A DNA stretch of 64,000 nucleotides from Deroplatys truncata (taxonomy: Eukaryota; Arthropoda; Insecta; Mantodea; Mantidae). Positions 1-64,000 of the stretch are shown one piece after another (position 1 is the stretch's first letter; every line of letters starts with the position of its first letter). The notes below the pieces were generated by a model. The model was not told the DNA's origin, ran no database searches, and saw only the letters and a program-made list of their open reading frames with translations. The stretch is taken from assembly GCA_030765065.1 (NCBI GenBank), contig CM060978.1, positions 58,122,421-58,186,420 of the forward strand, read 5' to 3'. Both the position numbers and the translations under genes were made by a program.

Positions 1-535
1 GTTTTCGTCTCACACGAATACATATTATACTTCTTGAGGACACTTTTTGCGTCTGGTTAGTAACGCTGTCTGCAGGCAACTGAACTGATTTCAACCGTCT
101 AAACTTGTAAATTTCTGTGTTTAAAGTCTCTGATTGGCTAACCCTACTCCAATAGAATACCTTCATTTAAATAAAGCTTTTTCTAGTTGTTGATTGGCTA
201 TATTCATAAACTGTCACTAAAATTACATTATTGCTTACAAGAATCACAAGTAACATTTCAACTCAAAAAACTCGTTATTGCCTCAAATTTACCTCATTGT
301 TACCTAATTGTTAGCAACTTTTGACCTATTTCTCACAGCTCCTACATTATTAAATTACGTAATATATTCACATAACATTATTGCACATGAATACAATAAT
401 ATAAACATATACAATGACTGTAATATACTCTTTAATATATTGTTACACACACATTTTGCTTTAAGGCGGACTGTTATTGAATTTACATATTATATAATTA
501 GACTGAAATCATTTTAGTGTTAAAAACACTGCCTT
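1..535 (-). mobile_element. Family B LTR, cut off by window start
   Basis: Reverse-strand copy of an LTR that recurs five more times in the window (5400, 23154, 24828, 52501, 62909). On the minus strand it would begin near TGAGGCAGT; here that end has decayed to ...ACTGCCTT near 535. The part with the other LTR end and any primer site lies outside the window. It is AT-rich with no coding content. The 69-residue frame inside it (308-517) is not conserved in the sister copies. Confidence 0.7.
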
Positions 536-1179
536 AAATAACAGGGTAACCATGTGGAGAGTAGTGTAAATTATAAGATAATGAATGATAATAAATGTTT
601 CGGGAAAATAAGTTGTTATTTTTTAAATAATTATCGGCGCTTACATTAAAATCGCGCCTCGTAGTATGAAAATTCAAGGCAAGCATTTAGCAACCCGCTT
701 CTAAACATATAACTGTAATTCGGTTTCATGTATATCCATATGGAATGTGTAATGAAATTATTTCTACAAAGATTTAATTCAATATAGAAAGACACGAGGT
801 TTTCTTTTGACTGTTTTCTGTGGATATCCATTTGTGACCATATCGAGTTCCGCTTTGCTGGCACCGCTGCTAACATGACATGAAGTTCGGTGACCAAATC
901 GGTGCAATACAAGTATATCAGCCGTGTTCACATATGGCACAAAACATCAATACTGGGAAGAAGCAATAAAAACAACTCCAGTGTCGTAAATATCAGTTAC
1001 CCTTAGACATCTAACATCCACCCTCGTACGGCGTAAAAAATATATATATTTCCCGCCTTACATGCGGCCGGGATCCGGGCAGGCTAACGTTATTGTATAA
1101 TGGTGGATATATCGCACAACACGTGCACATCATAGCAATTCGATCACCAATGGTCATGAACTGAGCAGTGGCGGACTGG
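536..1179. other. Unassigned AT-rich DNA
   Basis: I see no conserved motif, repeat match within the window, or credible coding frame. The 88-residue minus-strand frame at 646-912 resembles no family I know. Confidence 0.4.
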
Positions 1180-1815
1180 CATTGGGAAACATATCTGGTA
1201 CATTTGGTATACTGCAACGACCTGGGAAATACCGGGTACGGTTGACATAACTCAGGGGAGAATAAATGAATGAAGCCTGTAGTGTCCCATAAAGGGAAAG
1301 GCCTCCTGCAAGAGTTCTTGCGCTCTTTGAACCTTCACTTCGTAAAAGGTAGGTAAATAGAAGGGATGAAAGGAGAGGCCCCGAAACCGGGGCAACGGCC
1401 CTTTTTGCTTCTATCATGACCCAAGAGAGAGAAGGATGACAGGCTCGAAGGGTGATGACGGACACAAAAGACGGGGTCCCTAACATTTCCAGATCGAACG
1501 TATCCCACAAACCCTAACACCCGGAAGTCCCCGAAAGCGAGAGACGGGTTCTAACTGAGACTTCCGCAACGACGTCAAAGACGATATCTCTGCAACCGCC
1601 CAGCCGCAACGCGCCAAACACTGTCGCCTGCTCCTACAATCCTAAAAAAAGACGAATACTGGGGAGATTCATCTTCTACCACGACCTTCCTTCCCTCATT
1701 TCCTGTATAACCCGTCATAACCACGAAAATTCCATGGAGCAGAGTGGGTGGTCGCTGGGGAACGAGCCTGGACTTTCCGATGCGAGTAGCAAACGTTACC
1801 GCATCGCTACCTTGC
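1180..1815 (-). mobile_element. Long tRNA-derived SINE-like repeat
   Basis: On the minus strand the segment starts near 1815 with a tRNA-like head (a degenerate B-box around 1760-1775). It continues with text close to the SINE at 16750, including a CCACTCTG..CCATG..ATTTTCGTGGTT block. Further in, it shares GTTGCGGCTGGGCGGT with the SINE at 26095. Overlapping minus-strand open frames of 60-118 residues are not conserved and look fortuitous. Boundaries are approximate. Confidence 0.5.
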
Positions 1816-1854
1816 TCAGTAGTCTCACTTAGACTCACACTATTAATTATTATA

Positions 1855-2145
1855 CAGGGTGTCCGGTGTATATGTTTATCATTACAAACCTTTATAACTT
1901 TAGTTGCTTCAGATGCAGATAAAAAAAATATAATATATGATTAGTCCCTTGCTATTTATGACTGCAACAATGACAACAATGATCGCATTATTAGATTAGA
2001 ATGTGCAAAGATGGCCAACTTGACACCACAACAGAAGGTTTTCTGTGTTCTTGAACTGGCTGAAACAAAATCTGTAAAACGTGTATAATGAAATTTTCGC
2101 GGTGAACTTAACCTTGGCCGTCACGACGATGTCCCCTCCTATGTA
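1855..2145 (+). pseudogene. Mariner-like transposase N-terminus (DUF4817-type), decayed
   Basis: An element-like end, CAGGGTGTCC, follows TA at 1853-1854. At 2011 a frame opens MANLTPQQKVFCVLELAE, typical of the DUF4817 helix-turn-helix that starts one group of mariner-related transposases. It hits stops after about 25 codons, then continues as a recognisable R-E-x-N-L-G-R-x-D-D-V-P-S pattern. The rest of the transposase does not follow on this strand. It appears inverted immediately downstream, so this copy is both mutated and rearranged. Confidence 0.6.
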
Positions 2146-2149
2146 AGCA

Positions 2150-2755
2150 TTATGAAATGCAACACAGAGTTTTCATTAGTGCACACCACACATCTAATTT
2201 TGGCGAGTATCTTTCGACCTCACGAGGATTTTCACTACCCCAAATACAACTATGTCTGTTAGCTTTCCCATTCACATGGAGAGTTGCTTCATCAGGGAAG
2301 CACGCTTTATCCTGGAAAGCAGCTCCTCTTCAATTTTATCCAAAACGTCTGCGTCGAACGTCTTCTGTTTGTTTTGTCTTTGAGATTCGCTGACGCTACT
2401 GAATCGCTGTAGGCCCGTAGACGTCTTTTGTGGACTGCATCATGAACCATAGAACGAAGAATGGTAAGTTCTACACTGGCACGTCGAATTGACTTCTTAC
2501 AAAGACCATATGAATCTATTTCACATTTACCGCAGAACATCCCGTTTAATGATGTGGGATTTCATTGTCATTACCAGACATATTGTTGCTTTCCTTTTAT
2601 GTTGACTGGAATGACATCACTTCTGCCTGGAAGTTTTTGCTAGCCACGAGTGTTGGGGATATGGCGTCTGTATTGCTGAGGATTCCGAGAGAAGCGGACC
2701 GCTCGTGCAAGTCGCACTTTGGATCGGTGTACATCTTCCTCACCTTTCATATTTA
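2150..2755 (-). pseudogene. Mariner-like transposase internal segment, inverted relative to its N-terminus
   Basis: Read on the minus strand from 2755 to 2150, the segment gives the second DNA-binding region (R-V-S-x-E-D-V-H-R-like, about 2730) and later a DEATLHVNGKANRHSCIWGSE-type block (about 2290-2220). It ends in a PKLDVWCALMK-type motif near 2170. These are landmarks of DUF4817-type mariner transposases. Frames shift several times, and no C-terminal third is present. Orientation is opposite to the N-terminal piece at 2011. Confidence 0.6.
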
Positions 2756-3673
2756 ATAATTTGGCAACCCCAAACGGTTGGTAAATAAAACTAGGAGTGT
2801 GTAAGTAGATTTGTGCTATGGATTTTGTATAGTGAAAACTAACGCCTTCCTCTTAACCTCCAAACCAAGTTTTGGTCCTCCGCAGCCAAGTCAGTATGCG
2901 CCCCTCGGTATATGTGCTTGGCATTAGAAATTAATTTAATATTTATGTGAACTTTTAGGTCTCTACCCAGCATGTAACAATATGCTTTCCATGTGTAGAC
3001 AAACTATCAGTTTCTCGTAACGGTCTGTCCCATTGCATAATTTTACGACAACAGTCAAATCCCCGGACAACGTCAAGTATTTCTGCTAGTTTTCTATACG
3101 TAAAACTCAGTTTTGAAACAACCTAATATACGTACAAATTGTACTCTGTTGGCTTTCTCCCCTCATCTTGAAAGATCTAACAACTCTCTGGATGCCAAGA
3201 GAGATTGACATCTAAGTTCAGGAGCAATGTCATACGGCTAACAACAAAAGGGACACACAGCATTGGACAACACAGAACCAATGAGGTGACGGCAGCTCTA
3301 GCGGTGGAAAACCGAAACTGGCAAAGGTGACGGCTCTCAGAGAAGCGATGGCTTAAGCTGGTCATTGTGGAAAAGGGGCGAGAGGTTGACGGCACACAAT
3401 ATTGGGAAAACGATCCGGTTCAACAGCTCAAATTGTTTTTTGGTCTTGTCTAAATTCTACATACGCACATCATGAACCGGCGAGTACAAATTATAAATTA
3501 AATTTCTTCGAAGATCCAACTCAATATATGAGAGACAGAAAAACCGCTAAGAGGGATTCACTCGGGACGTGAAGGAAATCTATAGTGTTATATTATCAGA
3601 ATTTCAATGTTGTAATGTTCAGGCCGAAATCGTAACTAAGAGAGAGACAGGCAAGTTTTAATAATTATTATAC
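2756..3673. other. Unassigned DNA
   Basis: No motif, internal repeat or plausible gene. The 72-residue minus frame at 3177-3395 is unrecognised and unsupported. Confidence 0.4.
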
Positions 3674-4222
3674 TGTAACACCCCTACTGGGGGTGGTTGC
3701 CCCGCAGTAGTTGGTTACACTAGGGGGGTGATAGCTCAGAGGAAGGGGATGCGTCGGTACTGGGGTGGTAGGTAGGCCAGGGTGGCGTTCCAGGATGGGG
3801 GGATTTAAATAATGCACAGAGGATGCATTGACCCGATAAATCGTATTATTACTTTAGTGTGAGTACATTAGGGCCCATAGGTGGGCCACTCAGATTGGGG
3901 TGAAATGCGGCAAGCAAGCAGAACTTAGAGGAGATACATCCCTACCTGTTCACCTGGTGTTGTGCTGGCGACTCGTGTATGGTGAGCGGACCTGAGGTCG
4001 TCGATGATACAACTCACCCTCCAATTCGCCGATTCCACAATGATTCAGACAATGATCCGACAATTGATCCCCTTCGAGCCAGACCCCCGTAGTATAAATA
4101 CATACAGAAGAATTGACTCCGCGTTCCTTAGCGCAGTCGTGTTGAGGTAACCTCGTTTCGACACTTTATGCTTGGTTACCTCATATGATGTAATCCTCGG
4201 CGCTCAACTTGGTCCGCTACAA
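3674..4222 (+). mobile_element. Probable solo LTR (family C) with 5 bp target duplication
   Basis: The segment begins TGTAACACCCC and ends GGTCCGCTACAA. It is bracketed by TATAC at 3669-3673 and 4223-4227, as expected for an LTR retrotransposon insertion. A TATAAATA box at about 4092-4100 would sit in the U3 part, which sets the plus orientation. No primer site or internal region follows, so it reads as a solo LTR. The exact 3' end is uncertain by one base, because a canonical CA end would leave a mismatched 6 bp duplication. Confidence 0.55.
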
Positions 4223-4814
4223 TATACCGGGCGAGTCTTCTCAGATTGCGGATCGAGAAGGTATGCAGTCCCGGCGTTGTACTGTCTCACGTCATATCAA
4301 TTTCGGTCGGGATGACCCTTTGCACCGCTGTGCATGCAATGACTTCCACTCGTAGCGCAACAGTGTTTACGTTGGCCTTCAGTTGTGAAGGTCCCAGGTT
4401 TAAATACTACCACGTGAAGGTATTTTTTATGTTTTGTAAATTTAACGAGAACTGATAGTTTGGGATGGAAGTGCCGTTTCATTTAATTAGTTTAATTATG
4501 TAAAACACAATTGTTATTTGTTAGAATATGCAGATCCACTTTCTAGCGCATTCGGAAATAAATCGTGATTTGCTAGAACGACAGAAATGAATAAAAACCT
4601 CATTTATTCGCAGGCGAGATTTGAACTTACGACCTTCACCACGACTTTCCAGTATGTTAACCATTGCCCTACTAGTGCAGTTAACAACAAGCACCACCGC
4701 AGCCCTAATCAGCGGACTGGTGAATGCGGTGTCAGCAGCTGCATTTCGCATCATCTGTAAAATGTAGGCTTGCCAAGTTACCAATCCGCAGAATGAGAAG
4801 ACTCACGCGGTATA
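4223..4814. mobile_element. About 590 bp element with inverted ends and a tRNA-like core
   Basis: The ends form an imperfect 31 bp inverted repeat: 4223-4253 begins TATACCGGGCGAGTCTTCTC, and 4784-4814 on the other strand begins TATACCGCGTGAGTCTTCTC, with about five mismatches. Inside, on the minus strand, lies a tRNA-like stretch around 4615-4705 with an A-box-like start (TAGTAGGGCAATGG) and a B-box-like AAGTTCAAATCTC. It may be a SINE-MITE composite or a family with terminal inverted repeats. The family C LTR sits exactly at its left tip. Confidence 0.45.
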
Positions 4815-4818
4815 TATA

Positions 4819-5307
4819 CAGGGTTATTCAAAAAGAGGGAGGAGATTTTAAATATTAATTTTTTATGAACGACAATAGATAGCAACACATAAGACACATC
4901 ATTGAATAGAGGAAAGCTCAAAGTTTTAAGCCCCCGCCTATTAGTTCCATTCAGTGCCTACAGCGGCGCTGGGCCTGTTTACAAGAAAATGGTAACGTTT
5001 TGTGTGTTGCATTATGCAAAGAGTGAATCCATTGTTTCATTGCAGCGTGCATTTCGTTGTAAGTTCAACAAAGAGCCGCCTCATCATAAAAAATTTACAA
5101 ATGATACATGAAATTCGTAGAAGATGGTTGCGTATGGAAACAGAAAAGCACTGGTCGTCCTCACGTAACAAATAGTGCTCATTTTGAGCACATAAGACAA
5201 AATGTTGAACGTTTCTCTCTTCAGTGATGCATCGCATGTGTCGCAATATATTGTCGTTCATTATAAATGAATATCTAAAGTCTGTTCCTTCTTTCTGAAT
5301 AACCCTC
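4819..5307 (+). mobile_element. Internally deleted mariner-like element with TA duplication
   Basis: The ends CAGGGTTATTCAAAAAGAGG and, reversed, GAGGGTTATTCAGAAAGAAG are inverted repeats flanked by TA at 4817-4818 and 5308-5309. The interior keeps one DUF4817-type helix-turn-helix frame (about 4988-5090: YAKSESIVSLQRAFRCKFNK), which contacts DNA in related transposases. At 489 bp the element cannot encode a catalytic domain, so it is a non-autonomous derivative, presumably moved in trans by a full-length relative. Confidence 0.75.
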
Positions 5308-5319
5308 TATATTGAAGTA

Positions 5320-6246
5320 TTTTATTAGCTCCACGTATGGATGACAACTTCAAGAAGACGTTCGTTACGTTATTTTTACCACGCTTTTGGCGTCAATTTT
5401 AAGTAGTTTATATGGAAGGAGTTGTATTATATTTCAACTGTTGGGGAGCCGAACTTGTAGTAGTTGCAACCGCACGTATAGTAAACGGTTCCGGTAGCCT
5501 TCGCCCCAAATGTACTTTCAGGTGGCCTTTGCCTTAAGTTTAAAAGTATTAACTTTTTAATTTGACTGTCTCTTTAAATATTATATATTTATGTTTGCCT
5601 CGGCTGCGTCAGTATTATTGTTCGAGACACGTTTCTCTTTGCAGGGTTATAGTGCAACAAGAATGTAGGCTTACACAGATTGTAATTTTACTTCACTCCT
5701 TTTATTAATGCTTGACACGATTTAAATAACACTTCACTGATATAGAGAGCTGTGAGATTCTTTTTATTAATTAATTACACTTTTTAACACGTAAACTTAT
5801 TTTTCGTCTCACACGAATACGTATTAAATTTCTCGAGGACGTGTCTTGCGTCCGGTTAGGAATACTGTTTGCAGGTAACTGAACTGATTTCAACCGCCTA
5901 AACTTGGTTGTTGATTTTAAACTGTCTCAAAATTTACATTATTGTTGCTCCAATAATGACTAGTAGCATTTAAACTTTCAAATTCATTATTGCCTCAATT
6001 TTACCTCATTGTTACCTCATTGTTAGCAACTTTTAACCTATTATTCTCACAGCTCCTACATTATTAAATTACGTAATATATACATATATTATTACACATG
6101 GATATAATAATACAAACATACACAATGTCTGTTACAAACATTTTTATATATTGTTACATACACATATTGCTTTAAGGTGGGCTGTTATTGAATTTATGTA
6201 TTATATAATTAGACTGAAATCACTTAAGGTTTAAAAATACTGCCTC
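5320..6246 (-). mobile_element. Family B LTR with primer-site-like flank
   Basis: Minus-strand LTR from 6246 (degraded TAGAGGCAG start) to about 5400. Next to it, at 5379-5398, is a decayed primer-binding-like motif (TTGACGCC...GCGTGG on the minus strand). A second partial motif copy (TTCCATACGTGG-like, minus strand) sits at about 5331-5350, beside the TA flank of the mariner derivative. No internal coding region remains. Confidence 0.65.
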
Positions 6247-7327
6247 TATATATATATACTCACTATTATATTATTATTTAACTGAAGGTCTATCTGAACA
6301 TAAGATATGTGAAGAGACATTCCAGAATTATGAAATCAAAACATATGTAATAATTATTAAATTTAAAAGAAAGTGAGGACGGAAATGGCACACGGTAATT
6401 TAGCAGACAGAGTGTGTTGTAATCCGGTGAATGTCTACGTAAGAAACAGACTTTAGTAGAGCAAGAATAAAATAACACTTGAAAGAAAAAAGTGTGCTCA
6501 TAATCAAGCCAAGAATTAAATAACTCAAATATGTATTATATCTTATAAAAGTAAATAAAATGCGTGCATTCACGGAAAGTATGTGTATACGACCTATTTG
6601 TAACTTGTATATGTATTTCACCTTTAGGATCCTATCCACGACTTTCAGCTGTGCTCCAGTGAGATGCCATGACTTTCATTTAGTGACCTAGATTTGTATT
6701 TATATATACATTCAACTACGTAATCAATAATAGTCGAAAACTAAATAATAATTTGTGATGGTATTGCACACCTTGGTAACGACTACGTTCTTTATAATTA
6801 CAATTCATTACAAAATCTCTGTACGTGTATTTTAGGTTCCGCTACACAAATCAGCCAGTCCGCCACTGACTTGGCTACCACTCCTCACAATAAGAGTAAT
6901 GATCGGATCCCAGGTGGCAGCCGTGTAGGAATAATTCCAGCGTAAGCAGACGCGTATCACATACACAGCTCTAATGGAGTGCTTTACTCTATAATAGCAC
7001 TCGCGTTATTGTACGGATCGGGTTTGAATCCCTGTGGAACACACTTCTATGCATTAAGTTTAAAATCAACTTTGAAATTAATGCTTCTGAACTCTTGAAG
7101 TTTGTGTTTCAGACAAATATCCTTCTCTACCGCTGACCTATGGTAGAGAAAATGTTGCATTGCACCAAAAGGTTGTGAGTGTGTGTTTCTAAATAGCATA
7201 GCTCCAAAACGAAAAGTCAGATAAATACCAAAATTCATACTCGTTTTCCACAATGTTTGTGTCTTTCAGGTGAAATTTAAAAAAAAAATCCCCAATTCAA
7301 ACAACTCTTTATATGAAAAATGCCTGC
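6247..7327. other. Unassigned AT-rich DNA with a tRNA-like patch
   Basis: Mostly featureless. At 6975-7045 (plus strand) a GGGTTTGAATCCC B-box-like sequence ends a roughly 70 bp tRNA-like stretch. No clear A-box or cloverleaf can be drawn, so this is probably a SINE head remnant and not a tRNA gene. Confidence 0.35.
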
Positions 7328-7534
7328 GTTATTTTTACTTTCCCTGCTGCTTATGTATATAAATCGAAAAAGTAAAATATTCCACCCAAAACTTTCTACA
7401 TCCAGATTTCCGGAAACACACGTTTTGAGGCTTCCCGAAACCAACAAAACATTTTTAGAAAAAGTTCGCTGTGTGCATGCGTTTGTAACTGGGGGAGAGA
7501 GAGGCAGAGTACAGCATAACTCAAAAAATCTAAT
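7328..7534 (+). repeat. Family A repeat, 5' fragment
   Basis: Degenerate match to the start of family A (TTTTTACTTTCCCTGC, then ATTCCACCC, then GGAAACACACGTTTTGAGG), extending to the AACAGCATAACTCAAAAA-like block (AGCATAACTCAAAAAATC here). It joins directly to the opposite-orientation 3' end of the next copy. Confidence 0.6.
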
Positions 7535-8352
7535 GACTCACATGACTTTCTCTACTCTTGTACAAACTATTTTTACAAACGCTTATTCTCCATATGCTTC
7601 ATGTTAATCGAGATATCGAGATGTTAATCTTATTGTTAATTGTCTTGTAGATGCAAGGGGAATTGGTAAGCTTTAAGCGACAGTCAAATATTTTAAGAGC
7701 TGGTTGCTATGTGGAGTATTCCATTCTCTTTGCATTAACAGGATAAAAAAAATGAATAACGAATTTGTGAAAAAGTATAAGTATTGGAAAATTTAAGGGA
7801 ATAACAAGCAATATCTCGAAAATGGTTCACTCAACAAAAAAAATGTATATGATATAAATTGTGTATTTTAACGCGATCTACATTTTTTGTGCAGTAAAAT
7901 TTTGTCTATCTCTTATGGTTCACCAGTTATGCAAAAGTCGTTCACAATGAAGAATGCTTTTGGAGACATTCCCAGAAAATTCGAGATTTACATTTCATTT
8001 GTCATGAAAATATCTTAAACATATGATATTTTAATCAAAATCGTTAGAGCCGTTTTTGAGAAAATTGAAATTTTCAAAAAATGTTCCATTTAAAGGGTTA
8101 TCTGGGGTGTGGGGATTTTGTTGAAAACCTTCGTGTCGCATCTCTGGAAGATACTGAACCTAAATACCAAGTTTGATGTTTATCCACTGTTCGTTTCTGA
8201 GTTATGCTGTTCACAGACAGACACACACACGGACATGTTTCCAAAAATGCTTTTTTTGGATTCAGGGGATCTCAAAACATATATTTTCGGTGAAATCTCG
8301 GTATGGAATACAATACTTCCCCTACTTGCTATACTTAGTAGAGAAAGTAAAA
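7535..8352 (-). repeat. Family A repeat, near full length
   Basis: Runs from CACATGACTTTCTCTACTC (distal end) to CTTAGTAGAGAAAGTAAAA (proximal end), so the two ends are short inverted repeats. Interior landmarks shared with the other copies are TTACCAGTTATGCAAAA-like, CATATGATATTTTAATCAAAATCGTTAGAG and the internal CA/TG-rich tract with GGACATGTTTCC. The plus-strand frames at 8109-8402 and 8173-8385 are fortuitous translations of this repeat. Confidence 0.75.
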
Positions 8353-8364
8353 CTAAGTGTGTTA

Positions 8365-8800
8365 TATACCAACCGAGCGAGATAGCTCCACGTAATGTGT
8401 GAGCTCGCATTCGGAGTTCCCTGGTTCAATTCCGTCGACCGTTCACTCTGCCCTAGGGTTATAATGGTTTTTCCTGGTTGGAAGGCGAATGCTGTGATTG
8501 TTTCTCATCTACCACGATTTACTTTTATAACATTTCCCTTTCATTCTGTTTCCTTCTCATCTTTCAGGTGTTCTTCTAGGTTTTATGGCGTATAGCGGCG
8601 CCGATGATTGCTCAAAGGACAAAGAACTCCCCGTACACAGTAGAGCGCTGCTTGATTCACGAGTCGTTCACGCCCTCTTTAAGCACCTGCGTCAGTAGGA
8701 CAAGTCTTGGAGTCTTGAACTTTTAGGGACTTTTTTGCGTCTCTACGGCCTGTATTCTCCTGTGGTTCCCTCACTTCATCCCTTCCTCCTGGGATGGTGG
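8365..8800 (+). mobile_element. tRNA-derived SINE (ACCGAGCGAGATAGCTC head)
   Basis: The head ACCGAGCGAGATAGCTC at 8370 gives an A-box-like segment, and GGTTCAATTCC near 8433 is the B-box. Together they form an internal RNA polymerase III promoter. The body has CCTGGTTGGAAGGCGAATGCT followed by a tail block (GATGATTGCTCAAAGGA, AGAGCGCTGCTTGATTC). The same body is found on the minus strand at 56905-57290, which supports one SINE family. The 66-residue frame at 8395 is incidental. Confidence 0.7.
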
Positions 8801-9143
8801 CAGCAATAGATTTAATTATTTCGCAGTATGCCAGTTTCCCCCTCCGCTGTGTAACCTATACCTATATACCAAACTTGGTAAGCTTGAAAGTTTAAAATTG
8901 TTGTACTTGTCCGCCCTTCTTTTCTTCCTATCGGTAGAGTTTGTTACCAACCAATTAACATGTTTCCGCATGTTGTAACTAAGCATGTCTTTCTTAATTC
9001 TTTTACTCTATTTATTTTACGCCACTTTACTACGCGGTTATATCGCCACGGAGCTGTTAGGAGATACCTCGTGGCTCGGTGTGTGGCGGATAGTTAGCAT
9101 TCTAGGTCTCATCCCTGTACCATACCATTTTTCTTCGTCTCGT
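8801..9143. other. Unassigned DNA before the minisatellite
   Basis: No motif identified. The 149-residue frame that starts at 8985 runs into the minisatellite and is not supported as a gene. Confidence 0.4.
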
Positions 9144-9637
9144 GTTCACAGAGGCTTAGTGCTAGGAAACTATATCTCTGTATCTGTGACTGGCAAATGC
9201 AACTTCAACACGTCCACACAGAACTTAGTGCTAGCAATTGTACCCCTCCTTCTATTATGGGCGGATGACTGCTTCGACACTGTCCATAGAGGTCCTAGTG
9301 TTGGCAACTGTACCCTACTCTGTGATGGGTGGATGGCAGCTTCGACACGTGTCCACAGAGCCCTTAGTGCTAGGCAACTGTATCTCTGCTTCTGCGACGA
9401 GCAGATAACAGCTTCGACACGGATCCATAAATAGCTTAGTGCTAGGGAATTGTATCTCTGCTTCTGTGACGGACAGATCGCTGCTTCGATACGTGTGAAT
9501 AGAGACATTAGTGCTAGGCAACTGTATTTCTTCTCTGACGGGACGATGACCGCTTCGACGGGTGTCCACAGAGACCTTAGTGCTAGGCAACTGTATTTCT
9601 CCTGTGACGGGAATATGACAGCTTCGGTACGTGTCTA
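9144..9637. repeat. Minisatellite, about seven units of 68-71 bp
   Basis: Each unit contains CTTAGTGCTAGGCAACTGTA, then a TCTG(T/C)GACGG-like stretch, then GACAGCTTCGACACGTG. Units begin near 9147, 9215, 9284, 9353, 9425, 9497 and 9566 and are diverged by several substitutions each. Long open frames on both strands here (up to 149 and 130 residues) come from the lack of stops in the unit. Confidence 0.85.
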
Positions 9638-10164
9638 CTTGCCCCTTCCATCCCCAGGGGCCTGCAACTACAGGTACGGGTTTGGCGCATCCGGGGTCCC
9701 GAGCCACCCTGACTTCCTTGAAGTGGGCTCCTCGTTGTGATGAGGGAGTCAGTCAAAACGCCCACCCGCGATTAGGCCATGCGTAGGGACACGTGTCAGC
9801 GGATAGGAATATCCTGGTTGTTTGCGAGATGCGTGACTGAGCCTGGTTTTTATGCTCTCCAGTTCTCAGGGAGGACGCTATACACCGATTTGGTTTCTGT
9901 TTGCCTAAACGGGAAGCGAGGGGCTTCGTCCTCACTAGCCAGTCCGCTCGGATTAGGTTGTCAAGTGAACTCTAGGGTGAGTGGGACGGCGTGCCCACTA
10001 TATCCCTGTATGACGAAATTCATTTCCATTTTTATGCTACCACCAAATCCTTGAAAGAACCTTTGAAAGTGATTGGAAAGGAGGTAGTCGAGTCTTGAAG
10101 TGCTCGCTACTTAGTTATACACAGAACAAAGGAAAGAAAGAAGTTTTCTTCGACGAGCCCATTT
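9638..10164. other. GC-richer unclassified segment
   Basis: It contains CCCCAGGGGCCTGCAACTAC and the phrase GGGTCCCGAGCCACCCTGAC, a texture typical of a repeat's untranslated part (LINE or SINE body). I cannot name a family. The 91-residue frame at 9779-10054 is unrecognised. Confidence 0.3.
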
Positions 10165-10420
10165 ATAGTACAAAAGGGTCTCGATAGAATTGCCGTGCTG
10201 CCCTCTAGTTCCTAAGGTCGCGGTTTCAAATCCAGAGGAGGGCGATGGATTTTTTCGGGCGTAAAAATCCTTAGCATGACTTCCTTCGGAAGGAAATTAA
10301 AGCCGGGGGTTCCGTGTCGTAGATTTACGGTATGTAAATAACCTCAAGCCTGATAAAGAGGCCTCTGAGCAAAATTTCCATAGCAGTTAAAGAGCGTCTA
10401 TAAATAACTCAATTTAATTT
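10165..10420 (+). mobile_element. tRNA-derived SINE, second family
   Basis: A B-box-like GGTTTCAAATCC at about 10222 follows a CGTGCTGCCCTCTAGTTCC head. The body runs GGATTTTTTCGGGCGTAAAA, CTTCCTTCGGAAGGA and GTGTCGTAGATTTACGG. The body is distinct from the ACCGAGCGAGATAGC family. No protein. Confidence 0.6.
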
Positions 10421-10589
10421 GATAGCATTGCTGTCCTGTTAAGTCTTGCATTAGAGCTCACAATGCTACGCTCCTGGTTGAAACACAATCAGCATCCCAA
10501 GCAGCGAAAATAGTCAAAGCAAACTTGTTAGCCAGCTATCCTATTAATGTTGAGATGCACAGGACCATAAACTCCTCGCACGGTGTTGT
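10421..10589. other. Unassigned segment between SINE and LINE remnant
   Basis: May belong to the LINE remnant downstream, but no motif can be read in any frame. Confidence 0.3.
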
Positions 10590-11660
10590 AAACACACATG
10601 CATTAGACGGTATGTCAATGAGGAGATTTAAGAAAATCTGGAAGATCAGAGTGTGACATCCGTATATCGGACTCAGAGGAGAAAAATGAGAATTGGTGCC
10701 CACTCGTACCCTGTTCCTTACCTTTGATCGGGTAGATCTCCATCAAAGACTAAGGTGGGAGGTATGTAGCCAGTTAGGCTATATATCGCGAACCCGCTGA
10801 AGTGCTATAGTTGTAAGCGCTTTGGACACACTAGTGACTTCTTTAATGGTGAACAAACCTGGAACTATGGAGACGGTCTCTCACGATGGAGCGTGTACTT
10901 CAACGTGCGTTAACTGCAGTGGAGAACTTCCATCGATATCCCCTCGTTTTACAGAGGAAAGAGCGATTTAGGATATCCGGATTAGGGAGAAGGTGTCTTT
11001 CTCGGAAGCCCGGAAACTCCTGTGTATCCGCCAACCCTCTGTACCTATAGCTCGGTGCAGCTAAACCTGTACCTTCTCATGGCAACTCAGACCAGCAATC
11101 TACCCGGGGCTACAACTTCTGATAAGATTATTGTAGCCAGATCTCTTCCAAAACTCTCGACATCACCACCTGCATCAACATCTGCCCAATCGTTACTGCC
11201 AAGATTTCTCCAGTAAGATCACTCTGTTAACATTCGATCTCCATAAATAAGCCTGGCAAGCCCGTAATGAGCAATGCTTTCTCGGCAAAATTCAAGACCT
11301 GCTATACTAGATGAGACTTCCTGAAGGAAACTCTAAAATCTGTGTCCGGGACGTCCACAAGCAGGACAGGTCCACTGTCATCTCCCCAGAGGTCCTCTTC
11401 TGAGGCATCTACTGGGAAAGCACAGATCGGTGATCTGTTCGAGGATCTCGACCCAAAATTTTGAGGCATCTACTGGGAAAACACAGATCGGCGATCTGGT
11501 TCGAGGATCTCGACCCAAAATTTTGAGGCATCTACTGGGAAAACACAGATCGGCGATCTGGTTCGATCTGGTTCGAGGATCTCGAACCAAAATTTTCTAT
11601 TGGAAAGGGATTCTACCCCTGGAGGAGATGGAGCTTAGGATTCTGCCCCCACTGCCAGAC
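10590..11660 (+). pseudogene. Non-LTR retrotransposon (jockey-like) ORF1 remnant
   Basis: Broken gag-like frame. The clearest landmark is a zinc knuckle at 10803-10845, C-Y-S-C-K-R-F-G-H-T-S-D-F, of the CX2CX4HX4C type but with the last cysteine replaced by phenylalanine. Upstream text is consistent with the P-x-R-C-type lead-in of LINE gag proteins, though frames shift. In active elements this nucleic-acid-binding protein packages the RNA. The C-terminal part carries a tandem repeat (11401-11597). Endonuclease traces of the second frame follow at 11765. Confidence 0.55.
11401..11597 (+). repeat. Three tandem 61-62 bp units in the LINE remnant
   Basis: Units starting TGAGGCATCTACTGGGAAA at 11401, 11462 and 11524 are almost identical; the third has an extra GGTTCGATCT-type duplication. 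Because the period is not a multiple of three, the expansion shifts the frame. This suggests it arose after the element died. Confidence 0.9.
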
Positions 11661-11764
11661 TGGCTGTAAAGCAGAGACAAAATAAAACTTCCGCTAAAGA
11701 TGTTAGCCTGCAAACCAAGAAAAGGTTAGACTGATTCGACCTCTACGTAGTAATTTTCCGATTG

Positions 11765-12215
11765 AGAACTTATCCTATTGTAATTACTGTACTTGTCCTA
11801 TACTGGAACATTCGCGGAAATAGATCACATCGATCAGAACTTGAACATTTGCCCAACAAGCATGAACCTTTGGTGGTATATTTGCAAGAGACTAAACTCC
11901 GTCCGCAAGTCAGCTTTCACTGTATCTCCTACCACGATGCAATCTTACACAAGAAGAAGGGAATTCCTGCGCACAAGGGCTCTATACTGCTCATCAGATA
12001 TGTTCGTGGAGTCTGTGTTCATTCAGTATGACATCCAGTCAGTTGCTGTAAGGATTAAACTGTCATCCATTCTATTTTCATTTGTATTATTCATTTGCCT
12101 CCATCTGCCGACGTCTCGTGCACCGATTTAGACTGTCTAGTTTCCCAGTTGCCAACACCTTTTTTGTTGGTGGGAGACGTCAACGCCTATCACCATCTTT
12201 GGAGCTCACCTTTCT
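11765..12215 (+). pseudogene. Non-LTR retrotransposon ORF2 endonuclease fragment
   Basis: At 11790-11900 a frame reads L-Y-W-N-I-R-G-N-R followed by Y-L-Q-E-T-K-L, the first two conserved blocks of apurinic-like (exonuclease-endonuclease-phosphatase) LINE endonucleases; the glutamate is the metal ligand. After frameshifts, a G-D-V-N-A-Y-H-H-L-W block at about 12171-12203 matches the third conserved block. The reverse transcriptase domain is absent, so the copy is broken off next to a family A fragment. Confidence 0.6.
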
Positions 12216-12221
12216 AAAATA

Positions 12222-12335
12222 TTTCTTTTTTATACAGGGGTCTGAAGCATGTATTTCCAGAAAATCTCGGTAACGGATTTTTGGATGGAAGCAATACCTT
12301 TTCTGACTAGAAAGTACGTAATAGAAAAGATAAAA
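12222..12335 (-). repeat. Family A repeat, proximal-end fragment
   Basis: Contains GGTCTGAAGCATGTATTTCC, AATCTCGGTAACGGATTTTTGG, and a decayed AGAAAGT end. It lies between the LINE remnant and the Tc1-like element. Confidence 0.55.
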
Positions 12336-12381
12336 ATTTAGTATTTATTGCAGATTTTCGCAAAAAAGGAGATTTTACATA

Positions 12382-13632
12382 CACTATGTGATCAAAAGTA
12401 TCCGCATACCCCCACAAACATACGTTTTTCATCTTAGGTGCATTGTGCTGCCACCTACTGCCTGGTGCTCATCCGCGACCTCAGTAGTCATTAGACATCG
12501 TGAAACAGCAGAATGGGACGCTCCGTGGAACTGATGGACTTCAAACGCGGTCAGATGATTGTGTGTCACTTGTGTCAGAAGTCTGTATGCGAGATTTCCA
12601 CACTCCTAAACATCGCTATGTCCACTGTTTCTGATGTGATAGTGAAGTGGAAACGTGAAGGGACATGTACAGCACAAAAGCGCACAGACCGACCTCATAT
12701 GTTCACTGACAGAGACCGCCGACATTTGAAGAGGGTCTTAAAGAGTAATAGGCAGACATCTATCCAGACCATCACACAGGAATTCCAAGCTGCATCAGGA
12801 TTTACTCCAAGTAGTATGACAGTTAGGCGTGTGGTGAGAAACCTTGTATTCCATGGTCGAGAGACTGCTGATAAGCCACACATCACGCAGGAAAATGCCA
12901 AACGACACTTCGCTTGGTGTAAGGACCATCAACATTACACGATTAAACAATGGTAAAACGTTGTGTGGAGTGACGAATTATGGCACACAATGTGGCGACC
13001 CGATGGCAGGGTGTGGGTATGGCGAATGCCCGGTGAACGTCATCTGCCAGCGTGTTTAGAGCCAACAGTGAAATTCGGAGGTGATGGTGGTGTTATGGTT
13101 TGGTCGTGTTTTTCCTGGAGGGGGCTTGCACCCCTTATTATTGTTTTGCGTGGCAAGATCACAGCGCAGACCTACATTGATATTTTAAGCACCTTCTTGC
13201 TTCCCACTGCTGAAGAGCAATTCGGGGATGGCGATTGCATCCTTTAACACGATCGAACACCTGTTCATACTGCACGGGCTGTGGCGGAGTGCTTACACGA
13301 CAATAACATCCTTGTAATGGACTGGCCTGCACAGAGTCCTGACTTGAATCCTATGGAACACCTTTGGGATGTTTTGGAACGCCGACTGCGTGCCAGGCCT
13401 CACCGACCTACATCGATACCTCTCCTCACATCCGCACTCCGTGAAGAATGGGCTGTCATTCTCCAAGATACCTTCCAGCACCTGATTGAAAGTATGCCTG
13501 CAAGAGCGAACGCTCTCATCAAGGCTAAGGGTGGGCCAACACCATATTGAATTCCAGCATTACCGATGGAGTGCGCCATTAACTTGTACGTAATTTTCAG
13601 CCAGGTGTCCGGATACTTTTGATCATGTAGTG
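12382..13632 (+). mobile_element. Tc1-like DNA transposon, copy 1
   Basis: The ends are inverted repeats, CACTATGTGATCAAAAGTAT at 12382 and the reverse of ATACTTTTGATCATGTAGTG ending at 13632. They are flanked by TA at 12380-12381 and 13633-13634. The element is 1251 bp and contains one transposase frame (12513-13550). A related copy lies on the minus strand at 50259-51479 with ends differing by a few bases. Confidence 0.9.
12513..13550 (+). pseudogene. Tc1-like transposase, broken by two in-frame stops
   Basis: A 345-codon frame of normal Tc1 length, with no frameshift. The N-terminal two-part helix-turn-helix spans about residues 5-110 (F-K-R-G-Q-M-I-V, then TDRDRRHLKR and TSIQTITQEF). The DDE domain shows D in V-V-W-S-D-E (about 12975), D in H-D-R-T-P-V-H (about 13250), and E in D-L-N-P-M-E-H-L-W-D (about 13355). 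There are 34 residues between the second D and E, the DD34E signature. TAA stops at 12954-12956 and 13245-13247 each look like a single base change: AAA (inferred) and CAA (copy 2 still has Q there). The enzyme would cut and paste DNA at TA sites; this copy cannot make it without readthrough. Confidence 0.9.
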
Positions 13633-13634
13633 TA

Positions 13635-13805
13635 CACAGTGTACCTTTAAGGACACATAAATATCATCGCTCTGTATAGTAGTCATACCCGCATTTTTGG
13701 TCACAAAGGTACCCGAGCCAATGAGGCAATTGCTTTGTTTTGAAACGTTCTCTATTTCTCTTATTTTTAAGTTTTTCCTAGAGTGCTTATTTACGCAAGT
13801 ATCAG

Positions 13806-13845
<40 letters not shown>

Positions 13846-14269
13846 TTCATAGAATCAGCTGTGGAAGATAAAAGAGTTGTGCCCATTGTAACACAGCTGC
13901 CGTTTTCCAAGGTAAAGATGGACGATGCAGGACTACAACAAACGTTGTATATTACTTAAAACATATTGAAACGGATTGCATGAGAAGCACTGGAGAAGCA
14001 TTTACATAACAAGTAAAACATTTAAACCAGACTATCAAGAAATTCTCTTTGAAGGGATGTATATGAGCTCAAACGCTCAAAATCCACCAAAAAGGCTGTT
14101 TTTTTGCATGTTCGTGTGTCTTCTACATCTTCCTGGTGGTTTTTGCAAAACAGTACATTTATAAGTCTATTTAGAATTCTTTTCCAAAAAAGCTCATATC
14201 TACCAACATAAATTGTGTGGCTGTAAAAACATACCATGAACACTAGAGTGGATAAAGCACCACGGAATC
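13635..14269. other. Unassigned DNA with a (GT)n microsatellite
   Basis: The dinucleotide tract GT runs from about 13808 to 13844. Nothing else is recognisable. The open frames at 13976 and 14022 are unsupported. Confidence 0.5.
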
Positions 14270-14775
14270 TGGACTGAGTTCTCAGTCCGCACCATAGGAC
14301 CCCAAGAGTCAAGCTCGTGGGGCTTCTCCATTAGGGCAGTATCTATTTTATACTCTGTCCCTCCCTGTGTGGCCGAGATTGCGTCAGGACACCTGCCTCC
14401 CCTCGTCTATTGCCACACAGGATGGAAATGGATACCCACTTACGTGCGTCAGCCCAATAGGGAAAACCCTATCATGAAGACTAGCGAAGTACCTTGGTGG
14501 GGCCAACAGTACACCTAATTACCGTCTACCAGCTCTCACTCATGGTTAGTGCCGGAGAACATTTGGGCATCTCACGATGCCATCTGGGCGGAAAACCAAT
14601 CAGGCGTACCCAACTTCCCATGGGTATCGGGAACCACTGCTCCGCCGAGTCCAACCCAATTCCAACAACTCCCTTACTAGAGGGACTCAAATTTTCGGCC
14701 CAGCGTACTTCTAGTAACGTCAGAAGTACCACGAGTACTAGGGGTCCGCAGTGCCCGCACCAGGGCACCTGAAAT
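14270..14775. other. GC-richer unclassified repeat-like segment
   Basis: Sharp rise in GC compared with both flanks (GTCCCTCCCTGTGTGGCCGA, GCACCAGGGCACCTG at the right edge), as seen in 5' regions of non-LTR elements. Two overlapping frames of 92 and 80 residues on opposite strands cover it, but neither matches a family I recognise. Confidence 0.3.
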
Positions 14776-14817
14776 CTAATTTACATCGTTTTACCATCTC
14801 TATTTGGTATCTAAAAT

Positions 14818-15725
14818 AAGTAGAGGAAGTATTGTATACCCACAACAACTCTATACCAAGATTTCATTGGAAATACACATTTTGAGACCCCCTAATCTAA
14901 AAAAAACATTTTGAAAAAAGATCCAGCATGTTTGTTTTGAGTATAACTCAAAAATGAAAAACGGGTTAAATACCAACCCTTTCCATGAAATCAATTGTTA
15001 TTTCTTATTTTTTAAAAACGACTCCAAATGATTTTGATTAATATCTTGAATTTTATAGGAATAACCTTTGAAGTCTGAATAACTTTAGTGTAAGTGATAA
15101 ACCATAAGTGATGGACAAAATGTTACTGCATCAATATGAGCACGCCATTTTTGTAGCATTTACCATTTTCGAGATAATCTTTCTTATTGGTTTGAATTTT
15201 CGAAAACCTTTCGAAAAAAATTTTAAAACGCAAGCCGCTACTGTTTTTGTTTCTTTCCTGTTCAGACAAAGAGAATTTAATTTTAAATCCATCTCATAGA
15301 GATTCACTATGAAAAGATTTTATATCACTTTAACCTACTGTATTTCTTGTTATCATTAACAACACATTACAGTGAATGCCGCACTTCGAACACAATATCT
15401 TAAGTTATATAATTAAAAGCGAATGAACGTTTCTTACCTCATTCTAGATTTTTCAGCAATCAATTTTTAATTACTACGTCTTCATAGTTCAGTTGTTTCT
15501 TGCGATTGCAGGGAAACAGCATGGAATTTTAAGGCCAGCATATAACGCCCAGTTCTTAAGCATTTGACTATCGCTATTCTCTTTGTATGTATAACGAAAT
15601 GTAGAATGTAGCTGTTACTGCAAATGTTCATCTCGATTAAAATGAAGTAGATAGAAAAAAACCTTCTGAAGAATAATTTCTATACCCATTAATATACGTT
15701 AGAGAGTAGAAAAAAGATAATAAAC
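14818..15725 (+). repeat. Family A repeat, diverged full-length copy
   Basis: Landmarks in order: AAGTAGAGGAAGTATTG, GAAATACACATTTTGAGA, TATAACTCAAAAATGAAAAA, a CATTTTCGAGATAAT-like block, TTTGACTATCGCTATTCTCT and a GAGAGTAGAAAAAAG end. It belongs to the older, diverged subfamily also seen at 21165 and 52190. Confidence 0.6.
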
Positions 15726-16258
15726 TCAATTTCGTCAGTGCACCAGTTTAGGTTAGGATAAGTTAGGTTAGGTTAATACTGGATCTGTAGAATTTCATTT
15801 GTTAGCATGATAAAGCTTGTTCGTTCTTAAAAGTTCCCTTTAAAATAAATAAATTGTGTTATTATTTTGTAGATATTTACCGAAGATTAAACGAATCTTA
15901 TACCAAGTTTAAAGTAGTTAAGAACAAAGAAAACCGCACGTATATTTAAAAGGTAACCATTTCTTATCCTCTTATTTGAAGAACAGGGGAAGCAACTCTT
16001 GGAAACCAAGTTACTGTGTGCGATATCATATATTAAACTTATAATCTAGATTTTCACACTTCCTTTTTATTTAAAATGTTAATGAAGTCAGGATGAGAGG
16101 GGGGGTTTACGAAAGATAAAAGAGTACAAGAAAAGATTAAAATTTCTGGTCACGTTAGTTTGCTGCAGGCAAACATACACTGTGCGAAAATCCGGAAAAT
16201 CGTTTTCTAGTTCCAACAAAAAGTGAAAGAAAAGCAAACGTGCACAGAAGCCAAATGG

Positions 16259-16299
<41 letters not shown>

Positions 16300-16749
16300 G
16301 GAAGCGGAGGTGGAGGGCTATAGAAAAATCTCTGTCTCAGTTCACCAAAACTTGGTCAACATTCGAGTCTTCTGGTTTATTAGGCTAGGATGTTTGTGTT
16401 GCGTTGCCCATGGCGAGTTTGGTTCATATGAGAATCGTCTGGGGCGCTGATGAGGCGTGTATACGGCGCAGCCATGCGGCTGCATCGGAAAACACTGTCT
16501 GATACGAATGCTACCTACGCATACTTGTATAAGGATGACCTGTTCATTTCCAACTGCGTCTGCGAAACACATACAGCTGTCCTGCACGTAATTGTGTATC
16601 TTGTCACACGAGCGCAAATAATCAGCCCTTCTGTGCATACGATCCATTGTAAATAATCCGGTTTTGGGCAAAAAAGTACCTCTTTAGAATTTACTTTAAA
16701 ATATACTCAGAAAAAAGTTTTATATTTATACCACTTATCTCTATTAACC
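15726..16749. other. Unassigned DNA with a (GA)n microsatellite
   Basis: A GA tract runs at about 16261-16298. At 15752-15775 there are a few GGTTAGGTTAGG steps, too few to be telomeric. The frames at 16223-16671 are GA-repeat driven or overlap on both strands and are not supported. Confidence 0.5.
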
Positions 16750-17270
16750 GAACCAGGTGGCAACGCGTACGACTCACATTAGAGAGGTCCCGGATTCGAT
16801 TCCTGGAGCCGCCACTCTGACCCATGAATTTCTTCGGGGTTCCCTGGTCATAAGGTGAATGTTTTGAGTGAGTTCAATCATTACCCCGTTTCTTCCATTT
16901 CGTTCCATCGTCATTTCATTCAGCCTTCACCCGTTAGGTCTGTTTCAGGGTTGAAAGTGTCTGCGACGGTGTTTCGGTGCGGCGTGATGTTCTCTGTAGA
17001 GCTTTCTCCGTCTTTCGACTTTCGGCTAGTTTCTGGGGTATAAGATCTGCACCTTCAGAAAGGGGTTGAGCCTTGTGTTAGAGGTGGAGTATCCGGTTTG
17101 CCTGTCCCACTGTCGGGGCATCTCAAACTGGAATGGTAGCTACCCTGTATTTGCTGAGCCGTCATTCCTGGTTCCAGCCGCCCGGTGTCTCCTCTCACCT
17201 TCTCCGGGAACGCCCCTTGTGGGGCATTGTTACAATACAGTCCCTGAATCTTATTATCCCTCCGATAATA
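16750..17270 (+). mobile_element. tRNA-derived SINE with long body
   Basis: The head CCGAACCAGGTGGCAACGCG is A-box-like and GGATTCGATTCCTGG is the B-box (about 16792-16806). The body has GCCACTCTGACCCATGAATT and CGGGGTTCCCTGGTCATAAG. The tail reads ACAGTCCCTGAATCTTATTA before a family A copy begins. The 62- and 99-residue frames here are incidental. Confidence 0.6.
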
Positions 17271-17277
17271 AGGGTAA

Positions 17278-17725
17278 TAGCCATATTAAGCAGAGGAAGT
17301 ATTGCTTTCCACACAAAATTAATAATCAAGATTTTACCATAAATACACATTTTGAGGTCCTATGAATAAAAATATTGTAATTGCTCCGTGTGAGTATGTG
17401 TGTGTCTGTTTGTGTGAACATCATAATTCAAAACTGATAAGTCGGAAAAATGCAAAATTTGGTATATAAATTCGGAATCTTCCAAAGATGCGACACACAG
17501 ATTTTTAACAAAATCCCTAATCCCAAACTAACGTCTATATGAAAAATGTTGCGTTATTTTTTATTTGCTAAAAATTACTTTGAAGGCCGTATTTGATAAT
17601 TCTAATCAATAATGAGTACTTCGAAAATGGTTAACGCCACAAAAAATAAATAAATTATGTGTTTTAATAAGATATATCTTCTATATAAGTTTATGTATAT
17701 CTCTTATCGTTAAATGTAGGCATAC
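17278..17725 (+). repeat. Family A repeat, partial
   Basis: AAGCAGAGGAAGTATTGCTT, ATTCAAAACTGATAAGTCGG and TACTTCGAAAATGGTTAACG follow the family order. It breaks off at about 17725. Confidence 0.6.
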
Positions 17726-17984
17726 GATCTCTTAACCAATTGGCTTCAAGTTATCTGCACTCAAACATTGTCAGTACAGAGAATGTAAACGACAGCGACC
17801 AATAGGCATTGCCGGACAGGTAAACATGCTCTGGTAGTGCTGTCTGCAAATGACAACAAACTGTACGAGGCATAGGATAGTTTGTAATCCCCGACGTCAG
17901 TAACACTTCAACTTTATTTCCTTTCCTTCTGGTTTTAGTACTTACAAATGTTTATGTCTGCTGATAAGGTATAGAAAATTAATT
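17726..17984. other. Unassigned interval between family A fragments
   Basis: No recognisable feature (it contains AACCAATTGGCTTC and other ordinary sequence). Confidence 0.3.
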
Positions 17985-18235
17985 CAGAATGAAGAGAACT
18001 TCACAAGCTGTTACCAAAACATTCAAGATATGAATTCTATGTCGTTTAAATATCTTAAACATATGGCATTTTAATCAAATCATTTCAGCCATAGTATTTG
18101 AGAAAATAGCGAAAACTTACCCATGTAAAACGTAGTTTGGAATAAGAGATTTATTTATTTATTTATTATTTTTTAAAACTTCATATCGCATCTTAGGATG
18201 ATACTGAACTTAAATAACAAATTCTTGGTCTATGG
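17985..18235 (-). repeat. Family A repeat, central fragment in reverse
   Basis: CTTCACAAGCTGTTACC, ATATCTTAAACATATGGCAT, CATGTAAAACGTAGTTTGG and ATACTGAACTTAAATAACAA match the family in opposite orientation to the preceding copy. Confidence 0.6.
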
Positions 18236-18559
18236 CCCAAGGTTAGCGGGAGGTCGGCACCGGGCAGTCGATAAACAAAGATAAGTAACGCCCTGGCCAG
18301 CGTAAACACCTGAAGCGCTATCGTCATATAACTAGAATCTTCTGGATGTTTCTCCTTCTCGAACGTTCTGAAACTGTGGAAATTTCCAATGGGAGGTGAG
18401 CCAATACTCGTCCACACTCCTAAATTGGTCCCCCCTAGTATCTCACCCAGCACGTGCTGCTTCCTAGTGGCGACTACTCGACGAGGTCAGACACATTCAA
18501 CTTCACTTCAGCAGCATGCTTGGAACATAAGCGAGTTATGCAAGAAAGTGGAGCGGGAA
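18236..18559. other. Unassigned DNA, possibly LTR- or promoter-like
   Basis: Moderately GC-rich. It ends with CATAAGCGAGT near 18526-18537, a decamer repeated just beyond the pogo-like element (20888-20897). An 86-residue minus frame is unsupported. Confidence 0.3.
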
Positions 18560-18683
18560 GAAAATTTCGTCCCCCTTAGTCCAAATATAGCCCCGAGACG
18601 AAATTTGGGACACAATTTTTTGTTGTGTGTTGAAATTAAAGATATATTACAGGGGCTACATATTGTATGTTAGTGATTTTCAG

Positions 18684-20269
18684 ATGGTAAAACGCAAAAC
18701 ATTGAGTAAGGAGGCTATGATTGAAGATGTGAAGCTCCTCAGAGAAGGCAAAATAAGGCATAAAACAGCAGCTTAAACATTTCAACTGCCTCGAGCTACT
18801 TTGAAGGGCTATATTAAGTCGTCCTTTTCTCCGGAAGAAATGTTTGAGAAGAAAATATGCAGGCTTCCGTCTTGACAACTCAAATTGAACAACTCCTTTT
18901 AAGTTATTCTTTGGAAATGGAGATAAAACTTACTGCAAATGATTTATCAAGGATGGCGTATCATCAAGCTTAAGAAGCAATTTGCCTCATCTATTCAGTA
19001 ATAAGAAAAAAGCACAACCAAAATGGCAACGTTTATTTTTTAAAAGAAACCCAACTTTGAGCATGTGAAGACCATAAAATCTTTCAATAGATCAAGCTTT
19101 TATCCTAGAAAATGTTAAACTCTTGTTCTCTATCCTCAGACCACAGCTTCAGAATATCGATTTTGATCAAACAAGAATCTTAAATGTAGACGAAACTGGA
19201 ATCTCCAGCCTAAGTCCACAAAGATAGTTTCAGCAAAAACAAAAAGGAGAATTCAAAAGCTTTCTTCTGTGGAACGTGGAGCAACGATCACTGAAGACAT
19301 CTGTAGTGTGCAGCTGGCCAATACTTTCCACCAATACTAATATTTCCACAGCAAATTGGCAGGCTGAGCTGCTAGATGGTGCTCCTACTGGTACAACAGT
19401 AGCATGTTCAGAATCTGGGTGAATAACTGGCCCTCTTTTCTTCAAGTGGCTTGAATATCTCAACTCAAGCGTGGGACCAACAAAAAAGAAATCTATAGTT
19501 TTAGTATTGGACGCTCATTATTCTCACACTAGGAATGTGCATGTGATTGAACGATCACGGAAATTGGGTATAAACATCATTTACCTTCCCCACAACACAC
19601 AAACAAGATGCAACCCCAAGATGTGTCATTCGTGTCTCCTCTCAAAACATATTGTACGAAAGCAATAGAAAACTGCTTGCTGACCACCCAAATCGTGTTG
19701 TTAGGAAGCCCCAGATAGCATCACTTTTTGATGAAGGCCCATTTGAGTGCTGCAACTCTACAAACGGATTCAGGGATTCATTCTGAGTCAACGGATTCAG
19801 GGAAACTGAAATTCTCCTTTCATTCTGAAGTACTTACAGAAGCTGACTTACCTCACTAACAGAAGGATTGTACAAGTATAGAAGGACAAGGACTAGTTGA
19901 GATTACCTCTGAGAAGATTTCCATCACCCAGTGGAAATTGGGCCCTCTAAGATTGTAATTTCTTCCAAAGACATTCGACAAGTTCCTGTGATTTGCCCAT
20001 CAATCAGCAATCGCGAATGATCTGTTGGGTTCATCACTGACACTCTCCACAAATTGCAAGTTTTGGAGACACAGGAGAGAAAAAGGAAGAAATAAAAGAA
20101 ATGTTTTTCCGGAAACAAGAGAGTGAAGGGGATAAAAAGAACGCTTCAGATAGACGATGACAAAAACAGAGCTTCATCCAAAACTCAAAAATCATCAGCG
20201 AAAAGGAGAAAATACCAAAATATATTCTTGAATCTTCAAGTGACAGTGGCACCGATGAAGAGCTGACGT

Positions 20270-20309
<40 letters not shown>

Positions 20310-20460
20310 GACGTGAGTGCCCCAGATGCTACTGATAATGTTTATCGGACAAATAAAGAGGGAAATGGGTCAGGTGTGGTCAACGCTGTAAATGGTGTCA
20401 TGAAATGTGTTCATTATCACTAAATGTGGACAACTTTCTCTGTGACATTTGTTTGGATTA
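18684..20460 (+). pseudogene. Pogo-like transposase, multiply broken
   Basis: The start at 18684 reads MVKRKTLSKEAMIEDVKLLR, an N-terminal helix-turn-helix (pipsqueak-like) opening; a stop at 18774 interrupts it. The DDE_1 domain shows N-V-D-E-T-G at 19183-19200, L-D-A-H-Y-S-H-T at about 19507, and a Q-D-V-S-F block after a frameshift at about 19616, the three acidic positions. The C-terminus ends in an acidic Ser/Asp-rich stretch, a GAT microsatellite (Asp or Met repeats by frame), then Cys/His-bearing text like a PHD-type zinc finger. At least five stops or frameshifts rule out activity. Confidence 0.75.
20267..20309. repeat. (GAT)n microsatellite in the pogo C-terminal region
   Basis: About a dozen GAT/ATG units in the acidic linker of the dead transposase. 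Expansion of an Asp-rich codon run is likely. Confidence 0.9.
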
Positions 20461-20875
20461 GCTGTGAGATTTCCAAAGTTCCATATATTCTGCATTTTAA
20501 TAAGAATTGTTAAAACACATTCAGCAGTTTATTTTTGTTTGACAGTAAAAATTTAAATTCCGGTTAATTGTCCTATGTTTATATAATAAAGAATATCACT
20601 CTTGATAACCTAGTTCCATTTACCTTCGTATTTCATCATAACAGATACAATATACCCTAGGGGACAAATTAGGAATACTCTCTTGAAAATGGTAAATGTG
20701 TCAGATTTTATGTTTATATGTTTTCTTCCTATCGTTTTAAACACATTTAATTTTTATTTGTGTTTTTATTTGTAGGACGCTTAAAGAGATAGGATACTTT
20801 TAATGTTTGGGTTTTTAACTTCAACATACTATATGTAAAATAAAAAACAACAAACAAACGGGGGACGAAATATGG

Positions 20876-21164
20876 CACACCTCCCCTATATAAGCGAGTG
20901 CTCTCGCAGTCAAAGTGCATTTCGAGTGCGACAAAAACTGCAGTTCTCCGAACGTCTTGGTGACGACTGCTGTGACCTACAGTAATTGCTGCTACTACGA
21001 GAGATTACGAAGTCTTGTGATCGACGTGTGTATTTCGTTACGCCGCTACGTCACGGAGAAACTGAAGTGATCATGAAAAGTTGAACTAGATTACATTAAC
21101 GAGGTGACATGGAGAACGTAGTGAAGTGACAGTTCAAAATTGGATAAAGTCATAGCATTTATTC
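20876..21164 (+). promoter_or_regulatory. TATA-like promoter candidate, unknown parent element
   Basis: CCTATATAAG at 20882-20891 is followed 20-30 bp later by TCGCAGTCAAAGTG, a plausible arthropod start region, then a GC-balanced leader. The arrangement resembles an LTR R region or a gene promoter. No coding exon is recognisable downstream before family A begins at 21165. Confidence 0.25.
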
Positions 21165-21962
21165 AACCATTCATTTTTACTTTCTTAACCACATACAAAG
21201 TAGGTAGAGATTCCAACCAAAAATTGTATATCGAGATTTCAGCGGAAATGCATGTTTTGAGGCTCCGGAATCAAATAGAGCATTTTAGAAATAGGTCTAT
21301 GTATGTGTGTGTGTGTTTATATTTATGTGAACAGCATAACTTAAAAACGAAAAGTCAGATAAAATCAAAGTTGGTATTTACATTCAGTACATTCCAAAGA
21401 TGCGACATGAAGATTTTCAAGAAAATCCGCCACCCCATGCTATTCTTTACATGGAACATCTTTCGAAAATTTTTATTTGGGAAAAAATGATTAACGGTTT
21501 TGATTAAAATACCATATTTTAATGATATTTATATGGAAAATAAAATTTATATTTTGAATTCTCTGGGGATAGACTTTTAAGTCTTCTTCATTCCGAAGTA
21601 ATTTTGTATAATCTTGTATAACTAGTAAACGTTAAGCGGTAGACGAGAATGTGCTACACAGAAAACGCAAATCTCTTAAAAACAGTTTTTCGTGGCATAA
21701 GACATTTCTGAGATATCCGTTATTTAAGGTTCGATTTGTTCATTTCTTGGTCTGTATGGAATATATAGTGCCCAGTGCTTAAATATAGGACTATCGCTGT
21801 TCCCTTTGTATCTATAACTAAATATGTAATATAGTTATTTCTGCAAATGTTTAATTGGATTAGTATGTAGTAGATGGAAAAATAAGCATTAGTAAGAATA
21901 GTTTGTGTATTCACTATTAAAGATAGAGGGTAGAGAAGGTTATGTGAATGTATGGTATTAGA
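21165..21962 (+). repeat. Family A repeat, diverged full-length copy
   Basis: TTTACTTTCTTAACCACATA, TATCGAGATTTCAGCGGAAA, AACAGCATAACTTAAAAACG, GGACTATCGCTGTTCCCT and GGGTAGAGAAGGTTATGTG in order. Frames of 116 and 64 residues are fortuitous. Confidence 0.7.
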
Positions 21963-21964
21963 TT

Positions 21965-22110
21965 TTTAAGGACATTTTTCAAGAAATGTATTTTTTTTAA
22001 TTCAGGGAGCCTCAAAACAAGTATTTCCGGTGACATTGAGATATTTAATTTTGGATAGAATCAATACTTCCTGTCTCTACTAGCTACAGGTAGAGAAAGT
22101 AAACATATTG
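21965..22110 (-). repeat. Family A repeat, proximal end only, inverted
   Basis: TTCAGGGAGCCTCAAAACAA through AGGTAGAGAAAGTAAAC, in opposite orientation to the copy it abuts. Confidence 0.7.
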
Positions 22111-22984
22111 TTAGTGAAACAGGTAAACCGAGGTTTAGTCCTCTCTTGTCAACTAAAAGTGTTATATCACATCAAAGTTGTGTCGTACTTTTGTGTAACG
22201 AAAGTTATGTAAATGCAAAATATCAGCTTTTTAACTTGTTAACACTGGATATTGTGTAGGTATATTTCATGTTCAACATAGCTAAATGTTGTTAAGCCTG
22301 TTGCTATTGTAACTAACAAGTACGTAACAAAATTGATTTTCAGTTGTTAAAATGACAAAGTATCTGCTTGCATATATATTGATAGAACTACTGACCAAAG
22401 TTGGCCGTTAATGGATACAATTCAAGGGACATAAACCCAGATCTCCATTTTTACCATTGAATATTTCTCAGTTTGCCGGACGTTTAAGTATTTACTCGTC
22501 CCCGTGCGCTTGTTACGTATAAATTTAACAACGAGGGTTCCAGGAAATGGGATCACGTCCCCAGGGAATAAATATACAAAAACAATAAAACTGTTGCGAC
22601 TAAGGAACAATAAAAATTGTCGTAATCCAAGTTGCCTTTTTCAAGAATTCATGAAAGTGCAGATGGGGAGGGTCCCGATGGGGCCCAGGCGACCTATTGT
22701 GTTTAATGACCTACTCCAGTAATGCTGTACAAACATTTCGTCTCAGGTGATAATTACAAAGTCCGTGTCAGGTGCCCAGTATAGGGTGTGCTTTAAACTG
22801 AGTCAACAACGTGTATAAAACATCAAAGTTATGACGTCAGGGTTCCACTACCGCTACAGGCAACTGCTTTGCTGCTCTTTAATTATCGTTAAAACATATA
22901 GCATCGTAGCGAATGTGAAAATTCGTTCTCTCTGAAGAAGTGGAAATAACATTAGTATTGGTAAGTTATTGTAAAGTATCCTCC
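22111..22984. other. Unassigned DNA
   Basis: No repeat match or gene recognised. The two overlapping frames at 22422-22722 lie on opposite strands and are unsupported. Confidence 0.4.
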
Positions 22985-23153
22985 TGAATTAATGCGCTTG
23001 CCAGAATCCATTAGTGACTACAGATTACAAAAGTAACAGGTAAAAATTACTAGTTATTCAGTAACGGTTACAAAAGCAACTGTGACAGAAAATAACTGTT
23101 ACAATACTGTTATAAAGGTAACAGACAGAAAGTGACTGGTTATTGAGGCAGTA

Positions 23154-24073
23154 CCTTTACTACTTAAATAATTTCAGTCAAATTATATAATAAGTAAATT
23201 CAATTGCCTTGAAGCAATGTGTATGTAATAATTAGTAAAATGAATGTAACAGTCATTGTATATGTTTGTATTATTGTATCCATGTGTAATAACGTTATGT
23301 GAATATATTACGTAATTTAATAATGTAGGAGCTGTGAGAATAATAAGTTACACGTTGCTAACAATAAGGTAACAATGAGGTAACCTTGAGGCAATGATGA
23401 GTTTGAGAGTTTAAATGTTATTTGTGATTCTTGGAAGCATTAAGTTTATTTTAGTGACAGTTTATAAAAATAATCAATCAACAACCAGAAAAAAAGCTTT
23501 ATTAAATGCAGGTATTCTATTGGAGTAAAAATAGCCAATCAGAGACTTGAAATACAGAAATTTACAAGTTTATACGGTTGAAATCTAGTCAGTTGCCTGC
23601 GGACAGTGTTTGTAACCGGATGCAAGATGCGTCCTCGATAGATTTAATATGTATTCGTGAGAGACGAAAAATAGTTTTACTTGGTAAAAAGTATAATTAA
23701 TTAATAAAAAAGAATCTCACAGATCTCTATATCAGTGAAGTGCTATTTAATTTGCGTCAAGGATGAATAAAAAGCAGTGAATTAAAACTTAAAATCTGCG
23801 TAAGCCTACATTCTTGTCGCATCACGCCCTGCAAAGACTTCCATGTCTCTAACAATAATACTGACGCAGCCAAGGCAAACATAAATATATAATATCTACA
23901 GAAACAGTCAAATTACAAACTATTATTTTTAAACTTGGGGCAAAGGCCACCTGAAAGTACATTTGGGGCGAAGGCTACCGGAAACTGTTTACTATACGTG
24001 CGGTTGCAACTACTATAAGTTCGGTTCCCCAACAGTTGAGCTACAAAACAACTCCAACAAAACACCTTCTTCA
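23154..24073 (+). mobile_element. Family B LTR, plus orientation, copy 1
   Basis: 920 bp from TGAGGCAGTACC to ...CTTCTTCA (TG...CA ends). TTTCAGTC, ATGTAGGAGCTGTGAGAATA and CATAAATATATAATAT blocks match the other copies. It is directly followed by a primer-site-like motif. No gag or pol follows. Confidence 0.75.
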
Positions 24074-24075
24074 AA

Positions 24076-24096
24076 TTGACGCCCAAACCGTGGTGC
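24076..24096 (+). promoter_or_regulatory. Primer-binding-site-like motif after LTR copy 1
   Basis: TTGACGCCCAAACCGTGGTG lies two bases after the LTR end. It resembles the tRNA-complementary TGGCGCCCAACGTGGGGC type used by many LTR elements, with changes. Confidence 0.6.
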
Positions 24097-24827
24097 AAAT
24101 AACGAAACAAATCTATGACAGAAAGTAGCTAATTATAAAATAACCGTTACGGGAGATAGGGTTACATAAAGTAATTAGTTGTACAACAAGGTTTACAAAA
24201 GCAACGGGAAAGAAAGAGATGGGTTGCTTCATAACTGTTAGACAAATAAACAGGGAGGACGAATTATTAGGTAAATACTCAGCAACGATTACAAAAGTAA
24301 TCTTTATTATCTAACAGTTACAAAAGCAACGGAGAACAGAAAGTGATTACTTATTCAACGATTACAATAATAACGTGAACAGAAGGTAACGAGTTACTCA
24401 TTAAAGATTGCAACAATAATGGGATTGAAAGCAACGAGTTATCCAGTAACGATTACAAAAGTAAATAGTAACGAGTTGCTGAGTAATGGTTACAAAAATA
24501 ACGATTACAAAAGGGAACCAGTTACACAACAAAAGTTAGAAAAGTAACTGCGACAGAAAATAACTAGTTACAAAACAGTAGTTATAAAGGTAACCGGGAC
24601 AGAAAGTGACAGTTACAAAGTAACGGTGACAGAAAGCACCTAAGTATAAAGTAACCGTTACTAGAGCTATGGTGACAGAAAGCAACTAGTGGTACAACAC
24701 GGTTGCAAAGGTAACGGCAAAGAAAGTGACGATTTGCTTCATAATGTTAGACAAATAATAGGGAGGACGAATTATTAGGTAAAAACTCAGTAACGATTAC
24801 AAAAGTAACCTTTATTTAGTAACAATT

Positions 24828-25755
24828 TGAGGCAGTATTTTTAACACTTAAATTATTTCAGTCTAATTATATGATATAAATTCAATAACAGCCCGCCTTG
24901 AAGCAATATGTGTATGTAATAATTTGTAAAATGTATTTAACAGTCAATGCATATGCTTGTATTATTGTATCCATATGTAATAATGTTATGTGAACATGTT
25001 ACGTAATTTAATTATGTAGGAGCTGTGAGAATAATAGGTTAAAAGTTGCTAACAATGAGGTAACCTTGAGGCAATAATGAGTTTCAGAGTTTAGTAATGT
25101 TACTTGGGATTCTTGGACGCAATAATGTAATAAATGTGGCAGTTTATAAAATAGCAAATCAACAACCAGAAAAAGCTTTAGTTAAATGAAGGTATTCTAT
25201 TGGATTAGGAATAACCAATCAGAGACTTGAAAAACAGAAATTTACAAGTTTAAGCGGTTGAAATCAATTCAGTTGCCTGCAGACAGTGTTTGTAACCGGA
25301 TGCGAGATGCGTCCTCGAGAGATTTAATACGTATTCGTGAGACAAAAAATAAGTTTACGTGTTAAAAAATACAAGTAATTAATAAAATAATCTCACAGCT
25401 CTATATCGGTGAAGTGTTATTTAAATCGTGTCAAGCATTAGTAAAAAGGAGTGAAGTAAAATTATAATCTGTGTTAGCCTACATTCTTAAGTCGCACCAT
25501 CTCCCTGCTAAGACTTTCATGTCTCTAAAAATAAATACTGACGCAGTCAAGGCAAACATAAATATATAATATTTAAAGAAACACTTAAATTACAAACTTA
25601 ATATTTTTTTAAACTTGGGGCAAAGGTCACCGGAAAGTACATTTGGGGCGAAGGCTACCGGAAACTGTTTACTATACGTGCGGTTACAACGAATTTCAAG
25701 TTCGGTTCCCTAACAGTTGAAATATAATACAACTCCTTTAATATGACCTACTTCA
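24828..25755 (+). mobile_element. Family B LTR, plus orientation, copy 2
   Basis: 928 bp, TGAGGCAGTATTTTTAACAC to ...GACCTACTTCA. It is clearly homologous to copy 1 but differs by many substitutions and small indels, so the pair is not a recent 5'/3' LTR pair. Distance from start to start is 1674 bp. Confidence 0.8.
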
Positions 25756-25757
25756 AA

Positions 25758-25777
25758 TTGGCGCCCAAACGTGGGGC
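25758..25777 (+). promoter_or_regulatory. Primer-binding site
   Basis: TTGGCGCCCAAACGTGGGGC, two bases after the LTR end. This is the best-preserved primer site in the window and identifies family B as LTR ends. Confidence 0.75.
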
Positions 25778-26094
25778 TTATAAATAACAACGTAAATAAA
25801 TATAACATCTTCGAGTTACAAAAGCAACCAAGAATAGGAAGTTATTACTTACAACAATAATGTGTACAGAGGGTAACCAGTTACTCATTAACGGCTGCAA
25901 CAATAATGGGGATAGAAAGCACGAGTCATCCAGTAAATATTATAAAAGTAACAGGAATAAAAAGTAACGAGTTGCTGAATAACGCTTACAGAGTAACGGG
26001 ATCAGAAAGTCGCTAGTTACTTTGTTACGGTAACGAAAACAATCAGTTACCGGTTACGTTTACAACAGCATTGGGACGCAAAGTTACTTGTTAC

Positions 26095-26550
26095 CTACCG
26101 AGCGAGAGGGTTCCACGGTAAGACGTGAAGCTTGCACTTGGGAGGTCCCGGGTTCGATTCCCGTCGGGTCGGACACTCTGACTGGATTTTTTCATGGTTT
26201 CTCCCCGTGTCGGTAGCCGAATGCTGGAGTGGTTTCTCTTCTACCAAGAATCTCTTGCACATTGTTTCCTATCATCTGTTTCAGGATCGTAGGTAAGGCG
26301 ACGGCGTTCTGTTTGTTGCGGCTGGGCGGTAGATATGCGCTTTAGAAGGGTTTCTCCCAGGCGTTGGTTGAACTGCTGACGGACACGATTTCTGAGCGTA
26401 TCCCTGGTATGCGCACATTGTCACTCGTATCTGGTTACCCTTCGGGTCTCCCTCCCTCTCAGGGGTTACGTTAGACACAAAAAGGGTCACTCTAGACTAC
26501 TAGCGGAACTCTGACCCGGTTACGGGATCTCTCCGTGTTATGTATCCTAA
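26095..26550 (+). mobile_element. tRNA-derived SINE inserted in the GTTAC field
   Basis: The head CTACCGAGCGAGAGGGTTCC is A-box-like, and GGGTTCGATTCCCGTCGGG (about 26150-26170) is a strong B-box. The body has GACACTCTGACTGGATTTTT and GTTGCGGCTGGGCGGTAGAT; the latter is shared with the SINE at 1180-1815. GTTAC-type repeats resume on the right. Confidence 0.7.
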
Positions 26551-27010
26551 TACTACTAATTTTTACTCGTAACGGCTACAAAAATGATAAGAAAATAATA
26601 TAACGAGTTAGTAGTAGATCTGCAAGAATAACAGCGGCAGAACGTAACAGTTACTCATTAACGGTTACAAAAATATCGGGCACGTAAAATAACGATTGCA
26701 AAAATAACGGACGCAGAAAGTTATTAGATTAAGTAGTAATTACCAAAGTGACGGAGGCAGAAAACTACAAATTACTCGGTAACGGTTTCAAAAGTAAGGT
26801 GGCAGAAGTTTATTGTTTACTCAGTAATGGATACAAAGGTATCGGGGTAGAAATTTACCATTTACTCGGTAACTGTTACAAAGTTAATAAAGTACAACTG
26901 GTACTTATTTATTAAGAAACGGTTACAAATGTAACGGAAACAAAAAGTTATTATCTACTCGATAACCGTTACGAAGGATGATACCGTAACTACTGACGGG
27001 AAGTTATAAA

Positions 27011-27952
27011 TAATTAAATAAAAATTGATAGTAAAATAGAGAAACAATTGTGAGAAATAATCACCCTGTATTAAATCACTGTACAACGTAATAAACTTAT
27101 GTTGAAAGATTTATCAAGAGAGGATCGTCAACGTCATATAAGAAAGCTCACATAGCAGCCGAATACAGAGCACATTAGCTTAAAGTTTCTGAGAAACCAT
27201 TTAGGAGTTGATTTCAGTACGTTTGTAGTCTCGCAGCCCAATTCTGTAAATTAGAAAGGCAAAAGAAATTGTGAGAAAAGTGAGAGGTTTACAGTGAGAC
27301 GCGTGCATGAAGAGGGATTAAGTATTGGCCCGGGTAAGATGTAAAGTTGGAAGGGGAATAATATGTAGGTGGAGGTAAACTTAATAAAGGCGTGCAATTT
27401 TAGATGGGAGAGTTACTCTGACTCTGCTTCCGACATGGGTACTTACATTTGTTCGTGCACACAGTTGTGCATACATTACTCTCTCTGGTACCGTCACCGG
27501 TACGTACTGCTCGTGTGAGTAAGATTTTTCGGCTATTACGAGAGGTCTCGCCGATAAGCATTTTAACGACTCACGGCAAGTTACACTACTAGTTTCTTTT
27601 ATTGCGGAAAAGCTATTTCCAACCATAACTCTGATACTGCAGAAGTTAGCAGGTATAACAATTCAGTTGTTACATTTTCGAGGACTGAAGTTCATAATCA
27701 GTTTCATTATTTATAGGTAAACGGTCGGCAACTCGCTTCAATAGCTCAAGTATAGTGCCTTCGTTTTATGCCAAGGCCACAACAGCCTCATATACGTATT
27801 GGTCGAGACGGCAACTACCTCGGTATTATGCCACTGTGCAGTAGCGGCGCAGGACGTGTCAAGGATACGTTTATCAGCTGCGAACTGTCTCAGTCGTTGC
27901 TTTGTCTTCGTGTTGTGAAGTATTTCGACAGTACGTGTTGTGTAAGATTTCT
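27011..27952. other. Unassigned DNA
   Basis: Not recognised. The 81-residue minus frame at 27381-27626 and the 62-residue plus frame at 27768-27956 lack known motifs. The 25 bp at 27754-27778 recur exactly, inverted, at 30577-30601. Confidence 0.4.
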
Positions 27953-27956
27953 CTAG

Positions 27957-29101
27957 CCCTAGAGAGGTGGCGCGGGGTATTTTCTGACCCCAGTCAGTTT
28001 TATTTGCAAGTTATATATAATGATTTCGTATACCTGAACCCTGCCTTTCCCTTACCTTTCACTGCATTCCTTGGCTTTTGTTAGAGGTCTCAGCATTGAA
28101 ATACAGGTCATAAATTCCTAGAGTATAGGCTATTTGTGTTCTTCGGGTGAAATGAGGGCAGGAAATACCCCACGCCACCTCTCCCGTTGCCTGTTATGTG
28201 TCTCGTCTGCATATTGTTTCTGTAGTTACAGTGTGTTTTCAGCTGAACCTTCGAGAAGTTGTGGTTATAATATTTACGTATTTTTTTGTCTTAAACGTAG
28301 TGCTGGTTTTATATCAATATGTGTTATGAGGAACACCAGGCAAGGTTATTAGCCCTAATAAGGAAAGTGGAAGAAGAGGAAGCATTAGGTGGTGAAGGCA
28401 GCGAAACCGAAGATGAACTTGAAATACTGAGTTCAAATAGTGAAAGTGAGCAAAGTGCAGAAGAGGATCGAGTTACGGCATGGAAAATGGTTCAGCCTCC
28501 CCAAAATTAACGTACTCGCTCCCACAAGATAGTAACTCATTTACCAGGTGTAAAATCTGCAGCTAAAAATGCAAAATCTTCTATAGAATTATTGCTTGAG
28601 AAAATACGGCATTTTATAAATGCAGCACAACCAGAAAATCAAGAACAGGAATTGCCAGTGAATAAAAGAATGAGGTGTAATGTGTGTCCGAGAATGCAGA
28701 CAGAAAAACAAAACTTTCGTGTGTAAAATGCAAGTGTGCAAAGACCATAGTGTAGTCGTGTGTAGGAGCTGTGTGTGAATTATAATATGAACATCAACAT
28801 ATGTTCTTATTGTCGAGATGGAAAAAAAACACATTAACTGTGATACTTTATTACTATGAGTGAAGTGAACATTTAAATATATTTTTTATGCCGCGCATCA
28901 GTCCAAATTGCAAGGAACTGTCAATTCAAAGTTTTTGTTTTTATTTTTTAAAGTAAATTTCTACAACCAACATTTATTTTAATACACAATGTATTACTCG
29001 GTATATGTAAGCAATAATTAGATAAATTTATTAATTCGGTCCATTTACAACAACCGTTTTATTCCTGGGGTCGCGAGTGACCCCGCGCCACCTGTCTAGG
29101 G
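27957..29101 (+). mobile_element. Internally deleted piggyBac-like element
   Basis: The ends form a strong inverted repeat: CCCTAGAGAGGTGGCGCGGG at 27957 and, reversed, CCCTAGACAGGTGGCGCGGG ending at 29101, each leading into a further GACCCCAG match. The flanks are CTAG at 27953-27956 and 29102-29105, not the TTAA usual for this superfamily. At 1145 bp it is too short for an intact transposase. Confidence 0.75.
28319..28785 (+). pseudogene. piggyBac-like transposase, catalytic core deleted
   Basis: From ATG at 28319 an acidic N-terminus (EEEEALGGEGSETEDELEIL, Ser/Glu-rich) runs to a TAA at 28508. It continues in frame with a H-L-P-G-V-K-S-A-A-K-N-A-K block, which in the family leads into the catalytic region. 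It then jumps to a C-terminal cysteine-rich finger, R-C-N-V-C-P-R...C-K, shifted by a frameshift near 28727, ending C-x-x-C-V. The Asp-rich catalytic domain of several hundred residues is missing. The product, if any, would bind DNA only; more likely it is dead. Confidence 0.7.
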
Positions 29102-29165
29102 CTAGGAATGACTTTCTCTTATTAGTGCACGAAAATACCTGCCAACAAATTCGTGCTTGAACAGC

Positions 29166-29985
29166 GTATTTTTACTTTCTCTACTACATATAGTAAGTAG
29201 GGGAAGTATTGCATTCCACCCAAAGATTCGATACCTAACTTTCACCGGAAATACATGTTTTGAGGTGCCCTGAATCTAAATAAACCATTTTTGGAAACAT
29301 GTCCGTGTATGTGTCTGTGAACAGCATAAATCAAAAACGAAAAGTTGGATACATAGCAAACTTGTATTTGAGTTTAGCATCTTCCAAGGATGAGACACGA
29401 AGATTTTCAAGAAAATCCTCCTACCAGACTACCCTTTACATAGAAAATGTTTCAAAAACTTTGATTTTCTCAAAAATGGCCGCAACGATTTGGATTAAAA
29501 TATCATATGTTTAAGACACTTTCATGGTAAATGAAATGTATATCTTGAATTTTCTGGGAATGTTCCCAAAGGTCCTCTTCATTCTGAATTACTTTTGCAA
29601 AATGGTAAAGCGTAAGAGATAGACAAAATTTTACTACACAAAACAAAATGTAGATCTCGTTAATGCATACAATTTATGCCACACTATTTTTTTCCTTTCT
29701 TTCTATGAAGTGAACCATTTTCGAGATGTTTCCAATGCTTATAATTTTCTCAAATGGGAATTTGTTATTCGTTTATTTATGTCCTGGGAAATCAAAGAGA
29801 ATGGAATGCTTCACATAGCAACCAGCTCTTAAAAGGTTAATTTTATATTATATTAGCACTAAAATAAATTTTGCAAACGTTTATCTCGATTAACCTGACG
29901 TAAATGGAGAATAAGCGTTTGTAAAAATAGTTTGTACAAGAGTAAAGAAAATCATATGAGTGCAATACATCAGATTTTTATGTAC
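29166..29985 (+). repeat. Family A repeat, full length
   Basis: Starts ACTTTCTCTACTACATATAG and ends TTGTACAAGAGTAAAGAAAA. All internal landmarks are in order, making it one of the best copies for a consensus. Confidence 0.8.
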
Positions 29986-30028
29986 GATACATACGTGAAA
30001 ATTGAATCATGTAGACATGGGTGTAGAC

Positions 30029-30180
30029 CAAGGGTGGCGAAAACGACTTCCTTCCGCGAGTCACCAAATATGCAACACGCACTGTATCACTCAGCATGCG
30101 AAAAATAAATGAACGTTTGCAGAGAGGGAACGGTGCCTGCGAGTCAAAATGACTCGCGAGTCACCTTTTCGCCACCTCTG
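30029..30180. mobile_element. hAT-type MITE with 8 bp duplication
   Basis: 152 bp from CAAGGGTGGCGAAAA to TTTTCGCCACCTCTG, inverted ends of about 14 bp of the CAGRGGTGGC type. It is flanked by GTGTAGAC at 30021-30028 and 30181-30188. An 8 bp duplication and these ends are the hAT signature. It carries GACTCGCGAGTC, a perfect internal palindrome, and no coding content. Confidence 0.9.
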
Positions 30181-30188
30181 GTGTAGAC

Positions 30189-30480
30189 AATTTCAGCAGC
30201 AATTTCTTGGTTATCCAGTTCCGGGTAGAGACACTGTGAGATGTTTGGTCAATAAATTTAGAACAATGGGATCGCTAAACGCTAAAAAACAAAGTTTAGA
30301 GGAACAATCCCCACACCTTAGACGAAATTAAGGACATTATAAAAGCAGAAATTATGAATATTGCGCTAGAAGAACTTAAGCATGCGAATGGTAATTTCAT
30401 CCACGATGTCAAGAATGTCTTCGCGCAGATGGACACCACTTTCAACAACACTTATAAGAAAGTTAGTACTCATTACATGT
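30189..30480 (+). pseudogene. Fragment of a mariner-like (DUF4817-type) DNA-binding region
   Basis: The frame reads F-Q-Q-Q-F-L-G-Y-P-V-P-G-R-D-T-V-R-C-L-V-N-K-F-R-T-M-G-S, the pattern of the helix-turn-helix in DUF4817-type transposases (around 30188-30275). After a frameshift, L-D-E-I-K-D-I-I-K-A-E continues helically. The hAT MITE interrupts it on the left. No catalytic motif. Confidence 0.45.
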
Positions 30481-31354
30481 ATGTTAACAACACTCATGAG
30501 TAATAACGCGGAGTTACGGAACGGAAAACCGGCAGTGTAGTAGACTGTGTGCGGAGCACGCATTCGCGCGATCCGCGGCCTTGGCATAAAACGAAGGCAC
30601 TGCATTAGATCACATTAAAATTTCTCAGTTAATTTAAACTGATGCTGCCTTTTTACAATACATCCACCCATAACCTGACAGAAAGACCTAATGTCCATAC
30701 CACCAGAACAAGATAGATCATGGCAGCAGAATCAACAACGAAGCACGTAAAGTAAACGACATCAAAAGTGCAGACCATCGTTGCTGTATCAAGGATAATG
30801 CAAACATCAGTTTATTATGTAGCAAGCAACTGTGATAAAAAGTGGGTATTAAATATGCAAAAATAAGGAGGACAGAAAAGTATTTGTTGTGACTAACTGT
30901 CTGTAGAAAAACGAACTTTTATATGAATAATTTGTAAAATAAAATAAATAACTATGTGTTGAGGAAGTCGTTGGAATGTTACACATCATATATACTCTAC
31001 AGAGTATATCTGCCGCATACGGTAGCCAGTGTTTCGCAATGAGTGCCAAATAAAACCACTAACTTTGATTCTACACTCGGCAGTGTATTATTTTCTCATA
31101 TTTCTAATTTTTTCCGTCGACTCAGTTCCCAAGAGATACGCCCTTCCCCATCTCTCCGTTCTTGTGCTCCCACCCCAAGTACCCTTGCCCCCTCTGTCGG
31201 CTCTGCGCTCTATGAGAATAGAAAATGCAAACTTTTAATTAAATTCCAACCAGGTGAGATGGCAGCCAATACGGCTTACCAACATCCCAGCGTTTTGCAA
31301 GCTTATGGTCATTCAAAAATAATAGCGGCTAATCAAAACGGTAGCCGATTGTGT
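30481..31354. other. Unassigned DNA
   Basis: Contains the inverted partner (30577-30601) of the 25 bp repeat at 27754, in a GC-rich patch. The 187-residue frame at 31043-31606 runs into family A and is not supported as a gene. Confidence 0.35.
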
Positions 31355-31426
31355 CCTAAAAATTTGATGTTCTACATTCATATGAGTTTCTCTACCCTCT
31401 ATCGCTCATTAGTGTGTACACAATTT
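31355..31426 (-). repeat. Family A distal-end fragment
   Basis: AATTTGATGTTCTACATTCA through TTTCTCTACCCTCTATCGCT. It lies head to head with the next copy, whose own proximal end begins immediately after it. Confidence 0.7.
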
Positions 31427-32131
31427 TTACTTTCTCTACTACGTATAGTAAGTAGTGGAAGTAATGTATTCCACCCAAAAATTCGATACCGAGATTTCAC
31501 CGGAAATACAATCCAAAAATCCAAAAAAAAACATTTTTGGAAACATGTCCGTGTGTGTGTCTGTGTGTCTGTGAACAGCATAACTCAAAAACGAACAGTC
31601 GGATAAACACCAAACTTGGTATTTAGTTTCAGTATCTTCCAGAGATGCAACACGAAGGTTTTCAAGCAAATCTCCCCACTCCAGACTACCCTTTACATGG
31701 AACATCTATCCAAAATTTTAATTTTCTAAAAAATGGCTCTAACGATTTTGATAAAATATCATATGTTTGAGATATTTTCATGACAAATAAAATGTATATC
31801 TCGAATTTTCTAGGAATGTCTCTAAAATTATTCTTCATTGTGAACGACTTTTGCATAACTGCTAAACCATAACAGAGAGACAAAATTTTACTACCAAAAA
31901 ATGTAGATCGGGTTAAAATACACGATTATGTCATGTACATTTTGTTTTGTTGAGTGAACCACTTTCGAGATATTGCTTGTTATTCCCTTAGCTTTTTCAA
32001 TAATTGTACTTTTTCTCAAATACGTTATTCATTTTTTTATATCCTGGACATGCAAAGAGAATGGAATGCGCCACATAGCAGCCAGCACTTAAAATATTTG
32101 ACTATAGCTTAAAACCTACCATATTCACCTT
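31427..32131 (+). repeat. Family A repeat, left part, split by the giant palindrome
   Basis: Begins TTACTTTCTCTACTACGTAT and is ordered and well conserved up to ...CATATTCACCTT at 32131, where the palindrome starts. The remaining distal part resumes at 45843. Intact relatives read straight through CCCCTTGCATCTACAAGAAA at this point, which fixes the insertion site. Confidence 0.85.
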
Positions 32132-32141
32132 AGTAGTATTA

Positions 32142-32290
32142 GTCCCGGATGAGCCAATTGTTTTAACGATAATCCTGCCGCTAGGGGCGCTGGTGTCGCT
32201 AGTGTCGGTGCGTGCGACGGCGGCGGCGGTAAGTTTGAAAAGCGCCCTGAGCGGTAGGATTATCGTTATTGCAATTGGTTCATCCGGGAC
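32142..32290. repeat. 149 bp mini inverted repeat at left tip
   Basis: GTCCCGGATGAGCCAATTG at 32142 is mirrored by CAATTGGTTCATCCGGGAC ending at 32290. The match continues inward through AACGATAATCCT(G/A)CCGCT and meets across a GC-rich loop (GACGGCGGCGGCGG). It looks like a MITE forming the tip of the arm. The identical structure sits at 45684-45832. Confidence 0.9.
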
Positions 32291-32439
32291 GAGTTGAAAG
32301 AATTGAGGATTAGGGTAAGGTGAAGGAAGAAGAGGAAGTGACGTGGAGTGTTTTGATTGGTTCGTTAATTTGGGTGGAAGATGAAGGAAGGAAGATGGAG
32401 GAGTATGGAGGTTGCGTGATGGAGAGGAGCTGGGTGGCG

Positions 32440-32690
32440 AGGTGTTGTCTGTGCGGAGGTCGGGACTGAAAGAGGGAAAATATGGGGGAGCGAGGGATAA
32501 AAAGTGTAACAGAAAGTGACGTGTGAAGTTGTGATTGGTGGGAATAAGAAGTGATGTTATTGGTGGAAAGGAGCAAATGAAGGTTGTTGATTGGTAAGAA
32601 TAAGAGAGGTTATGATTGGTGGAAAGAAAAAGGAGTGGGGTATGTTGGAGGTGATGGGAAAGGTAAGTTTTGCTAGCAACAGGATTTGCA
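32440..32690. promoter_or_regulatory. Outer CCAAT-box promoter block, left arm
   Basis: Four ATTGG (CCAAT on the minus strand) motifs lie between about 32530 and 32620. Outward (minus strand), TTTTTATCCC then TCAGTCCC near 32470 would be a TATA-like/initiator pair about 30 bp apart. Inward (plus strand), AAAGGTAAGTTT at 32659-32670 is a splice-donor-like site. Direction is undecided. Confidence 0.4.
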
Positions 32691-32858
32691 AAAGCCTGTC
32701 GTGAACTGATCAGCAATTTTTTTTGAACGTTGGATGGTAGTTTTCTTGAGTGGATAGAGAGATGTGGCGATATGAGATGCGGTGGCGAAAATGGGAACTA
32801 AACAAGGTGGTTGAGACAAGAGGTTTAAGGACGAGGAAATTTGGAGGTTAGTGGTGAA

Positions 32859-33032
32859 CATGGCGGTCGCAAGAGGTGTGGGTAAGGAGTTGCGGTGGTG
32901 AGAATGGGAACTAAAAGAAGATGGCGGTAGCAAGAGGTTAGAAGAGTAGATTTTGAGGTTAAAATAGTGGGAACTAAAAATGGCGGAGGGTCTGCGACAA
33001 GGAGATGCGGTGGGAACTAAACAAGATGGCGG
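32859..33032 (+). promoter_or_regulatory. Cluster of four ATGGCGG (YY1-like) motifs
   Basis: ATGGCGG occurs at about 32860, 32921, 32980 and 33025, three of them in the longer form ATGGCGGT(C/A)GCAAGAGG. AAGATGGCGG is the core recognised by the zinc-finger factor YY1 (Pho in flies). The clustering is repeated in each 1065 bp unit of the right arm. Confidence 0.45.
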
Positions 33033-33136
33033 TCGCAAGAGGAGGGTAAGGAGATTTGAGGTTACAGTACCAAAACACGAAAGGATATATTCCTACGCCA
33101 AGCAGGTCCGAAAAATAATTATGCGTGTGGTACTTA

Positions 33137-33700
33137 CCTGTTACCGGTGTGGATGCGTCACCAAAAGCGCGGCACGCGAGGCGGAAAAATAAAAGCAAAC
33201 TGTTTTTGAAAATGCTTAACCAGCTTTAAGATCAACCAACATCACTACGCACTGATATACCTAGGTTTTTAAAGCGGTACAGACACCCTTTGCAGAGGCG
33301 TAATTTAACTATACCAAAACCTGGTACTGGACCATCGTGATGGTCGCTAGCGTACGTAGGAGCAGGGTTCTCATAGCCGGTCGAAGCGGTCAAAAACGTG
33401 TACGACGTAGGTGTTCACAGTAGCTGCTGTCGAGTCAACCGTCGAGGTGTGAATAAACGAGATGTGTTCTCGCCGGCAATCTGGTTCGGAGATGTGAGCA
33501 GCGGCGAGGTGTTGTCTGTGCGGAGGTCGGAACTGAAAGAGGGAAAAGATGGGGAGCGAGGGATAAAAAGTGTAACAGAAAGTGACGTGTGAAGTTGTGA
33601 TTGGTGGGAATAAGAAGTGATTTTATTGGTGGAAAGGAGCAAATGAAAGTTGTTGATTGGTAAGAATAAGAGAGATTATGATTGGTGGAAACAAAAAGGT
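33137..33700 (-). promoter_or_regulatory. Inner promoter/first-exon-like block, left arm
   Basis: Mirror of 43210-43771. Minus strand, in order: four CCAAT boxes (33590-33690), TTTTTATCCC, initiator-like TCAGTTCC (about 33527), a roughly 395 bp noncoding stretch, then ACAGGTAAGTACC (donor-like, 33131-33141). Confidence 0.4.
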
Positions 33701-33984
33701 GTGGGAGTGGGGTATGTTGGAGGTGATGGGAAAGGTAAGTTTTGCTACCGACAAGATTTGCAAAAGCCTCTCCAGAACTCATCAGCAATTTCAGCAGACG
33801 ATGTGCGTGGCGATAGGCCCGCTGCGATGAAAGAGCTGCAAACTGCGCGATAATTTGAAAAATATTGGCCGCCGTGACGCATTGCGCGCGCGCGCGTTTA
33901 CCGTAAACCGTTACAGTTGCCATACTTATATTACCCGGCTTTCTTTTTTTCTTTTCTTTTTTTCTTTTTCTTTTTTTTACGTTT

Positions 33985-34910
33985 GTTTTTTAAAAAAAAA
34001 TAACTAGTTTTTCGGGGGTTTTCTCTGGTTGGTAGACGAATGCAAGCTCTTTCTGCTTTTTCACAGGTTTTCCCTGGTTGGTAGGCGTTTGCTGTAGTGG
34101 TTGACGAAGCCCTTTCTAATTTTCGAGGTTTTTTCAGGTTTTTCGTGGTTGTCCCTGCCCGGTAGGCAAATGATGAAGTTTTTCCTTGTCAGCGCACGGA
34201 TACTAGGCACATACTCGCACACACACACACACACACACACACGTTGCAGTTGCCATACTTATATTATTCGTCTTTTCCTTTTTTTCTTTTTGTTTTTTCG
34301 TTTTTTTAAAAAATAACTAGTTTTTGGAGGTTTTCTGCGGTTGGTAAACGAATGCAAGCTCTTTCTGCTTTTTCATAGGTTTTCCCTGGTTGGTAGGCGT
34401 TTTCTGTACTGGTTGACGAAGGCGTTTCTAATTTTCAGGTTTTCTCAGGTTTTTTAGCGGTTGTCCCTGCCCGGTAGGCAAATGATGAAGTTTTACCTTG
34501 TCGGCGCACGGATACTAGGCACGTACTCGCGCGCACACACACACACACAAACGTTGCAGTTGCCATACTTATATTATTCGACTTTTCCTTTTTTTTTTAA
34601 AATAACTAGTTTTTTTGGGAGTTTTCTGCGGTTGGTAAACGAATGCAAACTCTTTCTGCTTTTTCATAGGTTTTCCCTGGTTGGTAGGCGTTTTCTGTAG
34701 TGGGTGACGAAGCCGTTTCTAATTTTCGAGGTTTTCTCAGGTTTTTTAGCGGGTGTCCCTGTCCGGTAGGCAGATGATAAAGTTTTTCTATAATGTCGTC
34801 GTTTCGGCTTGTGGCGCACGGATACTAGGCACGTACTCGCGCACACACACACACACAGACAGACAGTCACACAGACAGGCACACACACACGGACATGTTT
34901 CCAAAAATGC
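33985..34910. repeat. Tandem SINE-body/(AC)n units, left arm
   Basis: Three units of roughly 300 bp. Each contains TTTTCCCTGGTTGGTAGGCG and CCCGGTAGGCA(A/G)ATGAT, then GCGCACGGATACTAGGCAC(A/G)T and an AC dinucleotide tract. The first two phrases resemble the SINE body at 8480. Further partial units sit near 35390 and 35960. Minus-strand copies are at 40830-42950. Confidence 0.75.
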
Positions 34911-36070
34911 CTTTTTTTTTTTTTTTTTTTTTGGGATTCAGGAGGTCTCAAAACGTGTATTTCCGGTAAAATCTCGGTATCGAATTTTTGGGTGGAATGC
35001 AATACTTCCCCTACTTACTATACGTAGTAGAGAAAAGTAAAAAAAAGTGTAAGTATTGTCAAATTTAAGGAAATAACAAGCAATATCTCGAAAACGGTTC
35101 ACTCAACAAAAGAAATGTATATGGCATAAGCTGTGTATTTTAACGCGATCTACATTTTTTGTGAAGTAAAATTTTGTCTATCTCTTATGGTTTCCCAGTT
35201 ATGCAAAAGGCGTTCACAATGAAGAATACTTTTGGAGACATTCCCAGAAAATTTGAGATATACATTTTATTTCTCACGACATTAACTTAAGCATATGATA
35301 TTTTTAACAAAATCGTTATAGCCATTTTTGAGAAAATTAAAAAAAAGTGTACTATCTTGTTTTCATGGGTTTACCAGATCGGTAAGCGTTAGAATACTCT
35401 TAGAGCTTTTTTTTCAGGTTTTCGCGGTTGTCCCTGTCCGGTAGGCAAATGATAAAGTTTTTCTATAATGTCGTCGTTTCGGCTTGTGGCGCACGCATAC
35501 TAGGCACGTACTCGCGCACACACACACACACAAACACACACACACAGACACACACACACGGACATGTTTCCAAAAATGCTTTTTTTTTAGGATTCAGGAG
35601 GTCTCAAAACGTGTATTTCCAGTGAAATCTCGGTATCGAATTTTTGGGTGGAATGCAATACTTCCCCTACTTACTATACGTAGTAGAGAAAGTAAAAAGT
35701 ATAAGTATTGGAAAATTTAAGGAAATAGCAAGCAATATCTCGAAAACGGTTCACTCGACAAAAGAAATGTATATGACATAAGTTGTGGATTTTAACGCGA
35801 TCTAGATTTTTTGTGTAGTAAAATTTTGTCTATATCATGACATTATCTTAAACATATGATATTTTCATCAAAATCGACATAGCCATTTTTGAGAAAATTA
35901 AAAAAGTGTACTATCTTGTTTTCATGGGTTTTCCAGGTCGGTAAGCGTTAGAATACTCTTAGAGCTTTTTTCAGGTTTTTTCGCGTTTTACCTGGCAGGT
36001 AGGCAGATGATAAAGTTTTTCTATAATGTCATCGTTTTGGCTTGTGGCGCACGGACACTAGGCACATACT

Positions 36071-36132
<62 letters not shown>

Positions 36133-36274
36133 CTAAAATAGTAGCGTATAAAAAAATTTAACAAACCGTAGATTTTCAAGAAAATTCCCACACCGCAAAC
36201 TACCCGTTTAGCGGGAGAAAGGGCATTATTTTTATTGTTTTAAAAATGGCTCTAACCCCTTTTGATTACGGTAC

Positions 36275-37411
<1,137 letters not shown>

Positions 37412-38383
37412 CTTCCAAAGATACGACACAGAGAGTTTCAAGAAAACCCCTCCACCCCAAACTACCCTTTACATGAACTATTTTCCGAAATGTTTTATTT
37501 TCTAAAATTGTTTCTGACGATTTTAATTACAACACCATATATTAAAGACATTTATATGAAAAATAAAATGTATATCTTGAATTTTGTGGAAATAGCCTGT
37601 GAAGTCCTCTTGATTCGGAAGAAATTTTCTATGATCTTGTATAACTGCTAAGGTTTGAGAAAAACATAGAATACAAAAAATTTAGATCTTTTTAAAAACA
37701 CACACACACTTTATTTGAAATAACTTTTTTGTGACGTCAGCCATTTCCGAAATATTTGTTATAAATGGTTCGAATTGTACAATGCTTAGCCATTCTACTT
37801 CACTTCTTTCAAACTGCTTAAAAATCATATAAATGAATGTATCACCTCATAATAAGCCTCTATATACGAAAAATGCTGAGTATTCAAAAAGTCAAGAAAT
37901 TCGATTTTCTAGCCCCTAGTGAGTGAAAAATCGCGTTTACTTCGCTTCTTTCAAACTGCTTCTACCCTTTACATGAACTATTTTCCGGAATGTTTTATTT
38001 TCTAAAACTGTCTCTGACGATTTTAATTACAACACCATATATTAAAGACATTTATATGAAAATAAAATGTATATCTTGAATTTTGTGCAAATAGCCTGTG
38101 AAGTCCTCTTGATTCGGAAGAAATTTTCTATGAACTTGTATAACTGCTAAGGTTTGAGCAAACACACACAATTTATTTGAAATAACTTTTTTGTGACGTC
38201 AGCCATTTTCGAGATATGTGTTATAAATGGTTGGAATTGTACAGTGCTTAGCCATTCTTTTTTAAAAGGCATGACGCTTTTCAGTTCTTGCTCACCATGT
38301 TGATGGAAAGAATTTAGAATTTTAAGACCAGTGTATAGCGTCCCTTTGGATGTCTAACGGTTGTGCAATGCAACCATTTCCCG

Positions 38384-39184
38384 GACCGGGTTTAACGTAA
38401 TTTGAGACTCTGTAAAGCCGGAAAAAAGCTTTGGCAACCTCCTCTGCTTGTGTCCTATAATTTCGAACGTAGGCTGCAAGGTGTCATCGCGACTTCCTCC
38501 GGGTTGTTGGTCCATCTTATCGTCCGAATGCACCGATCGCTCTTTCCCTGCAAAGTACTGCGGCTATTTTGTTTTTATTTTAAAATTATTTTTCGTCAAA
38601 TAGAACGATTTTGTAGAAAAACACACTATCGCTTTCGTTTCTAACTACGGGCTTTTGCTGTTCGCACAGGGTTTTTATAAGCTCGCTTATCGCAACCGTT
38701 GTTTCATCATTTGTGTCGAGTTAAATGCCTCGTTTCGCTAAAAAATTGTCTAGTTTTAAAAACTTAGAGTCATGCTGACACCAACCGCCACTGCACAATT
38801 CTCACCGCCGACATAAAGGTTGCATTTATTGTATTGCTGACGAATTTCCGCATCTCTCACCTTTCACTGTCATCAGCACACGGCTCTTTTGCGTGTAGCG
38901 CTGAATGCGAACGAGCTGACCTCAGTTATTCCTGATGTTATTAGTGCAATATTAAAACTATGAGTATCGTGTGTAGTGTTTTATGTTGTGCCAGTGCATA
39001 CGTGTTATGTAAAATGTATGAACTAAATACAATCAGCAGATACTTCCTTTCTAAGGAGTAACACCAACTGTTGAATATAAATTCTCAAAGTGCTCCGTTC
39101 GTACGACCTCTACCCTCTATTTCTTATAGGTGAGTACGAAAGTTTATTTTCATATCCACTTAATTTTAATCCGCATAAACTTTT
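38384..39184 (+). other. Unique 801 bp spacer at the palindrome centre
   Basis: Single-copy in the window and of ordinary base composition. The 80-residue frame at 38402-38644 is unrecognised. On the plus strand TTTTTATAAGC (about 38671) is TATA-like, and ATAGGTGAGTACG (about 39127-39139) is a good splice-donor match, so a transcript directed into the right arm is conceivable. There is no evidence for a protein. Confidence 0.6.
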
Positions 39185-40425
39185 CGGGAAATGGTTGCAT
39201 TGCACAACCGTTAGACATCCAAAGGGACGCTATACACTGGTCTTAAAATTCTAAATTCTTTCCATCAACATGGTGAGCAAGAACTGAAAAGCGTCATGCC
39301 TTTTAAAAAAGAATGGCTAAGCACTGTACAATTCCAACCATTTATAACACATATCTCGAAAATGGCTGACGTCACAAAAAAGTTATTTCAAATAAATTGT
39401 GTGTGTTTGCTCAAACCTTAGCAGTTATACAAGTTCATAGAAAATTTCTTCCGAATCAAGAGGACTTCACAGGCTATTTGCACAAAATTCAAGATATACA
39501 TTTTATTTTCATATAAATGTCTTTAATATATGGTGTTGTAATTAAAATCGTCAGAGACAGTTTTAGAAAATAAAACATTCCGGAAAATAGTTCATGTAAA
39601 GGGTAGAAGCAGTTTGAAAGAAGCGAAGTAAACGCGATTTTTCACTCACTAGGGGCTAGAAAATCGAATTTCTTGACTTTTTGAATACTCAGCATTTTTC
39701 GTATATAGAGGCTTATTATGAGGTGATACATTCATTTATATGATTTTTAAGCAGTTTGAAAGAAGTGAAGTAGAATGGCTAAGCATTGTACAATTCGAAC
39801 CATTTATAACAAATATTTCGGAAATGGCTGACGTCACAAAAAAGTTATTTCAAATAAAGTGTGTGTGTGTTTTTAAAAAGATCTAAATTTTTTGTATTCT
39901 ATGTTTTTCTCAAACCTTAGCAGTTATACAAGATCATAGAAAATTTCTTCCGAATCAAGAGGACTTCACAGGCTATTTCCACAAAATTCAAGATATACAT
40001 TTTATTTTTCATATAAATGTCTTTAATATATGGTGTTGTAATTAAAATCGTCAGAAACAATTTTAGAAAATAAAACATTTCGGAAAATAGTTCATGTAAA
40101 GGGTAGTTTGGGGTGGAGGGGTTTTCTTGAAACTCTCTGTGTCGTATCTTTGGAAGGTAATAATAATAATACACATAAATTGTGTGCTTTAACGTCCTTG
40201 TACAGTAAGGCTTCGTTTCCTACGGTTTAACAGTTGTACAAAAGACATTCACAATGAGACTACTTCACAGCAATTCCCAGAAAATTGAAGTTATACATTT
40301 TATTTGTCATGCAGATATCTTAAACATACCGAAGTTAAAAGAATGACGAGTTTTAGTGAGAAAGGTCTAAAGCTTTTAAACATTAAAATCAACATGCAAA
40401 CTTTGTAAATACACAACGCCACAAA

Positions 40426-40474
<49 letters not shown>

Positions 40475-40776
40475 ACATAAATTGTGTGCTTTAACGTCCT
40501 TGTACAGTAAGGCTTCGTTTCCTACGGTTTAACAGTTGCACAAAAGACATTCACAATGAGACTACTTCACAGCAATTCCCAGAAAATTGAAGTTATACAT
40601 TTTATTTGTCATGCAGATATCTTAAACATACCGTACCGTAATCAAAAGGGGTTAGAGCCATTTTTAAAACAATAAAAATAATGCCCTTTCTCCCGCTAAA
40701 CGGGTAGTTTGCGGTGTGGGAATTTTCTTGAAAATCTACGGTTTGTTAAATTTTTTTATACGCTACTATTTTAGTG

Positions 40777-40835
<59 letters not shown>

Positions 40836-43209
40836 GAGTATGTGCCTAGTGTCCGTGCGCCACAAGCCAAAACGATGACATTATAGAAAAACTTTATCAT
40901 CTGCCTACCTGCCAGGTAAAACGCGAAAAAACCTGAAAAAAGCTCTAAGAGTATTCTAACGCTTACCGACCTGGAAAACCCATGAAAACAAGATAGTACA
41001 CTTTTTTAATTTTCTCAAAAATGGCTATGTCGATTTTGATGAAAATATCATATGTTTAAGATAATGTCATGATATAGACAAAATTTTACTACACAAAAAA
41101 TCTAGATCGCGTTAAAATCCACAACTTATGTCATATACATTTCTTTTGTCGAGTGAACCGTTTTCGAGATATTGCTTGCTATTTCCTTAAATTTTCCAAT
41201 ACTTATACTTTTTACTTTCTCTACTACGTATAGTAAGTAGGGGAAGTATTGCATTCCACCCAAAAATTCGATACCGAGATTTCACTGGAAATACACGTTT
41301 TGAGACCTCCTGAATCCTAAAAAAAAAGCATTTTTGGAAACATGTCCGTGTGTGTGTCTGTGTGTGTGTGTTTGTGTGTGTGTGTGTGCGCGAGTACGTG
41401 CCTAGTATGCGTGCGCTACAAGCCGAAACGACGACATTATAGAAAAACTTTATCATTTGCCTACCGGACAGGGACAACCGCGAAAACCTGAAAAAAAAGC
41501 TCTAAGAGTATTCTAACGCTTACCGATCTGGTAAACCCATGAAAACAAGATAGTACACTTTTTTTTAATTTTCTCAAAAATGGCTATAACGATTTTGTTA
41601 AAAATATCATATGCTTAAGTTAATGTCGTGAGAAATAAAATGTATATCTCAAATTTTCTGGGAATGTCTCCAAAAGTATTCTTCATTGTGAACGCCTTTT
41701 GCATAACTGGGAAACCATAAGAGATAGACAAAATTTTACTTCACAAAAAATGTAGATCGCGTTAAAATACACAGCTTATGCCATATACATTTCTTTTGTT
41801 GAGTGAACCGTTTTCGAGATATTGCTTGTTATTTCCTTAAATTTGACAATACTTACACTTTTTTTTACTTTTCTCTACTACGTATAGTAAGTAGGGGAAG
41901 TATTGCATTCCACCCAAAAATTCGATACCGAGATTTTACCGGAAATACACGTTTTGAGACCTCCTGAATCCCAAAAAAAAAAAAAAAAAAAAAAGGCATT
42001 TTTGGAAACATGTCCGTGTGTGTGTGCCTGTCTGTGTGACTGTCTGTCTGTGTGTGTGTGTGTGTGCGCGAGTACGTGCCTAGTATCCGTGCGCCACAAG
42101 CCGAAACGACGACATTATAGAAAAACTTTATCATCTGCCTACCGGACAGGGACACCCGCTAAAAAACCTGAGAAAACCTCGAAAATTAGAAACGGCTTCG
42201 TCACCCACTACAGAAAACGCCTACCAACCAGGGAAAACCTATGAAAAAGCAGAAAGAGTTTGCATTCGTTTACCAACCGCAGAAAACTCCCAAAAAAACT
42301 AGTTATTTTAAAAAAAAAAAGGAAAAGTCGAATAATATAAGTATGGCAACTGCAACGTTTGTGTGTGTGTGTGTGCGCGCGAGTACGTGCCTTGTATCCG
42401 TGCGCCGACAAGGTAAAACTTCATCATTTGCCTACCGGGCAGGGACAACCGCTAAAAAACCTGAGAAAACCTGAAAATTAGAAACGCCTTCGTCAACCAG
42501 TACAGAAAACGCCTACCAACCAGGGAAAACCTATGAAAAAGCAGAAAGAGCTTGCATTCGTTTACCAACCGCAGAAAACCTCCAAAAACTAGTTATTTTT
42601 TAAAAAAACGAAAAAACAAAAAGAAAAAAAGGAAAAGACGAATAATATAAGTATGGCAACTGCAACGTGTGTGTGTGTGTGTGTGTGTGTGCGAGTATGT
42701 GCCTAGTATCCGTGCGCTGACAAGCAAAAACTTCATCATTTGCCTACCGGGCAGGGACAACCACGAAAAACCTGAAAAAACCTCGAAAATTAGAAAGGGC
42801 TTCGTCAACCACTACAGCAAACGCCTACCAACCAGGGAAAACCTGTGAAAAAGCAGAAAGAGCTTGCATTCGTCTACCAACCAGAGAAAACCCCCGAAAA
42901 ACTAGTTATTTTTTTTAAAAAACAAACGTAAAAAAAAGAAAAAGAAAAAAAGAAAAGAAAAAAAAGAAAGCCGGGTAATATAAGTATGGCAACTGTAACG
43001 GTTTACGGTAAACGCGCGCGCGCGCAATGCGTCACGGCGGCCAATATTTTTCAAGTTATCGCGCAGTTTGCAGCTCTTTCATCGCAGCGGGCCTATCGCC
43101 ACGCACATCGTCTGCTGAAATTGCTGATGAGTTCTGGAGAGGCTTTTGCAAATCTTGTCGGTAGCAAAACTTACCTTTCCCATCACCTCCAACATACCCC
43201 ACTCCCACA

Positions 43210-43771
43210 CCTTTTTGTTTCCACCAATCATAATCTCTCTTATTCTTACCAATCAACAACTTTCATTTGCTCCTTTCCACCAATAAAATCACTTCTTATT
43301 CCCACCAATCACAACTTCACACGTCACTTTCTGTTACACTTTTTATCCCTCGCTCCCCATCTTTTCCCTCTTTCAGTTCCGACCTCCGCACAGACAACAC
43401 CTCGCCGCTGCTCACATCTCCGAACCAGATTGCCGGCGAGAACACATCTCGTTTATTCACACCTCGACGGTTGACTCGACAGCAGCTACTGTGAACACCT
43501 ACGTCGTACACGTTTTTGACCGCTTCGACCGGCTATGAGAACCCTGCTCCTACGTACGCTAGCGACCATCACGATGGTCCAGTACCAGGTTTTGGTATAG
43601 TTAAATTACGCCTCTGCAAAGGGTATCTGTACCGCTTTAAAAACCTAGGTATATCAGTGCGTAGTGATGTTGGTTGATCTTAAAGCTGGTTAAGCATTTT
43701 CAAAAACAGTTTGCTTTTATTTTTCCGCCTCGCGTGCCGCGCTTTTGGTGACGCATCCACACCGGTAACAG
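43210..43771 (+). promoter_or_regulatory. Promoter/first-exon-like module, right arm copy 1
   Basis: CCAAT at 43224, 43249, 43280 and 43305 (spacing 25-31 bp). TTTTTATCC follows at about 43340, then TCAGTTCC with its A at 43375, matching the arthropod initiator TCAGTY about 30 bp downstream. ACAGGTAAGTACC at 43768-43780 is a strong donor, defining a 395 bp putative noncoding first exon. CTCTTTCAG could alternatively be read as a 3' splice site. Confidence 0.45.
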
Positions 43772-44274
43772 GTAAGTACCACACGCATAATTATTTTTCG
43801 GACCTGCTTGGCGTAGGAATATATCCTTTCGTGTTTTGGTACTGTAACCTCAAATCTCCTTACCCTCCTCTTGCGACCGCCATCTTGTTTAGTTCCCACC
43901 GCATCTCCTTGTCGCAGACCCTCCGCCATTTTTAGTTCCCACTATTTTAACCTCAAAATCTACTCTTCTAACCTCTTGCTACCGCCATCTTCCTTTAGTT
44001 CCCATTCTCACCACCGCACCTCCTTACCCCCCACCTCTTGCGACCGCCATGTTCACCACTAACCTCCAAATTTCCTCGTCCTTAAACCTCTTGTCTCAAC
44101 CACCTTGTTTAGTTCCCATTTTCGCCACCGCATCTCATATCGCTCCATCTCTCTATCCACTCAAGAAAACTACCATCCAACGTTCAAAAAATTGCTGATC
44201 AGTTCACGACAGGCTTTTGCAAATCTTGTTGCTAGCAAAACTTACCTTTCCCATCACCTCCAACATACCCCACT

Positions 44275-44836
44275 CCTTTTTCTTTCCACCAATCATAACC
44301 TCTCTTATTCTTACCAATCAACAACCTTCATTTGCTCCTTTCCACCAATAACATCACTTCTTATTCCCACCAATCACAACTTCACACGTCACTTTCTGTT
44401 ACACTTTTTATCCCTCGCTCCCCATCTTTTCCCTCTTTCAGTTCCGACCTCCGCACAGACAACACCTCGCCGCTGCTCACATCTCCGAACCAGATTGCCG
44501 GCGAGAACAGATCTCGTTTATTCACACCTCGACGGTTGACTCGACAGCAGCTACTGTGAACACCTACGTCGTACACGTTTTTGACCGCTTCGACCGGCTA
44601 TGAGAACCCTGCTCCTACGTACGCTAGCGACCATCACGATGGTCCAGTACCAGGTTTTGGTATAGTTAAATTACGCCTCTGCAAAGGGTGTCTGTACCGC
44701 TTTAAAAACCTAGGTATATCAGTGCGTAGTGATGTTGGTTGATCTTAAAGCTGGTTAAGCATTTTCAAAAACAGTTTGCTTTTATTTTTCCGCCTCGCGT
44801 GCCGCGCTTTTGGTGACGCATCCACACCGGTAACAG
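44275..44836 (+). promoter_or_regulatory. Promoter/first-exon-like module, right arm copy 2
   Basis: Same order of CCAAT boxes, TTTTTATCC, TCAGTTCC and ACAGGTAAGTACC as the module at 43210, displaced by 1065 bp and nearly identical. This makes the promoter-like sequence a tandem monomer. Confidence 0.45.
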
Positions 44837-45339
44837 GTAAGTACCACACGCATAATTATTTTTCGGACCTGCTTGGCGTAGGAATATATCCTTTCGTGTT
44901 TTGGTACTGTAACCTCAAATCTCCTTACCCTCCTCTTGCGACCGCCATCTTGTTTAGTTCCCACCGCATCTCCTTGTCGCAGACCCTCCGCCATTTTTAG
45001 TTCCCACTATTTTAACCTCAAAATCTACTCTTCTAACCTCTTGCTACCGCCATCTTCTTTTAGTTCCCATTCTCACCACCGCAACTCCTTACCCACACCT
45101 CTTGCGACCGCCATGTTCACCACTAACCTCCAAATTTCCTCGTCCTTAAACCTCTTGTCTCAACCACCTTGTTTAGTTCCCATTTTCGCCACCGCATCTC
45201 ATATCGCCACATCTCTCTATCCACTCAAGAAAACTACCATCCAACGTTCAAAAAAAATTGCTGATCAGTTCACGACAGGCTTTTGCAAATCCTGTTGCTA
45301 GCAAAACTTACCTTTCCCATCACCTCCAACATACCCCAC

Positions 45340-45560
45340 TCCTTTTTCTTTCCACCAATCATAACCTCTCTTATTCTTACCAATCAACAACCTTCATTTG
45401 CTCCTTTCCACCAATAACATCACTTCTTATTCCCACCAATCACAACTTCACACGTCACTTTCTGTTACACTTTTTATCCCTCGCTCCCCCATATTTTCCC
45501 TCTTTCAGTCCCGACCTCCGCACAGACAACACCTCGCCACCCAGCTCCTCTCCATCACGC
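45340..45560 (+). promoter_or_regulatory. Outermost promoter-like block, right arm
   Basis: CCAAT cluster and TCAGTCCC initiator-like site, but the following sequence diverges after ACACCTCGCC into a C/T-rich stretch leading to the tip. A start here would transcribe outward through the tip into flanking DNA. Confidence 0.35.
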
Positions 45561-45683
45561 AACCTCCATACTCCTCCATCTTCCTTCCTTCATCTTCCAC
45601 CCAAATTAACGAACCAATCAAAACACTCCACGTCACTTCCTCTTCTTCCTTCACCTTACCCTAATCCTCAATTCTTTCAACTC

Positions 45684-45832
45684 GTCCCGGATGAACCAAT
45701 TGCAATAACGATAATCCTACCGCTCAGGGCGCTTTTCAAACTTACCGCCGCCGCCGTCGCACGCACCGACACTAGCGACACCAGCGCCCCTAGCGGCAGG
45801 ATTATCGTTAAAACAATTGGCTCATCCGGGAC
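45684..45832. repeat. 149 bp mini inverted repeat at right tip
   Basis: Mirror of 32142-32290, beginning GTCCCGGATGAACCAATTG and ending with the reverse complement of GTCCCGGATGAGCCAATTG. Confidence 0.9.
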
Positions 45833-45842
45833 TAATACTACT

Positions 45843-45990
45843 CACCTTGCATCTACAATAAAATTAGCAATAAGATTGACATCTCGATATCTCGATTAAC
45901 ATGAAGCACATGGAGAATAAGCGTTTGTAAAAATAGTTTGTACAAGTGTAGAGAAAGTCCTGTGAGTGTAACACATCAGATTTTTTTACA
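45843..45990 (+). repeat. Family A repeat, right part of the split copy
   Basis: CACCTTGCATCTACAATAAA is the second CACCTT, continuing the host repeat. It then runs through GCGTTTGTAAAAATAGTTTG and GTGTAGAGAAAGTCCTGTG. Confidence 0.85.
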
Positions 45991-45999
45991 AAGTTTTAT

Positions 46000-46145
46000 T
46001 TTGCTATCTATTTTAATCGAGATTAATCTTTCAGGAAATAAAACATTATACAGGTTATTATTGATACGAAGGGAATAGCAATGGTAAATGTTTAAAAAGT
46101 GGAGGCTATATGCCGGTCTTAAGGACACTTGGTAGGTGTTTGAGT
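46000..46145 (-). repeat. Family A fragment, diverged subfamily
   Basis: TATTTTAATCGAGATTAATC, TACGAAGGGAATAGCAATGG and GGCTATATGCCGGTCTTAAG match the distal third of older copies. Confidence 0.5.
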
Positions 46146-46470
46146 TCAAAAACTTGATTTTTTGTTGTAATGGAATATAAATGCTATAAGGAGACATTCC
46201 TATGTACCGTTGTTGTTAATGAACCTTTAAGGGCCTTATGATCCAGAAATGTTATAGTATATTGAAATGTAACAATGTGCTCACCTTGTTGCTTTTTGCC
46301 ATTTACCGATAAGTTTCATTTTTTAAGCTTCAGGTAGGTACACGTTTCTCAAAATATATTTAATTTAGAAATTTGAAATGTTTTGTGCTTGTACAGAATA
46401 TTTAGCTGCATTAGGGGGTTAAAGATTATGATATTAAATTGCATGATTTCCATGAACCAATTATAAATAT
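46146..46470. other. Unassigned DNA
   Basis: Nothing recognised. Confidence 0.35.
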
Positions 46471-46474
46471 AAAA

Positions 46475-47272
46475 AAAATCTGATGTGTTACACTCACATG
46501 TCTTTCTCTGCTCTTGTACAAACTATTTTTAAAAATGGTTATTCTCCATCTACTTCATGCTAATCAGTATAAAAACTTGCAGAAACTATCTTGTCAATTT
46601 TCTTGTGGATACACGGGGAATATGGTAGTATTTAAGCGATAGTCAAATCTTTTAAGAGCTGGTTGCTATGTGGAGCATTCCATTCTCTCTTGTATGTCCA
46701 GGACATAAGAAAAACGAATAACGAATTCCCATTTCAGAAAAAGTATAAGAGTTGGAAAATTCAAACAAATAAATGTATATTACATAAATTGTGTGTTTTA
46801 ACGAGATCTACATTTTTTGTGTAATAACATTTTGTCTATCTCTTACGGTTTACCAGTTATGCAAAATTCATTCAGAATGAAGACAGCTTTTCGGGACATT
46901 CCCAGAAAATTCAAGTTATACATTTCATTTACCATGAAAGTATCTTAAACATATGATACTTTAATCAAAATCGTTAGACATTTTTAAGAAAATCAAAATT
47001 TTCGAAAAATGTTCCACGTAAAGGGTAGCCTGGGGTTAGGGGACTTTCTTGAAAATCTTCGTGTTGTATCTGAAAGATACTGAACCCTAATACCACGTTT
47101 GGTGTATATCCGACTTTTGGTTTTTGAGTTATGCTGCCCACACACACGCACCTTTTTCTAAAAATGATATTTTTGGATTCAGAGGGCCTCCAAACATGTA
47201 TTTTCAGTGAAATCACGGTATCGAATTTTTTGGTGGAATGTACGTAGTAGAGAAAGTAAAAATTGCACAAAA
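46475..47272 (-). repeat. Family A repeat, near full length
   Basis: AATCTGATGTGTTACACTCA at the distal end to GTACGTAGTAGAGAAAGTAA at the proximal end. The 98-residue minus frame inside is incidental. Confidence 0.75.
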
Positions 47273-47639
47273 AGATTTTCTTGTGACTATTTTTTAAAAA
47301 TTAAATTAGTCCCTCCAATGGATACATATTTAACCAGCTAGCTTAAGCTAGTTATAAAAAACGCATAATAAAAGAGATGGCGGAGTTATGTTTATTTTCA
47401 GAGGAAAGTGTACCTACAAATGAAAGTACAATTTTTTAGAAATTAATTTACGATATTTATATATTTTTATAATTAAAAGCTAGCTAAAAAACCTTGATAC
47501 AGTATACACACAAAACCTTCTTTAATAATCAGAAAAGGTTTATTGTCCTAGATGGTGTAATTCTAGAGAAAACTGGCTTGCTTTCAATTGCGAATTTCTA
47601 CCATGTGTCCTTAATATTGCACATTCTTTCCATGCAATC
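47273..47639. other. Unassigned AT-rich DNA
   Basis: Nothing recognised apart from short AT runs. Confidence 0.35.
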
Positions 47640-47805
47640 GCGAGAAACAAATGAACGTTGACAGGAATTTAAGAGAATAACTAAGTATTGAACAATTCAA
47701 GCCATTAAAAACGGATAACTCAGAAATGGTTGATGTCACAAACAAAAAAATATTTGAAATAAATTCTTTGTTTTAAATAGATGTACATTTCCTGTGTACC
47801 ACGTA
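47640..47805 (-). repeat. Family A repeat, part upstream of the mariner
   Basis: GAACAATTCAAGCCATTAAA, AACTCAGAAATGGTTGATGT and TTTAAATAGATGTACATTTC. It is interrupted at TA 47804-47805 and resumes at 49168. Confidence 0.6.
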
Positions 47806-49167
47806 CATGCTGGTCTGAAAAGTTTCCGACTTCAACATGAAGATGGCAGCACTCGTAAATAAAAGCTAGTGAATTTCGTTGTTCATTTGTTGACAGTTAC
47901 TGACCAAAGTTTCAGCCATTTTGGACGCTCGGTTGTTATGTAACAGTCGTTTGAGTGAGGTGATGAGTGTTTTTATGAAAATGGACAAAATCGAGTATCG
48001 ATCTGTCATAAAAATTTGTTTTGAAAGGCAATACGACTACGCAAATCAAATATGAGTTTTATTCTGTGTATAGGGACTCTGCACCATTATTTACTACAGT
48101 GAAATTTTGGCTAGCTGAATTTAAACTTGGCCGTAAGAGCTTGGGGCACGATGAACGTTCGGGACGTTCCAAAAATTGCAACTACCGACGAAAACATCGC
48201 CAAAGTTCACCAAATGGTGTTAGACGACCGCCAAATTAAAGTGAGAGAGATAGCAGAGTCTATGAACATGTCAAAAGAACGTGTTTGTCACATATTAAAT
48301 CAACATTTAGACATGAGAAAGCTGTCCGCGCGTTGGGTGCCGCGTTTGCTCACGTTTGACCAAAAACGTGTTCGAATGAACATTTCCAACACTCTGATAA
48401 TGAATGAATGAATGAATGTTGGCGCAATTTAGGCGCAATAAATCCGAGTTTTGGCGCCGATTAATTACTGTAGATGAAACATGGATACACCATTATACGC
48501 CCAAAACAAAAATACAGTCCAAACAGTGGACTGTAAAGGGGGAACCGGCTCCAAAAAAAGCAAAATCTGTTTTTTCGGCTGGGAAAGTAATGGCGACTGT
48601 TTTTTGGGATAGTCATTGAGTTGTTTTAATCGATTATCTTCAAAAAGGAAAAACCATTACAGGAGCATACTACGTATCATTACTTGACAAGCTGAAGGCA
48701 GAACTTGCGGAAAAATGGCCACATTTTCAGAAAAAGAAAATCCTGTTTCACCAAGACAGCGCACCTCAACTCAGCGGTTGCAATAGCGAAAATCCACGAA
48801 TTACGGTTTGAAATGCTTGACCAACAGTCTTACTCACCAGATCTGGCCCCAAGCGACTTTGTTTTGTTCCCTCATTTGAAAATTGCGCTCGGAGGACAGA
48901 GATTTTCGTCAAATGAAGAGGCAATCCCTTCGTGAACAATTATTTTGCAGAGAAAAACGCCGAGTAACTTTACTTATTAAAACCCTTAAAATAAAATATT
49001 TAAACCTAAATAAAAAAATAAAAAAATATTTGGACGGGTTACAGAAATGGGAGCATCGCTGGGAAAAGTGTGTAGAGTTACAAGGAGACTATGTTGAAAA
49101 ATAAAAACAAAATTCTGGAAAAAATTCTTGTATCTTTATTAGGTCGGATACATTTCAGACAATCTGT
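47806..49167 (+). mobile_element. Mariner transposon with TA duplication
   Basis: The 25 bp imperfect ends share GTCTGAAAAGTTTCCGAC (left, about 47813) with GTCTGAAATGTATCCGAC (reversed right end at 49167). TA flanks both sides (47804-47805, 49168-49169). At 1362 bp it is of normal size for a complete mariner. It is inserted in a family A copy. Confidence 0.9.
47981..49104 (+). pseudogene. Mariner transposase, several frameshifts and a stop
   Basis: From MDKIEYRSVIKI (47981) to GDYVEK (stop 49102). Paired helix-turn-helix regions occupy the first third (SFTTVKFW-like, then VREIAESMNMSKERVCHIL). Catalytic blocks are V-D-E-T-W at about 48466, H-Q-D-S-A-P at about 48749, and Y-S-P-D-L-A-P-S-D-F at about 48830, the DD34D class. 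Breaks occur near 48015, 48170 and 48400 (a GAATGAATGAATG expansion), with a TGA at 48617 and further shifts near 48770 and 48930. Dead copy. Confidence 0.9.
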
Positions 49168-49560
49168 TATGGCTTACCCGTTATACAAAACTATACAAAA
49201 ATCCTTCTAAATGAGGAGAACTTCATATGCTATTCCCGGAAAATTCAAGACATACAATTTGTTTGTAATGCAAACATTTTAAACATATTATAATATTTTA
49301 ATTATAATTGTTACACCACTTTTAGTAAAAATAATATATTAAAAATATTTACATATAAAAGGATTTGTGCTGCGGAGGTTCCTTGAAAATAGTCTTGTTG
49401 CATCTTTGGAATATGCTGAACTCAAATATCAACTTTTAGTTTCTGAGTTCTGCTGTTCACACGCACACACGGACCTTTTCCCAAAAATACCTTCAGGCTG
49501 CCTCTAAACATGTATTTCCGGTGAAATCTCGACATTGAAGTTTTGCGTGGAAGATAAAAC
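49168..49560 (-). repeat. Family A repeat, part downstream of the mariner
   Basis: TTATGGCTTACCCGTTATAC, ATGCTATTCCCGGAAAATTC, CTGCTGTTCACACGCACACA and GTATTTCCGGTGAAATCTCG continue the copy left at 47805. Confidence 0.7.
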
Positions 49561-49679
49561 ATACAAGTAGAAAAAAATATGTGAATCTGACACATGAGGT
49601 TTTAGGAAAAAGGTGTTTGCATGCGTGATTTTTATAAACTTCTAAAACCAGAATATAGTGACTCATTTATTAAAAATCT
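49561..49679. other. Short unassigned interval
   Basis: Nothing recognised. Confidence 0.3.
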
Positions 49680-49804
49680 GATGTTACATTCACATGACTT
49701 TCTCTACCCTCTATCTTTATTAGTGGGTATACAAACTATTCTCACTAAAGCTTAGGTGTTACCTTTTTTATATCTACTACATTTTAATGCAAATAAACCT
49801 TTAC
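49680..49804 (-). repeat. Family A distal-end fragment
   Basis: TGATGTTACATTCACATGAC, CTTTCTCTACCCTCTATC and TTTAATGCAAATAAACC. It joins the next fragment in opposite orientation near 49805. Confidence 0.65.
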
Positions 49805-50256
49805 AGAACTACCTACCCACCCCAGATTACCCTTTACATTGGAACATTTTTCGAAATCTTTAATTTTCTCAAAAATGGCTCTAACAATTTTGATTAAAAT
49901 ATCATAGCTTTAAGATATTTTCATGACAAATAAAGCGTATATCTTGAATTTTCTGGGAATGTCTCCAAAAGTATTCTTCATTGTGAACGACTTTACATAA
50001 CTGGTAAACCATAAGAGATAGAGAAACTTTTAGTTCACAAAAATGTAGATCGCGTTAAAATACACAATATAAGTCATATACATTCTTTATTTTTTGAGTG
50101 AACCATTTTCGAGATATTGCATGTTATTCCCTTATATCTTTCAATACTTATTTTCTCAAATGGGAATTCGTTATTCATTTTTTTGTTTTGGATATCCAAA
50201 GAGTATTAATCTGTGGCAAAAAGAATGGTGCGCACTAGCCACGAGGTATTAAGAGA
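49805..50256 (+). repeat. Family A repeat, central part
   Basis: CCACCCCAGATTACCCTTTA, TTTTGATTAAAATATCAT and GTGAACCATTTTCGAGATAT. It stops at the TA of the Tc1-like element. Confidence 0.75.
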
Positions 50257-50258
50257 TA

Positions 50259-51479
50259 CACTACGTGATCAAATGTATCCGGACAACCGGCAAGTTCGTG
50301 GCGCCCTCCATCGGTAATGCTGGAAGTCAATATGGTGTTGGCCCACCCTTAGCCTTGATTACAGCGTTCACTCTCGCAGGCATACTTTCAAACAGGTGCT
50401 GGAAGGTTTCTTGGGGAATGGCAGACCATTCCTCAAGGAGTGCGGAACTGAGGAGAGGTATCGGTGTAGGTCGGTGAGGCCTGGCACGAAATCGGCGTTC
50501 CAAAACATCCCAAAGGTGTTCTATAGGATTCAAGTCAGAGCTCTGTTCAGGCCAGTCCATTAAAGGGATGTTATTGTCTTGTAACCACTCCGCCACAGCC
50601 CGTGCAGTATGAATAGCTGCTCAATCGTGTTGAAAGATGCAATCGCCATCCCCGAATTGCTCTTCAACAGTGAGAAGCAAGAAGATGCTTAAAATATCAA
50701 CGTAGGTCTGCGCTGTGATCATACCACGCAAAACAACAAGAGGTGCAAGCCTCCTCCAGAAAAAACACGACCTTACCATAGCACCACCATCTCCGAATTT
50801 CATTGTTGGCAGTACACACGCTGGCAGATGACGTTCACCGGGCATTCGCCATACCCACATCCTGCCATTGGATCGCCATATTGTGTACCCTGATTCGTCA
50901 CTCTACACAACGTTTTGCCACTGTTCAATCGTGTAATGTTGACGCTCCTTACATCAAGCGAGGTGTTGTTTAGCATTTTCCTGCGTGATGTGTGGCTTTT
51001 GAGCAGCCGTTCGACCATGGAATCCAAGGTTTCTCACCTCACGCCTAACTGCCATAGTACTTGGAGTGGATCCTGATGCAGTTTGGAATTCCTGTATGAT
51101 GGTCTGGATAGATGTCTGTCTATTACTCTTTACGACCCTCTTCAAATGTCGGCGGTCTCTGTCAGTCAACAGACGAGGTCACCATGTACGCTTTTGTGCT
51201 GTGCATGTCCCTTCACGTTTCCACTTCAGAAAAAGTGGACCTAGGGATGTTTAGGAGTGTGGAAATCTCGCGTACAGACTTCTGACACAAGTGACACCCA
51301 ACCACCTAACCACGTTTGAAGCCCGTGAGTTCCATGGAGCGTCCCATTCTGCTGTTTCGCGATGTGTAATGACTACTGAGGTCGCGGATAATGAGTACCA
51401 GGCAGTAGGTGGCAGCACAGGCACCTAAGATGAAAAACGTATGTTTGTGGGGTGTCCGGATACTTTCGATCACATAGTG
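50259..51479 (-). mobile_element. Tc1-like DNA transposon, copy 2
   Basis: The ends CACTACGTGATCAAATGTAT (50259) and, reversed, CACTATGTGATCGAAAGTAT (51479) are flanked by TA at 50257-50258 and 51480-51481. 1221 bp, same family as 12382-13632 in the opposite orientation. Confidence 0.9.
50327..51347 (-). pseudogene. Tc1-like transposase, copy 2, stops plus an 11 bp deletion
   Basis: Minus-strand frame from MGRSMELTGFKRG (51347), where TAG replaces the next codon of copy 1. An 11 bp deletion near 51235 shifts the frame. From 51169 to 50327 one frame is kept with only nonsense changes: TGA and TAG at former tryptophans near 50952 and 50905, and TGA right after F-Q-H-D near 50620. The catalytic positions D, D and E (N-P-I-E-H-L-W-D) are all present. 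It shows what residues were at the two stops of copy 1. Confidence 0.85.
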
Positions 51480-51539
51480 TATGTCTATGCTTAAAGGCTG
51501 CTGTATTTCTATATTGCCCTTGCAAATACCAAACAAGGG

Positions 51540-51735
51540 AACATAGTAGTGATAGTCAAATATTCTTAGAACTGGTCGCTATGTGTAAAATGTAATTCTC
51601 TTTGCATGTCTACAGATCTTTTCTGCAAATGTTTATCTCTATTAATATAAAATAGATGGATAATAAGAGTTTGTAAAAATAGTTTGTACAAGAGTAGAGA
51701 AAGTTATGTGAGAGTACCACATAAGATTTTTATGT
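51540..51735 (+). repeat. Family A distal end
   Basis: ATAGTCAAATATTCTTAGAA, AGTTTGTAAAAATAGTTTGT and AGAGTAGAGAAAGTTATGTG. Confidence 0.7.
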
Positions 51736-52189
51736 AATTTATGGAATAGTGAGTAGAAAAGCTCACGGGAATGTAACACGTCAGAATTATTATACTTTAC
51801 AAGCCTCTGTTTTGCAGCACGTTCTCTGAGTTTGTGCATATTTTCCCCACATCAGAAATCTTCCTTGTCTCATGCAACACGAAGCTTTCATAGTCAACAA
51901 GTTACAATTGCAGCGTTTTGAATATGAAGGGCACACATGGGATGATATTAAAACTGTAACACTAGAAGGCCTCGTTAGACAACATACATACCTCAGTAAC
52001 TAAAGGTCACATGTAACACACAAATGTCACTGAGTGGGTAGAAGATACCTTGGAGTCCTTGTTACGGATCATTAACTTCTACTGAACTAACTAAAACAAA
52101 GGAACTGTTAGATACTTAATGTATTCATTAATTCGTTAATTGTAAAAGAATACACAATACAACAGTGCAGCTTAGGAAAAAATATCTTA
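51736..52189. other. Unassigned DNA
   Basis: Nothing recognised. Confidence 0.35.
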
Positions 52190-52500
52190 TGTAATACGTG
52201 ACTTGCTCTCCCCTCTACTATTTACTAATGGGTATAAAACTATTCTTACGAAAGCTTATTATTCCATCTACTTCATTTTAATCCAAATAAATCTTTGCAG
52301 AAGTAGTTACATTACACATTTTGTTATAGATACAAAGAGAACAGTGATAGTCAAATGTTTAAGAACTGGACGCTATATGCTGGCCTTAAAATTCCATGCT
52401 GTTTCCATGACATCGCGAGAAGCAACCGATGCCACAAAAAAGTTACTTGAAATAAATTGTTTACATATTTTTGTGTAGTACGTTTTTGTCTATTGCTTAA
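52190..52500 (-). repeat. Family A repeat (diverged), part before LTR insertion
   Basis: CTCTCCCCTCTACTATTTAC, TTCATTTTAATCCAAATAAA, GGACGCTATATGCTGGCCTT and GTTTTTGTCTATTGCTTAA. It ends with GCTTAA at 52495-52500. Confidence 0.7.
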
Positions 52501-53347
52501 AGGTGTTATTTTAGGAGGAGTTGTATTTTATTTCGAATGTTGGGGAGCCGAACTTGAAGTAGTTGCAACCACACTATGGTAAAATGTTTCCGATAGCCTT
52601 TGCCCCAAAAATGTTTAAAAATATAACGTTGCAATTTGATTGTTTCTTTAAATATTATATATTTATGTTTGCCTCGACTGCGTCAGTATTTATTTTTTTA
52701 GAGGCATGAATGTCACGATTTAAATAACACTTCACTGATATAGAGAGAGAAGTGAGATTTTCTTATTAATTACTTGCACTTTTTAACTCGTAAACTATTT
52801 TTGTCTCACACAAAATACGTATTAAATTTATCGAGGACGCATCTCGCGTCCGGTTAGGAACACAGTCTACAATCAACGCGTCCAGTTATGAGCGCTGACT
52901 ACAAGCAACTGAACTCTGAATTTGAAAATTTTCTATATTTCAGTTTCTGATTGGCTAATCCTAGTCCGATAGAATACTTTCATTTAACTAAAGATTTTTC
53001 TGGTTGTTAATTTGCTATTTTATGAACTGTCACAAAAATTACATTATTGTTGCTCCAAGAATGAGTAGTAGCATTATTAAACCTTCTAATTCATTATTGC
53101 CTCAAGGGTACCTCATTGTTAGCAACTTTTAACCTATTATTCTCACCGCTCCTACATTATTAAATTAGTAGTACATTCACATAACATTATTGAACCAGTA
53201 TACAATAATATAAACATATACAATGACTGTAATATATACTTTTTATATCTTGTTACATACACATATTGCTTTAAGGCGGGCGGTTATTGAATTTATATAT
53301 TATATAATTAAACTGAAACCATTTAAGTGTTAAAAATACTGCCTCAC
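52501..53347 (-). mobile_element. Solo family B LTR inserted in family A, 6 bp duplication
   Basis: 847 bp, minus strand GTGAGGCAGTATTTTTAACA to ...ACACCT. GCTTAA flanks both ends (52495-52500, 53348-53353), and family A is continuous when it is removed. No primer site adjoins it, as expected for a solo LTR. Pairing of the duplicate could be 5 or 6 bp. Confidence 0.8.
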
Positions 53348-53353
53348 GCTTAA

Positions 53354-53765
53354 TGTTTACCAGTTATAGAAGATTATACAATATTCCTTCCGAGTGGCGG
53401 CTTCACAGGCTGTTCCCAGATTATTGAAGATATACATAAATATCTTTAATATATGTTTTATTCAAAATATTTTAAATTATTTTTGAGAAAATTTAAAATT
53501 TCGACAAATGTTCCATGTAAAGTGTAGTTTGGTTGGGAGTATTTCCTTTAAAATCCGATGTTCAATTCTTGGAACATACTGAACTTAAACACCGAGTTTA
53601 GTAATGATGCGAGTTTTTGTTTTTGAGCTATACTGTTCATAGTCACACACACGCATGAACCCTTTTTAAAAGGTTCTTTGCATTCGGGGTCTCAAAACGT
53701 GTATTTCCGATGTAATCTCAGTATCGAATTTTTGGGTGGAATGCAATACCTTGTCTACCTATGTG
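53354..53765 (-). repeat. Family A repeat (diverged), part after LTR insertion
   Basis: TGTTTACCAGTTATAGAAGA, TGTTCCATGTAAAGTGTAGT and CGAATTTTTGGGTGGAATGC. Confidence 0.75.
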
Positions 53766-54884
53766 ACGGAAGTATGTTTTGGCTCATGTATCTTCTGGAT
53801 CTCCGTTGTTTTCTAGATGTTCTTGCCGGCTGCCAGTGGAAGAGCTGAGGAAAGAATTCCTATCCTATCTAGTTGAAGAATAACTCTGGGATTTTGTGAA
53901 TGAAGGCAAAATAATAAACTGATTTTCCATAATCCTGATTTATTGAATAAAATTACGTATATTCAGGCGGTTAGCATTTTTCCTTGTGAAATGCTTTTTT
54001 ATATCTTATAGCTTAAAGCTTCCCTCCATCATTTTATGTTATTAAAATAAACCTAGGTGATTCGTTACACGATCTTCCCACCCACACAAGCAGCATCGCC
54101 CACCTGGTTGCGCAATCTAATTACATCACTGATTCTGATATCGGTTGCTACGGTAGTAGCCCGCAAACTAACGCCAAGAGAGTATCGCAGAGAGTCGTGT
54201 GAACTCGGGCTCCCTGCCTTTCTATGTGTTTTCCAATGACGCCAGAATTCGCGCCTTTATTTGTTACAACAATTTCCATTGGTTCTTAAGTAGCGTTGCA
54301 TGGCATGCTATGACAATAAAATGTGCTAAGTTTCTGAAGTCACGCGTTCTGCTCACTTATACGGTAAAATCCAATGCCTCTGTCCTTCTCTTAAGTACAT
54401 GTTTCCTTTTCTATTTTACCAACTATCTCAAGTTCCGGGAAGTGGCCCACTATTTCTGTCTCTTTATATTCTCTACCCTCTATATTTTCTCATGTTTAGC
54501 CTGAAACCTGTGCGCATTAGCGTGTGTGTTGATGGCTTTCTCCTCTCATTTTCCAGCTGCCTGTTCTAATTACAGCTGTTGCAAGTTGTTTTTTTTCACT
54601 TTTAAATTATTCTAATATTTTATATTGATTCTTAATTCCATTTCCAATATTTATATGTTGCTAATTGCTTTGCTTATTCGTTATCGGGTATGTCCCCTTA
54701 CGCTTACTATGTGCATAGTAGAGAAAGTAAAAATCTCATTAGTTTCTCTACCCAATATAATTTATTACCTTCTCTACCAGTACTACAAACATAGTAGATA
54801 GAGAAGGTATCGCGTATCTGTATCGATATTTCCGGGAATAGATGTTTTGAAGCCGCTTGAATAAAAAATATCTGATGTCACATG
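53766..54884. other. Unassigned DNA with small family A end pieces
   Basis: At about 54714-54735 and 54745-54815 several TAGTAGAGAAAG and TTTCTCTACC ends lie close together, apparently nested family A tips. The rest, including frames at 54057 and 54199, is unrecognised. Confidence 0.4.
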
Positions 54885-55710
54885 CCCTTCTCTACTCTTG
54901 TACAAACTATTTTTACAAACGCTTATTCTCCATATGCTTCATGTTAATCGAGATGTTAATCTTATTGCTAATTTTCTTGTAGATGCAAGGGGAATTTGTA
55001 GGCTTTAAGCGATAGTCAAATCTTTTAAGAGCTGGTTGCTATGTGGAGTATTCCATTCTCTTTGCATTACCAGGACAAAAAAATGCATAACGAATTCCCA
55101 TTTGAAAAAAAGTATAAGTATTGGAACATTTAAGGAATAACAAGAAATATCTTGAAAATGGTTCACTCAACAAAAATAATGTATATGACATAAATTGTGT
55201 ATTTTAACGCGATCTACATTTTTTGTGTAGTAAAATGTTGTCTATCCCTTATGGTTTACCAGTTATGCAAACGTCGTTCACAATGCAGAAGACTATTGGA
55301 GACATTCCCAGAAAATTCAAGATAAACATTTTATTTGTCATGAAAGTATCTTAAATATATGATATCTTAATCAAAATCATTACAGCCTTTTTCGAGAAAA
55401 TTAAAATTTTCGAAACATGTTCCATGTAAAGGGTAATCTGGGGAGGGGGGATTTTCTTGAAAACCTTCGTGTCGCATCTCTGGAAGATACTGAACCTAAA
55501 TACCAAGTTTGGTGTTTATCCGACTTCTGAGTTATGCAGTTCACAGACAGACACACACACACACACACAGAGACATGTTTCCGAAAATCCTTTTTTTGGA
55601 TTCAAGAGGCTTCAAAACATGTACTTCCGGTGAAATATCGGTATCGAATTTTTGGGTGGAATGCAATACTTCCCCTAATTACTATACGTAGTAGAGAAAG
55701 TAAAAATATT
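54885..55710 (-). repeat. Family A repeat, full length
   Basis: CATGCCCTTCTCTACTCTTG to ACGTAGTAGAGAAAGTAAAA. Every landmark is in order, a good consensus copy. Confidence 0.8.
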
Positions 55711-55734
55711 TTTTTTAAGAAATGAATCCTCGTG

Positions 55735-55935
55735 GTTGTGTGTGTGTGTGTGTGTGTTTGTGTGTGTGGGTGCGTTCGCGCGCGCGCGTTCCACAAACGA
55801 AATGTCCGACTAACACCAAAATTGTATTTAGGTTCAGTGTCTTCCAGAGATGCAAAACGAAGATTTTCAAGAAAATCTGTCCACCCCAAACTACACTTTA
55901 CATGGAAGATTTTTCGAAATTTTGGATTTTGGAAA
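55735..55935 (+). repeat. Family A fragment with (GT)n tract
   Basis: GTGTGTG...GCGCGCGCG, then CCACAAACGAAATGTCCGAC, TTCCAGAGATGCAAAACG and CCACCCCAAACTACAC. Opposite orientation to the copy just before it. Confidence 0.65.
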
Positions 55936-56309
55936 ACATAGATGGGTAAACTTTAATGTAGAAATAAGAAAAATATGTAAAGGTGCCATTTACCCTAATT
56001 TTTCGGTTCTAATTGGAAGGACATGTGCTATTCTCTCGACATCCGCAGTGCAAGTGCTGATTCTTCTGTCACCGGTACTCAGGCACGAATCCATAGAATA
56101 GTAATGATGTACAGCAACTGTTTCACTGACTGGTTACCGTCAGGCATTTCGTTGGATTCCTGATTGAGAAAGATTGTGTTCTAATTACACCTTATATGCA
56201 TGAAGTGAAACTGTTATTTTATTTTAAAATATATATTTCTATCTGGTTTTGTTTATTGAGTGTACCCTTATAGCCACCCCTGGCTAATATACATAGTATA
56301 GATCTGCTT
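55936..56309. other. Unassigned DNA
   Basis: Nothing recognised. Confidence 0.35.
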
Positions 56310-56575
56310 TTTAAATGATCGGATGCTCAGCTACAGTCCGCTAAGGGCCTGGGCCTGCCAACCCGACTGCCGGCCTCTCCCATCCGGAAAGTTGGCTTGT
56401 GAGGCCTGGACCGCTGCCTATCGCAGCTCCTCATTTTCCTCACAATGCTGAGTGGGCACCGTTCTATACTAGGAACGTAACATCTGCAGCACCATGGGTG
56501 GAATCGAGGACATTCCGTGGCTGGTAACCAGAGCAGCATGCTCCAGCCCACTGCGCTATGACGCAGAGAATTTAT
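56310..56575 (-). mobile_element. tRNA-derived SINE, third family
   Basis: On the minus strand the head GCGTCATAGCGCAGTGGGCT is A-box-like, and CCTCGATTCCACCC is B-box-like. The body CCACTCAGCATTGTGAGGAA and GAGGAGCTGCGATAGGCAG is GC-rich and unlike the other SINEs here. Confidence 0.65.
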
Positions 56576-56904
56576 TATGATTACGAAATGATATGAAGAA
56601 AACTAAGCTCTTATACGGACTATTTCACGCGTGTGTAAACTAATAAATGCCTGTTGAAAATGCTTTGAATCAGGGCTAATTAGTGCAATCTATCCTGTTG
56701 GTTACCCTTCAACCTGAATTTATGTTTTTTTATGCATCGTCTATATATCTCGTAATTCTAGCTCCATTGTTTGATTTTGATAAATGCCATTTTAATGATT
56801 CTCCATTACAGAGATTACAATAAATTAATGTTAATTCTATTCTATGTTGTACACATTAAAATAAACGAATTTGTGTAATTTAAATTATTAATTTTCGTTT
56901 TTTC
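56576..56904. other. Unassigned AT-rich DNA
   Basis: Nothing recognised. Confidence 0.35.
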
Positions 56905-57295
56905 CGAGGAAAGGTCAAAGTGAAGAAACCACAGGAGGCTAGAAACCGCAGGTAATGGGCCACAGAGATGCGAGGAAGTCCCTAACAGTTCCAAGTTCGA
57001 AGACCCGTCCCACTGTTGAAGCTGCCCAGCAGCCCTCTAGTGTCCACGGGGAGTACTTTTTCCTTTGAGCAAGCATCCGCGCCATCTACCCAGCACCTCC
57101 ATACGCCACAAAACCTAGAAGCACCCTGAAACATGAGATGGAAACAGAATGATTGGGAAATGATGGAAAGGAAATCACGGTAGAAGAGAAAGCACCACAA
57201 CATTTGCCTACCGACTACGGAACACCAGAAAAATCCCGGGAATCGACCGGGACCTCCCGAATGCGAGCTATCTCGCTCGGTTTATTTCGATTATT
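56905..57295 (-). mobile_element. tRNA-derived SINE (ACCGAGCGAGATAGCTC head), full length
   Basis: On the minus strand: ACCGAGCGAGATAGCTCGCA, GGTCCCGGTCGATTCCCGGG, GTAGTCGGTAGGCAAATGTT, TAGATGGCGCGGATGCTTGC and GTCTTCGAACTTGGAACTG. Colinear with 8365-8800. Frames on both strands here are incidental. Confidence 0.75.
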
Positions 57296-58424
57296 GGGAA
57301 GTCGACGGAAGAGTAAGATAAGCTTCTACAAGAGTGAGTAGTGAAAGCCATATGAATGCAAATATTAGTTTTAAGCGCTCTTTTCAGGGTCTAAAAACGT
57401 ATTTCGGTTGAAATATCAATAATGGTTTAATACAGTTAAGCGGTAAAGAAAATATCACTTAAGTGAATAACGAAATAATGCATTCTTTTGTGGGTTTTAA
57501 CGCTGTATAGCAGATTATATACATTTTATGCTCGAATTCGCCCGAATCGGACCCCAAATGCCTCCAAAACAATAGCCTCTCTACTGACAAATCCCTGAGG
57601 GCCTATTGCACAAAATTCGCGGTAGTTAAAAGAAGGGTTCTTTGAGGCAGAAAAAAATATTGCGTTGGGTAAAATCTCTCAGGAGATTTGTCATAGGGGG
57701 CTATAAGCTGAAGCTATTGGGAGGGAGGGGGGGTCCTCTTCTGGCTAACTACACTAGTTAATTATAGCAGAGTTGAAATGGCAGAGTATTACTGTAAGGG
57801 AGGGTGGGGATGAAAGGCAATTAGGGTAAAATATGTATTACATTCCGTGTAGAACCAGGTGCTGGCATTTCACACAGCAAATATATGGCAGCATTTGGTG
57901 GAATAGCACAAGTCATACTCAATACATCAAATTTGAATTACAGGCTCTCCGCCCTGATATTGCGAGATAAATGTTTTATTTCGCTTTGAGGCGACAGTTT
58001 AGTGTTGCTAAATATTCCCAAAGTTAAGACTGTGTAGTGTGGTGGGAACAAGGAAGTGTATAATGACCCAATTTGACGCACTGTGTTCTACAAAATGCAG
58101 CACGTATGCCACATTAAGTAGATCAACTTATGCAATAAGGATTCTAAGGCAAGCCTGTAATAAAATCTGTTAAAAGTTGTTCATCTATACCACACCCTTT
58201 CCAGAAAGTGTTGACTACACCTGAAAAAAATTCTAGCAGCCAAATTAATGGAGGGAAAAACCTAAGCTTTTTTGGACATAAAGATAAAATGATAATGCAG
58301 TTTACATGTTTGGGCAGTTTTTCAGATGTTCATTTTATCACTTTTATACAATTTTGTAAAGTATGACAAAATTGCAACTTTTTCGTACGTACAGCTTTCA
58401 AAATTATCTTTCATGTATAGAGTA
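57296..58424. other. Unassigned DNA
   Basis: More than 1.1 kb without a recognised repeat, motif or credible open frame; potentially single-copy sequence. Confidence 0.45.
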
Positions 58425-59190
58425 AAGTAAGTAGGAGAAGTATTGCATTGCACCCAAAACTTCTATACCGAGATTTCACGGAAATACGTGTTTTGGAGTG
58501 TCGTGAATCAAATAAAGCACTTTTGAAAACATGTGGGTATGTGTATCTGTGTGTCTGTCTGTGAACAGTATAACTCAAAAACGAAAAGTCCAGTAAATAC
58601 CAAATTTGGTATTTGAGTTTAGAATCTTGCAAGGTTTTCAAGAAAATCCCCCACCCCAAATACCTTTGCACGGAACATTTTTCGAAAATTTTGATTTCCT
58701 TAAAAAATGGCTATAACATATCATATGTTTAATATATTTTTATGGCGAATGAAATGAATACCTTACACTTTCTAGGAATGTCCCCAAAAGTCCTATTCAT
58801 TCTGAATAATTTTTACATAACTGGTAAACCATAAAGCTAGAGAAAATTTTACTACACAAAAACTATAGAGCTCGTTAAAACACACAATTCATGTCTTTTT
58901 GGGGGGGATTATAGAGAACCATTTCCGAGATATTCCGTGTCATTTGTTTGAATTTTCCAACACTTACTTTTTCTCAAATGGGAATTCGTTATTCGTTTTT
59001 CTATGTCCTGGACATGAAAGGGAATGAAATACTCCACATAGCAACCAGCTCTTAAAAGATTTGACTATAGCTTAAAGTCTACCATATTCCCCTTGCGCTA
59101 TCTCGATTAACATGAAGTAGATGGAGAATAAGCGTTTGTAAAAATAGTTTGTACAAGAGTAGAGAAAGTGATGTGAGTGTAATACATCAG
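58425..59190 (+). repeat. Family A repeat, near full length
   Basis: AAAGTAAGTAGGAGAAGTAT to TACAAGAGTAGAGAAAGTGA, with GTATGTGTATCTGTGTGTCT in place of a long TG tract. Confidence 0.8.
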
Positions 59191-60094
59191 ATGTGCTGTG
59201 CAGCATAACAAATGTAAGATCAATTAAGTGTAACTGTAATAAATATAATAAATTCTAAATAAAAATGGGGTAAAATGCAATTATTTGTGCTAAAGTGTTG
59301 TTGATTTGGGGTAAAGTGGGTTTATTTGGGTGTTTGGTAGCATTCCGTAGTATTCCCATTTGTCAAGTTACTTTTGGGGCACACGGTATTTCATTGTTTA
59401 TCTGGGAAATGGATCCGAGTGAAGTGCTGCTTTGAAGGTGTTAAAAGGTATGAGAGAGCTGCGCGCGCAGTCGAGTAAGATCATAAAGAGTCGCTGAAGT
59501 ATAATGCATGTCATTATAGTTCAGTTACTTCACATGTAATCAGCGTGGTTGGCAAAAATGTAATATTAGTATAAATGTGTTCACTTTTGGGATCCAGGGT
59601 AAACTTTAAGTTAGTGACTTTACTCTCGTTACTGCACAGATCAATTCTTATTTGACCATTTCATGATTTATGAGATAATATGTAGGTACTTGAATCTACA
59701 TCGGAATCAGCAGCTATATTAATAGCTATATTTTTGGCAAAATGCATATTATGAAGCTTCATTTACTGTTGCAGATTCAGTTTTTGGATCAACTTATTTT
59801 GTAGTAACTGGATTTCATCAGTTCATGTAATTATTGGAACTATTATTGTAAACCTTATGCCTCGATTCAGATTACAAAAGGTAATTTATATGAATTAAAA
59901 CTGAGTTGATACCAAAACGGACCCTTCAGGTGCCCCATATTTAATACTCGTACATTTAAAATCAGATAACGCAAATCTTTTTTAGTCTTTCATTGATTCA
60001 TGAATTGAAATTATAAAGTGTTTTATAGCCCATGCCGTTGCAAAGAATAGGCTTTTCAGTGGTGAAAGAATTTAGGAGTGGGATTATAAAACTT
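59191..60094. other. Unassigned DNA
   Basis: About 0.9 kb with no recognised feature. Confidence 0.45.
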
Positions 60095-60167
60095 CGACAC
60101 CAAGATTTCACCGGAAATATATACGTTTTGAGCCCCCTGGATCCAAAAAAATATTTTTGGAAACATG

Positions 60168-60218
<51 letters not shown>

Positions 60219-60932
60219 CTGTGTGTCTGTGAACAGCATAAGCCAGAAACGAACTGTCGGATAAACACCAAAATTGGTATTTAGGTTCAGTATCTTCCAG
60301 AGATGCGACACGAAGGTTTACAAGAAAATCTCCCCACCCCAGATTACCCTTTATATGAAACATTTTTCGAAAATTTTAATTTTCTCAAAAATGGCTCTAA
60401 CGAATTTGATTAAAATATCATATGTTTAAGATATTTTCATGGCGCATGAAATTTATATCTCGAATTTTCTGGGAATGTCTCCAAAAGTATTCTTCATTGT
60501 GAACGACTTTTGCATAACTGGTAAACCATAAGAGATAGACAAACATTTAGTACACAAAAAATGTTGATCGAGTTAAAATACACAATTTATGTCATATACA
60601 TTTGTTTTGTTGCGTGAACCATTTTCGAGATGTTGCTTGTTATTCCCTTTAGTTTTGCCATACTTATACTTTTTCTCAAATGGAAATTCGTTATTCATTT
60701 TTTTTGTCCTGGTAATGCAAAGAGAATGAAATACTCCATATAGCAACCAGCTCCTAAAACATTTGACTATCGCTTAAAGTGTACCATATTCCCCTTGCAA
60801 CTACAAGAAAATTAGCAATAAGATTAACATCTCGATGTCTCGATTAACATGAAACATATGAGAATAAGCGTTTGTAAGAATAGTTTTTACAAGAGTAGAG
60901 AAAGTCATGTGAGTGTAACACATCAGATTTTT
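60095..60932 (+). repeat. Family A repeat, lacking its first bases
   Basis: CACCAAGATTTCACCGGAAA through GTGAACAGCATAAGCCAGAA to CAAGAGTAGAGAAAGTCATG. It contains a long (GT)n tract at about 60172-60217, which creates His/Thr-rich frames on the minus strand. Confidence 0.8.
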
Positions 60933-60962
60933 ATAAATATTATATGTTTTAATTATTTTCAC

Positions 60963-61072
60963 ACCGAGCGGGATGGTTCAGGCGGTATCGTCTGTGGCCG
61001 CCATTCGGGAGGTCGTGTGTTTGGTTCTAGCGGCCGACTGATTTGACCCAGGGTTTTTTTTCGGGGGTTTGT
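60963..61072 (+). mobile_element. SINE head fragment
   Basis: ACCGAGCGGGATGGTTCAGG (A-box-like), GGTCGTGTGTTTGGTTCTAG (decayed B-box) and TGATTTGACCCAGGG. Cut off after about 110 bp by family A sequence. Confidence 0.6.
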
Positions 61073-61452
61073 AGATAAATTTTGTCTATCCCTTACGGTT
61101 TACCAGTTATGCAAAAGCTGTTCAGAAAGAAGAGGACTTTTGAGGCCATTTTCAGAAAATTCAACATATACATTTTATTTGACATGAAAATAACTTAAAT
61201 GTATGATAATTTAATCAAAATCAATAAAGCCATTTTTGAGAAAATCAAAAACTTTCAAAAATGTTTCCTGTAAGGTGTAGTCTGGGTAGAGTTATGTTGT
61301 TCACAGGCACACAGACACACATACAGAACGTTTTCTAAAAGTGCTTTTTTTGGATTCGGTGGGCCTCAAAGCATGTATTTCCGACGAAATCTCGGTGTCA
61401 AGTTTTTGGGCGGAATGCAATACTTCCCCAACGTAGTAGAGAAAGTAAAAAT
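61073..61452 (-). repeat. Family A repeat, proximal half
   Basis: TTTTGTCTATCCCTTACGGT, AGTTATGTTGTTCACAGGCA and AACGTAGTAGAGAAAGTAAA. Opposite orientation to 60095-60932. Confidence 0.7.
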
Positions 61453-61499
61453 TTCCTTCCATAAACTTCACATCAAGGCTCTTTAGGTCTGTTAGAATC

Positions 61500-61930
61500 T
61501 AATTAACTACAGTAACTTGAACTTGATAACAAACAATAATATGTAACCAAATAACGCAGATTAACCTGAAGACAATTCCTCGCCTGATCCTACAGTTTTT
61601 AGTCACATTTGAAAGTGTATCAAGTGAAATACGATGAATGGCATCATTGATCCGTTCTTGCAAGTCTTCCAGAGTTGCTGGTTGAGTCTCAAAAATATGT
61701 TGTTTCACATGCTCCCAGAAAAGTAAATCTAGGAGTATCAGATCGGGTGAGCGGGTAGGACCAAGTCCTGGATCACCGCGTCCAATTCATTGACGACCAA
61801 ACAAGCCGTGTCTTCGTCGAACCAATATGGCATAATTAGCAGATGCTCTGTCTTGCTGAAACCACAATATCTGTCGCCTGTCCAGTGGCATGCCATCAAT
61901 TCAATACAATAGAATATAGTAATTCATTTT
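61500..61930 (-). pseudogene. Mariner-like transposase C-terminal fragment
   Basis: Minus strand, in order: Q-Q-D-R-A-S-A-N-Y near 61850 (second catalytic Asp block), R-S-P-D-L near 61745 (third block), F-W-E-H-V-K-Q-H-I-F, and T-L-E-D-L-Q-E-R-I-N-D-A near 61660. This is the C-terminal layout of DUF4817-type mariner transposases. Several frameshifts; the N-terminal half and ends are not seen. Confidence 0.65.
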
Positions 61931-62124
61931 ATGAATACTTGTTCACTTTACCGTCAAAGAAATGTGGGCCCACCAACGCCTTTCCTTTGGAACATGTTAC
62001 TGCCTATAGACAATGGTGTTAACTCATATTCGCTTGTCTTTGAGAATCTAGTAAACTTTGGGCTTAGGGATTAGATCACGCTATCACACTCATTTACATT
62101 TCCAGACTCTGTTGAGCATAGAAT
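61931..62124. other. Unassigned short interval
   Basis: May be the rest of the mariner-like fragment; no motif. Confidence 0.3.
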
Positions 62125-62220
62125 ATAATCTTGGCTAGAGAAAAATTCCCACTCACCAACCGGGAATCCAACCCGGGACCCCTCACACAGCGCTCATTTG
62201 CTAGGTTTGCAATAGAGTGT
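62125..62220 (-). mobile_element. tRNA-derived SINE head
   Basis: On the minus strand AGCAAATGAGCGCTGTGTGA precedes GGGGTCCCGGGTTGGATTCC, a strong B-box, then GGTTGGTGAGTGGGAATTTT. Body beyond this is not matched elsewhere in the window. Confidence 0.5.
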
Positions 62221-62779
62221 ACTGTCCGTGATGATAGACAAAAACAGACCAAAAATCTCTTAGATTATTTTCCACTTAGTTACTCATGTTTTATTTTCGA
62301 GTGAATAAACTCACTTTTTAGACTGACAAATAATTAAAATGTCTTTATCTGACCTATCCGCGTTCGCCCATAGCTATTCTTTTAATTGTGTTTACATTGT
62401 TCTTGTCTAACATTACGGACTATAAGCAATAAACAAAAGAGCACTCAGTGTTTCGCTTTCATATTTTCGCTTACTATTATAAATGTTATTGTTACTATTA
62501 TTGCTATCATCATCTAACGGTACTATTATGCTGACTTCGCTCATTGAATAGGTGTTCAAAATTTTGCCCCTACTGATAGGACGTTCCAACCGTCTCCGTG
62601 TATCCATAGAGACAATTCTGAGAATCGCTGGAGTAGTAGTAACAGTGGTGGTGAGGTGTTGGAGTTGGCGGTTTATCTGCAACAGTCAAATACGGAGCGG
62701 TTAGGCCACCTGGTATTATGCTTTTGGAGACAGATATCTCTAATATGACACTTTGTTGTAAGGTAATCAATGAAATAGT
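62221..62779. other. Unassigned DNA
   Basis: Nothing recognised. The two minus frames at 62413-62794 overlap and lack motifs. Confidence 0.35.
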
Positions 62780-62908
62780 TAGTTTCTGCCCCACGTATGG
62801 AAGCCAATTTGAAGTAGATATTGTCTTTACGTTGCTACTGCTACGTATGGAAAGCCAGTTTGAAGATGGTATCTTTGCGTTACTTGCACCACGCTTTGGG
62901 CGTCAATT
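62780..62908 (-). repeat. Three tandem primer-site-like modules beside a family B LTR
   Basis: On the minus strand, TTGACGCCCAAAGCGTGGTG next to the LTR is followed by two diverged copies containing TTCAAACTGGCTTTCCATAC and TTCAAATTGGCTTCCATACG, spaced about 50 bp apart. Each starts with the TTCAAA that joins LTR end to primer site. Confidence 0.6.
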
Positions 62909-63815
62909 TGAAGAAGGTGTATTGCAGGAGTTGCATTATATTTCAACTGTTGGGGAGTCGAACACTTGAAGTAGTTGCAACCGCACGTATGGTAGACGGT
63001 AGCCTTTGCCCCACGTTTTAAAAATATTAACTTTGTAATTTTACTGTTTCTTTAAATATTATATATTTATGTTTGCCTCGGCTGCGTCAGTATTATTGTT
63101 AGAGACACGTTTCTCTTGGCAGGGTTGTCGTGTGATTAAGAATGTAGGCTTACACAGATTATAATCTTACTTCGCTCCTTTTATTAATGCCTGATACTAT
63201 TTACATAACACTTCACTGATATAGAGAGCTGTGAGATCCTGTATCAATTAATTACACTTTTTAACACGTAAACTTATTTTTTGTCTCACACGAATACATA
63301 TTTTATTTCTTGAGGACACTTTTTGCGCCTGGTTAGGAACACTGTTTGCAGGCAACCGAACAAATTTCAACCTCCTAAACTTGTAAATTTCTGCATTTCA
63401 AGTCTCTGAATGGCTATTCCTAATCCAATAGAATACCTTCTTTTAACTAAAGCTTTTTCTGGTTATTGATTGGCTATTTTATAAACTGTCACTAAAATTA
63501 CATTATTGTTACTCCAATAATCAGAAGCAGTATTATTAAACTCTCAAACTCATTATTGCCTCAAACTTACCTCATTGTTACCTCATTGTTAGCAGCTTTT
63601 AACTTGTTATTCTCACAGCAGCTACATTATTAAATTACGTAATGCATTCATATAACATTATTGAATATGTTTACAGTAGTATAAGCATATGCAATGACTG
63701 TTACATACATTTTACAAATTATTACATACACATGTTGCTTCAAGGCGGGCTGTTATTGAATTTACATATTATAAAATTTGACTGAAATCATTTAAGTGTT
63801 AAAAATACTGCCTCA
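62909..63815 (-). mobile_element. Family B LTR, minus orientation
   Basis: 907 bp, minus strand TGAGGCAGTATTTTTAACAC (63815) to ...ACCTTCTTCA (62909), with the primer-site-like modules on its 3' side. A complete LTR without internal coding region. Confidence 0.8.
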
Positions 63816-64000
63816 TCATGGCTGTGCTAATATTTTGTTTAAACTTCAGTAGAAAACTCTTAGAATTATAAGCGAGATCAAATATACTGAACATTGTAAA
63901 CCTATATTTAAATCTCTCCAGATGCTTACTCCGCCTTTTATATGCGTTCTCCAGTGTTTAGTGCAGGGAGATCAGTAATTTTAAATTGAATTCTTATTAT
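63816..64000. other. Unassigned DNA to window end
   Basis: Nothing recognised. Confidence 0.3.

What the first reader, a model, noticed from the sequence alone, without database searches (positions are those of the whole stretch)
32132..45842. A 13.7 kb giant palindrome inserted as a single mobile unit
Seen directly: arms of 6252 and 6658 bp, inverted and nearly identical, with an 801 bp unique spacer, matched tips and a CACCTT duplication in an otherwise continuous family A copy. Foldback elements are known, but a palindrome this large with almost unmutated arms and clean target duplication is unusual. It has no transposase, so what mobilises it is unknown.
Basis: partly seen in the sequence, partly recalled or inferred. 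Interest (0 to 1): 0.92.

Follow-up and report, generated by a model that had tools for sequence, protein, structure and literature searches.

The report
Giant palindrome from a Maverick virus-transposon
A 13.7-kb mirror-image DNA element turns out to be one end of a virus-like "Maverick" transposon copied back on itself, and dozens of copies of this same gene-less mirror image are spread through its host genome, much like the defective genomes that some viruses throw off.

Summary
The palindrome is real and exactly where reported: arms 32132-38383 and 39185-45842, 801-bp spacer, perfect 6-bp duplication CACCTT, inserted in a repeat whose uninterrupted paralogues show the empty site. Arms differ at 6 of 5583 compared sites. 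It is no orphan. Its ends, AGTAGT...ACTACT plus 6-bp duplication, are the published Maverick/Polinton signature (PMC8097293). The home genome (4.29 Gb) holds 719+718 exact copies of its 24-base tip. Coding elements with the same tip, right end and spacer encode PolB and an rve-chromodomain integrase (3 of 3 read); their inverted repeats are only 159 bp, and their sequence runs on into PolB exactly where the palindrome turns back. The palindrome is thus the PolB-side end of a Maverick, mirrored. One founder junction occurs 35 times, all exact; 5 of 5 other copies with both tips read have their own 6-bp duplications. Mobilisation in trans by Maverick proteins is a well-supported inference. Snap-back synthesis rather than head-to-head joining is likely, unproven. 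Arms co-evolve within copies, hinting at replication through a self-paired intermediate.

The parts
32126..32131 (.). left copy of the 6-bp target-site duplication CACCTT
45843..45848 (.). right copy of the 6-bp target-site duplication CACCTT
31425..32131 (+). left part of the interrupted host repeat (family A)
45843..45985 (+). right part of the interrupted host repeat (end approximate)
32132..32290 (+). left tip: AGTAGT end motif plus a terminal hairpin; this 159 bp is the whole terminal inverted repeat of the coding relatives
   Evidence: (32132-32306 folded: z -11.2, 0 of 200 shuffles as good)
45684..45842 (-). right tip, inverted copy of the left tip
32132..38383 (+). left arm, 6252 bp
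39185..45842 (-). right arm, 6658 bp
38384..39184 (+). 801-bp spacer; single copy here, continuous with the PolB gene in coding relatives
38384..38515 (-). first 44 codons of the relatives' PolB frame (from its first ATG), cut off where the inverted arm begins
38383..38384 (.). founder junction: inverted arm joined to spacer, about 1 nt of shared sequence at the join
32436..33502 (+). 1067-bp unit, single in the left arm
43407..45538 (-). the same unit twice in tandem in the right arm; the two differ at 10 of 1064 sites
36276..37410 (+). ~302-bp units, four in the left arm (markers at 36276, 36638, 36940, 37239); two in the right arm (markers at 40296, 40598)
34842..38261 (+). inner arm: mosaic containing pieces related to the host's family-A repeats

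Best explanation
A non-autonomous Maverick/Polinton element. Its two arms are two mirror copies of the PolB-side end (right end) of a ~19-20-kb coding Maverick, joined around 801 bp that still hold the start of the PolB gene. Shown: same tips, same right end, same spacer, colinear structure of the coding relatives, one founder junction in 35 places, separate 6-bp duplications where read. Inferred: (1) it arose when protein-primed strand-displacement synthesis from the right tip turned back after about 7.4 kb and copied its own strand to the tip (snap-back), leaving an 801-bp loop (this step alone about 0.6); (2) because both ends keep the 159-bp tip, the Maverick polymerase can replicate it and the Maverick rve-chromodomain integrase inserts it, giving 6-bp duplications; (3) its self-complementary strand folds during replication, so one arm is repeatedly rewritten from the other and the arms stay alike. 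The confidence given is for Maverick ancestry, the mirrored end and movement in trans.
For: End motif (AGT)2//(ACT)2 and 6-bp duplication match published Mavericks. Same 24-base tip 719+718 times, 0 in the reversed control. Spacer search: of 40 copies scored (2565 candidates), 28 match across the palindrome's left junction, 12 from the junction rightwards only. The 3 of these 12 that were read on both sides have PolB PF03175 (E 3.5e-44, 3.1e-44, 3.8e-45) and rve PF00665 plus chromodomain and carry the parental junction. Coding inverted repeat only 159 bp, duplications CACCTC and GTCCTT in 2 of 2 coding elements with both ends read. Founder junction in 35 places, 35 of 35 exact though 2 mismatches were allowed. 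Spacer keeps 44 PolB codons identical to a coding copy. Arm differences within a copy: 11 of 12,886 sites over 8 copies; window against lineage-2 copy c16: 45 of 1591 (left arms), the right arms alike. Three smaller tip-flanked elements read also have long inverted arms (L033, L034/L035, L036), L033 with a different turn-back point.
Against: Snap-back synthesis and end-joining of two broken right ends leave the same structure; the junction has only ~1 nt of shared sequence, which favours neither. Two palindrome lineages (2.8% apart in the segments compared) could be two origins at the same nucleotide rather than one origin plus homogenisation. Arms are mosaic relative to the coding copies read (85-99%), so recombination with coding elements has also happened. 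In copy c12 one arm segment differs at 4 of 691 sites, so homogenisation is not complete. The PolB frame is interrupted in two of the three coding copies read, so a helper active today is not shown. No extrachromosomal or transcript data were seen. The coding copies' capsid, protease and ATPase genes were not identified with confidence.
Confidence: 0.8

Rival explanations
1. Same ancestry, other birth: two Maverick right ends, broken 6.7 and 7.4 kb from the tip, were joined head to head by end-joining, and the product was then mobilised by the integrase.
For: Join with ~1 nt of shared sequence. The AAV authors favour end-joining for symmetric and asymmetric snapback genomes (PMC8235507, passages).
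Against: Three further tip-flanked elements also show inverted right ends, as expected of a process tied to replication; but these were picked for small size, and two of them could be deletion derivatives.
Confidence: 0.3
2. An old foldback transposon of the Mutator/P type whose arms are kept alike by chromosomal gene conversion; the Maverick-like ends are coincidence.
For: Shape, tandem repeats in the arms and no genes resemble Tetris, Galileo and Tm1 (Tetris passages; Galileo and Tm1 only as abstract starts in the listing).
Against: 6-bp, not 8-10-bp, duplications; same tips and right end on coding Mavericks.
Confidence: 0.02
3. Assembly artefact from fold-back reads.
For: Such read artefacts are known (PMC12870357, title and abstract start only). 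Raw reads were not available here.
Against: The mirror ends exactly at the tips, flanks are not mirrored, arms differ by whole tandem units and 6 substitutions, 35 places share the junction, and the 5 other copies with both tips read have their own duplications.
Confidence: 0.01
4. Two independent origins at the same nucleotide explain the two palindrome lineages; no homogenisation is needed.
For: Lineage 2 (c16, c4b) is nearer to the coding copies over the aligned right arm (96.0-96.9%) than the window copy is (94.1-94.4%).
Against: Identical junction in 35 of 35 places with almost no microhomology makes repeated identical joins unlikely unless the site is a hotspot; next to the spacer the window copy is the nearer one to coding copy pC16 (99.4% against 97.7% for c16).
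Confidence: 0.2

Closest known systems
Maverick/Polinton elements (vertebrate Mavericks, PMC8097293)
   Same: (AGT)2//(ACT)2 ends, 6-bp duplication; coding relatives with PolB and rve integrase; size in the published 12.7-24.6 kb range
   Different: no intact genes found; inverted arms 6.3-6.7 kb against published inverted repeats of 46-1,447 bp; palindromic
Snapback defective genomes of adeno-associated virus (PMC8235507)
   Same: one viral end duplicated in mirror image around an asymmetric loop, gene start retained, terminal repeat kept
   Different: integrated in the host genome in dozens of copies; Maverick ancestry; protein-primed rather than rolling-hairpin replication (inferred)
Foldback transposons (Tetris, Galileo, Tm1, FB)
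   Same: long inverted arms with tandem repeats, unique middle, no transposase
   Different: those are assigned to Mutator or P-like superfamilies with longer duplications; arms shorter in Tetris (up to 1,735 bp)
IS3EU/GingerRoot, Dada
   Same: 6-bp duplications (6-7 for Dada)
   Different: IS3EU ends TA..TA and GingerRoot mostly TA..TA, sometimes TG..CA; Dada-U6 and -U1 lack terminal inverted repeats and Dada targets small-RNA genes

Membership tests
Maverick/Polinton | 6-bp target-site duplication | tested here: met
   window CACCTT; 5 of 5 other palindromes with both tips read, one of them in a GTA repeat where the boundary is ambiguous; 2 of 2 coding elements with both ends read; L034/L035 TACGTG
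Maverick/Polinton | (AGT)2//(ACT)2 or (AG)3//(CT)3 ends | tested here: met
   AGTAGT...ACTACT (motif from PMC8097293, where it is stated for vertebrates)
Maverick/Polinton | protein-primed family B polymerase gene | tested here: met
   in coding relatives, 3 of 3 read, frame interrupted in two; the element itself keeps only 44 codons. PF03175 is a B-type model; protein priming is inferred
Maverick/Polinton | retrovirus-like (rve) integrase gene | tested here: met
   in coding relatives, 3 of 3 read, with chromodomain; not found in the element
Maverick/Polinton | packaging ATPase, protease, capsid genes | tested here: inconclusive
   a 253-aa frame has weak AAA hits below cutoffs; a 437-aa frame has 10 relatives, one named 'F54H12.2-like'; other frames scanned gave no hit above a cutoff
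Autonomous Maverick | own intact genes | tested here: not met
   22 of the 58 stop-free frames of 50 aa or more in left arm plus spacer were scanned against Pfam; none passed a cutoff
Mutator/P-type foldback | 8-10-bp duplication (Mutator) or 7-8 bp (P, recalled) | tested here: not met
   6 bp in every copy with both ends read
Snapback defective viral genome | one end duplicated head to head, colinear parent with single end | tested here: met
Snapback defective viral genome | arises during replication and needs helper proteins | not testable with these tools
   needs DNA from cells

The most novel reading that the evidence does not exclude
These are heritable snapback defective genomes of an endogenous Maverick: self-complementary satellites that replicate through a hairpin, rewrite one arm from the other each cycle, ride the parent's polymerase and integrase, and have multiplied from one founder to at least 35 loci, with further independent snapback forms among the several hundred tip-flanked elements.
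Probability: 0.5. Interest if true: 0.88.

Novelty: new variant of a known kind. Interest (0 to 1): 0.75.

Why it matters
Mavericks are suspected to be viruses, but their particles have not been observed (abstract of PMC8097293). Palindromic derivatives of one end, multiplied in a genome, are what strand-displacement replication of a linear protein-primed genome could leave behind, so they offer a fossil record of that replication and of parasites of the parasite. They would also give foldback elements a second birth route besides the Mutator and P transposons. The concerted evolution of the arms can be tested on 35 copies sharing one founder junction.

Tried and rejected
Rejected: chance, artefact, Mutator/P foldback (duplication length), IS3EU/GingerRoot and Dada (end sequences), a nested hairpin MITE at the tip (no duplication around it by eye in the sequence; not tested further). 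The global MAFFT alignment of the arms misplaced the outer 1 kb and was replaced by the piecewise comparison. The duplication printout at the end reads "False" for 5 of 5 because loose matching shifted it by one base; the duplications given here are read from the tip listings. A count of parental junctions in the whole genome was asked for and never answered; a genome-wide PF03175 search was asked once, unanswered, and not repeated.
Full report
THE OBSERVATION. Self-comparison of the window gives an inverted pair 32132-38383 / 39185-45842 around 38384-39184. The ends read AGTAGTATTAGTCCCGG...CCGGGACTAATACTACT, flanked by CACCTT on both sides. Of 152 AGTAGT/ACTACT pairs in the window, only this one has identical 6-bp flanks. 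The flanks are the two halves of an ~0.8-kb host repeat. With one CACCTT removed, the joined flanks align through the site with five of the seven other family-A copies put in the alignment: four read CCCCTT there, one CCCCGT, and one of the five has a deletion starting three bases on; the other two have a gap there or are too short. The piece was therefore inserted as one unit.

THE ARMS. Compared piece by piece, with the left 1067-bp unit against the nearer of the two right ones, the arms differ at 6 of 5583 sites plus small indels; 36274-36937 (a tandem array) was left out. The right arm has the unit twice, the left once; the two right units differ from each other at 10 of 1064 sites, about nine times the arm-to-arm difference, and the single left unit looks like unit 1 up to 33284 and like unit 2 at 33464 (one site). 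So the two-unit state seems older than the last time the arms were made alike, and the left arm probably lost a unit later. The left arm has four ~302-bp units, the right two. The inner arm, 34842-38261, contains many pieces related to host repeats (mostly 75-94% identity), repeated in mirror image; such pieces must have been copied from one arm to the other. Each tip folds into a strong hairpin (32132-32306: z -11.2, none of 200 shuffles as good). Of 58 stop-free frames of 50 aa or more in left arm plus spacer, 22 were scanned against Pfam and none passes a cutoff (one gave a sub-threshold match, E 0.058).

WHAT MOVES IT. Vertebrate Mavericks have 6-bp duplications and, most commonly, the end motif 5'-(AGT)2//(ACT)2-3', expected to allow jumping-back in protein-primed replication (PMC8097293, passages and section 7). 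Other 6-bp groups have different ends: IS3EU TA..TA (PMC10045372, passages); Dada-U6 and -U1 have no terminal inverted repeats (PMC3706591, passages). That was a prediction; the genome then tested it. The window is C4:58122421-58186420 of a 4.29-Gb assembly. The exact 24-base tip occurs 719 times forward and 718 reverse, 0 in the reversed control; in the first 100 places listed, neighbouring + and - tips mostly pair at about 10-24 kb, with some unpaired.

THE PARENT. A search with 38300-39300 scored 40 copies of 2565 candidates: 11 match over the whole query (the window among them), 17 over positions 1-974, and 12 over 84-1001, that is, from the junction rightwards only. The three of these 12 that I read on both sides have the tip, the right end and the spacer once, then large frames beyond 38383: a family B polymerase (PF03175, E 3.5e-44, 3.1e-44, 3.8e-45) and an integrase with rve core (E 1.5e-14, 3.2e-15, 3.2e-15) and chromodomain, in 3 of 3. 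The polymerase frame is interrupted in two of the three. A 253-aa frame has weak AAA matches below cutoff; a 437-aa frame has ten relatives, one named F54H12.2-like in a fish. In the two coding elements whose two ends I read (one of the three, and a fourth read at its ends only), the inverted repeat is only 159 bp (95.6% and 96.9% identical), with duplications GTCCTT and CACCTC. The palindrome's spacer starts inside the polymerase gene: the first 44 codons from the first ATG are identical to the coding copy compared and then run into the inverted arm. So a 159-bp repeat became a 6.3-6.7-kb repeat by duplicating the polymerase-side end.

ONE FOUNDER, MANY COPIES. The 24-base founder junction, searched with up to 2 mismatches, occurs 35 times (16 + 19) on all of C1-C16, each time with 0 mismatches, control 0. 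Of 7 other palindromes fetched on both sides, 5 had both tips within reach and all 5 have perfect, different 6-bp duplications (ATCGCT, CACGTG, ATCGTC, CTGGCT, GTAGTA, the last in a GTA repeat). Of the other two, one showed no tip in the stretches and one showed tips on one side only. Three smaller tip-flanked elements, chosen for size from the list, were read: L033 (9.96 kb) has ~95% inverted arms that extend into what is unique spacer here, hence another turn-back point; L034/L035 (12.4 kb, duplication TACGTG) has arms of about 2.3 kb or more; L036 (10.6 kb, read over 10.0 kb) has arms of at least about 1.6 kb. The last two could be deletion derivatives of the first form. What the other several hundred tip pairs hold was not examined.

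CONCERTED ARMS. In three arm segments, left and right arms of the same copy differ at 11 of 12,886 sites summed over 8 copies, while the window and copy c16 of a second lineage (c9, c16, c4b) differ at 45 of 1591 sites, with the same number in the right arm (a fourth segment gave rows for the window and the coding copies only, because the script had cut it off in the others). With one shared founder junction, this needs repeated arm-to-arm copying. A self-complementary strand displaced in protein-primed replication would fold and do just that; chromosomal gene conversion would too. The alternative of two origins at one nucleotide is kept as a rival: the arms are mosaics relative to the coding copies, the window's right arm being 99.4% like coding copy pC16 near the spacer and 86-96% further out, that of c16 97.7% and 92-98%.

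MECHANISM. Most likely: synthesis starting at the right tip turned back after about 7.4 kb and copied itself to the tip; the product, with a tip at each end, is replicated and integrated by the parent's proteins. Snapback genomes with symmetric and asymmetric loops are described in AAV, where the authors favour end-joining (PMC8235507, passages). The junction here shares about 1 nt with the arm, which does not decide between the two. Size, 13.7 kb, lies within the published range of intact vertebrate Mavericks (12.7-24.6 kb), compatible with packaging but no evidence for it.

NOVELTY. In the held library I saw no report of palindromic or snapback Mavericks among the listed titles and abstract starts (searches; lists were capped and subscription journals are mostly missing). 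Non-autonomous Polintons as such are known to me from Repbase by recall. I file this as a new variant of a known kind.

Noticed in passing
12377-13586 and 50291-51484: Two inverted copies (89% alike) of a Tc1-like element; the first holds a 150-aa frame matching HTH_Tnp_Tc3_2, nearest to a protein from an unnamed contig and to spider proteins.
   Followed up: partly
2-540, 5364-6252, 23139-24093, 24825-25774, 52711-53346, 62997-63815: A second dispersed repeat family, about 76-88% alike, in both orientations.
   Followed up: no
9133-9635: Tandem array of a ~70-bp unit, about 7 diverged copies.
   Followed up: no
11401-11566: Short tandem array of a 62-bp unit, 97% matches.
   Followed up: no
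L033:2776-4324 and 6438-7702: About ten copies of a ~142-bp tandem unit in each arm of another Maverick palindrome, a possible satellite seed.
   Followed up: no
L020:8416-9637: Copy c12 has two tips in the same orientation about 1.2 kb apart, as if one end had been duplicated or a second element lay nested there.
   Followed up: no
L024:1-6218: The 6.2-kb polymerase-side end (spacer included) of a coding Maverick has no stop-free stretch over 150 aa, a long apparently non-coding end for such an element.
   Followed up: partly
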